This document shows, in pieces, positions 1-64,000 of a DNA stretch of 64,000 nucleotides. Position numbers and translations under genes: made by a program. This DNA comes from Paramacrobiotus metropolitanus (taxonomy: Eukaryota > Tardigrada > Eutardigrada > Parachela > Macrobiotidae). Under the pieces are notes generated by a model. The model was not told where the DNA came from and ran no database searches. It saw nothing but the letters and a program-made list of their open reading frames with translations. Where the stretch lies: NCBI RefSeq assembly GCF_019649055.1, contig NW_026570283.1, forward strand, positions 682,001 to 746,000, written 5' to 3'. Numbering within the stretch: the stretch's first letter is position 1; the number at the start of each line of letters is the position of its first letter.

Positions 1-267
1 TCCGTTGACGGACAAGCTCAACGATATGACCATTATCTGAATATTTACTACAAAGTGCACAGTGTTTTCTGATCGCCATGATTTTGTTAACTGTGATATT
101 TACATTTTTTATCTTTTATTATTTTAATCAGTGTAAAGAAGGATCTTGTCATAAAATGTCAGTTGTGAGAAGACGAAAGTTTTGTACAGCATTAAATAAG
201 CAGCGAGAGCAAAAGTTGAAATTCAGGCGGGAAAGAAAATTATTTGTTTGACCGTTGAGCGTTAGTT

Positions 268-273
268 TTTATT
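268..273 (-). promoter_or_regulatory. Poly(A) signal of first guanylyl cyclase gene
   Basis: The minus strand reads AATAAA about 118 nt past the cyclase stop codon. Position and sequence fit a cleavage/polyadenylation signal; no transcript evidence is available. The rest of 1-390 is AT-rich 3' flank with nothing else recognised. Confidence 0.45.
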
Positions 274-390
274 GCATTTAGGCAACTGTGAGCGATCGGC
301 TGGCTTGTGAACTGGGAGCCTTAAAAGTTTCCCGACGCTTAATATTAAAAAAGTAGTAATTTTTTCTCCGCTGTTTCGAAGGTTGTCAAA

Positions 391-3300
391 TTAAAGATTT
401 GGTGAAGTTGTGTAATTTAGTCTAAAAAGTACGTAGTCATCTCGCCTTTTCCCTGCAAAGACAAACATCGTGACCTTTTCAGTATTATTATTATCTTTGT
501 AAAGACCGACCTTCACGAGTATCGTGCCCCGGCACGTAACGGTTAATTTGGTGGACTGCGTCAGCTGCGTACTCGCCTCGCTCAGCTGGATGCGATCCGC
601 TAATCCCGTTGAGTCCATACGTGATGCCAGATTGACCGTGTCGCCAAATCTAAACCAATCGTGTAATCAAGATTCAAGAAAAACCCTGCAAAATGATTTT
701 TATGAGAAGTTGCACATACAGACAATATCGAGGACATTTGTGGCCCACGATGCCGGCTGCTATGGAGCCTGTGATAAACCCGGAAAAATGGATAAATTTA
801 TTGGTGCCGAAAAACCGGAATTTGATAAGTGCTTAATCGGTACCGGAATTTATGCCGCATCGCAGATGGATGTACTTGTACGCGCACAATCCATGAAATA
901 ATAAGCGGAATTTCAGGACGCAGTTACAAATCTCTTCGCAGTGCCGAACGCCGTTGCGGTTGGGAAGCCCGCTGACTAACTGCAGCACAAACTCATAAGA
1001 TATGGAAATTAACCGATACTTGACTATTTTATTTACTAGCCAAGCTCGTGAACGGAGACGTTTCGAAACCTTTAGCCATTACACAACGATAGACACGTCA
1101 AGCTCACCATGTAACTGGTGCCAACGGTTTCCATCTTATGTGCATCAAAGGACTGCAGCGCCGCATCGAAACCCGAATATACCCGATCCAGGAATTCGAT
1201 GAATTTCCCCAGAGTTTCTTTGACCAGTAGCGTTTCGTAGCCAATAATCGAGCAGAACGAAATTGTCACGCTTTCGTATACCTCTGGCGCAATTTCGTTG
1301 CCGGCTCGCAGTTTCGTTAGAATAGGCCTGCAGCATTGTATCAGAGATCTTTCACGTTATTTTAGTATAAAACATTTAATAATTCTTCTGTACTGTGATT
1401 TACCACACAGAGGCCACAGTAAGATACCTGGGAAACATCTGCAGCAAAACGTTATCACACTTTGTTTTTTCCGCGAGGTACTCCTGGGTTCGCTCGGTGA
1501 CCAGCGCCTCCAAATGGATATGATAGCCGGCCAAGCGTTTGACGACGCGGTCAATAAGCGACGCACCCGAGTCGATGTTCTGCTGGTGCAACATATCGGT
1601 GATGTATGATTTCGCCTGACCGACACTCGGCCGCTTTTCCGGCACTTCGCTCCAGCACTGCCGCATCAGCTTGAGCAGCGCTGTTTCCTGAAGTCGCGGT
1701 GCGTTGGTCACTGGCGGCATCCACGGAACGGTGTCCATGTGATGTACCTTGTTAACGGTTTCTGTGAAAAGGGATATGCATATAATTCGAGACACTCCAA
1801 AAGTTCTTAGGTACAAATACCAGATTTTGTGTACAATTTTGCCAGCATTTAGCAAATTCAAAAATGCCATTTATCTCAGTTCATAATTATTACGCCTGTA
1901 GTCAGACACTACTCCGTCCAGATTCGATTAGCCAGCACAGCCAAAACATTCAGTGTTTGGTTTTGTGGTATCATGCTGTTTGGTGATGTGCTACTACTGC
2001 TACCTAACTTACTATTTACTAATCTTCCAAAACTTTTACTTACTATTTAGTACTTACTATTAACCCCAAGGTTTTTCAAATACTTACTGTTACTTACTAT
2101 TCCCATTTTCCCAACCAATTACTTACTAATTATACTAAATAAACTTAATTTAATTTTTAACTCACTGTTATTACAGTAAAACCTCTCGATAAAATACAGG
2201 CACAATTCCATCAGTTTTGTATGTTATACCGGGGTGTATTTTATAAAGGGTAGTTGCCCCCGGGGGCGCTGCTATAATTTGGGGTGGGGGGCGTCGCAGT
2301 ACATGTATTTTATAAATGCAACATTAAGGCAGTAGCAAGAATCTGTTGTACATTACAAGTTTGTATTACATACGAGTACATTAAAAAATACAAACTTCGT
2401 TTGAGTTCATCATAAAGTATGATTAGCACTTGAAGAGCAGCTTGGCAAGTGCAGTGTATTGTGTATTGTGCAAGTGTATTGTGCAGTTTGCAGCACAGTT
2501 GTACTGCTAGATTTTGCCGATTTTGCCTTTACAGACTACAGATTCGCATAAATACAGTATATTTCGCATAAATACAGTATAAATACAGATTCGCCTAAAC
2601 ACAGTGTATTTTCATGAAATGTACAAGCGTCCCAAATATGATACAGTGAAACTCCTCTTAACATTCACCTTCTTATAACATTCACCCCTTTACTGCATAC
2701 AAGAAGCTGGGAGTGGGAACCAAACCGCCCGGTAGACTATAACACGGGGGCAGTTCTCTTTATAACATTCACCACTTTACAGCTATAACATACACCTTTT
2801 ATGGAACCGTTAACAATTTTCCCAGCTTTTTCAACCCCTGTGTAACATACGGTTGACTAGGCTGGTGAAGAAAACCATTTCGGTGCCTCTAAAAGAAGGT
2901 TCCGGCTTCTGTTTTTAATCTGATTAGTACCGGATCTTCCAGCTCCAAGCATACAAAATGGCAGCAAAACCAACATTCAGACCGAATAATGTCCATACTC
3001 TGATAATTTGTTTATTTTTTGGTTAAGTAACACTCCCGGGGGCTGTGCCCCTGAGCCCCTGAGGGCAGTGCCCCTGGGGGCAGTGCTTCTGTATAACATA
3101 CACCCCTCTGTAACATTCAGAAAGCCTTGAACGGAGGGTGTATGTTGTAGAGAAGTTTCACTGTAAAGTTAAACCTCTCATTACATACACTTCTTTTTTA
3201 AATGCACTTCTCTATAGCATACAACCTGTAAGGAACCGAATTGGCTCGCATGTTATAACATAGGGGGGAGTCTCTTTATAACCTTCACCTCTTTATAAGC

Positions 3301-6300
3301 CTTACTGTAGTGTACGTACATATATAGACTGTATCTATTGTCGTATAGCAACGATGGTTATTGTAATACTTCTTACTTGTTGTTATTACCAGTTATCATT
3401 CAGTATCGATTGTACTGATGTGTGGTTAATTAATAAATATTAACTACAATACGGAGAGACTTCACAATGGCGTGAAGATAGTTAATCGGACTCATATTGA
3501 TTGGAGAGAGAGGATAGCAGTGGCAAAGTGACGGCTGGAGTGCGGAAGAAAGTGCGATGCCGCTGAGCCAAAGCCAAACGAGAGACAGTGCAAATGCGAC
3601 GGGAGAAACATTGGTGGGCGTACCGGGACAACAACTGCTGAGGATAACGCAGTTCGACCCTGACAGTGATGAATGGCCATACTGGAAGAAACGCCTGAAG
3701 AACCATTTGTTTCTAACGAAAGTACCGGACGCAATGCAGTCTTCATTTCTGCTGGATTCGTCGTTCACACTTCTTTGCAAAATGTGCAAGCCGAAAGAAC
3801 CGATGCAAATGCCAATTAAGGAACTCTATGAAATGCTGGACGCGGCATACCAGGAGTCGACCTTTTGGATAGCGCAGCGAATCAAGTTCTTCAGTGCGAA
3901 GCAGAAGACAGAGGAAACGCTGGTACAGTTTGCCAGCGAACTCAGGAGTAAGGTGGAACACTGCGACTTCCCAGAAGACGAACAAGAGAAAAGCCTAATT
4001 GCTGTGTTTGTAATGGGAATGAAGGATGCAGTGACGAGAAAGGTCATGAGTCTAAAAGACTTTAAGACACTGAATGAAGCTTTAAAGGAAGCTAAAGAGA
4101 ACGAAACGAAGAGAAAGGAATTAGGAATTGGAATTGAAAGTGAATCGGATCATGAAGTGAAGAAAGTCCGAAAATGGAAAGGAAAGAAAGGAGTGAAAGG
4201 AAAGAGAGATCAGAGTCACGATAAAGATGAATGTTTCCGCTGTGGTAAGTCAAACCACACGTCTAATGAATGCTTCTTCAAGGAGAAGGAATGCTTCAAT
4301 TGTGGTCAAAGAGGACATACAGCCCGAATGTGTTCAAACATTGGAAACAAGTACGTCACGGTAGAAAGGGATCCGTACGACGTGTTGTAAGAGCCAAGGT
4401 GAATTGAAACTGAAGGGCGTACGTACTGGAAAGAATTATCAGAGTGAACTTTATGTCAAGAATGGACATCGTTGCCAAGAAGCGTACTTAATGCTCATCG
4501 ATTGTTGTTGTACTTTTACGACTGAAAAAGTGAAGGGCGAGTTGTAGTGTACGTACATATATAGACTGTATCTATTGTCGTATAGCAACGATTGTTATTG
4601 TAATACTTCTTACTTGTTGTTATTACCAGTTATCATTCAGTATCGACTGTACTGATGTGTGGTTAATTAATAAATATTAACTACAATACGGAGAGACTTC
4701 ACACTTACATACACCTTCCGCGGAACCGAATGTAATTTGAGTCAAATTACATTCGGTTCCATAGCGTAGAGAACCTCTGAACAACATTCAGCTCCGGTTA
4801 AATACAGTTGCATACAGGTAGCCGGATGCAGTCTGAAGCTATCTTAACGTCCTGAACTAATATGGAGCAACATTAACGTTGTTTGTGTAAATGGTAATTA
4901 CTATATGCAGAAGTATATCTCAGCAAAATATTCTGGCAGCAGCCTGCTGCTGCATTGCGGTGTTTCAAATCCCTATTATTATACGTAACGTATTTGCAGT
5001 TTCGGGTTGGCGGTACATTGCGTTTACGTGAACAGCAATACCACCGTCTGTTAAGGCACCAACTTCAGTATGCAACGCCGTTAATGATGGACCTACCCAG
5101 TACAGCAACGAGTCTTTCATCTCGTTATTCGCAAAATTCGATTAGTAAATGAATTAGTAAATAATTCTTATTTAGCGAAAGCCAAATCTTACTGTGTACT
5201 TACTATTTACTATTGTAGCTGAATATTTACTTACTTTTACTAATTTTGCCTGTAAAACTTTACGGTTTACTACACCATTTAATTTTAGGGAAGCTTTTAC
5301 TAATTACCTAAATAGCATTTATTTAGTTTTATTTAGTAACACATCACTAATACTGTTCAGGCAATTTGTCTGTATTCCATGGAGTATGTCTTACCGGTTG
5401 CTGCCTCCACCGAAATCTGGTCAACGGCGCCCAAACTGAACGGCCCGTTCTGGAAGACGATCTCGTGCATAATCACGCCCATAGCGTACACGTCGGTGGC
5501 AGCGCTGCGCAATCTGGTCCCGCGGAGTATCTCCGGCGGCGTCCACAACAGTTTCCACGGTGACGATGGGCTGTACTTGTGCTCGACCGGTTTCAAGATG
5601 GGTTTCAGCCGCTCGTTACTGCAGTCACCGATGCGCAGGGAAAGCAGTTTGGTGAAGAGGCATTTGGTCGAGCGAAGGTTGCCGTGGAAGTGCAATGAGG
5701 AAGTGTGGATATAATGTAAACCCTGCAGAAAAGCGACAAGTTACTTTGCACCGAAAAATAAAGTGTTTTTCAGATCCCGCACATGTATTATATGAATCTC
5801 TTGGGATTTCCAAATTTCTGCGGAATACGTTTGCCTAAAAATGTCTCAAAGGTTCTGAAATTCTGCAGACTCTTCGAATTCTTTAAAGTTTGAACACTTG
5901 CTTAAAGTTTTTGGGCTTTTCAAATTTTTGATGAGCTCGTGCGCTACTGAGTTTTTCAAGCTGATTAGGTTCCTGTTCCGTTACATTATTTGGCTCGTAA
6001 CACGGTAAAACAGACCAACCCGAATTAGGTCGATGACGGCTGATATCTTCATATCGCGGTCTAATGGATGTTCGTCCGCAAAGACGTCAGCAACAGAGCC
6101 ACGTGGACAGTATTCTTCCACGATGCAGCAGGGTTTGAATAAGTGGATTCCCACAAACGGATTGATGTTATCGTGACGCAGACTCCGTACCTGTAAACAT
6201 AATATACTCCCGCAAACTTGGGATTTCTGGAAAGTCAAACCGTACCATGTCCATCAGCTTAATCATGCGCGGCGTGGCAAACTCGTCAGCGCTGCCTTTC

Positions 6301-9089
6301 GTTGTGCAGTCCACCCACGTTGCCCAACACGGAGACCCACGCAGTCCAATAAGACGGTCTGCAAACGCCGCGGCGGCTGTCGGCATGGGTCTCTGGACCA
6401 TCAGACTAGCACGACGATCGGAGAAGTCTATCTCCTCGGTTTGAATCGTCCACCAGGAGAAAGCGTCGTTGACGGTGCGGCCCAAGCGCCTGTAAGGTCA
6501 GTACATGGTAATATTGTAGCACAGAGAGTACCGCTGTTTTGTCTACCATATTTTAGACTCCGCATCGACGCGTTTGTCGATAAAACTCCTTTAGAATAAA
6601 ATTCAGTGTAGACTGTGTAGTTGATATTTTATCGAAGGTCCCTTTATCGTTTAACGCGTTTAACGCGTTAATGGTTTTAATTAGTGTAAACCTGCGCAAG
6701 CGATTTGTTATGTATGCTGGCCGAAGCCGAATAAATTTTTAACAAACCATGCGAGTAGGAAAACCAACTGTTGCAACAAATTAATGGCATGGTTCTTACC
6801 GAATACACTGCACAACGATCGTGACGGTGATACTGATGAGAATCAGCACACCCCCGGCCGAACCCACCGCCGTGTACGTCGCGGACTGGTCGGCGCATAA
6901 TTCATTAAGCAGTCCACACAATGGACGATCTGGCGGCGGATTCCCCCGCAGCCATACGGGCACATATTCCATCCGGGTAAGATTTGTCGGTCTCAGACTG
7001 TTAATCTCCAGAATGACCTACACGCAAAGTTCTAGTGAACAGGAAGAAATGTAATTCAAGCGGCGTGGTTTACTTGAGAGTCTGACGAGTCCCAGTCGAA
7101 CTGTAGAATTTGAATGGTACTGACACGCAGAGCGTTAGCATACTGGACCTTCTGCGAAGCGAAGGTGAAGGTGGAATTGGTAAAGTAGTCACGAAACCGC
7201 CGGCCGCTGATTTTCCGCGTACGCGATAGTTCTGTATAATGCGTGTCATATGTCTGCAAAACGGCAAAAGTAATGCACTAATAAGACAAATGATGTGAAA
7301 AATAAACGTTTATTTTGACAAACCTCTGCGATGCTTTGCATGGTTTCGTAACAGTTGACCGCAAACTGGTTCCGCTGGAAACAATACTTCGTTGAAGGTT
7401 GGTGGTTTCATGACAACATCAGCGCTATTCGATTTACGAACCTCGATGTCGTGATCAGTTAAATTGTATAGCTCTTTCCGGCGCACCAGCACATCTTTCA
7501 TCGTTTCTGCAAATTTTTCCCATTTGGGAAACGTGGGCTGGATTACTAAGGCGCTGCGCAGGGAGTTAAGCGTCCTCTGTAACCAATATATCTCTGGTCG
7601 AAATTTTGTCAAGTTATTAAAGTATTAATCATTTTGGTAAAAGTATTGAACCCGCTTACCGAATCACAGTAGTCATCGCTGCTGGGAAGCGTGGCGTTTG
7701 TGCTACAGTCCAGCGGAAGGTCATCGGGTACGACGAAAGTGTAAGGCAAAATAAAAACCTAGTAAAAGTGAGTAGGTCGTCAAACGTGTACTATTCACAC
7801 GTTTCTTTCACTGCTCAGTTGAAACTTACATAATCTCCACTGGACATTCCCAGTTCGTCCACAATCCTCTAAGTATAAAAGATATACTTCTAATGGTACT
7901 GCATTTGAACTACATAGAAAAAATTTAATAAATTAGTGAAAATCTTACCAGAAACTTCTTCTGCTTCTTAGACGTCGTACACGACACCATAACTGCAGAA
8001 TACATAAATTAAATCAAATTACTCTGTAATTTAGCCAAAATAAAATAAGGCTATGTAATTCATACATAAACTGGTTGATGCCAAACAACTAAGTTTAATT
8101 GCTGATTCTGATCGTATTAACTAACTCCGCGTGAAGTTTGCGGCGGCTTTGATGGCCCTAATCCATCCGGCGGTGCCGTTATCGGAGTCAAAATCAATGC
8201 GCTTATTGAGGATGTTGGTGGGGACCAAGGCTTCCACGAAGTACTTGCAGGTCTCCCGGTAACGGATGGTATTGTTGGGGTCACCGGACATTTGATCGAC
8301 CAAGACGACCACGCTCGCCCAGTTGAAGTGATTCAGCAGGTAAATGAAGGTCTGTCCGTACAGCGGCAGATTAATCGGGCCGGCGCTGATGACGGAGGGA
8401 GACCTGCTGCGATCGGTCATCGCCTGGTCATTAAGGGCGCTGCAGCATCATCATTTTGCGAACCGTTTATGACATAGTCGGTAGTTATTAAGTCTGCAGC
8501 TTATTCGATTTTCCTGACTGATGTACTCTGCATCTGTGCAGATTTTAATGCGCCTCACTGTCAAATTATGGTTTAATGGAAGACCTAATTAAAACGGCGT
8601 TTACCAAGAGAAGGCAAAAATATCCAATTCCCGGGCGAAGTCCCCAACGTGCGCGAACTGCTCCACGCAAACTGCAACCGTTCAAAACTCAGTGAGCTAG
8701 AGAGAACTATGCTACGCAAACGGTCCATGATCATTCGTTTATTGTCGCAAAATTGCAAGCTTATGGTTGAGACCTGTGGCCGGCACAATTGCGGTCAGTC
8801 CGTCCCGTTCCAACATGCCGCTGTGGTACAATTCCGTCAGATTAGTCATGATCAGGTCCAGCTCCGATTCTAGACAGGCGATCGCCTTGTCATTGTGGCC
8901 ATGGATGATGGGGACATGGCCGATAGTGTGCGTGTAATTCTCGGCTAGCTGCCGCATGGCCACGTCGAACAGCGGCACCATGATGCGGTAGCCGGTCTGG
9001 CCGCGAATCCCTGGTGAGATGGTGATTAGATTCAGCTGCGCCCATGCTGTGCGGATACCGAGCAAGAACAAGCAGATTATCAGCGTCAT
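391..9089 (-). CDS. Receptor-type guanylyl cyclase, copy 1 (likely catalytically impaired)
   Basis: Single-pass membrane receptor of the natriuretic-peptide-receptor type, 1074 aa over 18 exons: 9089-8774, 8671-8605, 8439-8126, 7992-7949, 7868-7830, 7758-7660, 7576-7442, 7374-7324, 7253-7074, 7017-6800, 6489-6246, 6190-6020, 5722-5395, 1761-1428, 1348-1108, 979-844, 768-720, 649-391. All introns are GT-AG and the lengths sum to 3225 nt. The start ATG follows a splice acceptor by one base, so a 5' UTR intron is likely. Order: signal peptide (MTLIICLFLLGIRTAWA), ANF-receptor-like ectodomain (about 18-455), TM (about 462-485), kinase-homology domain with HGNLRSTKC where a kinase has HRD, dimerisation helix, cyclase domain (about 850-1050). 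The cyclase core keeps KMET (guanine-recognition Glu) and ASRMDSTG. The metal Asp of the family's FSDIVGF is Ser in FCSIIGY (about residue 880), and the Asp of TIGDAY is Thr in TVGTSY (about 924). Cyclase activity is therefore doubtful. The identity of the family is clear; the ligand is unknown. Confidence 0.93.
2644..3163. mobile_element. Non-autonomous pogo/Tigger-like MITE
   Basis: The left end reads CAGTGAAACTCCTC and the right end is its near complement, GAGAAGTTTCACTG. TA dinucleotides flank both sides (2642-2643 and 3164-3165). The CAGTGAAACCTC-type terminus and TA target are typical of pogo/Tigger DNA transposons. The interior contains repeated 'ataacattcacc' phrases and no transposase, so it must have been moved by a partner element. 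Confidence 0.75.
3306..3466 (+). repeat. 5' LTR
   Basis: 161-bp direct repeat with TG...CA ends, matching 4543-4703 almost exactly. It is preceded by the CTTAC target duplication. Confidence 0.88.
3557..4390 (+). CDS. gag: Gag of LTR element (277 aa, two CCHC zinc knuckles)
   Basis: A nucleocapsid/capsid-type protein of an LTR retrotransposon. The N-terminal two-thirds resembles Ty3/gypsy capsid regions: FDPDSDEWPYWKKRLKNH near residues 36-53, and the FASELRSKVEHCDF segment. A basic lysine-rich stretch (about 195-222) follows. Two CX2CX4HX4C zinc knuckles (CFRCGKSNHTSNEC and CFNCGQRGHTARMC) lie near the C-terminus. It would bind element RNA and form the particle shell. No protease, reverse transcriptase or integrase follows before the 3' LTR. 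The assignment rests on the knuckles and the gypsy-like capsid pattern. Confidence 0.88.
   Translation: MPLSQSQTRDSANATGETLVGVPGQQLLRITQFDPDSDEWPYWKKRLKNHLFLTKVPDAMQSSFLLDSSFTLLCKMCKPKEPMQMPIKELYEMLDAAYQESTFWIAQRIKFFSAKQKTEETLVQFASELRSKVEHCDFPEDEQEKSLIAVFVMGMKDAVTRKVMSLKDFKTLNEALKEAKENETKRKELGIGIESESDHEVKKVRKWKGKKGVKGKRDQSHDKDECFRCGKSNHTSNECFFKEKECFNCGQRGHTARMCSNIGNKYVTVERDPYDVL
4543..4703 (+). repeat. 3' LTR
   Basis: 161-bp copy of the 5' LTR at 3306-3466. It is preceded by a purine-rich tract and followed by the CTTAC target duplication. Confidence 0.88.
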
Positions 9090-11904
9090 TCTGCAATGAT
9101 AGAAAATAAATTAATAAATTTTCCGGATGTGCCCAGAAATTGTAGACATAGCAGATCAGGTTAGTGGCTACAATCGTGCGTTAAAAACTGTTACAAGCGC
9201 TAGCCGTAAAAATAAAAAAAGGTTTTCTGCAACGGTTGCCAGCATCGAGTGGGAAGCAGACGCGAAACGTGTCCTTTTGCTCGAGTGCTTCCGCGATTTT
9301 CTCCGTAATTAGAGAGAGACAGCTTATTCGATCAGGGTTTCAGTTTCACTAGAGAACAACCTAATATCGTGGCGGTCGAAGGGTTTCACGGAGAAATGGT
9401 TTCCCACTACTATCCACAAATCTCCGCCAGGCAGTGTATAGCATGACGCAGATAAAACAGTAGTGCTGCCATGGCCCACGCTGCGCACGAGGAAATCTAA
9501 TCCAATCAATGGGACATTGACACAGCGCCTGGATTTACGTAATACTCCGAGCAAACCGTACAGTACAACCGCACAAATTAATTAAAAATAAACGGTGCCA
9601 TAAGGGATTTCCGAAGCCAGTTTTGACAACCAGGAAGTAGATACAAGATACGCTGAACACATCCGGCGTGAGTAAACTCTTTTCCCCAAAAAAGCGAAGT
9701 GCAGAATCAAGCAGCTGTAAAGCGCGTTCTCAGCCAGCTTGAAAACAGACGATGATATTAGCCTGCTTCGTTCACGGCTGCATAATTCATGACCATTACG
9801 CTTGGCAAGTAGGATAATTCTGCGTTGCGCCCATCAATACACTTCTTACTAATCGCTGTTTCATGCGCTGCATTATTTACGCTGTTTCCGTTACAGGATC
9901 CTATTTAGTGCTAAAACACTTCAACACGCTTACCTGTTCCCGTGCATTTACAGGAAGAATCCGCGATACAGATGCCGAGACACTTTTAGACGACCGTTGT
10001 GATTAAAAGTGACATTCATACAATCGCAGTAAACGCTAGGGATTACTGCAACACTTTCCGCTGATCGGGGCGCTTACTGAAAACGACATACTGGAGACAG
10101 TTGCAGGGTATATAATACGCAGCTTATTGATTTTGTATAACACCCACAACACATGGCTATAATACGCCGAGAAAGGTTTTTGTTGGCGGTGGCGCCCGCT
10201 TGTGTATTATTTACGCTAATTAGCACAGGAATAACCAATTGATACACCGTACCGGTAGTCTCTTCCGGTCAAGCGGAAAAAAGATCCCTCTTATTATGTC
10301 ACTTATAACCGCGACACAGTGTGTGAGTGCAGCGGGAGAATACGTTTATTGTGGTTGAAGAGCGCAGCTGAAAAAGCCGATTCGACGGTGACATACTGTG
10401 CACGGTTTATTCAGGCGACTCCAGGTGGAAGCAGACGTTGATAGCCGGCTACGTCAACAATTACGGCGCAGTAGTGCGGTTAAGCGCTGCTATGCGTATT
10501 GTTGGGAATTTTCGGCATGGTACTTGGTATGTAATAACTACCTATGAAGGGTGCGAGTTTTGCAGCTGACGGACAGCGATTTTTCCGCTTTACAAGGGTG
10601 TTAATGACGAGGCGTTGGAGGGCTGCGCGGAGTGTCACGCTGGCGTAATTGGCGCGGTTTAATATGGCTTCGTACTTTTGCAGATTGGCATAGTGCAGTG
10701 ATTTCCTTCACATGTAACTGTTACATATATAGATATTTATTATATCTCTTTACGAATCTTGTCTGCCTACATAACCAGTTGTAAATGACTATGGAGACCT
10801 TTGTTTCCATTTAGAACATGCTGCTGAATAAATTAACGTCAACATACTTGAAGGAACTCGTATCAAAATATTTTTCCTATTTATTTACTCGTCTGTAGGG
10901 AAAATTAACCGTTCAGCTTTGGCATCATTTAGAGCTGCTACCTGGATCGCGAATACCCAATACCAAACCCGAAAAACGTGGCCAGATTCTCTGGCTAGAT
11001 AACTTATACTTTGCAAACGTTAAAGGGAAAGGCGGATAGTGCGCGCAGCGTCGGTTTAGAAAGAAATAGGTAAATAAATTATGTGTCAAAATTTATCGAC
11101 CCAAATCATTGAAATCAATGTACGAGGTACTAGAATCGCATTATCAACCAATCTTCTTCGCCAATAAACTGTAAACGCACGTAAATATTATGGTTCCTGT
11201 TCCACCAAATCAGATATACACGTATCAATATTCAATACAATGTTTTTTTTAATTTTTAAACCAATTTGTAAGATGTTTTTTTAAAATTTGTCTGAGCAGC
11301 GACCAAATAAATAGCAGTATATACGTACCAGTGGCCGCAGTATATTTCCGCTTTCATAAATTTTGTTCGATAATGGGAATGTTATTTTCTAAATTTTCCT
11401 TATAATGCTGCGTAAACTTGTCTTACATAATGACCAAAGTGCGGAAGCAAGTTGCTTTTGAAAAGTCTGCTTACACTTTGCCGCGTGGCTTACGCTGAAC
11501 ACATATTTTCTTAGGATTATTTTGCTTTGCAGTACTGATAATCTGTTACGCTGGTACGGTAAGTTACCAATTAAGACGTTGATTAATTCATGTACGGTGA
11601 TGTATTATGCACCTACAGTCGTGTATTTGTATGAGTATTATCTATGTACAACATTCATCAAAACGAATGGTTGGGTAGACCCAGCTGAGTGCGATCAATA
11701 GCAGACACAACTTTATTCGTCGCTTAATGGCATTTCATGAACAGTTTGCTCGGGTCACTGCACTATTAGTGGCCATTATGTCACCAGAAAAGCCTGCAGC
11801 AACCACAGGGAATGGGAATGATGACTAGACACAACGGCATTATACGCTTGCATCGTTGCAGGCTTGTGCGATTTCCATGCGTTATTCTGAGGCATCCTTC
11901 GAAA
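9090..11904. other. Intergenic region between the two cyclase genes
   Basis: Nothing coding was recognised here; the ORFs are short and show no family motifs. It must hold the 5' UTR exon(s) and promoter of copy 1, because a splice acceptor sits directly before that ATG. A TATATAAT-like stretch near 10109 is one candidate core promoter, with weak support. TTTATT at 11712-11717 reads AATAAA on the minus strand about 190 nt past the stop of copy 2 and may be its poly(A) signal. Confidence 0.5.
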
Positions 11905-14900
11905 TCAGTCGAGGAAATAGGTCTTCAGGTCTCCTTTACCCTGTGCGAGCAAAATGTCTGAATCATGATAATATTTACTATTGGATTCTGCTGGAGATAT
12001 GTTTACCTTAACGAAGACGGTTCCACGACACGTGACCTTCAGTCCACTAGACTGGATCAAATTGGCGCTGTTCTCGCTCAGCTGGATGTGCCCGGCCACA
12101 CCCGTGGAGTCCATACGCGACGCATGGTTAACGGTGTCACCGAACCTAGGTTTGGCATCGAATCTTACATTGAGTACCGCATCGAATCGGCCAACGTCAA
12201 GCAGGCTTTCGCGTATTAGACATGAGTGGAAATGGAAATATTCACATATTTGGATTTGAATTAAGCTGAAGCTTTTATTAAAATCAAAATCACTAAAATC
12301 ACTTCACGTTACTAAAATCACTAAAATCACTAAAATCGTTATTAAAATCACTTTTGGAAACGAAAACCACGAACTTTACAGGAAATTGGAGAGAAATCAA
12401 TTCACAATTAATAAGAAAAATAACAGAGGAACGATCCGAACGTTTAATTTTAATCACCAGTACTTCGGCCGATTTCTATGTGCTGCAGAGACACTTACAA
12501 ACAGTAGCGAGGATTTTTGAAATGGAAATATTCACATATTTGGATTTGAATTAAGCTGAAGCTTTTATTAAAATCAAAATCACTAAAATCACTTCACGTT
12601 ACTAAAATCACTAAAATCACTAAAATCGTTATTAAAATCACTTTTGGAAACGAAAGCCACGAACTTTACAGGAAATTGGAGAGAAATCAATTCACAATTA
12701 ATAAGAAAAATAACGGAGGAACGATCCGAACGTTTAATTTTAATCACCAGTACTTCGGCCGATTTCTATGTGCTGCAGAGACACTTACAAACAGTAGCGA
12801 GGATTTTTATGGCCAACAATCCCGGCGGCAACGGATCCTAATGAAAGTAGACACTTATTAGCGGAACCGCTTAACTACAGTTGGCTTTTAAGCAAGACAT
12901 TGAATAACCGGTTAAGTACGGTCGGCTATTATTTTTCAATTAAATTGATAAGTGGATCTGTTGCCGCTGTACCTGAATGAACCCCGCAGCGGAAGAGGAT
13001 CTGTTCGTAACGGCACAGCTTCCCGAATAAGGCGCGGAATCGCAGTGTAACGTTGCAGATCTCTTCGCAGTGCCGGATGCCGTTGCGATTCGGAATTCCA
13101 CTGACGAGCTGCAACACAGAATACAATTTTGTTGAATGAAGGATGCCGTGAAAATTTTTTGTAAAACCTTATTTTATTTTTGAAGGATTTGTTTAATTAT
13201 TCAAAGGTCATTCTTGGTATCGCATAGATAATCATTTCTTAAGTTTTTCTTATTTTTCATAGTAATTTACCATGTAACTGCTGCCAATAGTTTCCATTTT
13301 GTAAGCATCGAAGCGCTGCAGAGCCGAATCAAATCCCGAGTACACTTTATCCAGGAGCTCAATAAAATTCCCTACGGTGCTCCGCATCAGCAGCGCTTCG
13401 TATCCGACGATAGAACAGAACGCAATCGTCACACTGTCGCATTCTTCCGGTGGAATCTCGTTGCCGGCTCGTAATTGTTCCAGAATTGGCCTAGTCATGC
13501 AACTCATAAAACTCCCTTGTAAGTTTGTAAAATTACAGTAAGGGTCACCTGGGAAACATCTCCTTCAGAACGGCATCGCACTTGTTCTTCTCGATTAGGT
13601 ATTCTTGGGTACGCTCCACCACCAACGCTTCTAGATGCAGATGGTAGGCCGCCAGGCGTTTCACGACGCGGTCAATGAGAGATGCCGCTGAGTCGATGTT
13701 CTCCTGATGTAATAGGCGGGTTATGGAGGATTTCACCTGGCTGACGGTGGGCCGCCATTCGGGTTCTTCGTTCCAGCATTGCCGGATTAATTGTAACAAT
13801 GAGGTTTCTTTCTGGCCCACAGTGGCGGCTGGAACGGGCGGCCGCCAGGGGGCACCGTCCAGGTGCTGCACTTTATTTACAGTTTCTGTAATGTGGCACT
13901 GTATTATTTCATTGCGTACGTGTTAAGACAGAAAAATTATTTACTAAAATTAGAAAACTAAACAGTAATCAGGAATTCAAAAGACAGTGGTTTAAAACAG
14001 CAAGGATGACCATTACAGAAATACTTCTTGAAAATTGCACTTTGTTTAGCAAAGCAAAACTTGCAGAAATAAACTTACCATAATAATATTTAAACATTAG
14101 TTATCTATGCGCTCATGTAAACTGAACTTTCGTATTATTAAAACATTTGCATCGGTTGATTTTTGATGTAACTTACCCAAGCTTTATTAATTCAATATTC
14201 GGAATTTTTGCCTTTTCATATCAGCTGGCAGAATTTGAGTTTGATATCAATGTTACACTCGAACTTCCTGTTTTCGAGATTTCTCAGTAACAAATGGAAA
14301 ATTAGCAGAAAATAATTATTAATTTTAAGAATGACTGAAAACAGGTCACGAAAAAAGCTGCGCCCCAGTGGCCGATTGTTGGCTAACTGGCAATTATCCA
14401 TTAAATTTGAAAACAGGTTAGGGAAAAAGCTTCCTCACCAGTAGCCGATTGTTGCGAAATCCCGGCGAGCGGTCCCAGTGCAAAAGGTCCGCTCTGGTAA
14501 AAAACCTCGTGCATGATGATGCCCAGAGCGTACACGTCAGTGGCGGCACCGCGGGGTTTGGTACGACGCAACACTTCCGGCGGACTCCATAGCGCTTTCC
14601 AGGGCGGTGGCACGGTGTCCCGTTGATCGGACGGTTTAAGCAGGGTTTTGATCCGGTCATTACTGAAATCGCCGATCCGCAGGGAGAAGAGCTTTGTGAA
14701 AAGACATTTTGTTGACCTTACATTTCCGTGGAATTGTAGCGGTGAGGTGTGGATATAATGGAGACCCTGTTTGAAAGCATTCCGCTGAGCTATTGTGCAG
14801 TGATGGTCGGAGAAAAAAGTTAATAACGTACCCGAATTAAATCGATGACGGCGGATATTTTCATATCGCGGTCCAGTGCGTGGTGCTCATCGGCGAACAC

Positions 14901-17900
14901 GTCGGCGACTGATCCGCGTGGACAGTATTCGTCCGCGATGCAGTATGGTTTGATTATATGGATCCCCACGAAACGGTTGAGATTGTCGTGGCGCATCGCA
15001 CGGACCTAAAAATATAAAAGCAAATACGTCATTGATTGGGCATTTGTATTGTTAATTTACTGCATGAATATTTTTTCATAGACATGTACGTATTTAAATA
15101 ATTGCTTATTCATTCTTCAATAATTATTTATCGTCTCTTGTTCACCTTAACGGAGTAAAGGCAAAAAAGATCAGTAGAAAGAAGCCGTTATTGATCTCTC
15201 ACATTCCTTAGGTTTTTTTACTCATGAATTTACGCTCACGAATTTACCGTTAAGCAATATTATGGCCAACTAAACTGAACCATTTTTTTCTCTTCACTCA
15301 CGGAATTCATCAGCTTCATCATTCTGGGTGTAGCGATTTCACTTGCGGTGTTTTTGAGTGTCAGATCGATCCAGGTCGCCCAGCACGGCGCACCGCGAAT
15401 CTCCATGTAGCGTCCATCGCCTTCTGTTTCCGGGGCGGAAGCAATGGCGTTCAGCGGCCGGTGCAAGGTGTGCGTGCTCTTATGCCGGCCTTGGTTGGGC
15501 TTCTGCACGTCGGCGAAGATGGTGTCGTCTTCGGGAATGATCCACCAGGAGAACGCATCGTTGGCTGTTTGGTCTTGTCGCCTAAACATGCACTGCAATT
15601 ATTGGCTGCCATCTGTTTTGGCGGCCAAATAGTAGCTTACCGGATTAGACGAACGATGGCACAGGCACAGAAGGATATGACAAAAAGTGAGCCGACGGTG
15701 GCACCAATGGCGATGTAGATGGGGGTCCGGTCCACGCACAGTTCGTTGTGTAAGCCGCATTTTGGCCGGTCTAGTGGAGCGGTCCCATGTAGCCATGTTA
15801 CCGAACGGTTGTACGCTTTCATGGCGCCAGGATGCAAGCTGTCCGTTTCCAGAATGACCTTTAGGTTATGAAAATCGTACCGTTATCCTAATTTAACTGT
15901 TACATTCTTATGGTTCTCCACACTCCATCATATCCTGTTTAAAGCTTAACCTAACAAATGCTCTTGAGAAAACGAGGCAAACAGAAAACAAAAAAAAATT
16001 GAAAAGTCTTTGTTTTAAGAATATTTTTATTATTTTTATACTGTATTTTATTTATATTTAAGAATAATTTTATTTATTATTTATTTTGTTGTTCGCGAAA
16101 GGGTGCGTATTGATTTTTTCAAACGTCCTACCCTGAAGTCAATGGCTTTCTGGTCAAACTGCAGAATCTGTATTGTGCTGACCCGCAATGCGTTGGAATA
16201 CTGGACGGTTTGAGAGGAGAAGTTAAACGTAGCGTTGACGAGATATTCGCGGAATTGCTTTCCGCTTACTTTCGTGTTGTTGCTCCACCTGGCATAATAA
16301 TGGTCATATGTCTACAAGGAAGGTTAAATTTGGCACGTTCTACAAACACGGTAGCAGAGGGCTGCCATCGGGGTACCTGTGCGATACTTTCCACGGTTTG
16401 GTAGCAGTTCGCTGCGAACTGGTTCCTCTGCAATGTATTACAAATAAATCATTCTACGAAATTACGAAATGCCAGCAAGAATCGTCGGAGATTTTTGAAT
16501 ACCTGCATGTCATAATCGGTGATGTTATACAGTTCTCCCTGCCGTACCATAGCATCGCGCATCGTCTGGCCAATTTTGTCCCATTTCGGAAACGTCGGCT
16601 GGATGACTAAGGCACTCTTCAGGGACTGTACCACGCTCTGCACATTAAAACATCATTTTTTGGAAAGTTAATTGAGTGGCACGTCACAGTACAATTTAGC
16701 TTACGGGACCGCAGTACAGATTGCTGTTGTTGTCGGGAATATTATCGTCGTCGCATGTGAACGGTAGATCGTCTGGCACCACAAACGTGTACGGCATGAT
16801 AAACGCCTAAAGCCACATGTACTGTTTACGTAAGGGAAATATTTACTGTTCCACAAGGAAAAGAGACTCACATAATCTCCGTCGGACATGCCCAATTCAT
16901 CCGCCACTCTCTGTTTGAACACAGCAGACTTTAATATGCTCATCAGCTCATGTGACTTTCGTGACGTTTCCCCGTACCAGAAATGTCCGCTGTCTGATGG
17001 ATGTCGTGCAGGACACGATAACTGAAGAAAGCGTTTTTTGGTAGCTTGTTGACAATCTTGCAATTCAGTTTCAATATAAACATACTGCGCGTGAAGCCGG
17101 CCGCGTTCTTCAGCGCCCATACCCATCCGGTGGCGTTGGAGCCGGAGTCCATGGGGATATGCCGAGTCTGGACGTTGCTGCTGGCCAGTGCCTCCAAAAA
17201 GTACCTGCACGTCTGGAAATAACGGACCCTGTTTGCTGGAGAATCATTAGACAGTCCATCGACGAGAACGGCCACGCTGTGCCATTGGAAATGGTCGAGG
17301 AGCTGCATGAATGTCTGCCCGTATAATGGTAGATTGATGGGTCCGGCGGAGATAACCGAAGGGAAACGGGTGGGATTGATCAAGGCCTTGTCGTTTAATG
17401 TACTACAAAAGGTGCCCCTCTTGTTAGTTGTTATTAATCAGAACCGGCAAAAAAACCAGCTCAGTAAATTTAAAAACCATTAGTCGAATCTTTTTAAAAG
17501 AGAAAACAATATTATTTATCGATTTAGAATTTATGATAAATTTTAAAAATTATAGCGGTGAAAATACGCTAACATACCAGGAGAACGCCAAGATGTCCGA
17601 TTCGCGGGCGAAATCTCCGAGTGGCGCGAACATCTCCGCGCAGACTGTTCGGAAAGAACCAGGCTCGTTTATTGTATTTATTTTTCATTGCGAGCGTGGT
17701 GAAAAAAACAAGCACGGAGACAGTCGTTACACGTTAGCATATTACTGTTTGAAATATGAAATTATGAATAAGCGCGTAATTGCGTAAAAGCGTAACCGTA
17801 GAACTCAATGAGAAGATATCATACCTGTTGTGGCCATAATGGCCGTTAATCCGTTCCGCTCCAGCTGCCGGTCACGGTACAGCTCCGTCAGATTGTCCAG

Positions 17901-18134
17901 GATGAGCCCAAACTCCATTTCGGTGCAAGGCACGGTGTCGTTTCCATACTTGGTGATTAACGAGACATGGGGCAGTGTCCGGTTATAATCCCGCTCCAGC
18001 TGCGTGGCGACAACTTCGAATAGCGGCACCATGACTGGGTACCCGGTATGACCGCGTTTCCCGGAGGAGATGGACACCAGATTTAGTTGGGCGTGGACGG
18101 ATGTGACGAACAGTATCGCCAGAATAAATCCCAT
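11905..18134 (-). CDS. Receptor-type guanylyl cyclase, copy 2 (likely catalytically impaired)
   Basis: Tandem paralogue of the downstream gene, 1082 aa, 18 exons: 18134-17825, 17644-17578, 17402-17086, 17021-16978, 16910-16872, 16806-16705, 16637-16503, 16427-16377, 16311-16132, 15858-15641, 15581-15302, 15005-14832, 14766-14439, 13885-13549, 13511-13271, 13108-12973, 12837-12789, 12145-11905. Splice phases match copy 1 throughout and eleven exons have identical lengths; the sum is 3249 nt. Signal peptide MGFILAILFVTSVHA; the ATG lies one base after a splice acceptor, as in copy 1. Ectodomain with GPINLPLYGQTF, one TM (SLFVISFCACAIVRLI), kinase-homology domain with HGNVRSTKC, long dimerisation helix, cyclase domain. 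The same two metal Asp sites are replaced: FCSIVGY (Ser, about residue 894) and TIGSSY (Ser, about 938). KMET, LVSGIPNRNG and ASRMDSTG remain. The shared loss suggests it predates the duplication. The last intron carries a tandem duplication. Confidence 0.93.
12229..12808. repeat. 290-bp tandem duplication in last intron of cyclase copy 2
   Basis: 12229-12518 is repeated directly at 12519-12808, with two differences that I can see. The unit contains short 'aaaatcact' repeats. It also spans the donor site of exon 17 plus about 20 nt of that exon, so a second copy of the exon end and donor lies inside the intron. The near identity indicates a recent duplication. The exon 17 I chose (12837-12789) uses the complete copy next to its acceptor. 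Confidence 0.9.
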
Positions 18135-20245
18135 TCTACAGCGCAAATGAATCGAACCAGGCTACCTTTAGGCAGACGAAGCGCGATGATGCCGATCTGT
18201 ACAATGTAAACAGACCATAATAAAATGGTGCTCAATAAATTATCAGAAAGGGCGTACGAGCAGACCACAATACCGTCATAATTATTTCACATTGACATGG
18301 TTTGCAAAATACAATATCGCGTATTGACGGATTCATGGGAATGAAGCGCTGTACACTGAGATTTATGGCTGAAAATAATCATTCCCGATCGATGGCTAAA
18401 TTATGTATATATGCATGCTTACCGGTTAGAATCCTGTAAATTGCCACACGTCAAACTCGATGCAATTGGCAGTACGCTGGGTCACATGGGAAATCTCTCA
18501 GCTACAATTATCACGCACACTATTGTATTTTAGAAAAAACGGCGAAGGTATTAATATCAGTCTAAATGTGGAGAATTAAATGCGGTTTATGCAGAAGATT
18601 AGCCGGCTTTCGTAACGTGTTAATCCATTACATCCCGGATCCGCGTCGTGTTGTTGTGTAAACGACTCCTCCCGCATTTGTGCCGGTGCTCACCTGGTTG
18701 CGCCGCCGGCTGCGTCGCGTTTTTGCCGCATACCAAACTCAACGTGTGAGTAACTCTGCTTGGCGTTAATTAGCCGTAGTCACAAATGGCGCGGTGACCT
18801 ATGAGTGATGAATCAGATCGTGCTTCTTTGCGGTGCTTTCTTTGTGATGCGGAGTGTAGTGTATAAAAACCACAACATCCTGGAACGACATTGTGCTAAT
18901 GTCGACCACCCGCTTGTGTGGTTACAGGAGAGTTTTCATCAGCTCAGGAATGTGTAGCGAGCGTGGAAGTAGTAAAAACTTGGCACACTGATGGTTCATC
19001 CAAAATTACATGCGACAAATAGCGTGCACATTGCTGCAAAAGTGATTTTCCAATAAGTTAACGTCAACGTGCTCATATTTCTAAGCGGAAATTATTGTGG
19101 GTCAAAATCGCATTGTTGTATTACAAAAGCTTACTTGTGTTGCAGAGTACGTAAGTCACAGCATGCCGTACTTTTCACGAATGTAAACCGGCGTACAAGC
19201 ATTATTGTTCTGAAAGAAGCAGAAGCTGTATAGTAATCTTTGGCCCGTACTCTGTGATAACAGAAAGCGGAAGCGCTATTGATCTCAGCCATCAAACGGT
19301 TAACGATGCACAGTAGCACGAGCATTGTGACGCAGTCACAGTGGACACCTTTTGCTCTCACAGCACGAAACCCGAACGCCTTCAACGACCGCATTATTCT
19401 CCTTTGCAAAAAACCAGGGATCTTCTTTAAACCATGCATTATTTAATTAAAGCGTTTAACTTACAAATCACATGTGTGCAGGGATTATACCAGACCGACA
19501 ATTTTGGAATCCGAATACAATCATCGTCTACCCTCTCCTTGCGTATGCTATTGACATGAAACTTAGTACAACACCACAGTGGAGCAGAAAACAATCACTA
19601 ATCGCCGACATATGGAGAATATATCTGTACGTATATCGGTCTGCCTGGATAGCGCTGCTGCGTGGTGCTAGGGGTTCGGTTTGGACACTTGACATCCTTG
19701 TTGCAATCTTGAACGACGTCTTGTGTAAACAGGAGCGAAAGCCATCAAGTATTCGATTCTTCCAATCATAAGCGTTTGGGTTTATTTTGGAACTAGCATT
19801 TTATATTCAGACGTCATACAGAACTAGTATAAAACAGAAAAAGTTTCCGCGCAGAGCTTCGACCGTTGCTTACACATCACACAGAACGTTTTTAGTGGTA
19901 TTACAGCAAACATCAAGCGGAAGAATAAATATGATAATTGACCTTGACTCATGATGCTAAGGATAAATTACGCAACTTCGGCAGCGGTTCGATCTTATTC
20001 AAAAAACTGTACTTGTACTGTATGTGTCACCCAAAGTTTGTTTGCACAGCTGATAGGAAATTAACAAAGTTGTGTTACTTATTTTTGCATCTCGTACGTG
20101 TATATCGCACAGCAAAAAAATCCGACAGTCAACGCTATTTTCGTTCAAGTTATCGATTAACAGTTATAAAAAATATGATTTACCAGTTGCGAAAAACTAA
20201 GCGTCAATGAAAATTTGGGAAAAAAGCAGGAAGAATGAGAATACG
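18135..20245. other. Intergenic region upstream of cyclase copy 2
   Basis: No gene recognised. It should contain the promoter and 5' UTR exon of copy 2. A TATAAAAA at about 18861-18868 is on the plus strand, the wrong orientation for that gene. The segment around 19100-19440 is repeated, diverged, near 37240-37560. Confidence 0.5.
19100..19440. repeat. Diverged duplicate of 37240-37560
   Basis: Shared phrases such as 'gggtcaaaatc.cattgt' and 'gcggaagcgc.attg' occur in the same plus-strand order in both segments. In both places the segment lies close to guanylyl cyclase exon 1/2 sequence, so it looks like part of a duplicated 5' flank. Confidence 0.5.
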
Positions 20246-21226
20246 GAACGCAAAAGTTTAAATTTCAGCATGCGCGTTTAAGATAAATTACTGTGTGGAA
20301 AGGTGGCATGTTGTTATGAGCCTGGCTGCTGCCGTTCGTATCCGTTGAAAGTCCATGATTAGCGTAAAAAGAGTAAGAGTGGGCGGTATAATCAAACTTC
20401 ACAAACCAGGCATTCCGCTTGCTACTATCCTATGTCAATGCGTACGTGCCCAGGCGGTGCTGATGAGCAGGCATTTCATCCACGGTTAAAAAATGGTACA
20501 TTTCACCAACCGTGCTACCCGGCGGAAACGTAGCATTGGCACCGACAAGAAACCGGCCTTCCAAATCTTGCGTTTTCCCAGTGGGCAACAGACTGGCTAG
20601 CTGCGGATACTCAGTGACGTTGGAAGGCCGTCCATTACTCCTACACGCCACGCGACAACGACGATAGTGGGCTCGGAATTTTACTTCCTTTGGGCAAATA
20701 TGCCGAACTTGGCCGGAAACGGCCCCAAGCCATCACACGAAAAAAAAACAGAAATTTTTTACTGCGACAAGTGACACGAGTTAGCGTTGTAACATTCTCT
20801 AATTTATACCCTTCACATGAGCATCTAACCAAAACAGACCGAACACAACCAAAAGGGGCGTATCGTGTGTCGTAATACCCGGATTCCTTGGTCCCGCTGA
20901 ATCCGTCCCATTGCAACGCAACCAGCACGGCGCTTGCAAATCCACAGCCACTGCTTGGATGGAGCCAACGGGTGGAATCCGCGCGGCTGTCAGTAGATTT
21001 ATTTGACACTGCAAGGAACTGACAAACGGCTCGGTACTAACAGTTGCGGCTAGGCTGTACTCAGCGGCTATTTTGCTGACGCGGACGATCAGCTTCCGAA
21101 AATGGGCTTGTTCGCGCAGTTTGTCCAAATCCAGGCGATGCATTCTCATTGACATTATCACGAATTTGTCTCCGTCCCACTGCACAATGCTGGTAGGAGA
21201 TCGCAGTGGGGCCAGCGCATCAACCA
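20246..21226 (-). pseudogene. Collar-domain gene copy, 3' part (broken by a 10.7 kb insertion)
   Basis: Minus-strand similarity to the intact genes at 38730-40354 and 48207-49830 covers the end of their long exon. Recognisable pieces are GSIQAVAVDLQAPCWLRCNG, YPQLASLLPTGKTQDLEGRF, EMPAHQHRLG, and the terminal region near 20246-20330. The reading frame is not continuous (it shifts between the GSIQAVAVDL and YPQLASLL pieces), and the gene is interrupted at 21226 by the GC-rich element. It continues at 31966. It is a pseudogene of a host family. Confidence 0.8.
21120..21226. repeat. 107-bp direct repeat, left flank of GC-rich element
   Basis: Identical over all 107 bases to 31966-32072. The sequence is collar-gene coding sequence that should occur once, so it reads as a target-site duplication made when the element inserted. 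Confidence 0.92.
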
Positions 21227-21410
21227 AATACTGCGGCTATTTTGCCGCAGTATTTGCGGTAAAATAGCCTTTAGCTATTTTGCCGCACTATGGCCGGCAA
21301 AATAGCCATTCACTATTTTGCCGCACACTGCGTCACAATAGCCTTTAGCTATTTTGCCGCAGTATGACCGGTAAAATAGCCTTTTACTATTTTGCCGCAG
21401 ATTCCTGCTA
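21227..21410. repeat. Left terminal hairpin array of GC-rich element
   Basis: Four or five units of the form GCGGCAAAATAGC-N5-GCTATTTTGCCGC, or half of it, lie head to tail, separated by short CACT/AGTATG spacers. Each can fold as a stem with a 5-nt loop such as CTTTA. The array is the inverted counterpart of 31783-31965, so the element has terminal inverted repeats built from hairpins. Confidence 0.88.
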
Positions 21411-22439
21411 ATATTGAGAAAATCGACGTATTGACGTATGATGTGGTTGGGCTTGAGGAAGGAATAATTAAAGGAAGGAATGTTTTTTGTGTGAAAAAAT
21501 GTCGATATCCAAAAAAGGTAGTAAATTTTTTGTGTGGTGAAAAACTTAAAACTGCGTGGGTCAACAGGAAGCAGAAATAACACACAACAGTTTTTGAAAA
21601 TCTTGCTTTGGGATAGCGAAGAACACTGAATGCAAGGCTGCGCTCACTTCAGGCTGCATCTTTCAAAAATACTCTGTAAATTCTCTTTCTAATTTCTGAA
21701 AGTCGCCGTGTGACAGCAGGCGAACAAAGGATCACAATAGTGAGGAAAAGGCTTTATTGTGGATAGCAATAAAGTACAGAGAGCCAAAACACAGGCTCGA
21801 TGTGAGCGGTGTCATGAAAGTACAGTGAATGATACGCTAGTGAATAAGAATGAACGGCACATCGAGCCGTAACATGGGAAAAAGCCTAATGCGGCACTGG
21901 GCAGATCCAACACGAGCGAACGAACGCTGGTAGGCCGAGATGTAAAGCTGGGGCGTGGCTCCGCCTACATCGAGGCCGGTGGTTGGCCGAGACGTAAGGC
22001 TGGGCGGAAAGCTGCCTGAGTCGAGGCCGATCTGGCGTTCGACTGCGAGTGCGACTCGTTGTGAGTCAGCACACCGGAAGCGGGACTGTCGCTGGCTGCC
22101 TACTCGTAGGCTGCCATAGCGACTGGCCCAACATGCCTCTGGGCGGGAGTCCGAGCCCCTGCGAAGGACCGGCCTCATACCGCTCCAGTGCCCGCTCCGC
22201 ACACGACCCGTGGTGGCGATACAGCTCACGGCCGAAATCCGAAGGTCGGTCGATGTTGTTGTTGGACCGGTGTAGACGTCTGTTGATGGTATCCGTAACG
22301 GCGAAAAAGTAAAAAAATAAAGTGTTATTCCGTCTCTCTTGTAAAAATAAACATCACAATTCCTGGTGAGCAGGTTAGAAAAGATCTAATAGAATGAGAA
22401 CATCATTTCGAGATTAAAAAGTAAACTGGTCATTTTAAT
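21411..22439. other. Left shoulder of GC-rich element, no recognised gene
   Basis: 21411-21830 is AT-rich and has no motif that I recognise. From about 21839 the composition turns GC-rich. A 130-codon minus-strand frame (21837-22229) is arginine- and serine-rich with no family signature and may be chance. Short direct repeats occur around 21925-22025, for example 'aggccgagatgtaaagctggg' against 'ggccgagacgtaaggctgggc'. Confidence 0.4.
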
Positions 22440-25400
22440 CTTTGGTCTTTGGTCCGGGTGCTTATTCCGACTAGAGCCGGTCCGCTCACGGGGGCTCCAA
22501 TCCACTGGACGTCCGGTCATCCGGGTCCGAGGCATCAGTTCTCGGGATACCCATGGTACCGGTTCACTTCACCAAGGGTCGAAGGTTCGACCCTATTAGC
22601 TTCGGTTAAAGAGTATGGATCTTCGTTGTCGGGTGCGAAATGGGCATGAAATACACTTTCCCGCCGGTGATCCTCCGGTAAAATTCTGCCTGGAACCATC
22701 ATAGCCGGTCTACTAGTCATGTTTTTGTCCTTGCATGAGCTACATCTCGCCATTGGCGCCTTGTGCTGCATCTGGCTGAGGTTCCGGGTCCGAGTCTTGA
22801 TGACAAGACTGGCCCAACATGCTCTGGCGGGAGTCCGCTTGATGCTGGAGATATCCACGGGGTGACTAGCAAGAATCATGCAAAAGAGGCTCCTCGACGG
22901 CTGTATAGGAGCTAATTGGGTCCAAGCCGTGAGGTAGACACTCTAGGTTTTAAAGACGAAATCCGTACCGATCCGTTCCTCGGCTGATCCCGTGCTTTCA
23001 CATAGGCGGAAACACCCGGGATGCCGGAATGATGCATCCTGTCTTAGTCATCGGGGAACACAGTACATTCTGGCCGGTTCACACCGTGGGATTTTCACGG
23101 GAGGTCCGTTTCTGGATCTTATCCGGGCAATCCAGCTGGTCTAGCTAGGGCAAGAGGCTTAATAAGCCTATTGTCGTAGTTATAGGCATCCGTAGCCTCC
23201 GTTGGGGGTACAGTCATGTCGGACGTGGAGGAATGCATATAAACTGGTCTAGTTAACACGTATTCACCCGTGTGCCCTGATGTCCTAGAACATCCTTCCA
23301 GTGACCACGGTCCAATTCGCGGGTGAATGGTCATGCCGGTCACTCCCACCTTTCACCCGCTCCGTGAGTTGAGGGAAGGTGTGAGCGTGCCCTAATGTCC
23401 CACTTCGTCCGTTCTGGAGATGGAATGGAGGCCAATTGGGCCTCGGTGGGCATCTTTGCCGAGTTAGAGCCCATGATTAGCCACGGTCCTCGGTGGGCTT
23501 CCATGGTGAGGTAGAGATCGTGGTTATACCGCGGTCTGCGATGGTCTGCATCCTCCGAGGGTCCTTCTGCCGGAGGGATAGGCCGGTGGAGCGAAGCGTA
23601 TCACGCCGCGCAGCACCGTCCCGTCGCTTTTCGTACAACGGATTCCGCCGGAGTTATGCTCCCGAGGCCTATTGGGCTTTCTTACTGACTTCGGTTAAAC
23701 GTTTGTCAGCCAGCTATTACTCCGATTCCCGGGGTGTCCATGGGTCTGTTGGTAAACATGGTGAAGAAGGCGGCAGTGACGTCTTCGGCACCATGTTAGG
23801 GGAATCCTCTTGGGATGAGTTACGGAAATTAGTCATACGGGTTCGCTGACCGAGGAGGTATCACTTTCAAGGTCAACGTAATCCATACTCGGTTGAAGGA
23901 TGAGAGCCTATTGGGCTCTGAAGGTCGAAGTTATGGAACTTTGATTCCACCGGGGTCCTTCTGCCGGTCGGGTTTAAACAGAGGGACCCAGCAGATTGTG
24001 CTGGGAGCCCCTGGTGAACCTCCTTTCGTACGAAGGGTTCGATGATTAGGCCATCACCCGGGGTTCATCGTTATAGGGCTAATTGCTTCCTAAGACGACA
24101 AGGTCCGGGCTGGTAGGATCCAAGGGTGAGTCCTGCGGGTCCGGGGTTAAGGAGAAGTTGCTTCAGAAACTCCCGTGATCCGCATTCCGGTGACCGATAA
24201 GAGCCTACTGGGCTCTGTGGTCGAAGTTATGGACCGATCGGCCGGGATTCCTCTGTCAGAGGGACCTGAGCAAGGACAACTGTGTTTCGCGCAGTTGTGC
24301 TTGTTCGGTCGCTATTCGTACGATTCGTCCCGATGCGACGTTCCATGGTTTATGGTGATATTCGACCCTTCTAATCCGAGGGTCGAGGGTTAGACGTCGG
24401 GGTATCCCTATTAGGGCCTACTCCCTAAGTCGATGGTGGGTCGGGATTCTACCACGGCCTATGATGTTCCCTTTTAGCTCCGGGGATAGCAGGTCGGCGG
24501 AGTCGCTCATTCAGCTGAAGCCAGCTAACCGTCGGGGGTCGGCTGACCCTTTAGTTCGGTTGCATACCCTCGCTGCTTGGCTCGGTTCGCCTCCTGTCAT
24601 TGTCGCCGGAGACCGGAACGTTCTGTCCGGTTCATCCAGGGGAAACCAGGGGAAACATCCGGTACGGTTCGGGTTGAACTCGTACTTGTCGGGTCTATCC
24701 GAGGGATCCATCCAGGGTTCGGTTCCAGGCTCTTCTGTCGGAGTGGGTTGTCGGTGCAAAACGGTTGATGACGCTGTATTGCGCCGACAAACCGCCTTTC
24801 GTACGAGAGTCCGGACTTGCGTGGTTTGGGAGGTTTCTCTTCCAGAGCTACGGTGGTCCGAGGGTTGCCGGTCCGGTTATCCCATGCTGACGACGAGGTC
24901 TAAGTTCTGCCTCGGTCGTCCGCAGGGGATCAGGCTCCGCTAACTTTTGCGGCCGATTGGGCACCTTCCCTGGAACCTATTAGGTACACGTGGAAGTTAT
25001 TGAAGATTAAATTAGCCCTGGGCACGGAAATTCATAAGCCATATTCAACTTCGCTTCAAACCGTCCATTTCCGGAGGGTAATGCGCGGCCATATCGCTTG
25101 AGGACGTATATCTTCCCGAAATGATGTGGTCCGGAGGGTAAGGTCCATATTTTTGCGTGCCTGGCCAGAGTGGTCAGGTCCCTAGTCGGCCAAACCTCCC
25201 CTGGCCAGGGCCTAATGGTTCATTAGGCCTAGCTGGGCACTTACCTCGGAACCTATTGGTTTCACAAGGTAGCTATTCAGCCTTTCATAGGGTAAAGTCC
25301 GGTCAGGTCCACTTCTTTGGACTCTGTCTTTCGATCCGAGGTTTCTTTGGTATTTCCGTTCCCGCGATATAGGTAATGTTGCTTCCCGCATCGGAGGGAC

Positions 25401-26130
25401 GGAACTTAGAATTTCATCCACAGGTGGAGGCCTATTGGGCCTCATACCCCGGGGCCTTTAGGGTCCGGTGAGGTATTGAACGGTCCGTCCATGTTGATGG
25501 CCTGATTGTGATTAACCCTCAGTTTGCAGGTTGCTTGATCATGGCAGCGTCGTGGTTAAGCACGGTCTGCACTTTATCGCTGAGATCACCACGGACAGCC
25601 GTACTTGTGGCTGACTCTATAACTTTTTGATGGTAGCAGAATGTGGTTAAGGCTGCGATCTGCAGAATGATGGGGGTTGGCTCGGGTAAAGGTTATATTC
25701 CGGGCCGTTTGGACGAAATACAGGGTGAATTATACCGCCGTATCCCTTATTGAGGGTCCGGCCGGGTAGCAGATGTGATTAGCGAGCGCAATCTGCGGGC
25801 TTTACCTCCGTATCCCTTTTTGAGGGTCCGGTTAGGTTGCCAGCCGAGGTTGTTTTTCAGCTAAGTCCGCTTGAAAGGTCCGTCTATATTGGGGACGTCG
25901 CAGTGGCCAAGCTGGTAGCATATCGTGGTTCAAACTACGAAGTGGTCGGCCGGCGACCTGCGGCTTTTCAGACTGGGTTTCATCCAGGGTATACGTCTCT
26001 ATTGGAGACGTCATCATGTCCATTCGACCGGTTTGACGGTTAGCTTAACCCTATTGGGGTCCGGCTACCGGTCTCTTTTATTCCAGGTCCACGTTGACCG
26101 GGGCTCGACCACCAAAGTGAGAGCCTTCCA
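22440..26130. ncRNA. Hairpin-rich tract with constant TATTG loops (possible structured RNA or ssDNA)
   Basis: Short perfect stems enclose a TATTG-type loop again and again, while the stem sequence changes. Examples: 23428-23444 (GAGGCC/GGCCTC, loop AATTG); 23903-23919 and 24200-24216 (AGAGCC/GGCTCT, loops TATTG and TACTG); 24406-24416 (CCC/GGG, TATTA); 25427-25443 (GAGGCC/GGCCTC); 25744-25756 (CCCT/AGGG); 25993-26011 (ACGTCTC/GAGACGT); 26048-26060 (ACCC/GGGT). Other phrases also recur, such as 'ggtcgaagttatgga' (about 23926 and 24221), 'cctttcgtacga' (about 24021 and 24799) and 'ggtccggagggtaa' (about 25070 and 25130). ORFs here are short and on both strands. A constant loop with complementary variable stems points to selected structure, not to a simple repeat. 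Function and transcribed strand are unknown. Confidence 0.5.
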
Positions 26131-26446
26131 AGTCATCGTCTTTATCCCGTTCCCGTCGTTCTGGGTGGTTCGAGGATGTAGCCTCCTTGGTGCAGGTTGA
26201 CTGCGTCTCCGAGGCTTCCTGTCTAGGCTTCTCGGCTTTGGTTCGGCGGGCCTCGCGTCTTCGGCGGTTCCTGCCCGAGGATGATGAACCGGGCCACAAA
26301 TTGTACCTGTACGAGGACTTGCCCTCGGGCATCGGTGGTGAAGTGAACCCGGGCGGCAAGTGGCGATGGGTCCGGCACCATTCGGAGAGGGTTGAAGCCT
26401 CCTCCACATCTTTTTCGTCGTCTAGGTGGTACTGGTACTCCTTGTG

Positions 26447-26941
26447 CTATCGCTCTGCCGTCAGTAAGAAGTCACGCAGCCATAATCCCTCCACTGTATC
26501 CCTCATTGGTGCGCTGAACAGAGCCACCGCTGTCCGAAGTCGAGGCGGAATGTTGTTATTCCGGTACGCGCAGTACAGGGTGTAATGGCTGTGGTGGTGG
26601 CCAAATCGAGCCGCAAAAATCAGTCGCAAAGCCGTTTGGAATGTGATCGGAGCGTCTCCCAGGGCTTCTGGTTCGATCGTCCCAAGGTATTCGGGTAAGC
26701 TGTGGGCCGCTCTGGCTGCAGTGATCAACATGGCTGCTTGTGCCTCGGTGAGTACGAACTGCGCAACCCATTCCGTGTGATCCGTGAACTCTCGTTCGGA
26801 GGTGTACAGCGGGAGCTGACTCAGTTGGGACCAATCACGTCGTTCAAGTGGCAGTCCCAAGGTTGCCGGGTCGGTTGCACTAGGCAAGCCGTTCGTCCGA
26901 TAGTACGGGAATCCGATGCCGTAAGCTAACCGATCATGCAT
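26447..26941 (-). CDS. Unrecognised ORF in GC-rich element (164 aa)
   Basis: Opens with ATG at 26941. The product has GIGFPYY near its start, a helical alanine-rich middle (FVLTEAQAAMLITAARAAHS) and a tyrosine/histidine stretch (HHHSHYTLYCAYRNN). It resembles no family I know. It lies on the same strand as, and close to, other ORFs of the element, and its composition looks protein-like. GC-rich DNA produces long chance frames, so coding is only possible. Confidence 0.35.
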   Translation of the reverse strand: MHDRLAYGIGFPYYRTNGLPSATDPATLGLPLERRDWSQLSQLPLYTSEREFTDHTEWVAQFVLTEAQAAMLITAARAAHSLPEYLGTIEPEALGDAPITFQTALRLIFAARFGHHHSHYTLYCAYRNNNIPPRLRTAVALFSAPMRDTVEGLWLRDFLLTAER

Positions 26942-26959
26942 TTGAAAATCCTCGGACCA

Positions 26960-27319
26960 TTACCGATGCTCGATCATCTGCTGATATCCGGAGTGTTCGA
27001 GGAAAATTCGAAGGTCGTTGACCAGGTGCCACACTTGATTCCGTCGGTCTTCCCGGTAGTGCATAGTACCCATGATATAGTTTGTTTGTTCCGTGGGGTG
27101 TAGGATTTCGACCGCGATGCCCTGTCGGCGTGCATGGTCATACCGAGGGTCATGCTGGCTTGGCACTACCAGGTCCGGGTCAGGTATTGGACGCTGTGGG
27201 ACTGGCAACTCGTCCAGTTGCTCCAAAGGTGGAGGTGGTCGCGGGGCTTGGTGTCGAGCCACCTGATGTCGAACTACAGGCTGGGTGAAGTTACGTCGGG
27301 ATTTGCTGTTAAAGTCCAC
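26960..27319 (-). CDS. Unrecognised ORF in GC-rich element (about 119 aa, no ATG at frame start)
   Basis: A minus-strand frame ending 18 bp before the next ORF. It has a proline-rich segment (APRPPPPLEQLDELPVPQ) and then a more ordered part (HYREDRRNQVWHLVNDLRIF). It does not begin with ATG, so it may be an internal exon, part of a longer product, or chance. No family recognised. Confidence 0.3.
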   Translation of the reverse strand: MDFNSKSRRNFTQPVVRHQVARHQAPRPPPPLEQLDELPVPQRPIPDPDLVVPSQHDPRYDHARRQGIAVEILHPTEQTNYIMGTMHYREDRRNQVWHLVNDLRIFLEHSGYQQMIEHR

Positions 27320-27814
27320 GACGAGCCCATTATCCTCCGATCCGGTTGTTGCGCGGTGGTAGACCTATGTTGGGCCTCCAACTTCCGTCGCAAATCGCTT
27401 TCCAGCCTATGGCGTAAATCGCCAGGTGCCAAGTCCGACACGCTCTGGGTTGTTCGGTTAGACGGAGTGGACCCTGTTGGGGTCACTACTGCCGTCGCCG
27501 GTTGTTCTGCTGATCGAACCACTGGTTGAACCGACGGCTGTAGGGGTAGGCTGCCCGGTTGTTGGGGTAAGCCACCTTCTTGTGGGGCTACCTGCTGCTA
27601 TTCCACTTGCCTTTGCGGAATTGTCACAGAGGCTTTCGTTGGGCGGGGATCGATGATTTGGGCCATATATTGCTGGCCATCAGGTCCGGTAAGTGTCACC
27701 GTCATCCCACTAAGTGGTCTCGGGCCTGCCTGTAATGCATCCGAAATGGTCGGCAGGTTCGGTGTCCGGTCTGGACCTTGTACTTCCGCAATGGCGTTGA
27801 TGGGTGCCGAGGGC

Positions 27815-28276
27815 TCATCCGGTAAACCTGTTGGGTTCCACCGTGAGCCTAGCATGTGAGGTGCCGGCTACGCCCAAGGGCGAGGGTTTGTCCACCTTCT
27901 GGCGTGTACGCTCATCGTATTCGCGTTGGGCCTTAGCGATCCTTCGGTCGGCTGCCTCTGCCTGTCGGCGATCATTTTCACGTTTCTGCTCCCGTCGTTG
28001 TTCACGCGCATAGACCAGTCGAGCATTATCCGGGACTGCTGGGGTGTTGTCCCAGCCGGGTTCGTGGGTGCGTCTTCGGTAACGTTGCATGTCCCACATC
28101 TGGAGCAATTCCCGGCCTTCCAGCTCGTCAAAGATTCTGCTGTTATGGACCACGTGCATATAGGCGCTCAAGTGCCCTGTAACAACCTGGAGGTACAGGG
28201 TCATTAGGTTGATCTCGTCGTGAGACTCTGTGCTCCCCGGCCTGTCTGTCCAAATGTCATAACAGGCAATATGCAC
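27815..28276 (-). CDS. Unrecognised ORF in GC-rich element (about 153 aa, no ATG at frame start)
   Basis: A minus-strand frame with an ordered N-terminal part (DEINLMTLYLQVVTGHLSAY) followed by a strongly charged, probably coiled-coil stretch (REQRREQKRENDRRQAEAAD). The charge pattern looks like real protein. No ATG opens the frame and I recognise no family. Confidence 0.33.
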   Translation of the reverse strand: MHIACYDIWTDRPGSTESHDEINLMTLYLQVVTGHLSAYMHVVHNSRIFDELEGRELLQMWDMQRYRRRTHEPGWDNTPAVPDNARLVYAREQRREQKRENDRRQAEAADRRIAKAQREYDERTRQKVDKPSPLGVAGTSHARLTVEPNRFTG

Positions 28277-28601
28277 ACCGTTGACGTGTCCGAGGGGAGT
28301 TATTGTTGGCTCGGCACGTCTGGCAATCCGGGTTATAGGGTTCCGTCCGAGACTGAGGCTGTGGTTAGAAACACTTAACTTAATATTGTTAAGTTATTTT
28401 TGTTTTAAACCTTTGGGTCTCTACGTAAACCTATTAAGTTAAACGCGTTCTATGGTTAGATGTGAGCTTAAACGGTCGGGTACGGTCAGGTCCTGTCCGA
28501 TCATCTTCTTTCTCGCCTGTTGGGCAAGAGAAACATTCCCATTGCGGAGGTTATAGGGTTTCGCCTATTGGACAAGGAACCTCCGGTGATGTCCTACCGT
28601 T

Positions 28602-29090
28602 TTAGCTCTTCTTCTTCGGCAAGTTAGCCGGGTTGGACGATTTTGCCCGCGCTAACCGCTTCTGGCTTTTCGTCTCAGCCGGTGCGGGGGTCTTGACTGG
28701 GCTGGCCGAGCTAGCCCGCGTCTTTGGCAGGTGCTCTCCGAAGTCTTCAGGTAGGTAGAAGACGGAGAAGGGCTGTCCGGGATTCCTATAGGCTTCACTC
28801 GATCCAAGGACTTTCTGCCGGCAGGCTTGCTCCAGGACGTACTCCAGCTCGTCGTCCAAATGGTACAAGTTGCTCTCCTTTCTTCGAACCGGTCGATACC
28901 GTGCGTCTTCCAATTGGGGTTGGGCGGACATTAGGATGAACTCGAACCGACCTATCAGGTGGCTCGCGATTTCCCGGCGGGTTAATCCTTCCGGGTGCCG
29001 ATCTGTCCGCAAGCAGACGATCACTGCGTCCCGCCATCCAAGATAAGTCTTCAGTGCTGGGTCTGTTCTGCCCTCGGGAAAACATAGCAA
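28602..29090 (-). CDS. Unrecognised ORF in GC-rich element (about 162 aa, basic C-terminus)
   Basis: The minus-strand product has an ordered segment that could form a winged-helix-like fold (GLTRREIASHLIGRFEFI, then DDELEYVLEQACRQKVLG). A lysine/alanine/serine-rich basic tail follows (ending NPANLPKKKS). It overlaps the next upstream ORF by 40 nt in another frame, and its frame does not open with ATG. DNA binding is a guess from the helix pattern and basic tail. Confidence 0.38.
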   Translation of the reverse strand: MLCFPEGRTDPALKTYLGWRDAVIVCLRTDRHPEGLTRREIASHLIGRFEFILMSAQPQLEDARYRPVRRKESNLYHLDDELEYVLEQACRQKVLGSSEAYRNPGQPFSVFYLPEDFGEHLPKTRASSASPVKTPAPAETKSQKRLARAKSSNPANLPKKKS

Positions 29091-30334
29091 ACCCGTTCGG
29101 TCTTGGTATACACCCGGAGGATGGCACCAGTCTCGTACGCCATCCGACAGTAGATTTTCACCCTGTCCAAGCTGAGGTCATACCAGCTTCCGTCCTTGTC
29201 GACACGCCAATGCTTCAGCAGCTGGTAAGTCAGTTCCGGGGTTGTATAGGTTGGGCCCGACCAGGACAGCGACCTGAGTGCAGCATGAGCATGCACCCAT
29301 CCTGCATCGGTGTCAGAGATCTGAGGCTTCGGTCTGGACGCCCGCATGGTCGCCGGTTGCTTCGGCTGGGGAGTCCGTATGATGGGCTGAGGTGGGGTCT
29401 CCCGGGGCAAGACTTCCGCTGTGTCTTCGTGCCACTTCATAAGTAGCTGGTCGGCCGGAGGGCTCGGGGTCCTTTGGTCGAAAAGGCCCGATGCTTGTTG
29501 TTCGGAAGGGACTTTCGATCCCGTCTCTTCCACCGGATCGCCCGGGTCGTCTGCCGGAGGTTGTTCCTGATTATCTGGTTCGTCCTCCGGTTTTCGATGT
29601 TCGGGTACCGCTGTTGGCTGCTTCCCTTTTCCGTCTTCATTTTCATCATCATCGCCGTCCGTGTCGTCGGATTTGTCTGAGTCTTGATCTGACTTGGCAT
29701 CCTTATCGTCGTCCTCTTCCGAGGAGGGTTCTTCTTCCTCCTCCAGGGACTGAGCGATTCGCGATGTCCAACCCTTGTCCTTGCGCTTCTTAGTTGAAGA
29801 CCGGCCCCTTGTTGAGGTTCCGGCCTGCGAAGACGACAAGTCCATGGGTGACAGGGGTTGAGATCCCGGAGGGGCTGACTGTGTGTCTTTGACAAATTTG
29901 CCTCTCCTATCCCGGGCCGAATGCCTACCGCGTTTACTGCCGGAATCTTGGTCGGCAGTAGCGTAGACCTTCGGGTCGCCCGGGGCTCTTGGCTGTTCCA
30001 GGGGAAACCTGCTGCCGGAGGAGGCTGCCGTTGATCTAGCCAGCTCCAGCCATACTCTGGCTTGGGGCGCAGGATCCTCTGCTGGTCTTATCTGAGTATC
30101 GTTGCCATCTCGATCAAGTCTCTTTGAATGGATGTAGGATATCCGGAGCTTCTGTTCTCTCCGGTTCCGTTCTGGGATGAAGTTCGGCACGGTGTACCGA
30201 AGATAACGTCCGCGCTGCGCATTGGTAGTCTGCAGCTCTCTTCGTTCCACCATCGCCTTGAGGATAGGGTTTATATCCTTCATGATGTCCTCAATCTCGG
30301 CCTCTCCCTTAAGTTTGTCGCCGAAAGTATACAT
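29051..30334 (-). CDS. Unrecognised ORF in GC-rich element (427 aa, acidic low-complexity centre)
   Basis: This is the longest frame in the window outside retroelements and spliced genes, opening with ATG at 30334. It has an ordered N-terminal part (EIEDIMKDINPILKAMVERR) and a middle rich in Ser, Pro, Lys and Arg. A long acidic run of Glu, Asp and Ser lies at about residues 198-245. A C-terminal segment (YTTPELTYQLLKHWRVDKDG) again looks winged-helix-like. Acidic low-complexity plus basic segments suggest a nucleic-acid- or chromatin-associated protein. No known family recognised. It overlaps both neighbouring minus-strand ORFs by 26-40 nt in different frames. Confidence 0.5.
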   Translation of the reverse strand: MYTFGDKLKGEAEIEDIMKDINPILKAMVERRELQTTNAQRGRYLRYTVPNFIPERNRREQKLRISYIHSKRLDRDGNDTQIRPAEDPAPQARVWLELARSTAASSGSRFPLEQPRAPGDPKVYATADQDSGSKRGRHSARDRRGKFVKDTQSAPPGSQPLSPMDLSSSQAGTSTRGRSSTKKRKDKGWTSRIAQSLEEEEEPSSEEDDDKDAKSDQDSDKSDDTDGDDDENEDGKGKQPTAVPEHRKPEDEPDNQEQPPADDPGDPVEETGSKVPSEQQASGLFDQRTPSPPADQLLMKWHEDTAEVLPRETPPQPIIRTPQPKQPATMRASRPKPQISDTDAGWVHAHAALRSLSWSGPTYTTPELTYQLLKHWRVDKDGSWYDLSLDRVKIYCRMAYETGAILRVYTKTERVCYVFPRAEQTQH

Positions 30335-30998
30335 TTTGTTGAGGGACCGGGCGATTTGGAGGCGGGTGGAACCTCTTGGGTTCCGATAATAGCCAATGGC
30401 CCGAACTATCCGTTCCTACCGGTGTCTCTTGCTGGCGTAACTTGGCCGGTGGCTTCGGGAGCACTGGTTCGCCCATTCGGTCCCAGGATCGGTGGAGTAC
30501 GAAGGCCAGGCATTCGTACTGGATCCAGGTAACTATCTTCCGCATAAATTGAGCCGTAAGGAAGTGTCCTTCTTTCACCTCATATTCTTCGGTGAGTTTC
30601 TCCACCAACGTCTGGTAGACATCCTTACGCTCCATATCAGCCGTGGCGATGCTCCGCCGGACATCTTCTTTGAAGGTTGCCTTGGGGAACGCTGGTTCCG
30701 CCTCCGAGGGTCGTCTGTCCGCCAGCCTATTTCGGAGGTTGTCCGGGGCCGGCAGGTCAGACTCATCGGTATCGACGTGGTAATCCCAAAGTTCTTCCTG
30801 GAGACCCTCGGCTAAATGTTTGGCCGAGCCGGGTTCCAGCTGGTCCGACTCATTAAGCTTCCGCTTGACTGGGGTATCCTCCATGTTGATCTCCGGGGAG
30901 GCCGACCCCAGTTGTGCTAAGTCACGGTCCCTTTGTCGGATGTTTTTGACCATCTGCTGGAGGAATGGCGGTAATGGAGTCTTCTTGTGGCTCCTCAT
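30309..30998 (-). CDS. Unrecognised ORF in GC-rich element (229 aa)
   Basis: Opens with ATG at 30998. It is a charged N-terminal half (KTPLPPFLQQMVKNIRQRDR) followed by an ordered helical segment (DVYQTLVEKLTEEYEVKEGH) ending in WIQYECLAFVLHRSW, then a proline-rich tail. It is the upstream member of the run of overlapping minus-strand ORFs. I do not recognise it; the ordered segment could be another small helix-turn-helix-type fold. Confidence 0.42.
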   Translation of the reverse strand: MRSHKKTPLPPFLQQMVKNIRQRDRDLAQLGSASPEINMEDTPVKRKLNESDQLEPGSAKHLAEGLQEELWDYHVDTDESDLPAPDNLRNRLADRRPSEAEPAFPKATFKEDVRRSIATADMERKDVYQTLVEKLTEEYEVKEGHFLTAQFMRKIVTWIQYECLAFVLHRSWDRMGEPVLPKPPAKLRQQETPVGTDSSGHWLLSEPKRFHPPPNRPVPQQNVYFRRQT

Positions 30999-31091
30999 TC
31001 TCTCGCTTCACCTTGGGTACCTCGTTTGGAGGATTCCCTTCGGCCCAGTTCCGAATTTCGTCGATCCGGTTGTCGACACTCTGGCCAGGTT

Positions 31092-31415
31092 TCAGCTCAG
31101 GCCTAGGCCCCCGGTTCTTGTCGGGTTCCTGTCGGCTCGATGCGGACTCTGACTCACTGTCCGAGGATGGTAGCTCGGGTCGGACCCTTCTTCGGGTTCT
31201 ATCCTGGCGAACTTCACGTCCGAGACATCGGTATCTCCGCCGCCACGGGGTTTCTTGGGCAGTCGGTTCGGAGAGTCCTTCTTTGAGGCCGATTTCTTAG
31301 CCTCACGCTTCTTCCGTACCGTAATAGAATTAGCCGAGTGGATTACCGTGCCGCTGAATGTCGGCATCGGCTCATCTTCTATTTCCACAGATGGTTTCCA
31401 GAGACCGGCTGCCAC
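31092..31415 (-). CDS. Unrecognised small ORF in GC-rich element (about 107 aa)
   Basis: Lysine/arginine-rich product (KKREAKKSASKKDSPNRLPK) with a proline- and serine-rich end. It is on the same strand and immediately upstream of the 229-aa frame. It resembles a basic nuclear-localisation type of sequence, but low complexity limits any inference. Confidence 0.28.
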   Translation of the reverse strand: MAAGLWKPSVEIEDEPMPTFSGTVIHSANSITVRKKREAKKSASKKDSPNRLPKKPRGGGDTDVSDVKFARIEPEEGSDPSYHPRTVSQSPHRADRNPTRTGGLGLS

Positions 31416-31782
31416 AGACTGCCACAGGTCATTTTCTTGACCGTTTCTACACTTCCATTTTAAATATTTTTTTGTGCTATATAACGAAGTTTTGCTTTTG
31501 CGTAATTAGTCTTGCAATTCCTCACAGATTTAAACGTTTTTATGCTGTGGACTGTCCATGTGCATTGGCGTTGGCAAGCGACACAGTCACTGCCACAGAC
31601 ATATGGTTAGCACAAGCTCCCCTTTTTTAAAAAAATTCCCTTTTTCAATTCAATTTTTTTGCGATATTCGCACTCCTTCGGGTACCGCCCGCTGGAAGGT
31701 TCAGGCATCAGCTCAAATCCAACACAAAATGTAGCTCTAGAGTCTAGATGGCCGTTCCCTTAACTGTGGCAAATTAGATGCG

Positions 31783-31965
31783 ACCAAAAGTGCGGCAAAA
31801 TAGCGAAAGGCTGTTTAAACGCAGTGTGTGGTAAAATAGCAAATGGCTATTTTGCCTACCATACTGCGGCAAAATAGCTAAAGGCTATTTTGACGCAGTG
31901 TGCGGTAAAATAGCAAAAGGCTATTTTGCCGCACTGGGAAAAAATGCGGCAAAATAGCCTTAGCC
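31783..31965. repeat. Right terminal hairpin array of GC-rich element
   Basis: Tandem units such as TGCGGCAAAATAGC-N5-GCTATTTTGCCGCA, inverted relative to 21227-21410 and in matching order, including the shared 'cactgcgtca' spacer. It ends where the second 107-bp direct repeat starts. Confidence 0.88.
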
Positions 31966-32072
31966 TTTGTCCAAATCCAGGCGATGCATTCTCATTGACA
32001 TTATCACGAATTTGTCTCCGTCCCACTGCACAATGCTGGTAGGAGATCGCAGTGGGGCCAGCGCATCAACCA
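31966..32072. repeat. 107-bp direct repeat, right flank of GC-rich element
   Basis: Identical to 21120-21226. The collar-gene similarity continues without a gap into 32073 and beyond, as expected for a target-site duplication. Confidence 0.92.
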
Positions 32073-32502
32073 CCGATTGCGGAAGATTTCCGGCCACAAC
32101 ATTTGTACAGTTGCCTCTTAGCTCTTTCTCCAGCCATTTATTGCCGTCGTGAATAGATTTTTATAATGTTTTACTTCTGCATCCGGGCGATGACCGGGCT
32201 CTGGCCAATATGTCGCTTCCCACATGGCGTGGTTATGGTCTCCAGTCGACGTGACGTTTAAGCAAAAGCCGGGAACAGCAGCGGCAGCTGCTGCACAAAC
32301 TGTTCGTGATCGATGAAGTCGTCTGATTCCAAAATGGCATCGAGACTGTTGGTTAGCAGTAACTTAGCACCTGCTGCACCAGCGTCGCATAGCCTTTTTG
32401 GCGGAGGAAGACAAAACTTGCAAACCGATCGTTCAGCGTGCAGAAGAAAGTTGAGTCGGTCAAATGGTTACGATCGATGTTGACGGTAATTTTCCGAGAA
32501 TA

Positions 32503-33236
32503 GATTGTGTTCGCAAGCACAAAAAGGCTTACGATATACGGTACGATATACGATAGGCTCTTCTACGTCATCACGGTGTACCCTTACCGGACCGTTTGAC
32601 GGTAGGATCGACGGTAGAAGGCCGAGATATCGTAATGCCTACCGTTGGCGTCTGCGATATAGCAACCACCCTCAGTGGCAGTGGCATGAAGCACAACGTT
32701 TGCAGCTGCCAAATCATGAAACTTTAAAATTGTTCTGGCAGATTTTACTTATACTTGATTCAATAGAAAAGAATATTAGAAGAAAGATAAAATTCTAAGG
32801 AATTTTTTGATACCAAGCGAGTGCAGTTTATCTAAAAATGAATGAATCTGCAACCATCTGAATTTAGCATGCCAAGCTTACGGAGCCGTTGGAGTTCTCT
32901 GCGCGAGCTGTCATTTAAAGTCCATAGGCGCCTGTATTAAAATTAAAATGCTCGTAAACAGATTCATGGGCTCTTAAATCTGGATGTTTTGGTATCAAAA
33001 AATAGTTTAGAATTTTAGTTTTCATCGAGTTTACAATTGAACGATTGTTACCATCTGCCAAAGCCTTAAAACTTGTTTGAACCGCTGCATGCTTCACGTC
33101 AGAGGCAGGATTGGACCGTATCGTTTACCGTCTGCGCGTTGCGATCACTCTAACTTGTCAACGGTACAGTCACGATACGGTGTCCCAGCGTATCGTATAC
33201 CGGACCGTCTATCGTTCGTGTGTAGCGAACACAATC
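32503..33236. mobile_element. Non-autonomous TA-target MITE in collar pseudogene
   Basis: The ends GATTGTGTTCGC and GCGAACACAATC are perfect 12-bp inverted repeats flanked by TA on both sides (32501-32502 and 33237-33238). Longer imperfect inverted arms rich in 'cgatatacggta'-like phrases lie inside, and an AT-rich interior has no transposase. The collar-gene reading continues on each side, so the insertion point is clear. The TA target suggests a Tc1/mariner-type source. Confidence 0.8.
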
Positions 33237-34382
33237 TAATAATTCGGCAGACGGTAGGCGAAATACAGCGGTTCCGTTTCTTAAGGCACTTTGCGCATTG
33301 ATGCAAGCATCATTCGTCTGGCATGGAATACGAAATATCAGTGTTTGGGAAGGTCGGTAATCGACAGCCATGATGTGCGACCAGTCCGACTGCCGATGGC
33401 ATACTCCAGATGCGCCCACTGAAAAGGAAGGGGAGAAAGTCGCTTCTCGCTTCCAGTTTCCTTTTTGATATAATCTTTCATGTGCTGCACATAATCATCA
33501 TCCCACATTTGCAACGTTAACTTCATGTAGAAAGATTCAAGTAGGTGATTATATATGAATTGGACAACAACGAAGCCATAGGTGCGAAGAAGAAGGTGGC
33601 ATCACCTGAGACCGATGCCGTTTGGAATATTCCAACTTGGCGGCCATCGTATGGCACGGTCAATGCCGGTGCTGACATGTTTACAAATGCAGGCAAAAGA
33701 AAATAGTTCTCTGACCAGTAGCAAAGGCCTAACTGTCGTATGTACAGTACTGAAATGGAAATAAAATCAATAGACGCGTTTAAAATACGTTTACTAAATT
33801 AATTTATTCGATTTTTCACTTGGTGAAAAAAGCATAATAAATTATTATAAAAAAATACCAAAAAAACAAGTAAGTATTTAAATAATAATAGTTGATAATT
33901 AGAACATAAATTATAAGCAGTAATTTTCTGAACCCTCTGTATAGAGATGAAATTAGTATAAAGCCTGGCTCACGTTTACCTGTAATTAAGCAAGGAGCTT
34001 GGAACAGCGCCAGCAAAAACGGTGGCAGATAACACGACGCCATAATTGTTGCAAACGCCCACTGAACAATACATTAAGTGAATTAAGGGAGACCCAATAA
34101 GTAGTAACAAAACTTACGCCAGCATGTAAAAACAGCATATTGCCTCGTCCAGCGAGCATTGCCTTCGTTAGTCACATGCAGAAAGCTGTAATATTACGTG
34201 TGCGTTTCGGATGTTTGGGTTCAATAGATGAACAAACACCGGAAGTTTCCCCATTCATCATACCCGATAACAGGGTTACAGAGATTTCTGCAGCGGATAA
34301 TTTTGTGATAAAGAGTTTTCTCGTCCACTTTTGCGCTTCGCTGTTTCTTGCTTGCTTGTTTTTGTTTTTGTATCGCACATCT

Positions 34383-34911
34383 TGACCACAGAGTGTGTGA
34401 ACGGGAAAAACGCGCATTCAATATACACACTCTAACCGGGCCAATCGCGCGAGTCGCACTTGGTGTGCATTGATAAATTTCGGATGTCTTACAAAATCGG
34501 GCCTGGAGAACTTCTTGAATATTAAGAAAAATTAGCGCTCTAAGAATTTTTAATTATGGTTATGCTCGAAAGCAACCATTAACATACAGCTTTGTTGTAA
34601 GCTCGAGTTACTTAAAACCAGATTTGTTGTGGTTTTTGGGATGACCCTGGAGGGGCGAGGGGTACGTCCAGCGGCAACATTCTTATTGGCAATGGGCCAC
34701 AGAACGATTCGAGCTCTTACCTACAGAACTTTTTTTCCAAGTGAATTGCAATTTAAATTAAAAGTCTTGATTTGTTGGACAGATTCACAAGAAGAAATGT
34801 TCATCTTTAAACCAAAAAAGCAGTATTTCGTACTTGGGAATTTTGCCCGGTTAGAGTGTGTATATTAAATGCGCGTTTTTCCCACGCACACACACTATGT
34901 GGTTCTAGATG
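34383..34911. mobile_element. Inverted-repeat element (MITE-like)
   Basis: About 45-60 bp inverted arms: 34393-34441 contains GAACGGGAAAAACGCGCATT and TCTAACCGGGC, and 34845-34894 carries the complement. The 400-bp interior has no ORF of note. No clear target duplication was found, so the exact ends and superfamily are uncertain. Confidence 0.6.
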
Positions 34912-35102
34912 TGCGAGCCAATACAGTACATAAGCTGCCAGTAGTTGCGTCAAATATTACCACGTATTGGGACTCTGATGTGAATTGTATCAAGGTCAGA
35001 ACTCTCGAGTGCGCAACAACTCACGCACTGATTTGTGAGTCAGACAGATTCACTGATAACGCCGCGCGCATTGGTCAGATGGAGAATCAGTTGCTGAATT
35101 AG

Positions 35103-35128
35103 AAAACCGAGCTGTTGAGCTCGGTTTT
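35103..35128. other. Perfect 11-bp stem hairpin
   Basis: AAAACCGAGCT and AGCTCGGTTTT are exact complements around the loop GTTG, directly after a small plus-strand frame. It looks like a bacterial intrinsic terminator but lies in animal DNA with no bacterial gene recognised nearby. Its meaning is unknown. Confidence 0.4.
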
Positions 35129-36819
35129 ATAATTCGCGCTCACATTCATGACCGCTTGTCAACTCTTTAAAATTATCCTGCACTGCTAATAAACGTTCGT
35201 AATGATCCAGGCTGCATTAAACTGTATGTAATTACGTTGTACTTACTGTAGTTCGTCATTAAGTTTTAAGATAATAAAATGTAATTAATTAACTTAATAA
35301 CTAGTAATTGAGCGAAAGTTTGATGAACTAACTAAACTCATTCACGCATAATTAGCACATTTAGCACCTAATTAATTAGCGAATCTGCCACTAATTAGTA
35401 ATTGCGCACCTGGTTTTTTTAGCACCTAATTAGCAAATTTATTACACATGAAGAAAATATTAATATTACATGTCATTAAGCTATGTGAAATTATTTTTCT
35501 TAATAAGTTTGCGCTTGTTGTGTTGCGTTGTCCATGGTAGTGAATGGCACTGAAGGCAGATTTATTGCAGAATTCACGGTGCTGTCAGATTTGGTGTTTA
35601 TTTCTACGAGTGTATCCGTTATCACTGGTGGGAACATTTTTCAGTTTTTTTCTCTTAGTCATAGCGGAAAGATGAGTAGCCGATACGTGCGCAGCTGTCG
35701 TGCCGCAGATACAAGCGGGCTGCTGATATTTGACAGTCCTAAGTATCGACTTCCCACGGCTTTCGCAGCACAAGGTTATATGAAATCTGCCTGCCGAATG
35801 AACCAAAGCCGGTACTATCTGTAAAGTAAAGGTTTACGAAAACCGGCAGTTCCAAATAGGAGGTCAAAGCTTATCAGGCCGTTGATCGCTAAGGCGGTTT
35901 CGTGTATCAGTCGGACAGTCAGCCAATTCAAACAAGCACATGAGGACCGATGCGGTAAAACAATCCCTGCAAAAGGAATGGGAACTGTTGTAGAATACTT
36001 GGCGCAAATGAAAATTCAATAACGCCGGCGGCTCGGCCACAGGAATCGAGTAGTTACTGTTTATACAAAGCTGATTTAGTAACAACCAGGAGGAATTGCA
36101 TCCGTTGGGAAAGAAAGTAGAGTACTTGTATGCAAAATGATCAATTTTACATACAAAGTAACGAAACTCTGTATGGTCATAAACTCGCAACCTTAGGTCA
36201 CGGTTGCGCAATAGTTACGAATCAAAATTATTTCTATTTCATCGGTGTCCATTCATTTCGGAAACCGTTCATTTCGGAGACCATTCATTTTGGAAACATG
36301 AGAAATATTTTCTTCGGTTTCTTATGCTTATTCTTATGTTATTTTTATGCTTCAGTTTACTTCTGCCTCTTTCTTATGCTATGATTCAAATGTTTGCTTA
36401 CGTTTCTTTAGGATGAAATATTTTTTGCCGGCCATATAGGAAATTATTCTGGAAAACCTACTTGGAAGAAAATATTTACGGTTTCAGTTACGGTGGAGGT
36501 CCTTCTGAGGCGGCGCATGCATGGTTTCACCGGTTTCACCGATTAAAGACGTTTTCTGGACAGTAGTAAATGGCTAAATGTAGATTCCAAATTTTATCTT
36601 TAACGAATCGGGAAACGAGTCTTGTATGTTTTACTTGCTCCCGATTCGAGTTAATGGCGGTAATTTTCCCGACAAAATGCCAAAATATTTTGAATGAGAT
36701 CACTGTTTAAATACGGTTTTAGAAATACCTAAACGTTAGAGCACTGTATCCCTACATGAAGCTACGCTACTTTCAGGCCAGGACACAGCTTGTCCATTCC
36801 GGTATTGCGCTTGTCATAC

Positions 36820-37222
36820 CGAGCAGATGTGACTACTACCGTACCCTTTTAAGCGACACCGTGCCTTGCACCAAAAGGGAGTTTAGGCTCATCATGGACA
36901 ATCTGAAGGAGCTGTACCGTGACCGGCAGCTGGAGTGGAACGGATTAGCGGCCATCATGGCCACAACAGGTATGGTGGCTCCTCCCTGAGGCTTCCGGTT
37001 GCGCATTTTTACGCAAGTCTCAATTACTCGTTATTTATAAATTCGTATTTTAAACAGTAAAATACACTAACGAGTAACCGCTGCCTCAATATTCGTCTAA
37101 TTCACCTGACTCTCAACCAAAAATAATTACAACAAATTAACCTGGTTTTTGCTAATAGTCTGCGCGGAGATGTTCGCGCCCTTCGGAGATTTCGCCCGTG
37201 AACTGGACATGCTAGCGTTTTA
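36820..37222 (+). pseudogene. Receptor guanylyl cyclase fragment (exons 1-2)
   Basis: Plus-strand similarity to cyclase copy 2. An exon-1-like piece (SDTVPCTKREFRLIMDNL, then ELYRDRQLEWNG and IMATTG) runs to about 36970, where a GT follows. An exon-2-like piece begins about 37159 after AG (VCAEMFAPFGDFARELDM). No later exons follow, so this is a truncated duplicate in the opposite orientation to the parent genes. Confidence 0.75.
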
Positions 37223-37239
37223 CACAGTACGGCAGTTTG

Positions 37240-37560
37240 CAAATTGTGATGTCCGTCGGTCACCGCAACTCAATGCGGGTCAAAATCACATTGTGATCAA
37301 TGGTTGCTTTGTGTAACTGTGGGCGTAAATCCCAGCACACCAAATTGTTCACGGAAGTTAACTGGTGGACAAGCACTGCTCTGAATGGAGCAGACGTTGG
37401 AATCGTATTGGCTTTAAGTAGCACAGTCATCAAAGAAGGCGGAAGCGCCATTGCACAACAGCAGCACGAACATTATGACGTCACCAGTACACCACAGTCC
37501 GTAACGGCGGCATTTTTTTAAATTTTGCACAAATCAGGGATTTTCTAAAACCACTGGAAG
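37240..37560. repeat. Diverged duplicate of 19100-19440
   Basis: Shares ordered phrases with the segment upstream of cyclase copy 2. Together with the cyclase fragment next to it, it appears to come from a segmental duplication of that gene's 5' end. Confidence 0.45.
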
Positions 37561-37749
37561 GAAGCAGTCGTAAGCATTTCTACAAATCGTACATTTTTGC
37601 AAATCGTACACCAGATGTTGAAATCTGACTACAATTATCGTATATTTGCGGATGCTTTTGACTGCACTGCAGCACTGCGATAAGATTTAATACTGTCATA
37701 ACGAACGCTCGAAATTGCAGTGCACTGTAAAAACCACTTGCTCACTAGT

Positions 37750-38063
37750 CACCATCAATCATTCTGCATCTGCATCTGGAAAATTCCAATCTGTCGGTCA
37801 TCATATGGCACGTTGAATGCCGGCCATGACAGGTTGACCGGCCATGACAGGTTGAAAATTATGCGTACGAATGAAAATCAGCCTTAGAGAATTAGAAACT
37901 GAAGACATTACGAAAGACATTCAGCGCGACAGGAACTATATGACGTTGTAAATGACGTTGTAAAAGTCATCTATAAATTTTAAGCTCAAACGGCACCTGC
38001 AATGAAACCCAGCACTGCAAACAGCGTCAGAAGTAGCGTTGTCCGGAATAACGACGCCACATA
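37750..38063 (-). pseudogene. Collar-domain gene fragment (exon 1 and start of exon 2)
   Basis: On the minus strand, a 64-nt exon-1-like piece ends at a GT donor at about 38000 and encodes ASLFRTTLLLTLFAVLGFIA. The codon at the usual ATG position is GTG. Near 37790-37830 the start of exon 2 is visible (VPYDDRQIGIFQM), after which similarity stops. This is a 5' fragment of another family member. Confidence 0.65.
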
Positions 38064-38729
38064 ATGCATGGGTACAAATTCGCTAGTCGGACGAAACGGC
38101 GTCGAAGCCCACATAATTTACTCGACATAGGCCCCTTGCGCCGTAAAACGAATTCTTTCTGATTTGTATTAATTTTAAAAGTTCCATGTACTGTACACTA
38201 AACCCTGCACTTGACGGAGATTTGTACGCATTGAGCCTTGTACTGTACACTAACCCTGTACTTGACGGAGATTTATACGCAATTTGAGCATTCAGCATTG
38301 TAGAAATATCGAATATCAGCTACGGGACCGAAGCCGATTGTTAGAATGTGACCATTTCCACGGTAGGAGCTGCAATAAAAAACTTTGCAATTCAGCTGTC
38401 AGCTCTGAAACTCTTCCTTTAAAATTTAATTGAAGACAAGAGTGTTTTAAAACTACAGCAAAACTATTTTCGAAGGATCGCTCGGCTTGCCGATGCATGA
38501 CATCATGCATTTTGCTAGTTAATTCTGGTCTGCCTCATAACTTCTTTATCACATGTGCAACTTAAGATCAGCAGTATAGTGGTAAACTGGTACTGTACTA
38601 AAAATTGCAATCCTCCACAATGTGGGCGCTTTCGAACCACAAAGCAGTTCACCAAGACGCAGCTCGGAAGAAGTTTCGTAAAATCGAAAGAATGAGCAGG
38701 GTCAGATATGTGCCGAAACACATCAACTT

Positions 38730-40354
38730 TCAGCAGGCGCGTATAAGATAAATTACAGCCTGATAAGGAGGCATGTTGTTATGTGCCTGGTTACCGCCGG
38801 TTGCATGAGTAAATAGCTGGTCAAAAGCTGTTACTACATAGAAACCAGATTGACCGTTGTGGCCGCCGTAGTAAACGAAGACCAAGTCTTTAGGAACTGG
38901 TTGGTGATTCCATGCCATAGAGTGCCAGGATTGATGATGCTGATGGGAAGGCATTTCATTAACGGTCAAAAGATGTGCCTTTTCCCCGCCTCTACTGCCA
39001 GAGGCCATAGACGCATCAGAGCCCACAAGGAACTGACCTTCCAGATTCGGTGTTCTTCCACTGGGCAACAAGTTGGCCAGCTGGGGATACGTGCTGATGT
39101 TAAATGCCTGTCCATTGCAGCGCAACCAGCATGCCTTCTGTAAATCCACAGCCACTGCTTGGATGGAACCAACGGGGGCATCCGCAGCATCCAGTAATTT
39201 GATTTGATCCTGCACTGTGGCTTTCAAAACATTTACTTGATGCTGCAAGGAACTGGTCAGCGGTACAGAGCTAATACCGGCCGCCAAACTGTAATCGGCT
39301 TGACGTTTACTTGCACGGATAGCCAGCGTCCGGAAGTGGTCTTGTTCTCGCAGTCGTTGCAAATCCAAGCAGTACATTGCAACGTCCGAATGGTGGCCTT
39401 TCTCTGGCCGGTATGTTGCCTGCCACATGGCCGGTGTGAAATGTATGGTTGACGTGATGTTCTTGCGAAAAGCCGGCAGCAGTCGCGTCAACTGCTCTTC
39501 GAACTGTTCGTGATCGACGAATTCATCCGCTTCCAAAGCAGCATCGAGACTGTTGGTCAACACTTGATGCAACAATTGCGAATAATCTTCCTTGCGGAGA
39601 AAGACATAACCGGTAAACTGCTCGAGAATTGTACGGAAACTCAGTGTGTCTTGCAAGTGGATTTTGTTGACATCGACGTTGACCTTACGCGGATGTGTAC
39701 TCGGTAAAGTGTATGCAAAATGCAGAAGGACGGTAGCAGTTGCAGCGGTCCCGTTTTTTATGGCACGTTGCGCCTCAGTACAGGCGACACTCGTAGAGCA
39801 GCGGATTCGAAAGATCAGAGTTTGCGGGAGGTTGGTAATCGCTTGCCAAGATGTACGAGCGTGGTGACTACCAACAGAGTATTCCACGTGCATCCAATGA
39901 AAAGGCAGTTGAAGAATTTCGCTTTTCTCGTTTCCCGTTTTCTTGATAACATAATTGCTTATCTGTTTCACGAAATCATCATCCCACATTTGTAATGTTA
40001 GCCCGAAGTAAGACGCGTCTACGGTTTGGTCATATATCACTTGAGTTGAATCGGACAGTAGAGTGGCCATGGGTACAAAGAAGAAGGTAGGGTCAGCGGA
40101 GTCCAGAGTCTTGCGAAAAATACCAATCTGCCGGCCATCGTACGGCACCGAGAAGGTTAGGGATGATAGGTTGACGAATGGTGTAATTACGAAAAATTCT
40201 TTAATCCGTGTGTCAGTTAATTACCAATACTCAGTAGTATACTGCAGACTTTGTAAAAAATGGTTATACAATTCGAAATGCGGACTGCACCTTTAGTATG
40301 TATCGGCGCTGAAAGCAGCTTCAAAAGCAACGTTATCCACCGTAGCGAAGCCAT
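38730..40354 (-). CDS. Secreted collar-domain protein, copy 1 (510 aa, two exons)
   Basis: Exon 1, 40354-40291 (64 nt), encodes a signal peptide (MASLRWITLLLKLLSAP); exon 2 is 40198-38730. The phase-1 junction joins in frame, giving 1533 nt. The N-terminal 330 residues belong to no family I know: PYDGRQIGIF, LTLQMWDDDF, a cysteine pair in RIRCSTSVACTEAQ, FLRKEDYSQLLHQVLTNSLD, and a short coiled-coil-like helix (SLQHQVNVLKATVQDQIK). The C-terminal 150 residues match the phage tail collar pattern: GSIQAVAVDL, CWLRCNGQAFN, YPQLANLLPSGRTPNLEGQF, LTVNEMPSHQHHQS, NQAHNNMPPYQAVIYLIRAC. It is probably an extracellular protein; substrate or partner unknown. The intron position, phase and exon-1 length equal those of the copy at 48207-49830. 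The spliced signal-peptide exon shows that it is an animal gene, not a contaminant. Confidence 0.88.
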
Positions 40355-43112
40355 AACATGCCCGACGTTAAGTAGTGTCCAAATACCCTATTCAACGTAG
40401 CTAAACCTGCTGCACCATCGAATGAACTCTTTTCTAGTCTGCATTTTGATAATTATAGAATAATTAGCATGCTTCCCTGCTCTTGTTAAGTGACGCTCGT
40501 TGGCTGATAGCAAGCTGATAACCACTGCAACAGATCAACGGAAGCCGATTCTTTCTCCAATTAGTATAGCCCTTTCGATCGGTTATGACCGATATTATGT
40601 CATTTGTCGTTACCGAAATGATGGACAGTATCCGCTGCGAACGAACGTTGAACATTGGAGGACACTGTAAAATCATATGCCCACTATCCATAATCAGAAA
40701 TTTTGATATTTATAAAGGATAGCGTTCCGTTTAATCACTAATTTTGGTAATGGGACATTGGGACAGACCGATGTTGGCTCGCGTTGCGATGGATTTGTTG
40801 TTGAAATATCAACACGAACCATTACAACAGCGATAGTTCGACAGTTCGCTCGATAGTCCTATCAGGCAATTGCCAACTGCCATTTTTACTTACGTAGTAG
40901 CTTCGACCACCTGATAGTGTAGACTGGTTTTAACTATGGAATTATATAATTGTCCAGGTCGCCACAGAACTACAATTCTACGTCTTACCCGGGCCCGGTC
41001 AGAAGCTTTCCTCTCAAAATGCAGTTTTTGTGCGGTTTGTTTGCAGCAAAATTTTGGTTTCTGTTTGAAGACAAAATATGCACTGGAAATAGTTGAAAAA
41101 ATATTTTCATCGGTGATGGTCCAGGTGAGGGGTTTATAAAGCCAAATTTTAGGGAAGTGACCGGCACATATGCCAAATTCGTACACATGAACGAAAGTTT
41201 TCATATTCGCGCTCCCAAGCATACAATGTATTTTTGTTGTAATCTGTGACATTTTGATTCGTATCCATTGGCGTGAAAACTTGTTTGCGCGCGCAACATC
41301 CATTTCGGGAGTTATGGCTGTAAAAAAATTCCATATTGCTAAAGGCATTCAGGTGTACCAAAAGTCTCATATGGACCGATATCCCTTCAATTTTGCATGT
41401 GAATGCACACATGCTTGAGGACCGTTTTTACAAAAAATCATCGGTCTGGCATTTTTCACATCTTAAAATGAATTCTAAAATTTTTGATAATCATTTTAAA
41501 ATTTGAAAAAAAATGGTGCAGTTCTAATTCAGTTCAAAAATAATCGTCATACTTGAGCGCATTACATGCAAAATTTAAAGGAAATGGAAATCGGCATATA
41601 ATGAGACTTTTGGTACACCTGAATGCTTTAAACTTTTCGGAATGTTCTTACAACCACAACTTCCGAACCGGATGTAACGCGCATAAATGGTTTTCACGCC
41701 AGTGTATACAAATCATTAGGCTACAGAATGTGATGAAAAAATACAAAAAAGGGTTGGAAAGGGCGCGAAAGTAAAAGTTTAAGCATATGCAACCGAATTT
41801 TGTGCCATGCACCGGCACACTTCCTATAAGTATCTGGAAGATTGCGAAAGAGCGTTTACCGGGTGATTTTTGTAGCAGATCTGCAGATGTATACGTTTAC
41901 GGCAGCCACATACGCAATAAATGAGAATCTGCACATTTTACCATTTCCCACTTTATTTTCGTTCATATGGGGATACACGTGCCAATCAAGACAGTTAATT
42001 ACTGCAACAACAAAAGCTCATATAACGCTGGCGCTTTTTTCACACATCATGGTGTTTCGACTAGTGCTTCAGTAAACAGGAAGTGATAACTAGTGCAGTA
42101 TGGCGATAAGCAATAGATATTCGGTATCATCGTCACCGATTGCAGCTGAGAGTTTTACCGGGACCGGAAACGTTTCAAGCGAGTTCGATATACCATGGTA
42201 CTGGTCGTACCCAAAGCGTTCGTTTTGCCGGTTTATCCGATTTACCCTTTTTTCGCATTTTGTTGTTAAACATCCGGGTTCAGTAGCATCGCGCCAGCAG
42301 AACGAAATGTTGATAATCTACCTAGAAATGCTCTACCGTAGACTTTTCGGTTATGTAATAGTTTTATCGGGGCCATGAACCCAACGCAGATTTAATTATC
42401 GAATTTTATCAAGCCTTAAGCCTTAATGAGTAAGATTCTGTACGCAGAATTTGTTTATTATTGCCCAGACGTAAATGATCACATCTCCCATGGCCATGAC
42501 CGCAAAAAAATCTGTGGTAATTACACGGCATCGGATATGTGCCAAAACAAAAACAGCATTAACGCCTGACTCCATAAACAGGAATAATCATCACGGAACA
42601 CTGAACTGTGTAAAAGTACGTAATAATAATCTGAATTTTTGAATTAAATGACGGAGTTTTGAACTAGTTGCTTGCATTTGCACTGACAATAAGACAATAA
42701 AGGAAACGCGGCCGGATAACCCCAAGCGGTCGCAGACAACCAATGATTATTAAAAGGGTTCATTATTTTATCATTACACTGTTCAAATCGTGGAGCTACC
42801 GTGTCTTTCTGGTCGAAAAAAGTAGAAAATAACAGTTATGATATAAAACCTTCCAGCCGGTGACAAGCTCCTCTGAATTGACAATATTGTTATATCGTCC
42901 GACTCTAATCAGGACTCCCATTGGCATATGTCGAGCGGAGGAATTATATCACTCCCAGCCTAGTTGGCTTCGTTTCGCTCCATATCTAAATTGATATCGT
43001 TGATGCCTTCTCACCGTCCGGCAGTGACGCCTCGGAAACGATGGAGTTGTGGAAAGCCGAAGGCCGACAAACAGAAGTGCCAGAATGTGACTTACGAAAG
43101 CTGCAAAAAAAA
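40355..43112. other. Intergenic region upstream of collar copy 1
   Basis: No gene recognised. It contains a large inverted repeat (41150-41830). The segment 42060-42300 is similar to 50175-50420, which lies upstream of the second collar gene; shared phrases include 'cagtaaacaggaagt.ataac' and 'caccgattgc'. The genes were therefore probably duplicated with some flank. Confidence 0.5.
41150..41830. mobile_element. Large imperfect inverted repeat (foldback-type element)
   Basis: Minus-strand translation of 41149-41412 and plus-strand translation of 41553-41774 show the same string with differences (MRLLVHLNA followed by similar residues). The arms are therefore about 260 bp inverted copies separated by 140 bp. 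The outer part shares 'ccggcacat' and its complement. There is no clear target duplication. It is probably an old foldback or MITE-derived element. Confidence 0.55.
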
Positions 43113-43620
43113 ATGAGACTTGCAGCTCTGTAATGTGCCGGTTTCAATTTTGTTTAACTTAATTTGCGACTACGAGACAAACGTAGCCCAATTTCTTGCG
43201 CAGTCCAGACCGGAAGCCGGTATTTGGCCCAATGCGTTTCTCCCAGCCTTCCAGCTGAATGCGTTTCTCGATCTCCTTGACGACGAGACGAATAAGATCT
43301 CCATTGGTGTGCGTCTTTTAGCGGATATTTGCGAGCCACATAAATGCACCAAATATCATATGTTGACAAGCTCGGGCACCACAGGTTATCGTGCAGCTAC
43401 TCTGCCGGTAGACAAGCGCGACACGGTGGATTAAACAGCATTGTGTGCTGGGCCTGTTTTTCAGCCGGCGTTCCCGCTAAGCTTGTACCACGCGGCACGT
43501 CCTCCATACCAGATCGACGCCTTGACGGTTGTACAACTTGCGCCTAGAAAAGGGGAAAGTGCCTGGCTTGGGATGTGAAGTGTGTCGCCACGCATGTTTT
43601 CACCGATAATGACCTTTTCA
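43113..43620 (+). pseudogene. Retroelement C-terminal fragment (decayed)
   Basis: Same family as the region at 63187-64000: FLAQSRPEAGIWPNAF, LLDDETNKISIGVRLLADIC, SAGRQARHGGLNSIVC. It is a decayed copy with several breaks and no upstream reverse transcriptase in the window. The family of retroelement is not certain. Confidence 0.7.
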
Positions 43621-44765
43621 CATACCTTTCGCCTGTAGGAGAGTTGACAGAGGAACGGATGGCGATAGGAAAGCGATAGTTGTTGTACAATCCAGAATCC
43701 AGATTACAATATGCATTACCTACCAGGTCCGCGCAAATTCGCGGAATAAATAAGCGATCGACTGAATGCAAAAATTAATTGCTTGCAACTACTTCGATCG
43801 ATAATATTATAGGTAGAAGTATAATTTTCTCTGTTGCTAATGTGTTTCTCTGGAATTTCTGTCAGTTTCTCAGTGTTTTTGACCTTTCTTTTCAAAAAAC
43901 GCTACTTCTAATTAAGGAAAATGTTGTTTCAAGAAATTTAGAAGTTTCGCTTAATTTCTCTTAGGACTTGCTCCGGTTTTCCTAGTAATTTAAGCGTTAC
44001 TGTTACCATTAAACGCCAGTGGCAAAAAAATCGCTTATAGGCTTCGGTTAGTCGGCACTCGACAGTAGGAGTACCGAGTACGGTACATTTTGCTTACAGC
44101 ACATTTTCAGTTCTGAAATTTGCCGGTTTCTCAACATCTCAGTCTTACACGTGTTTTGTCGTTAACTGGAACGACGAGCATAGTGCATGCATGCTGCATT
44201 ACGCGATACCCGAATCGCAGACCAATGCAGGTGCTTGCGGTATGTAAACCAGTTTGTATCCTGTATGAGTATACGTAAATTTAAGTAAATCTGCGTTATT
44301 TGGAAACGCATGCATTTCCGCTCGTCTCCCCAGTGGCAGAGGAACCTGCTGGCCGCAAATTCACGGTAAAAATACAGGACTGGAGCACGTGATTACGAGT
44401 ACAAATGCCGGATCTTTTCACGTGAAGTGTCCGCTTAGTCACTTTCATACCAATATTGCCATAAATGAGACTATATAGTGTCATTCAAGTCTTTTGTCCG
44501 GTAACTGTTCTCTTTGTTGCTTCACGGACTGAAAATAACCAGCGGAGAAACTCGTAATACTGGAAACGAGTTTTCCGGTCTTTAAAATGAAGATATAAAG
44601 GTCATAGTAGAATTGTTTCAAAATTCGGGTTTACTTTATGTTTCTTGACTTTTAACCATTTTTTTCGTCAGTTTGAATAGTTATTATATTGTTTCGGTAT
44701 TTTGTTCTGGTTTTAAATGCTTAGGGTTAGAATTCCCCGCGCCCAGTAACGTTTCCCCTTTTCAG

Positions 44766-45205
44766 TTTCTGAACCATTAGAAATTCTAAAGCGGCAAAAA
44801 CATCCAGATCTACAGTATGTCACGAAGTGCCACGCATATGTAACATCAAGCCATCAAACCAGAAAAGACCGACCTCAAATACATAGTATTGTAAAGTATA
44901 CTAAAGGTATTATTGTAACAACAGCCTGTCTGGCTGCTGTTTACTGGGGTGCCGATCAGTCTTCACCACGATTACGCGGTTTTTGTGATGGAAATGTGGC
45001 ATATCAGGCAAAGGCAACGTTGCGGCTGAGAACGCTTTCATCTGACTTGATAAATTACTCAGGCAGCTGCAACTGGGATGAAGCTGGGTCATCTCAAGCG
45101 GTCAAACGCAACAAAGCACAGTTCACGGCGTGCTTACTCAAAAGGATCATGCAAGAAATGACCAAATTAAAGGGCAAAAAACCCATGGAAGTGGTGAGTA
45201 AGTAA
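44766..45205 (+). CDS. Unrecognised coding exon or decayed gene (about 146 codons)
   Basis: A long open frame follows a good splice acceptor (CCCCTTTTCAG at about 44755-44765) with no ATG at its start. It reads EPLEILKRQKHPDLQYVTKC, then RPQIHSIVKYTKGIIVTTAC and NYSGSCNWDEAGSS, and ends EVVSK. Past the stop the same frame stays open for about 60 codons, to about 45387 (ITIRKFEDADDSLFILYTRS), so this may be a gene with an acquired stop. The Cys/His spacing faintly recalls FLYWCH zinc fingers, but I would not assign it. A short exon-like piece near 44140-44240 with GT after it could belong upstream. Confidence 0.35.
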
Positions 45206-45715
45206 AAAAAGGAATTTAAAATTACCATCAGGAAATTTGAAGATGCAGATGATTCGTTGTTCATTTTGTATACTCGAAGCGATCCGTTAAGAAATGTCGA
45301 TATACTGCAAGAACAGCGTTTATATGAAAAAATAAACACAAAGCAAAGACTTCTAACATCCGGAAGTCAGTATTACGCAGCAAATTGATTAATTAGACAA
45401 CCGTTGCTGCCGGATTCATTAAATCATCTTCAGAAGCTGGCACAAAATGATGATGTGAAAAATTTCGCGGAACATCAGCTAACGGTAGCTGCATGACTAA
45501 AAACTATCTTTTCCTGATACCGCTTTCGTGTACGAATTTGTTTTGGTACGTATGCTTTTAGTTATCAGGAAGTTTGCCTTTAGCAATTTTAAAGTGAATA
45601 TGAATACGGATATCGCATTACTGTGACCATGCAGCGGTGGTGGCAAAACTGTTTGATATTACCCTTTAGCAATATATGTAAGCGCATATCCTGGACAGCC
45701 AAGAAAATCCGCTGG

Positions 45716-45723
45716 TATATAAG
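45716..45723 (+). promoter_or_regulatory. TATA box of the cysteine-rich secreted gene
   Basis: TATATAAG lies 125 nt before the ATG at 45848, in the right orientation. It would place the transcription start near 45750. Confidence 0.5.
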
Positions 45724-45847
45724 CTGCACCAGCAATGCGGCAGAAGACCATATTGCGCCATTTAACACAATTTAATGCAATTCACCCACTCTAGTCCCTG
45801 TTTTAATTACCAAGTTTTCCTTCTTCGAACCCACATCAGTTTTTAAA

Positions 45848-46224
45848 ATGAGGCCATCAACTGTATTAGTTGTTGTCGTGGCTGTCGTCGGCATTATGAG
45901 TGAGCTCGTGACATGCACTATGTAAGTAGAAAGATTGTTTAATACTGTGACACGTACTAGCGCTAAAATGTTTTGCTTCTTTGCAGGGATTTCCGAGGGT
46001 GCCGTTGTCACGGTGAACCCACCTTTCAGGCCTGCGTAGACTGCACCGACAATTGCGGGCGAAAACCGTTCTGTGGAATAAGTGGCGGCGCTTATTGGTG
46101 CGCCATCAGATCCGATTCGGCAGAGCCAAATCCCGGTAAAGAGCGCGCCTTCGAAGACTGCTGCGCCAAATGTGACTCAGCCTGCCAAGGCGAGATAACC
46201 TGCAAGCCCTTACGTTTTTGGTGA
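45848..46224 (+). CDS. Small secreted cysteine-rich protein (103 aa, two exons)
   Basis: Exon 1 (45848-45921) encodes a signal peptide (MRPSTVLVVVVAVVGIMSEL). The donor GTAAGT is at 45922 and the acceptor CAG ends at 45986; the intron is 65 bp. Exon 2 (45987-46224) encodes the mature domain, and the spliced length is 312 nt including TGA. The mature part holds 12 cysteines (GCRC, CVDC, CGRKPFCG, WC, EDCCAKCDSAC, TC), enough for six disulphides. The pattern looks like an extracellular disulphide-knot protein such as an antimicrobial, inhibitor or signalling peptide. I do not recognise the exact family. No neighbouring paralogue is visible. Confidence 0.8.
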
Positions 46225-46666
46225 AATCGCTGCTAAATGTCAAAGAAAATCATTAAAAAATTTGAACTTTCCCAGTTAATGTCAGCCAGCTTGAAGAGCA
46301 CTTTCTATTCTTATTATAATTACTTTACTATGTATATTATTTTGTCATATTTAATTTTATAATAATTTGGATAATTATTATTGGTAAATTTATACAGATT
46401 TATAACAATATGGTTATGGAGCTTTCTGCGCTGTCTGTCCTGGAATTTGCTCTTGCAGTCGCTACAACAAACAAACACATGACTGTGCTGTTCAGCATGA
46501 GTGGCTTTGGCTTTGAGTGCTCATGATTAGCATTGCATAAATTTATTGATTTTTTAGAGTTTAACCTCTATATAGTAAGTATGCTTTTAGACTTAGTTTA
46601 GACACTCGGAGACAGTGGGCGTGTACGTATAGGGTCGTTTGTATAGTTTTCGTAAAGTACTGACTA
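46225..46666. other. Intergenic, AT-rich
   Basis: 3' flank of the cysteine-rich gene. No ORF or motif recognised. Confidence 0.4.
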
Positions 46667-47262
46667 CAGTGAAACCTCCAAGATACGTACACCTCCGTTC
46701 AAAAATTTCGTACGTAACTCAGAGGTGTACGTAACATAGAATCACCAGCCCCCCTGGGGGGCGACTGTATAATGGGGGCACTGCCCCACCCCGGGGTGCT
46801 CAGTATACAGTGCGTGCAACTGCACTGTACACTGCGTGCTGCTCTGAAATGCATATGTTGCATTAGTGTGCCCAAATTTTTATCTTTTTACAGCATATAA
46901 GCAGGCGGAAAAGTTTCTCCTTCACAATTCAAACAGAAAAATCGTCCGAATCAGTTCAGAACAAAAGACAACATACAATGTTGAGCTAGCTTCTTTGGAT
47001 TTTCTCAATTTTCCCATCAAATATTTTTTAAAAAATCAAATGCTGAGTCACCGGTGTACGACTGTACATATGTTCGAGGTGATGGCGTACAGTTCAATGC
47101 TCAGGTGGTTCAGAGAAAAGTGTACGTGTACGCATCGTAGAGGTGTACGTCACGTAGAGGTTCCCCCCTGTACTGCAGTCTACGGAGAGTTTCGGTACAG
47201 AATTTTTGTACTTAAGTGAGGTGTACGTATCTTGGGAGTGTACGTACGAGGAGGTTTCACTG
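46667..47262. mobile_element. Non-autonomous pogo/Tigger-like MITE
   Basis: The ends CAGTGAAACCTCC and GGAGGTTTCACTG are perfect inverted repeats flanked by TA (46665-46666 and 47263-47264). Subterminal 'gtacgtacacctcc'-type sequence is also inverted at the right end. There is no transposase. It is the same superfamily as the element at 2644-3163, with a cleaner terminus. Confidence 0.85.
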
Positions 47263-47499
47263 TACTTCGTTATTGTACGCACATAAATTTCCGCATCGTT
47301 TAACTCATACCTGCGTACGTACTACGTAGTATTGTGCGTACTTACTGCCATATCATTATTATGTCCAGTACGTTCAGTGCACCTGATGTATGCGTGTTGC
47401 ATGTTTACCACGGGTCAGAATTTGGTGATCGGTAGATCTAGTTGCATAATTCGTAAAATGATTAATTAATACGCCAGTTGTGAGTCTGCTGGTTTCTTC

Positions 47500-47585
47500 G
47501 GCATTGTCCAGTCGGCGCTCGAAAAAAGCCGGCTGTCCAAATTGGGCACCGCCAGACGGGCAGCAGACTGGTCAGCTGCGGATGC
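47500..47585 (-). pseudogene. Collar-domain fragment
   Basis: The minus strand matches the collar segment around QLASLLPTGRTPNLEGRF, here in the form QLTSLLPVWRCPIW, over about 85 bp with no flanking similarity. It is a short relic of the collar family. Confidence 0.5.
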
Positions 47586-48149
47586 AAGAATCAGACCTCA
47601 ACGGCGGTGTAAAAAATCGGAAAAAAACAATAGAGAGCCTGAGAAACCCGTGTAAGCGGGTACGCCGGGTAGCCGAAATGTGCGATTGTTGCACTACCGT
47701 TTCATAGAAGCACTCGTACACATTTTCAGCGGGTTGTCGCTGTTGGCGCTAAGACAAATAAAGGAACCAGACTTATCCAGTTGCAAATTTATTGGAACTC
47801 GCTTTATGAAAAGGTCTCAAGTTGCTCGAGAACACAGTAGCAATTCTAGCATTAATATTATACCTACACACTCACTTCACACGTTTATCGCTGAATCGAA
47901 CTCGTATCAGCGGTTCAGATGCCTGATCGTTGTACTAGCACGAAAGAATGCAGTGCTACCCTAATTATGCATTTTATTCTTTACACCCCTCGGGAATATT
48001 TTATACCACAAACACAGACCGAACTCACGAATTTCCCTTTGGCCACAAATCGAATGTCGAAATCTGGGTACTATATTCAACATCGCGGAAGCTGGTTATC
48101 AGATGATCAAACATGCTGTTACAGAAAGATTGTCCGCTAAAATTTGTTT
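47586..48149. other. Intergenic, 3' side of collar copy 2
   Basis: No gene or element recognised. Confidence 0.4.
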
Positions 48150-48155
48150 TTTATT
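48150..48155 (-). promoter_or_regulatory. Poly(A) signal of collar copy 2
   Basis: AATAAA on the minus strand, about 52 nt after the stop codon at 48207. Confidence 0.5.
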
Positions 48156-48206
48156 AAATCAGAAAAAACAAGCTGAAGAAGACTGCGGATCGCAACAAGC
48201 TAACGT

Positions 48207-49830
48207 TCAGCAGGCGCGCACCAGAAAAATTACTGCGTGGTAAGGAGGCATATTGTTATGAGCCTGGTTTCCGCCCCTTGCATCTGTTACTACATTATCC
48301 TCCGGCTTTGAAAAGTAGTAACCATGACGATTTCTGCTATAGTAATGATTGGTCCAGTCATAGAACTTCGACGTGTCCATACTCCATCCTGCCGAGCTCC
48401 AGGCTTGTCGGTGGTTATGAGAGGGCATTTCATGAATTGTTAGATAGTGTTCCTTTTCTCCACCGGTGCTGCCAACAGGCATCGTCCAATCGGCATTCAC
48501 CAAAAATCGACCCTCCAAATTGGGGGTTCTTCCCGTGGGCAACAGGCTGGCCAGCTGCTGGTATACGGTAACGTCAAACGCCTGCCCATTGCATCGTAAC
48601 CAACACAGCGATTGCATATCCACGGCCACCGCCTGGATGGAACCAATAGGTGTTAGTTGATTCTGCATTGCGGCTTCCAAACGATTTACTTGATGCTGCA
48701 GAGAACTGGTCAGCGGTGCAGAGCTAACACCGGCCGCCATGCTGTAGTCGACGTGGAGTTTGCTAGCACGGACGGACAGCGTCAAGAAATGGGCTTGTTC
48801 AAGTAGTCGGTTCAAATCCAGGCAGTACATTGCGACGTCCGGTTGTTGATGTGTCCCCGGCCAGTACGTCGCCTGCCACATGGCTGCAGTGAACTGTGTG
48901 GATGACGTAATATTCTTGCGAATGACCGGCATCAGCTGCGCCAGGTGCTCCAGATACTGCTCGTAGTCGACGTATTCATCTAATTCCAGAGCAATGTTAA
49001 GACAATTGGTTAACATCTGATGTAGCAAAGCTGAATAATCTTCCTTGCGGAGGAAGACGTATCCCGCAAACTCCTTAATAACTGCCCGGAAAATCGGCGC
49101 GTCTTGCAGGTGCATTTTATTAACATCGACCCTGAGTTGTCGCGGATTTACACTTGGCAGGTTGAATGCAAAATGCAGGTGCACGGTGAAGGTTGTACCG
49201 GTGCCATTTCGTAAGCTACGTTGCGCTTCGGTGCAATCAGCACCGGTTGAGCAGCGGATGCGGAAGACCAGAGTTTGTGGTAGATTGGTTATTGGCTGCC
49301 AGGATGTGCGAGCATGGTAACTGCCGACAGAATACTCCACGTGCATCCACAGAAAGGGCAATGGAAAAACCCGCACCGTTTCGGTTCCGGTCTCCTTCTT
49401 TATATAGTTCTTGACCTGCTGCACAAAATCGTCATCCCACATTTTTATCGTCAATTCCAAGTAGTACGAGTCGATGATGTTGTCATATATCACTTCCGTC
49501 GAATCGGACAGCAGCGTCGCCATGGGTGCGAAGAAGAAGGTGGGATCTGCTGTGTTGGATGCCGCCCGGAAGATTCCGATCTGCCGGCCATCGTATGGCA
49601 CCGTGAAGGTTGGCGAGGACACGTCGACAACTGCTGCAATCACAAAAAGCCCTCGGCTACATGTTCAAGTTACACATGACCGCTCGTGGCACTAATTTTC
49701 TTTAGAATTGCAAAAATTACAGTATGTTGTTACGTCTACAGATTTCAGTAAATTTAAGAGCTGCACCTGTAGGGAAAACTGGCACTGTTACAAGCGCCAA
49801 AATCAGCAACATCAGATGTAGTGATGCCAT
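48207..49830 (-). CDS. Secreted collar-domain protein, copy 2 (496 aa, two exons)
   Basis: Exon 1 is 49830-49767 (64 nt, signal peptide MASLHLMLLILALVTVPVFP); exon 2 is 49633-48207. The spliced length is 1491 nt. It aligns over its whole length with copy 1: VPYDGRQIGIFRAAS, LTIKMWDDDFVQQVKNYIKK, RIRCSTGADCTEAQ, FLRKEDYSALLHQMLTN, then the coiled-coil-like SLQHQVNRLEAAMQNQ. The tail-collar-like domain follows, with GSIQAVAVDM, CWLRCNGQAF, GRTPNLEGRFLV, IHEMPSHNHRQ and GGNQAHNNMPPYHAVI. In phages the collar domain sits at tail-fibre attachment; here it ends a secreted animal protein of unknown role, perhaps carbohydrate or surface binding. The frame is intact and spliced, so it is likely functional. 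Confidence 0.9.
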
Positions 49831-51714
49831 ACTGATACGACGCTCCGTTCCTACAGCCGCTGTGGCATCCAAACAATTATATCGACAATAATTAAATATA
49901 TTATCCAGCTTGCTTAATATTTAAGTATATTATCCAGCTTCATCCAGCTTGCTGCTTCTGTATATTTTGTAGACAATGTGCCGTAACAGACCAAGTTTGC
50001 TTGCTTATATATTGCACATTTATCGTAATTATACGACGTAGAAGGCATATGACGGGAAACGTAATAATTGTTGATGATTACGTTTTATCCGAGCGATAAT
50101 AACAGAATCTGTTACAAAGGTAATCATGACGCAAGTGCCGTCATTACCATTACGAAGTATTGTCATTTAAGAACTGTTTCAGTAAACAGGAAGTAATAAC
50201 GAGTGCAGTATAACAGTCCCTTATCAGTATATCAGTCAGTATGTCAATCAGTATATCTGTCACCGATTGCCCCGAGTTTTATCGGAAACCGGAAATGTTT
50301 CCGACGGCGATCCGATCTACAGTTGTGTTGGCCCTACAAAAAGTCTTTGTCCCGCCGGGTGATTTGGCCGACCATTGTTTCACATTTTATTGTTCAGCAT
50401 CCGGGCTGGGAGTTCGACAGCAATGAGCCTTCGCTACATAATCCTAATATTATGTACATAGTTGCTCCCCGTGTTTCGGTTTCGGTGTATTTTTTTTGGG
50501 TCTGGCCAACGCGAGATTTAGTTTTCAAGTTGCGATGATGTAATACTGCTCTGAAATGAGATCTGGAATACCCTTCTATGCAGCTGAATTCGATTGACGT
50601 TACGTATTCGATTTCGTTTTCAAATGGAATTTCTTCCAGTGATGGGAGGTCTTCTATTCGCAAAAATGTATATAACTAATTTTGTACTTGTTATATACAA
50701 ATGTATATATATAGGACTAAGTTTTCAAGTTTCGATGATGTAATACTGTTCTGAAATGATATCTGGAATACCCTTCTAATCTTCTATGCAGCTAAATTTG
50801 ATTGAAGTTGCGTATTCGATTTCGTTTTCAAATGGAATTTCTTCCAGTGATGGGAGGTCTTCTATTCGCAAATACGGCACATAGCCTTATACGAGTCTTA
50901 TGGCCTCGAACTTTAATAATATTTTTTTCTTGCTTACTCTTAAAAAAATGCCTGTCGATGTCGGTCGCATACTTGTTGCAATTAAAGGGTCATGTAATGC
51001 GGCTGCAGAATTTTTTCTTTGGCATCTCCTGCTTAAAATTGTTTCCTTTGGTAAAGAAAGGAGGTCGGTTCAGCAACTTTCTCTCATTACCTTTACATGT
51101 TTAATCGTTGCCTTAGCGAAGGATATGGTCATGGTCAGCGAAGCCGACAGATTGTAGCATATAAATACATGGTAATACGTGGTTTATTCGTATCTTACAC
51201 ACTCTGCACATATAAGACCGGAAGTGGAAGTGGGACGTGTTCCTGAGGAGTTCCAGACAGGGATTCCTGATTATCGTGTTCCTGTGTTTTCCCCGTCGTT
51301 TCTACAAGTGATTCGCTGTAACAGTTTTAGATTAAAGAGCGCTCTACCGACTGAGTCGTGGCGTAGAAGTGAGCTGGTCCTAAATTCAGTTGTGATCCCT
51401 TGACACTGCAACGGCTACAGCTGCATAAAAGCGAAAATATAAACGAGAAAAATTAATTAAAAATTTAAAGACTCTAATTATTACCATCGTCCGCATGGCC
51501 GCGCTGGCAGTCTGATGAGCAATATATGTTGTTGCATTCTGTTCGTTAGATCTTATAGTATACACTGGTGGCTGGACTTCAAAATGGTGTAACGGAATAC
51601 CTCTCTTTAGCATAGCGCCGTCCGCTATGGGTGAAACATCTTTGAGAAATCCACTGAAAACGGGAGGCATAAAAGGAATCAAAAACACTATGAGTTGCAG
51701 TAAATCAAAGTTCA
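49831..51714. other. Intergenic region upstream of collar copy 2
   Basis: No gene recognised. Holds the tandem duplication 50520-50872 and a segment (50175-50420) similar to the flank of collar copy 1. Confidence 0.5.
50520..50872. repeat. Two direct copies of a 145-150 bp segment
   Basis: 50520-50664 and 50720-50872 share 'gttttcaagt.tcgatgatg', 'cttccagtgatgggaggtct' and nearly everything between. The second copy has about 10 extra bases (ctaatcttct). They are separated by 55 bp of AT-rich sequence. Confidence 0.8.
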
Positions 51715-52833
51715 GCAGGCACGCATAAGACAAACCACAGCGTGGTAAAGAGGCATACTGTTATGAGCCTGGTTACCGCCGGGTGCGAGCGTGACTGCCG
51801 GCTCGTGTTGCACTTAGCAATAGAAGCCCAGATGTTGATTGTCGAAGTAGGTGGTGATACAGTGTTGAACTTGTGGGTGGTCATTTCAAGGTCGAGCGTG
51901 ATTATGATAAGTTTGGTGCTGATAAGCAGGTATCTCATTAACGGGTAAATAATGTTCCTCTTCTGCCACCACTACTTCGACTGGCATCGACGCATCAGAG
52001 CCCACACACAACTGGCCTTCCAGATTCGGTGTAAGCCCACTGGGCAACAAGCAAGTCAGTTGCGGATACTCGGTGACGTTGAACGGCTGTCCATTGCACC
52101 GTAACCACCAGCACGACGTGTGGTTGTCCACAGCCACAGCTTGTATGGACCCAACGGGCGGTTCCGCGGCACGCAGTATCTGGACGCCCTCTTCTACTGG
52201 TGGTATTGCATCTAACAAAAGATTGACCTAATGCTGCAGAGAATTGACCAGTGGCGAAGGACTGATACCGGACGCCAGGATGTAATCGGCGTGCAGTTTG
52301 CTGGCCCGGATGGCGAGCGTTCGGAAATTGTCTTGTTCATGCAGTCTTTGCAGATCCAAGCAGTACATCGCCACGTCAACGACTCAACAGGATGACGTGG
52401 TTCAGGCCAATATGTTGCCTCCCACATTGCCACAGTAGACTGTGTTGCTGACGTGATGACGGTGATGTTCTTGCGGAAAGCCGGCAGCAACCGCGTCAAA
52501 TGCTCTTGAAACTGTTCGTGGTCGACGAATTCATCGGGCTCCAGAGCAGCATCGAGACTGTTAGTTACCACCTGCTGCAGCAGAGCCGAATAATCTTCTT
52601 TGCGAAGGAAGACAAATTCGCCACACTGCTCGGTGCTTGTACGGAACATTGGCGCGTCTTGCATGTGGATGTTATTCACAGCAATGCTTAGTTTTCGTGG
52701 GAAACTTGGCTGGCGATACGCAAAATGTAGGCGCACACTGAACGTGGTGTCGGTTCCGTTCTGTAGAACACACTGCGCCTCGTTGCAGCCAGCACTCGTT
52801 GGGCAGCGGACACGAAAGACCAGTGTTCTAAAG
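51715..52833 (-). pseudogene. Collar-domain gene, 5'-truncated and broken copy
   Basis: Minus-strand similarity starts abruptly at about 52833 (LVFRVRCPTSAGCNEAQ) and runs to the family's C-terminus at about 51715. Exon 1 and roughly the first 115 residues of exon 2 are absent. The frame shifts around 52383, after ATYWPEP. An in-frame stop lies near 52230, where the intact genes read SLQHQVN, and further shifts lie in the collar part (GSIQAVAVDN, then CNGQPFNVTEYPQ). It is a non-functional duplicate. Confidence 0.85.
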
Positions 52834-53941
52834 ATGAACGGTTTAACGCAAGGAAAAGTCGACTATTATTTTCCCAGCTAGTTGAAAGAAAATCACATCA
52901 TATTATCTTTTGATGCACTAAAACCATGCGACTTCCGACATCCTTCGAAGTTTTATCAGAATTCTAATCCACATCAAGCATGATTTTTTCTGCGCGGGTA
53001 AAATCAGCAGTAGAATGCTTCATTATTTTTGTACCTCGTCATATGCGAATACATATATGACTACTATTGGTCAAAGGTTCACATGGTGTGCGCGCATGCT
53101 GAGTGCCAAAATTAGTGCTAAAAACACCGGAAATTTCTCGTTCAATAAAGCCTATAATGGAGGTCCGATAATGGAGGTCTTTTAAATTTTTTTACGGTTA
53201 AGTTACTAAAGCATTTAGTCTTCGACGACTTTCGTATTTTCAATATGCGCTGCCTCTGTGTTTGTGTCAGTTTCCGTTATCAGTATGAAAATCTTGAATG
53301 GTTTTTGTGAAATGAGGCCATGAATAAGAAGGCATAAACAGAATAATGACGGTTTACGAAACCCAGCTATCGAAATGAGCTGGCGGAGTCTTTAACAGGA
53401 CCACACTAGGGCCTACAATTCTCTTTCGTTCCCGACGTAAGACATTGAAAAGTTTTCTAGCGATGCCGACAGTAAGTAAGTGTTATTGAAACCGGCGCGA
53501 TCAACTGTCCCGCTATAGCAGCAGCATTATTCTATCTGTACGAAACAGCCGTGCTGAAAACTGTCCATTTTTAGATTAGCAATGCTATCTCCAGAACATT
53601 GTTGTCCAGTTTATACACCGGACATGGCAAGTTTCTTGCGGCCTGTGATTGAAAATTTATATAACCAGAACTATGATATTTTTATGCGTAACATAGTGAT
53701 GGTATTGTTAAAAAATTATTGATTAAATAATCAATGTTAAAAGTATTGTGCGCACCAGGCCCGTTAAAGGACACTACTGGAAGTCAGCAATTGAAAATTA
53801 CTTACTGGCCACGATAAATACACGGCACGGCACTGACAATATTCCCTTTTCCGGCATCCAACAACTGCACGGTGCGAAGAGTATATCCTGTAGGAGTTTG
53901 TATAGCCGGCCGATGTTCCGGCGGTCAAAAGGACGATTACA

Positions 53942-54015
53942 ACTATCAGAACGGATCGCTGTCGGTTAGCATGCGTCCTTTAGCATACTGACCGATAGCG
54001 ATCCGTTTTGGTGGT
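53942..54015. repeat. Inverted repeat, about 25-bp arms
   Basis: AACGGATCGCTGTCGGTTAG near 53949 is matched on the opposite strand from about 54008 with about three mismatches over 25 bp, around a 10-bp spacer. It could be a minimal foldback element. Confidence 0.6.
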
Positions 54016-55645
54016 TGTGAATCCGTTGAACACCGCATCACGATTAGCGTCAGGCCGTTTAACGGATTCCTAATTGCCAGTGATCCTAGACTGGTCTGGC
54101 AGTAGGCACCGCCATAAGTCCGAAACAGGCAGAAGCCGAATTGCAGCCTATCGTAAACAGGAAATCGTGCCATACTTGCAGGCTACAGGTGCTCCAAGTT
54201 ATGGCACGGTCTTCGGTTTATGATGGTCACTAATGTCGCATCAGACAAAGTACTCCGAGAGGAATACGCACCGAAAAATTCCTCCCGAACAAATACCAGG
54301 AAACATTCAGGCGGAGGTTCTGCATTCGGAGAGAAACGGTACGCAGGGATGTTAAACAGCGGCCTCATACTAATCCCTTGCAAACATCCGATGTCTCATT
54401 TCGATGGGATCCGATAAGCCGATGTTTGAAACCCACATCCCATCCTAAGATTTTGGTTGCCAACAAGATTAAATTAACGCTGGCCAAACTGTTTTCGCTG
54501 CCAATGGAGGGGATGCCTTAACCACATAGAAACACTCGAAAACACTGATGATCAGCAACATCACCACGGGGATGCCAAGATTGGTCCACCAGTCGTTACT
54601 AACGATCTTGTTTGGCATTAATATTCACTGCCGCTGCGCCGCATTCTCCGATGCCTGAATAATGACTTACTACTACAGAATCAGATACTGGCAAAATTAA
54701 TACGATAACGTGCCAGTAACTTGATGCTAGAGGCAGGTTGCTGCATCGAAGCGGAAGCAAAATGGTTACACACGGCTAACTTTATTCGCGCACCCATTGT
54801 TAACCGGTGCTGTACTGGTGTGATGGGTTGATGGCAGTGAAGCGGCGCGTCGTAAAACTTATTCTGATGGCAAATTGCTGATTCTGACAGTTGTGTGTCA
54901 GCCTGTCTGGCTTTCATGGACAGCGACCGTATCGCGAGCCTTCCTGTCATTTTAAAATGCAGATGAAAAGTTTTATACGAGTAATTCTCTCCTGAATCCT
55001 GATCATAGTGGCCATGCAAAACTTACCGCATCAGGTGTCATGCCGGCAGTCCGCACCTCAGCAGAGTGCAGCCAACCATGCCAATAAATTATGCGCGCAA
55101 ATTGTGAAGTGAATTTTGTGATATAGTCGTTGACGGATAACAATCATTATTACAATATGTCGACCGGCGCACTGTATGCACGGCTACAGTATATAGTACT
55201 TTTTCCTGAGATGCACATAGCGCAGCGCGAATCGGGGATTCTGTTGGCGCTTGATTTGTGAACGTTCTATAAATGGTGGCAGGTCACGGCGGTTATTCAG
55301 CGCATACACGATAGAAACCGATTGATAAAACAAATCCAGTACCGGAAAATCAAGACCAGAAATACTACGAGTAATTTTGCAGTACTAGTAATTTTAGTAA
55401 GTAATTGTGCAGTGGCGAAATTTCAGCGACTTGTGCCAGCAACATTAGGGAATGCATGCCGGTCTGCGTGATGCCATTTGTTTGCTAACGAAGACTGTGA
55501 TTTCGATGCAGAGTACAGACAACGCCGCACGCTACGGCCACGGCAGACTGGATCGACCCAGCACAGCCAATAAAGTCATGGAGAGCATATTTTCCGCTAG
55601 GCCGCGCCGCCGGGCTCATCGACGTTTCGTGGACTAACACTTCGA

Positions 55646-55748
55646 CCCTCCTGACGGTCAACATTATGTCGGTCGACGAAGTGTTAGTCGACGAAACGGA
55701 GACAAGCACTTCGTCGACCGACATATATAATGTTGACCGTCAGGAGGG
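55646..55748. repeat. Inverted repeat, about 38-bp arms
   Basis: CCCTCCTGACGGTCAACATT at 55646 and its complement ending at 55748 form a long stem, with a small internal mismatch (atgt against atatat) and a 23-bp loop. 'gtcgacgaa' phrases repeat around it. Confidence 0.75.
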
Positions 55749-57149
55749 CGACGGCTAAGAAAATTAAGAAAACACGCTAAATTAAGAAAACATGCTAAGA
55801 CTAAGGAATCTAAGAAGCTAAGAAAAATAAGAAACCTACAAAACCTTAGAAACTTAAGAAAACTGAAACGGTTTGGCAAAACGGCAGCTTGACTTTCTAA
55901 CGGGTCAACACCGTGTCTGTTCGACGAAGTGACGGACGGTGAATTTTCATCCACGAAAAGGTGGGTCATCCTCATTTTCGTCCACGCGTTTTATCCGAGC
56001 CGATTAGCGTAGGTCGCTGCGATATTTACAGCACACAATTCTTTGATAAAATCTTTGCCGTCGAGTTTTCCATTTCCAGCACGCATCAGCATAGTAAAAA
56101 AAATCTTCTATGGTGAATTCGGTTATAGTCTTCCTGTCACTTTTCCATATAAAAATCTCCCACGGCTCTCACGGAATTAATGCAGGGTCGTTCTTACGGT
56201 TAGGTTGTGTTATGTGATGTACAATGTAGAACAACAGTACAACAATGAGAAGAAAAATTGCAAATGAAACAAAACTAGTTTCTGGATTACTTACTGTTAC
56301 GATTTTTTGTCGCAACAGTTCGGGCGAAGAGTTGCACTTGGCGTAAAAGAGTTATACACCACCTATATGCAGTTATACAAAATGATCATTTGGAGTTTAT
56401 TTTACGCACGGGTTTAGTATGCACGTCGGGCATGACTTATAATGTATTCAAGGGAAATGAATGCGTTATTGATAAGGGCTAAAAGCCTCCTCGCATTACG
56501 AATTATGCTTCTAGTGGCGCGCCTTATAGTCAAAAAAGAAGCTGGTTTAGAAATTTTAGATGCAGTGACTTCGTGAATCATATCTGTGGGAAAGGCAGTT
56601 ACATACAGCTACCTCGTGCGGTTGCAACTTAACAAAGCTTGCTTCGATTATAATATGAGATGCCCCCCATGTTTTCCGTCTGTATCGCCCAAAGCTCTCG
56701 TGCATTAATAGCGGCAGGTTTACGTGTGAAGATACGAAAAATGCATCTGCATGCGGCAACCAAGTACGTATAAGTTTAACAATTCACCTGGATGTAAAGC
56801 GCCGGTGCCTTACCTCCGCAGCTGGCATTAAGCTATACCATGAGTTGTTTTGGAAATTAATGATTGCTTTTACGCTGTACGTACCTGCTCGCTATCCTAG
56901 TCATATTATGCGTATCATGACATTTTGTCGATAGCCATAATTTATCGCCATAATAAGAGGGAAACTTTCGCAACTTTCGCAGAAACGCGCATTTTCCATT
57001 TCCAACAGAACTTACAGAAAAAGGCAAAAACCGGAATCGTTGTTCTCGGTTGTGGATGGCAAAATTTAACTGAATATCTCCAGAAATTGTTTGGCAAAAG
57101 ATCTCAATAAAAGTGGATGAATGAGCGGAATTAATGGGGGATCAGAAGA

Positions 57150-57225
57150 AATGGACCATCAGCAGGCGCGAATAAGGTAAATTACAGCGTAGTATGGTGG
57201 CATGTTGTTGTGAGCACGGTTATTG
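57150..57225 (-). pseudogene. Collar-domain 3'-end fragment
   Basis: Minus-strand match to the last 20-25 codons of the collar genes (NNMPPY...VIYLI...RAC in variant form). Nothing else of the gene is adjacent; an LTR-element fragment begins about 100 bp further on. Confidence 0.6.
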
Positions 57226-57320
57226 CCATTCGTGGACGTATATGGCGAATTCGTAAATTGTTAACCGTTACTCTCTGTACTCAAATATTCTTGCTTGACG
57301 TACGTTCATGCCCAACTGTC
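57220..57320. repeat. 101-bp direct repeat, left flank of LTR fragment
   Basis: Nearly identical to 58581-58681 (one difference seen). It overlaps the start of the LTR by four bases (tgtc), which suggests microhomology at the junction. Confidence 0.85.
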
Positions 57321-58580
57321 GTGTTCGTTGCTGTCCTAGCAACTACTGTTTTACTTCATACGTCTTCCTGTTATATTCCTGTCATTCTACCTGCTGCGCA
57401 GTTACTGTTCACAACAATAATTATGTAGTATTAATTAACTATTAAAGTATTACTTATACAATACTTCACATTGGCGTGAAGAATTCGAATTCATGCTTAC
57501 TAAATTCTCCTACGACTACACTCTACGGTCATAATCTGCCATGGGAGGGATCCGATGCCGATTCCGCATGCACTCGCCTGGCAGACTGCCACCGCCTCAC
57601 ACCTGTTCGGCAGCGGATGCTCTGCCACCCTTTTCCCCACGATGCTGGTGGATATTATTTACGGCTGGTACCGCTCTGCCAGTACCATAGCGCTACCAAC
57701 GGATCTTCGTTCCGTGTAGTTGCCTGAACATGCATCGCCAAACTGCTCAACGTAATGCCAATCGTCCTTCTGGATGATCTGGATGGAGCGAATTCTTCGT
57801 TAACGCCCTGATGACCTTGCAGAGCGCTGTTTCGCACTACACGTCATTTTCGGGAATTTCCATTCAGTTGCTGTTGGTTGTTGTCATGGGCTGCGTTCAC
57901 CATTGTTCTGTGCAGCGTTTGCTCTGCATCCCAGTAATTCCGTACAATACGTATCCTTGTTTACCTCCTTCCGTAATCCACAGAGCAACCCGAACGCGTT
58001 ATGTACGAATGTACAGTACGTCCTGTCCTGGAGTACAATACACAGTATCGTACAATGTTACACCGATATTCGAGCCGACTACGCAATGGTTAAATCCTTC
58101 GTATGGCGCCTTACACTTTGAGTTCGAATAAACTTGCTACTACGGTTCGTATGGTTTACACCGCATTTCCTGCACTTGGATGATGCGATGAATTTCAACT
58201 CGCATTCCTGTTACCGTTCCAGTTCGGTTGCCTGGATCCGTGATCGTACTCCTACATGCACTTTACAATGCAGTGCAATACTTTAATTTATACGGATTAA
58301 TTCTTATACTTGCTTATACGGTTTCGCTAATACGCTACTTAATTACAAGTGCTTACCTATTTCTAAATTCTATGCAAGTTCTTTTCTACCTCCTGTACGT
58401 ACAAATTACAATTCCGTATCACTTTCGATACGTGGGGACGAGTTGTCGTGTTCGTTGCTGTCCTAGCAACTACTGTTTTACTTCATACGTCTTCCTGTTA
58501 TATTCCTGTCATTCTACCTGCTGCGCAGTTACTGTTCACAACAATAATTATGTAGTATTAATTAACTATTAAAGTATTAC
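57317..58580 (+). mobile_element. LTR-retroelement fragment (non-autonomous, Ty3/gypsy-like ends)
   Basis: A 154-bp LTR (57317-57470, TGTCGTG...CTTCACA) is followed by TTGGCGTGAAG, the same primer-site-like sequence as in the gag-only element at 3306-4703. A shorter copy of the LTR lies at 58444-58580. The roughly 970-bp interior has no gag or pol frame. The element is incomplete and is flanked by 101-bp direct repeats, not by the short duplication usual for this family. The LTR copies look nearly identical over their shared length, so the event is young. Confidence 0.75.
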
Positions 58581-58681
58581 TTATTGCCATTCGTGGACGT
58601 ATATGGCGAATTCGTAAATTGTTAACCGTTACTCTCTGTACTCAAATATTCTTGCTTGACGTACGTACATGCCCAACTGTC
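58581..58681. repeat. 101-bp direct repeat, right flank of LTR fragment
   Basis: Copy of 57220-57320. It joins the LTR at a shared 'ttat'. Confidence 0.85.
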
Positions 58682-59770
58682 TAAACTAAGTCTAAAAGCA
58701 TACATACTACATAGAACTTAAATTCTAAAAAATCAATAAATTTTACCCAATACTCATCTACTACGATAGTATGTATAACTATTTTAGGGTATTGAAGATG
58801 TCAAAAAGATGGCATAGTGGCGAGGTGGCACGACATTCCTTGTCAGCGCACGCACGACATTATATTACGTGTATGAGTATAACCTAAAACAGGCTCTATG
58901 ATTAGTCGCTTGAGATTATTGTTATAATAATATTTTGTACTTACAGTTCATACTTCGTTGCTGCACACTAGTATTTGTAGTCACAATAGCGTATCGCGAC
59001 AATTTGTCGATAACAATAATTTACTGCCATTGAGCATTGGTAAGAGGGATAAGCACGGCAACGCTGTTACACCGTGTCTGATGTTATTTGGAATGATTTT
59101 CGGCACAGCTACTGGCCAAACTGGTAGAACTCACACTGGTAAGCACACATAGAACTCGTGCTCTCCAGTCCCGAGCAAGACGTGTACAGAGCAAAGTGGT
59201 ATAAGAACCCTCCAATACTTGGATAAGTTTCTTGTATGCCGGATGACATCCTATCGTTGACAGGGACCACAGGATTTACACAGATTCACACATGCCACAC
59301 ATCTGCTGAGGTCTCAAAATGGTATGTCCTAATGACACTGTATATCAATTAATCAGGTTATTGCTATTCAACATTTAACGGTATGTACAGTCAAAACAAT
59401 AAAAGTTAAACGCCACCACATATAGAAAAATCGTAAGTAATTTTGAAGCAAAACATTAGCCTATATCAAATATAAATATTCCTTTGCTATTATACATAAA
59501 AAAATATCTTTACTGGAAAATATTGTTAAGAGGGTATACCACGTAAAAAATAATGAAAAACGTTGTTAGCATTTTTTTGCATTCTAAAGTTGACTAATAA
59601 TTATTGGCGTAAACAATTCGAGATTTATTAAGCGGGATGTATTTAGTTCAGGCTAAAAGTGCCAGTTAGCTCCGCGGTATTTGGTTGACCCTTTGTCTTA
59701 TAGAAAAAGTTATGCAAAAGAAACGGTCTGTTAACGAGAGGTTTTCTATTAAACTGAATCCTATTTCTAG
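58682..59770. other. Intergenic region before the SLC6 gene
   Basis: No ORF of note. It should contain the promoter and the first (ATG-bearing) exon of the SLC6 transporter, which I could not identify with confidence. Confidence 0.45.
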
Positions 59771-62700
59771 ACAAAAGATGGTCTCAGTCTCCAGCATGAT
59801 GAGTGGAAAACGAGAGATGCCGGGATCTCCAGGCTGCCCGTCGGCTTAACAGCTCCAGACACCGGTCAGGATGGTCGCGTGCCGAATCGCACACGATGGA
59901 GCCACAAAGCAGAATTTGTGCTGGCCTGTCTCAGTCTGTCAGTTGGTCTGGGGAATGTATGGCGCTTTCCTTATATCGGTACGAATCTGTTATTGCCTAT
60001 CGGCCTTCTGTCTCTGCTGAAGCATCCCTACGTTTCCTGCTTACAGCGTATGCCAACGGCGGAGGAGCCTTCTTGCTACCCTATTTAATCTTACTGCTCC
60101 TCTGCGGCAAACCGATGTATTTTATGGAAATAGCCTTTGGTCAGTACCACCAAGAGGGACCGGTGACCATCTGGAAGCGAGTGTCGCCGATTGCAAAGGG
60201 CATCGGCATTGGGCAGGTGGTTATCCAGCTTCTGACGGCCATGTACTACCGTAAGCAGACATAAAGCACGTTTGTACTGGAGAACAGAGAGGAATAATCA
60301 CAGAAGGAATTTTAAATGTTCTGCTTCCAGTTATCATCATGGCATGGACAATGTATTACTTCTGGTAAACCTACTAAGCTGATGGTTAGCAATTTAGGAT
60401 CCTTGCAAACGGCATGATACAAATTAAGACAAAAACAGTAGATGCTTTATCTTAACGTATGATGAACAGATGAGCTCTTTTACTTTTCAAACCCAGCGCC
60501 GGCGATTTATGCGCACATGATGTGTTCGTGCTGCACGAATTTGACTTATATCTAATTATCAGTTTACACTGCGCGATTTTCATACCGCGGAACATTTAAG
60601 AATTCAACATTATTAAGTTTTTTCCAAACATTTTAGCTGTTTTTTTAAAAATAACACTTCCTCCGCAATTTAGTACTCTCTACTCATATAAATGCTTTTG
60701 TGTTAGGACGACATTGGCTGCCGCTTGTCAAGGGCGACCAGTGCCGTGGAGCGGTGATTTCTGCACTTCACCATGGGCTAACGAAGACTCCTGTATCGTT
60801 CTACAGAAAGCTCCCGAAATCAACGCTACTGATATTCCAGTTGTCAGTTTTGATACCAATGAGGCGCGCAGTTTTAAGCGCTTTTCTTCGGCACAGCAGT
60901 ATTTCGATCGGGTCATCCTTATGCGTTATGAGCAAGGTGGGAACGAATCTACAAAATTCGGCCTCAAAACCAGTATGGGTGGCATCAACTGGTTCCTAAC
61001 GGCCAATCTCGCTGGTGTTTCGCTACTGGTCTTTCTGTCATTGGTCAAGGTATGCCAACGCTAACTGCATATGTCACAAATCAAAAAGACTTGCAATTTT
61101 TACGAAGCCTTGCTACATCACTGAAAGGGTTTTTGTTTTCTAGGGCATTAAATCAGCGGGAAAGGTATTTCTTCACTTTCGTTTCAGTATGCCACTCTTT
61201 TATTTACAAAATTGACTCGGTAAAGGTTGTATATGTCACCTCAACTCTACCATTCATTGTGCTCATTATCCTTCTCGGAATAGGTAAGTGGAAATGCGTA
61301 CGTTTATGTCACATGTTGTTTAAATAATCGTATGAGCATTTGCCACAGAATATGCGATTAAGCGAAAAATGTGTGTTGCTAACATCATGACAAACTGAAA
61401 TAAGCGTTCCACTAATTGTGCGGTAGATCTCGTAACCTGCTTCACTAATCATCAGTACTCGTATTCAAGATATTTAGTGAAACTGATTTTACAGGAGTTG
61501 CGCAAGAAAACTCAGTAGAGGGAATACTCTACTTCATTACACCCCAGTTCAGCAAACTACTAAAGATTAATGTAACTCGCTATTATCAATGATTACGGCT
61601 ATTATGTCTACAGATACGCACTTTACTTCTTTAGACATGGCGAGATGCTGCTGAGCAAATGTTTTACTCACTGTCCGTTGGTTTTGGATCGTTGGTAACG
61701 TTGGGTAAGATAATTACGTGTACGAACGAGGGGATTCTACGATTACTATTACTCTGACTATCGTTCAGGTTCGTACAACCAGAGGAACAACAATTGTTAC
61801 CAGTAAGTGCACCAAATTACCGTATGTTAGTATTTTTTAATTTTTATGTACATGATATGGTAGCGCGAACGTGGTTACAGATAATTAGCAAATTAAAACA
61901 GACCCTGATGTTTGTTAACAGGGACGCTCTGATTGTCTCCATTGCGGACACATTAACCAGTATCACAGCCGGTCTCAGCCTGTTCGCTATTCTGGGTTAT
62001 CTGGCGGCAGCCACAGATTCCCGTATTGAATCTGTAGCTGTTTCTGGACCAGGGCTGGCATTCGTGACCTTTCCTGAAGCGGCCAGTTTGATGTGGGGAT
62101 CTCATTTCTGGGCAATACTTTTCTTCCTTATGTATGCAACATAACTTTCCTAAATTCGAATCCAACGTTTTATTCTACATTGTGCTCGCAACGCCGTTAA
62201 TGCAATACCAAAACACCGTAAAATGTTTCTTTTACCTTTGTTAATTTGTGTTTTCAGGTTGTTCACTCTCGGTTTAGGTATGTTCATAATGATCTTAGCT
62301 CATGTTTATAGCAAAAGTAACACCTGTCCTGCTGTCTTAAAGCAATACATAACATACTTTTGTAAAACAAACCAAAAGTTTTCCGAATGTAAATGGATAG
62401 CGGGAAGCCTGAATATTGGAAACGTTCTCCTACAAGACTGCTGCTAGTTTATTCCTTATTTCGCAACGGTGATTTTTCGTAACTGTTGAAATAGTTACTG
62501 ATTATTTTACAGGCTCTCAAATTGGTACTTTGGAGACCGTGCTGACTGTATTTTACGATCGATGGCCATCACTACGAGCGAAAAAGCCACTGATGTGTGG
62601 GATATTTTGTTTTGGGTGCTTCATCTTGGGACTTCCCTTTATGCTGCAGGTGTAGTAATAATAATTAATAAGCCATATCAGCTTCATTACCACTCCGCGA

Positions 62701-63120
62701 TGTTGAAGAAATTCCAGTTACATACAAGTGTGTATTATGTATTAAGCCGATGGTTTTATAAACATTTGCACTGCATTTATAAACACCGATTTACCATTTG
62801 CATTGCTAATTTAGCGTAGCTACGATTTCCATGTGATTTTTGAGATCTGCTATTTTATTCACTCTCTTTAGATTAGTTCACTGTGAGTTTTCGCTAATGA
62901 ACGAGTATTTAAGAATACGTATTTTGTTATACGTATACTTTTATTAAAAGGGTGGTCTTGACCTTTTCGACATCATCGATTCCTACGCCGGTGGATTCAG
63001 TGTGCTTTTCACCGCATTTTTTGAGGTTGTAATTATTATGTGGGTGTATGGTCTTAGCCGGTTCATTGATGACCTCAAAGATATGCTTGGCAAGCGAGGA
63101 GACGTTGGCTATTACTGGAG
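59771..63120 (+). CDS. SLC6-family Na+/Cl- dependent neurotransmitter/amino-acid transporter (both ends incomplete)
   Basis: Thirteen exons: 59771-59978, 60047-60250, 60331-60364, 60707-61049, 61144-61164, 61226-61283, 61495-61571, 61635-61704, 61769-61802, 61922-62131, 62258-62277, 62513-62649, 62951-63120, joined in frame at GT-AG introns (about 528 codons). Family motifs in order: TM1 GLGNVWRFPYI then AYANGGGAFLLPY, IIMAWTMYYFW, a large extracellular loop with two cysteines (DFCTSPWANEDSC), SAQQYFDRVIL, GIKSAGK, VVYVTSTLPFIVLIILLGIG, TWRDAAEQMFYSLSVGFGSL, GSYNQRNNNCYQ, and LFTLGLGSQIGTLETVLTVF. Then GGLDLFDIIDSYAGG and GLSRFIDDLKDMLG follow. TM1 has Gly, not the Asp of monoamine carriers (CLSLSVGLGN), so an amino-acid, GABA or glycine type is likelier. 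Two exons are only 21 and 20 nt. A start codon exon and the last two TM segments are not found; an antisense retroelement lies at 63187, so the 3' end may be displaced or lost. Confidence 0.9.
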
Positions 63121-63186
63121 GTAAGGGTTTTAACATTATATTTTATTTCATTGAAACGCGGTAACATCACAGTTATAAACAGGTAA

Positions 63187-64000
63187 TCATAAAAACAAAA
63201 TTTCGTTTAATGACGCCGCTCCTTCCATTGTTCCGAGCACGGAAGCGGCGTTTCCTCGCTGGATTTCCAGTGACAGTCGCTGGCGGAGAAATTCGTGCGA
63301 GCGTGGCTCTCCCGTGTGCTGCTGAAGCCGCTTGCCAATTTCTTTCACTAAACGGGTAGCTGACTTTCCCCATGGGCCAAGTGTTTCGAAAGCCAGCGGT
63401 GCGAAAATGTATCTACCGTCCAGATACAAATAAAATCGCACTTTCTTCTCTTCCGCTTGTGCGGCAGCGGATCCTGCTGTCGTTGATGTTGATCGTAGGT
63501 GTGACACAGCGACAGTGTCCACACATGTCACGTCCCATGCCAAGCACATCCCGCGTTTCCAAGCGAAGGTGGTGCAACCATCTGGACGTCTATCTGACGT
63601 GTGGGAAGTTCCCCGGGGTTCCACTTTGGCGGGGATGCCTGCTGATACCAACGCTCTACACACAATACTGTTTAAGCCACCGTGGCGAGCATGTCTTCCG
63701 GCCGAAAAAGAGCAGGATAAGCCGTGATGGCCGTACACGTCGACCGGCTTGTTGCATTTAGCGCACAGATGAGGCTCACAGATTGCAGCTCCCAGTCTCA
63801 GCCCGATCGATATCATTACGGTGTCATCGTCGAGAAGATTACCGATATGCGCGGAGGGCAAGGCATTCAGCCATAACCCGGCTTCTGGAGTCGACTGACC
63901 CAGGAGTCGAGCCCTATTTACTTCGTCATGGCGGAAAACGTCCAGAAGTGTCGATAGCGATGCATTACACAGCGGTAAATCCCAGGACCGTTGTAACTTC
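63187..64000 (-). CDS. Retroelement C-terminal region (runs off the window)
   Basis: An open minus-strand frame of about 270 codons continues past 64000. It begins LQRSWDLPLCNASLSTLLDV, then STPEAGLWLNALPSAHIGNL, CAKCNKPVDVYGHHGLSC, SAGRHARHGGLNSIVC, RPDGCTTFAWKRG, WDVTCVDT, LGPWGKSATRLVKEIGKRL and QRGNAASVLG. This is a conserved region that I recall from reverse-transcriptase-bearing elements of many invertebrates. The zinc-binding CX2C...H and PD...WD pattern suggests a nuclease-like fold. No reverse transcriptase domain is inside the window, so the element class is left open. It is antisense to the SLC6 gene and starts 66 bp after its last recognised exon. Confidence 0.7.
   Translation of the reverse strand, partial: KLQRSWDLPLCNASLSTLLDVFRHDEVNRARLLGQSTPEAGLWLNALPSAHIGNLLDDDTVMISIGLRLGAAICEPHLCAKCNKPVDVYGHHGLSCSFSAGRHARHGGLNSIVCRALVSAGIPAKVEPRGTSHTSDRRPDGCTTFAWKRGMCLAWDVTCVDTVAVSHLRSTSTTAGSAAAQAEEKKVRFYLYLDGRYIFAPLAFETLGPWGKSATRLVKEIGKRLQQHTGEPRSHEFLRQRLSLEIQRGNAASVLGTMEGAASLNEILFL

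Follow-up and report, generated by a model that had tools for sequence, protein, structure and literature searches.

A tardigrade gene split by a known kind of transposon, with a 107-bp flanking repeat that looks like a DNA-repair scar

Several described systems resemble parts of the locus reported here. Tm1, a Mutator/Foldback family of root-knot nematodes, has duplications of 8-10 bp at 45 of 53 elements (PMC3169594). The Burro elements of planarians are giant gypsy-like LTR retrotransposons, for which up to 25 kb of internal sequence is quoted (PMC6431247). Animal Pack-TIRs are TIR elements that enclose foreign sequence (PMC8277862). At double-strand breaks, fold-back inverted insertions, among them polymerase theta scars, place a short inverted stretch, copied from a template, at the broken end (PMC11724301, PMC4912351).

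We analyzed a window of 64,000 nucleotides from the 170-Mb genome of the tardigrade Paramacrobiotus metropolitanus, in which a transposon of a known kind interrupts a gene. The interruption measures 10,739 bp (21227-31965) and lies between direct repeats that agree at 107/107 positions; both of these claims of a preliminary description of the locus are confirmed. That description had also named the interrupted gene a collar gene. The interruption itself is supported by a paralogous gene on contig 31, which gives an unbroken alignment (70.7%) over the joined empty site and contains the 107 bp once. As to its identity, we take the gene to be tail-collar-like from a motif, and the only Pfam match of its product, Gp10_C, is sub-threshold (E 0.089). 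The features of the locus are collected in Table 1.

Table 1. Features of the interrupted gene and of the nested insert, in window coordinates.
Feature	Positions	Strand	Basis or remark
Interrupted host gene, part	20265..21119	-	Contig-31 paralog aligns piecewise and over the joined empty site
107-bp direct repeat, left copy	21120..21226	.	Identical to 31966-32072; single copy in contig-31 paralog
8 nt at left junction, in place of terminal CGAAGT	21227..21234	+	Exact inverted copy of 21247-21254
Left terminal array, outer element	21235..21400	+	Array and inverted-repeat comparison, matches at other loci
Left subterminal sequence common to other outer-family copies	21401..21492	+	Similarity ends at about 21488-21496 (contigs 1, 46, 78, 111, 274)
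Other dispersed repeat (whole stretch 21455-21708)	21493..21708	.	Best matches stop 0-12 bp before LTR start
3' LTR of inner retrotransposon, TG...CA	21709..22133	-	About 90-91% to contig-73 LTRs
Long 3' region of inner retrotransposon, no large ORF	22134..26080	-	Genome matches; ORF positions in other copies
Broken remnant of ~771-aa accessory ORF, several frames	26081..28364	-	tblastn of intact contig-73 ORF
Broken remnant, C-terminal part of ~3,009-aa ORF	28605..31397	-	DNA match stops at 31394
32 bp outside both elements' matches	31395..31426	.	Between inner match end and right subterminal sequence
Right subterminal sequence, outer family	31427..31789	+	Also ~72% like a high-copy repeat
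Right terminal array, canonical terminus ...AAAATAGCCTTAGCC	31790..31965	+	Array units; terminus comparison
107-bp direct repeat, right copy	31966..32072	.	Identical to 21120-21226
Interrupted host gene, continuation	32073..32416	-	Contig-31 paralog alignment

The insert ends, as had been described, in inverted hairpin arrays, which are built of 36-38-bp units (21236-21400 and 31790-31933); their arms of 107 nt are 87% complementary. The array unit is much more abundant than chance would give: its 14-mer GCTATTTTGCCGCA occurs 607 times in the genome, and the reversed control once. The core had been called GC-richer than its surroundings, which is correct for 21709-31394 (GC 0.55, versus 0.43 for the rest of the window once insert and repeats are set aside). 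The GC-rich part is, however, narrower than the element because the array-bearing end segments are AT-rich (GC 0.415 and 0.417). A tRNA-linked insertion was rejected, as a tRNA search found no tRNA gene, and so was a known structured RNA, as nothing in the window matched Rfam at gathering score.

The outer part of the insert is a many-copy Mutator/foldback-type family with ordinary 9-bp duplications and, in some copies, a MULE transposase. Its end arrays, which are inverted, internally repetitive and common to dispersed copies, were found at many loci of the genome (best 40 of 253 and best 40 of 274 candidates scored in the two end-array searches). Array matches that could readily be paired within one contig yielded 25 paired copies including that of the window, and with termini located at up to 2 substitutions, the canonical ends are present in the 24 others. 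An exact 9-bp target duplication flanks 15 of these 24 copies, as compared to 0 of 552 mismatched pairings; the remaining 9 have no exact duplication and show 2 to 7 matches of 9. In the copy on contig 41, which has an exact 9-bp duplication, MULE and ZSWIM1-3 RNaseH-like domains are found in one ORF; the ORF beside it gives sub-threshold FAR1 and ZSWIM3 N-terminal matches. This is the one copy among the 25 with a MULE match inside. Two relatives of its transposase on contig 1, C1:463k and C1:899k, sit between inverted array groups. Other close relatives lie on contigs 27, 31 and 149; the array-flank evidence covers the two on contig 1. No transposase was recognised in the 10 ORFs scanned in the window copy.

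The family resembles Tm1 (PMC3169594) in having inverted terminal arrays that are composite and vary in length, in its short terminal motifs and 9-bp duplications, and in the coexistence of non-autonomous copies with a transposase-bearing element encoding a MULE-type protein. It differs in array unit and host, and in that tardigrade copies span 2.9-29 kb, some of them enclosing other elements. Moreover, a Phantom type with a FLYWCH finger is described for Tm1, whereas the tardigrade transposase has ZSWIM1-3-type matches and a weakly FAR1-like N-terminus.

The preliminary description had proposed a new type of mobile element, for which copies elsewhere with the same ends and long duplications of their own would speak. 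The insert is indeed a mobile element, and no announcement of this tardigrade family was found in titles or abstract openings of the papers listed; it is not, however, an element of a new type. The same ends do recur in the genome, but they belong to the family just described, and the long flank duplication is found in 1 of the 25 copies, namely the one in the window. The 107-bp repeat is thus particular to this copy among those compared and is not the target duplication of the family. A new class of element that normally duplicates about 100 bp of its target would accommodate the exact repeat at this locus, yet 9-bp duplications accompany the outer family at 15 of 24 other sites, and at this locus the left terminus is damaged; we consider such a class scarcely credible.

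The damage at the left terminus can be read in the sequence. While the right terminus is canonical, the final 6 bp of the left one (CGAAGT) are missing, and the 107 bp stand where a duplication of about 9 bp is usual. The 8 nt predicted from a fold-back copy are those observed at the junction, and a 2-nt match is present where they meet the flank. We read the 8-nt inverted copy as probable fold-back end repair, and the 107-bp repeat looks like a one-off DNA-repair scar rather than the signature of a new mobile element. In the published fold-back insertions (PMC11724301, PMC4912351) the templated insertion at the broken end is similar; the tardigrade case is deduced from the sequence of one natural junction.

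A plausible order of events, which we favour with some reservation, would begin with the insertion of a non-autonomous Mutator/foldback-type member into the host gene. The MULE transposase of other copies, present in the genome, would be what moves the family and leaves 9-bp duplications. The left terminus of the window copy would then have been broken. After the loss of 6 nt, its broken 3' end may have used the adjacent GGC/GCC to fold back and copied 8 nt; the repaired end may then have been joined to the flank through the 2-nt match. The flank would meanwhile have been extended about 98 nt past the 9-bp duplication by copying the empty allele or the sister chromatid; the duplication and the extension would together account for the 107 bp. 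Alternatively, a single aberrant insertion may have joined the right end normally and cut the second strand at a distance of about 107 nt rather than 9, with the overhangs filled and the left end end-joined. This would yield identical flanks, a canonical right end and end-joining features at the left end. Nevertheless, it requires a stagger that exceeds the usual one about twelvefold, and a long duplication is seen in 0 of the 24 other copies compared, so that we regard it as rather unlikely.

The GC-rich core (21709-31394) comes from a ~31-kb LTR retrotransposon whose genes stand in Ty3/gypsy order; it is the broken 3' third of that element. It has long matches, roughly 80-86%, to about 20 other loci of this genome (best 20 of 595 candidates scored, a list from which the window's own locus is absent), and we therefore rejected a bacterial contaminant as its source. 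Since a single other copy in this genome aligns with 9,190 of the 9,686 bases of the core, it is unlikely that misassembly has joined foreign DNA there. An assembly artefact joining unrelated sequences at this locus appears very improbable altogether: each of the two layers has matches at many loci of the genome, and the boundaries are biologically meaningful (the LTR start and the canonical right terminus). The captured extrachromosomal DNA suggested earlier gives way to a retrotransposon fragment from the same genome, and the absence of a polymerase, also remarked upon, is explained by the fragment stopping before pol. A Polinton/Maverick or viral core was rejected on the same identification of the core, no such domain being present in the ORFs scanned. 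A LINE-type insertion was rejected as well, since no RT match was found in the 10 ORFs scanned and both ends carry transposon arrays.

Taken together, it is very probable that the insert is nested, namely a Mutator/foldback-type outer element holding a Ty3/gypsy-type LTR retrotransposon fragment. No terminal arrays were found in 28 fetched pieces of inner-element loci. The degraded 3' third would either have inserted into the outer element and then been truncated, or have been taken up as filler DNA. We entertain the latter only tentatively, as a Pack-TIR-like capture of the fragment together with the flanking repeat and with no insertion followed by truncation. In its favour, the fragment breaks off within coding sequence at 31394, and the LTR directly adjoins a piece (21493-21708) of another dispersed repeat. 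Animal Pack-TIRs made by gap filling are reported (PMC8277862); the sequence enclosed here differs in being a retrotransposon fragment, possibly a nested insertion. However, Ty3 insertion followed by deletion yields the same structure, and no convincing source locus stands among the matches listed. Among these, the contig-59 LTR alone keeps weak similarity well across the repeat/LTR junction (about 34 nt); it is unconvincing as the source, as the similarity does not extend further into the repeat.

The source of the core can be traced in other copies. In the contig-73 copy, whose pieces were searched separately, the order is protease, RT-RNase H, integrase, giant ORF, 771-aa ORF and LTR. An envelope gene is usually placed after the integrase; here the two accessory ORFs, of ~3,009 aa and ~771 aa, are located downstream of it. 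The element is ~31 kb long with about 30 kb between its LTRs. Four LTR pairs (best 40 of 302 candidates scored) have ~425 bp in each LTR and TG...CA ends, and 3 of the 4 are flanked by 4-bp duplications. No gag match was found in the ORF pieces upstream of the protease, up to 2.7 kb from the 5' LTR. Both accessory ORFs are under purifying selection as computed on aligned codons only, the giant ORF entering as four 1,000-residue pieces that overlap only in part when aligned (1,373 columns, mean column identity 71%). Pfam gave nothing above cut-off for pieces of either ORF. A protein search found no relative of either among the 8,000 candidates with the most shared words, with a 1,565-aa piece as the query for the giant ORF and full-length relatives of ~3,000 aa outside the length range. 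In a search of solved structures, one ORF gave one chance-level match and the other none. Winged-helix repeats, suspected by eye in the giant ORF, were not supported by the three segments tried.

Placed in Ty3/gypsy by gene order and similarity matches, and compared to Burro by description (PMC6431247), the element is similar in its length of about 30 kb, its protease, RT, RNase H and integrase, and its very large accessory coding regions. It is different in that its giant ORF lies downstream of the integrase and has no recognised domain, and in its LTRs of only about 425 bp around an interior of about 30 kb, versus up to 25 kb. This giant tardigrade LTR retrotransposon is apparently undescribed. 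On balance, we are inclined to see the source of the core as a recently active ~31-kb tardigrade LTR retrotransposon, with an interior of ~30 kb exceeding the 25 kb quoted for Burro, and with proteins of ~3,009 aa and ~771 aa, of unknown kind and conserved by selection, after the integrase.

These results remove the claim of a new transposition mechanism, as the 107-bp duplication is tied to one damaged end in a family that is otherwise Mutator/foldback-like. That end provides a legible natural example of a transposon terminus that appears to have been repaired by fold-back. The core, in turn, leads to a giant tardigrade LTR retrotransposon with two selected proteins without detected relatives, and raises the question of how an RNA of ~31 kb gets copied and packaged.

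The window covers positions 682001-746000 of contig 63 in a eukaryotic assembly of 169.8 Mb. As the preliminary description claimed, the 10,739-bp insert lies between identical 107-bp repeats and carries inverted arrays at its ends. The array unit measures 36-38 bp. Its GC-rich core is borne out for 21709-31394 (0.55) but not for the two end segments that carry the arrays (0.415 and 0.417), which are like the surroundings (0.43). Since GC is raised only in the core and the end segments resemble the surroundings, two things are superimposed here, an outer and an inner element.

Features of the window and of the giant retrotransposon (positions without a contig are those of the window)
Feature	Position	Strand	Length or content
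Tandem duplication	12229-12808		290-bp unit, near-perfect (99% match); 9-bp and 28-bp tandem units inside
107-bp direct repeats	21120-21226, 31966-32072
Insert	21227-31965
Piece of another dispersed repeat	21455-21708
LTR in fragment	from 21709		~425 bp, opens TGTGACAG
3' region in fragment	22134-26080		recurring short phrases apparently present, by eye only
Remnant of second 771-aa ORF	26081-28364
C-terminal remnant of giant ORF	28605-31397
High-copy dispersed repeat, just downstream of interrupted gene	32501-33000 (begins)		>30 genomic matches among those listed, best 99%
Long open frames outside insert	38730-40148, 48207-49643	minus	472 and 478 aa
Retrotransposon copy	contig 73		31,286 bp
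Retrotransposon copy	contig 50		31,727 bp
Retrotransposon copy	contig 68		29,420 bp
Retrotransposon copy	contig 1		26,693 bp
ORF, weak coiled-coil-type matches	contig-73 copy, 1st	minus
ORF	contig-73 copy, 2nd	minus	225 aa
ORF, Pro/Gln-rich	contig-73 copy, 3rd	minus	771 aa
Protease-RT-RNase H reading frame	contig-73 copy, 4th	minus
Integrase ORF	contig-73 copy, 5th	minus
Giant ORF	contig-73 copy, 6th	minus	~3,009 aa
Second 771-aa ORF, unlike first	contig-73 copy, 7th	minus	771 aa
Long 3' region, then LTR	contig-73 copy, last	minus

The left-end sequence of the outer element has at least 90 genomic matches (best 40 of 253 candidates scored) and the right-end sequence at least 87 (best 40 of 274). 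The 14-mer array unit occurs 309 and 298 times in the genome versus 0 and 1 for its reversed control. Where a left-end and a right-end match shared a contig, they were paired into copies, 25 with the window copy included, spanning ~2.9 to 29 kb. Both canonical termini, CGAAGTGGCTATTTT at one end and AAAATAGCC(T/A)TAGCC at the opposite end, were located in all 24 other copies (up to two substitutions allowed). An exact 9-bp target duplication directly adjoins the termini in 15 of these; in the other nine, 2 to 7 of 9 positions match. Mismatched end pairings, used as a control, gave an exact 9-bp duplication in 0 of 552 cases, and among lengths of 6 to 12 checked in the 24 copies, exact matches were found at no length except 9.

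The outer element is of the Mutator/foldback kind. Its contig-41 copy, which has an exact 9-bp duplication, encloses three ORFs among others: one matches the MULE and ZSWIM1-3 RNaseH-like models above cut-off, the second resembles the FAR1 and ZSWIM3 N-terminal models weakly, with scores below cut-off, and the third matches no domain model. Relatives of this transposase, 75% identical, lie at ~463k and ~899k of contig 1, each flanked, by array position, by inverted array groups (448.2k/469.9k and 885.5k/905.7k). Among the systems compared, Tm1 of root-knot nematodes, as presented in the consulted parts of PMC3169594, is closest in anatomy. The right subterminal segment 31427-31700 resembles ~35 other places among the matches listed at roughly 70-77%, perhaps reflecting a related transposon family. 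The contig-46 copy (L088 913-1168) holds an LTR-like segment (73%) from the retrotransposon group of the inner element, in opposite orientation, and the contig-58 copy (L037) an ORF that by eye looks like the reverse transcriptase of a different retrotransposon.

The 107-bp duplication proved not to be a family trait: the long flank repeat is confined to the window copy among the 25, the best match in flanks of up to 300 nt scoring 7 to 12 in the others versus 107 here. In the contig-31 paralog, a related uninterrupted gene, 20907-21119, one 107-bp copy and 32073-32416 align as a single stretch (70.7%); the paralog thus spans the site with one copy, so that one copy represents the original condition. 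At the right end the junction has the canonical form (...AAAATAGCCTTAGCC, then directly TTTGTCCAA). The left junction lacks CGAAGT and has in its stead AATACTGC, the exact inverse complement of 21247-21254, with GGC and GCC and a 6-nt loop between the two. By simple arithmetic, eight nucleotides would agree exactly at a given position by chance with a probability of ~1.5e-5.

Insertion in one step with a wide stagger is a less likely, though plausible, source of the identical 107-bp repeats. On balance, we regard as likeliest a normal insertion followed by breakage and repair. The outer element would have inserted with a 9-bp duplication and later broken at its left end, the 3' end losing 6 nt. 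Fold-back of this shortened end on GGC/GCC, with 8 nt copied, would give the observed left-junction sequence; had the copying gone further, it would have produced the terminal CA of the flank as well, which makes a match of 2 nt. Copying from an empty allele or sister would have lengthened the flank by ~98 nt, and the break would have been closed by end joining of the two.

Long parts of the core match ~20 loci elsewhere in the genome at roughly 80-86% (best 20 of 595 candidates scored), and the outer-family terminal arrays were absent from 28 sequence pieces taken from such loci. Where left flanks were compared (copies on contigs 73, 22 and 4), similarity begins at the first base of the LTR, 21709. 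Among the best 40 of 302 LTR matches, a partner LTR lies 26-31 kb distant in four copies, with LTR-pair identities of 426/426, 426/426, 98.6% and 99.1%, and 4-bp duplications surround three of the four. The contig-73 copy was examined in pieces outside 290001-292679, and the lengths of its ~3,009-aa ORF and protease-RT frame derive from neighbouring-piece coordinates. The two best protein matches of the pol ORF are from Paramacrobiotus metropolitanus.

In the window, both ORF remnants are spread across several frames. The left edge of the fragment is the exact LTR start and adjoins the piece of another dispersed repeat; the right edge falls inside coding sequence, and 32 bp assigned to neither element separate it from outer-family sequence. 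Either insertion with a later deletion or capture as filler would fit this structure. A contig-59 locus considered as the source of the repeat/LTR junction has, among the matches listed, weak similarity of ~34 nt across it, which is insufficient.

Titles and abstract openings of the open-licence papers among the matches listed (Paramacrobiotus genomes, tardigrade TEs, foldback/Mutator and giant LTR elements) describe neither family in this species, and the main text of a tardigrade repeat-curation paper, in the parts consulted, does not name Paramacrobiotus (PMC11071193). According to the consulted part of a review (PMC6431247), planarian Burro elements exceed 30 kb in total with an internal region of up to 25 kb, compared with ~30 kb internally in the giant tardigrade retrotransposon.

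The contig-68 copy (L085) lacks a ~1.8-kb stretch that holds the integrase domains in contig 73 (L083), yet its LTRs are identical (426/426), which suggests that it moved recently with help from another copy. For the two accessory ORFs, the giant and the second 771-aa ORF, no relatives were detected in a protein search over the 8,000 best word-sharing candidates (the giant ORF as a 1,565-aa piece, for which the length range covered ended short of full-length relatives of ~3,000 aa), pieces gave nothing above cut-off against Pfam, and a solved-structure search returned one chance-level match for one and none for the other. Between copies, dN/dS is 0.09-0.17 for the second 771-aa ORF (15 pairs) and 0.04-0.13 for the giant ORF, compared over the aligned codons of 1,000-residue pieces (6 pairs), showing that both are under purifying selection.
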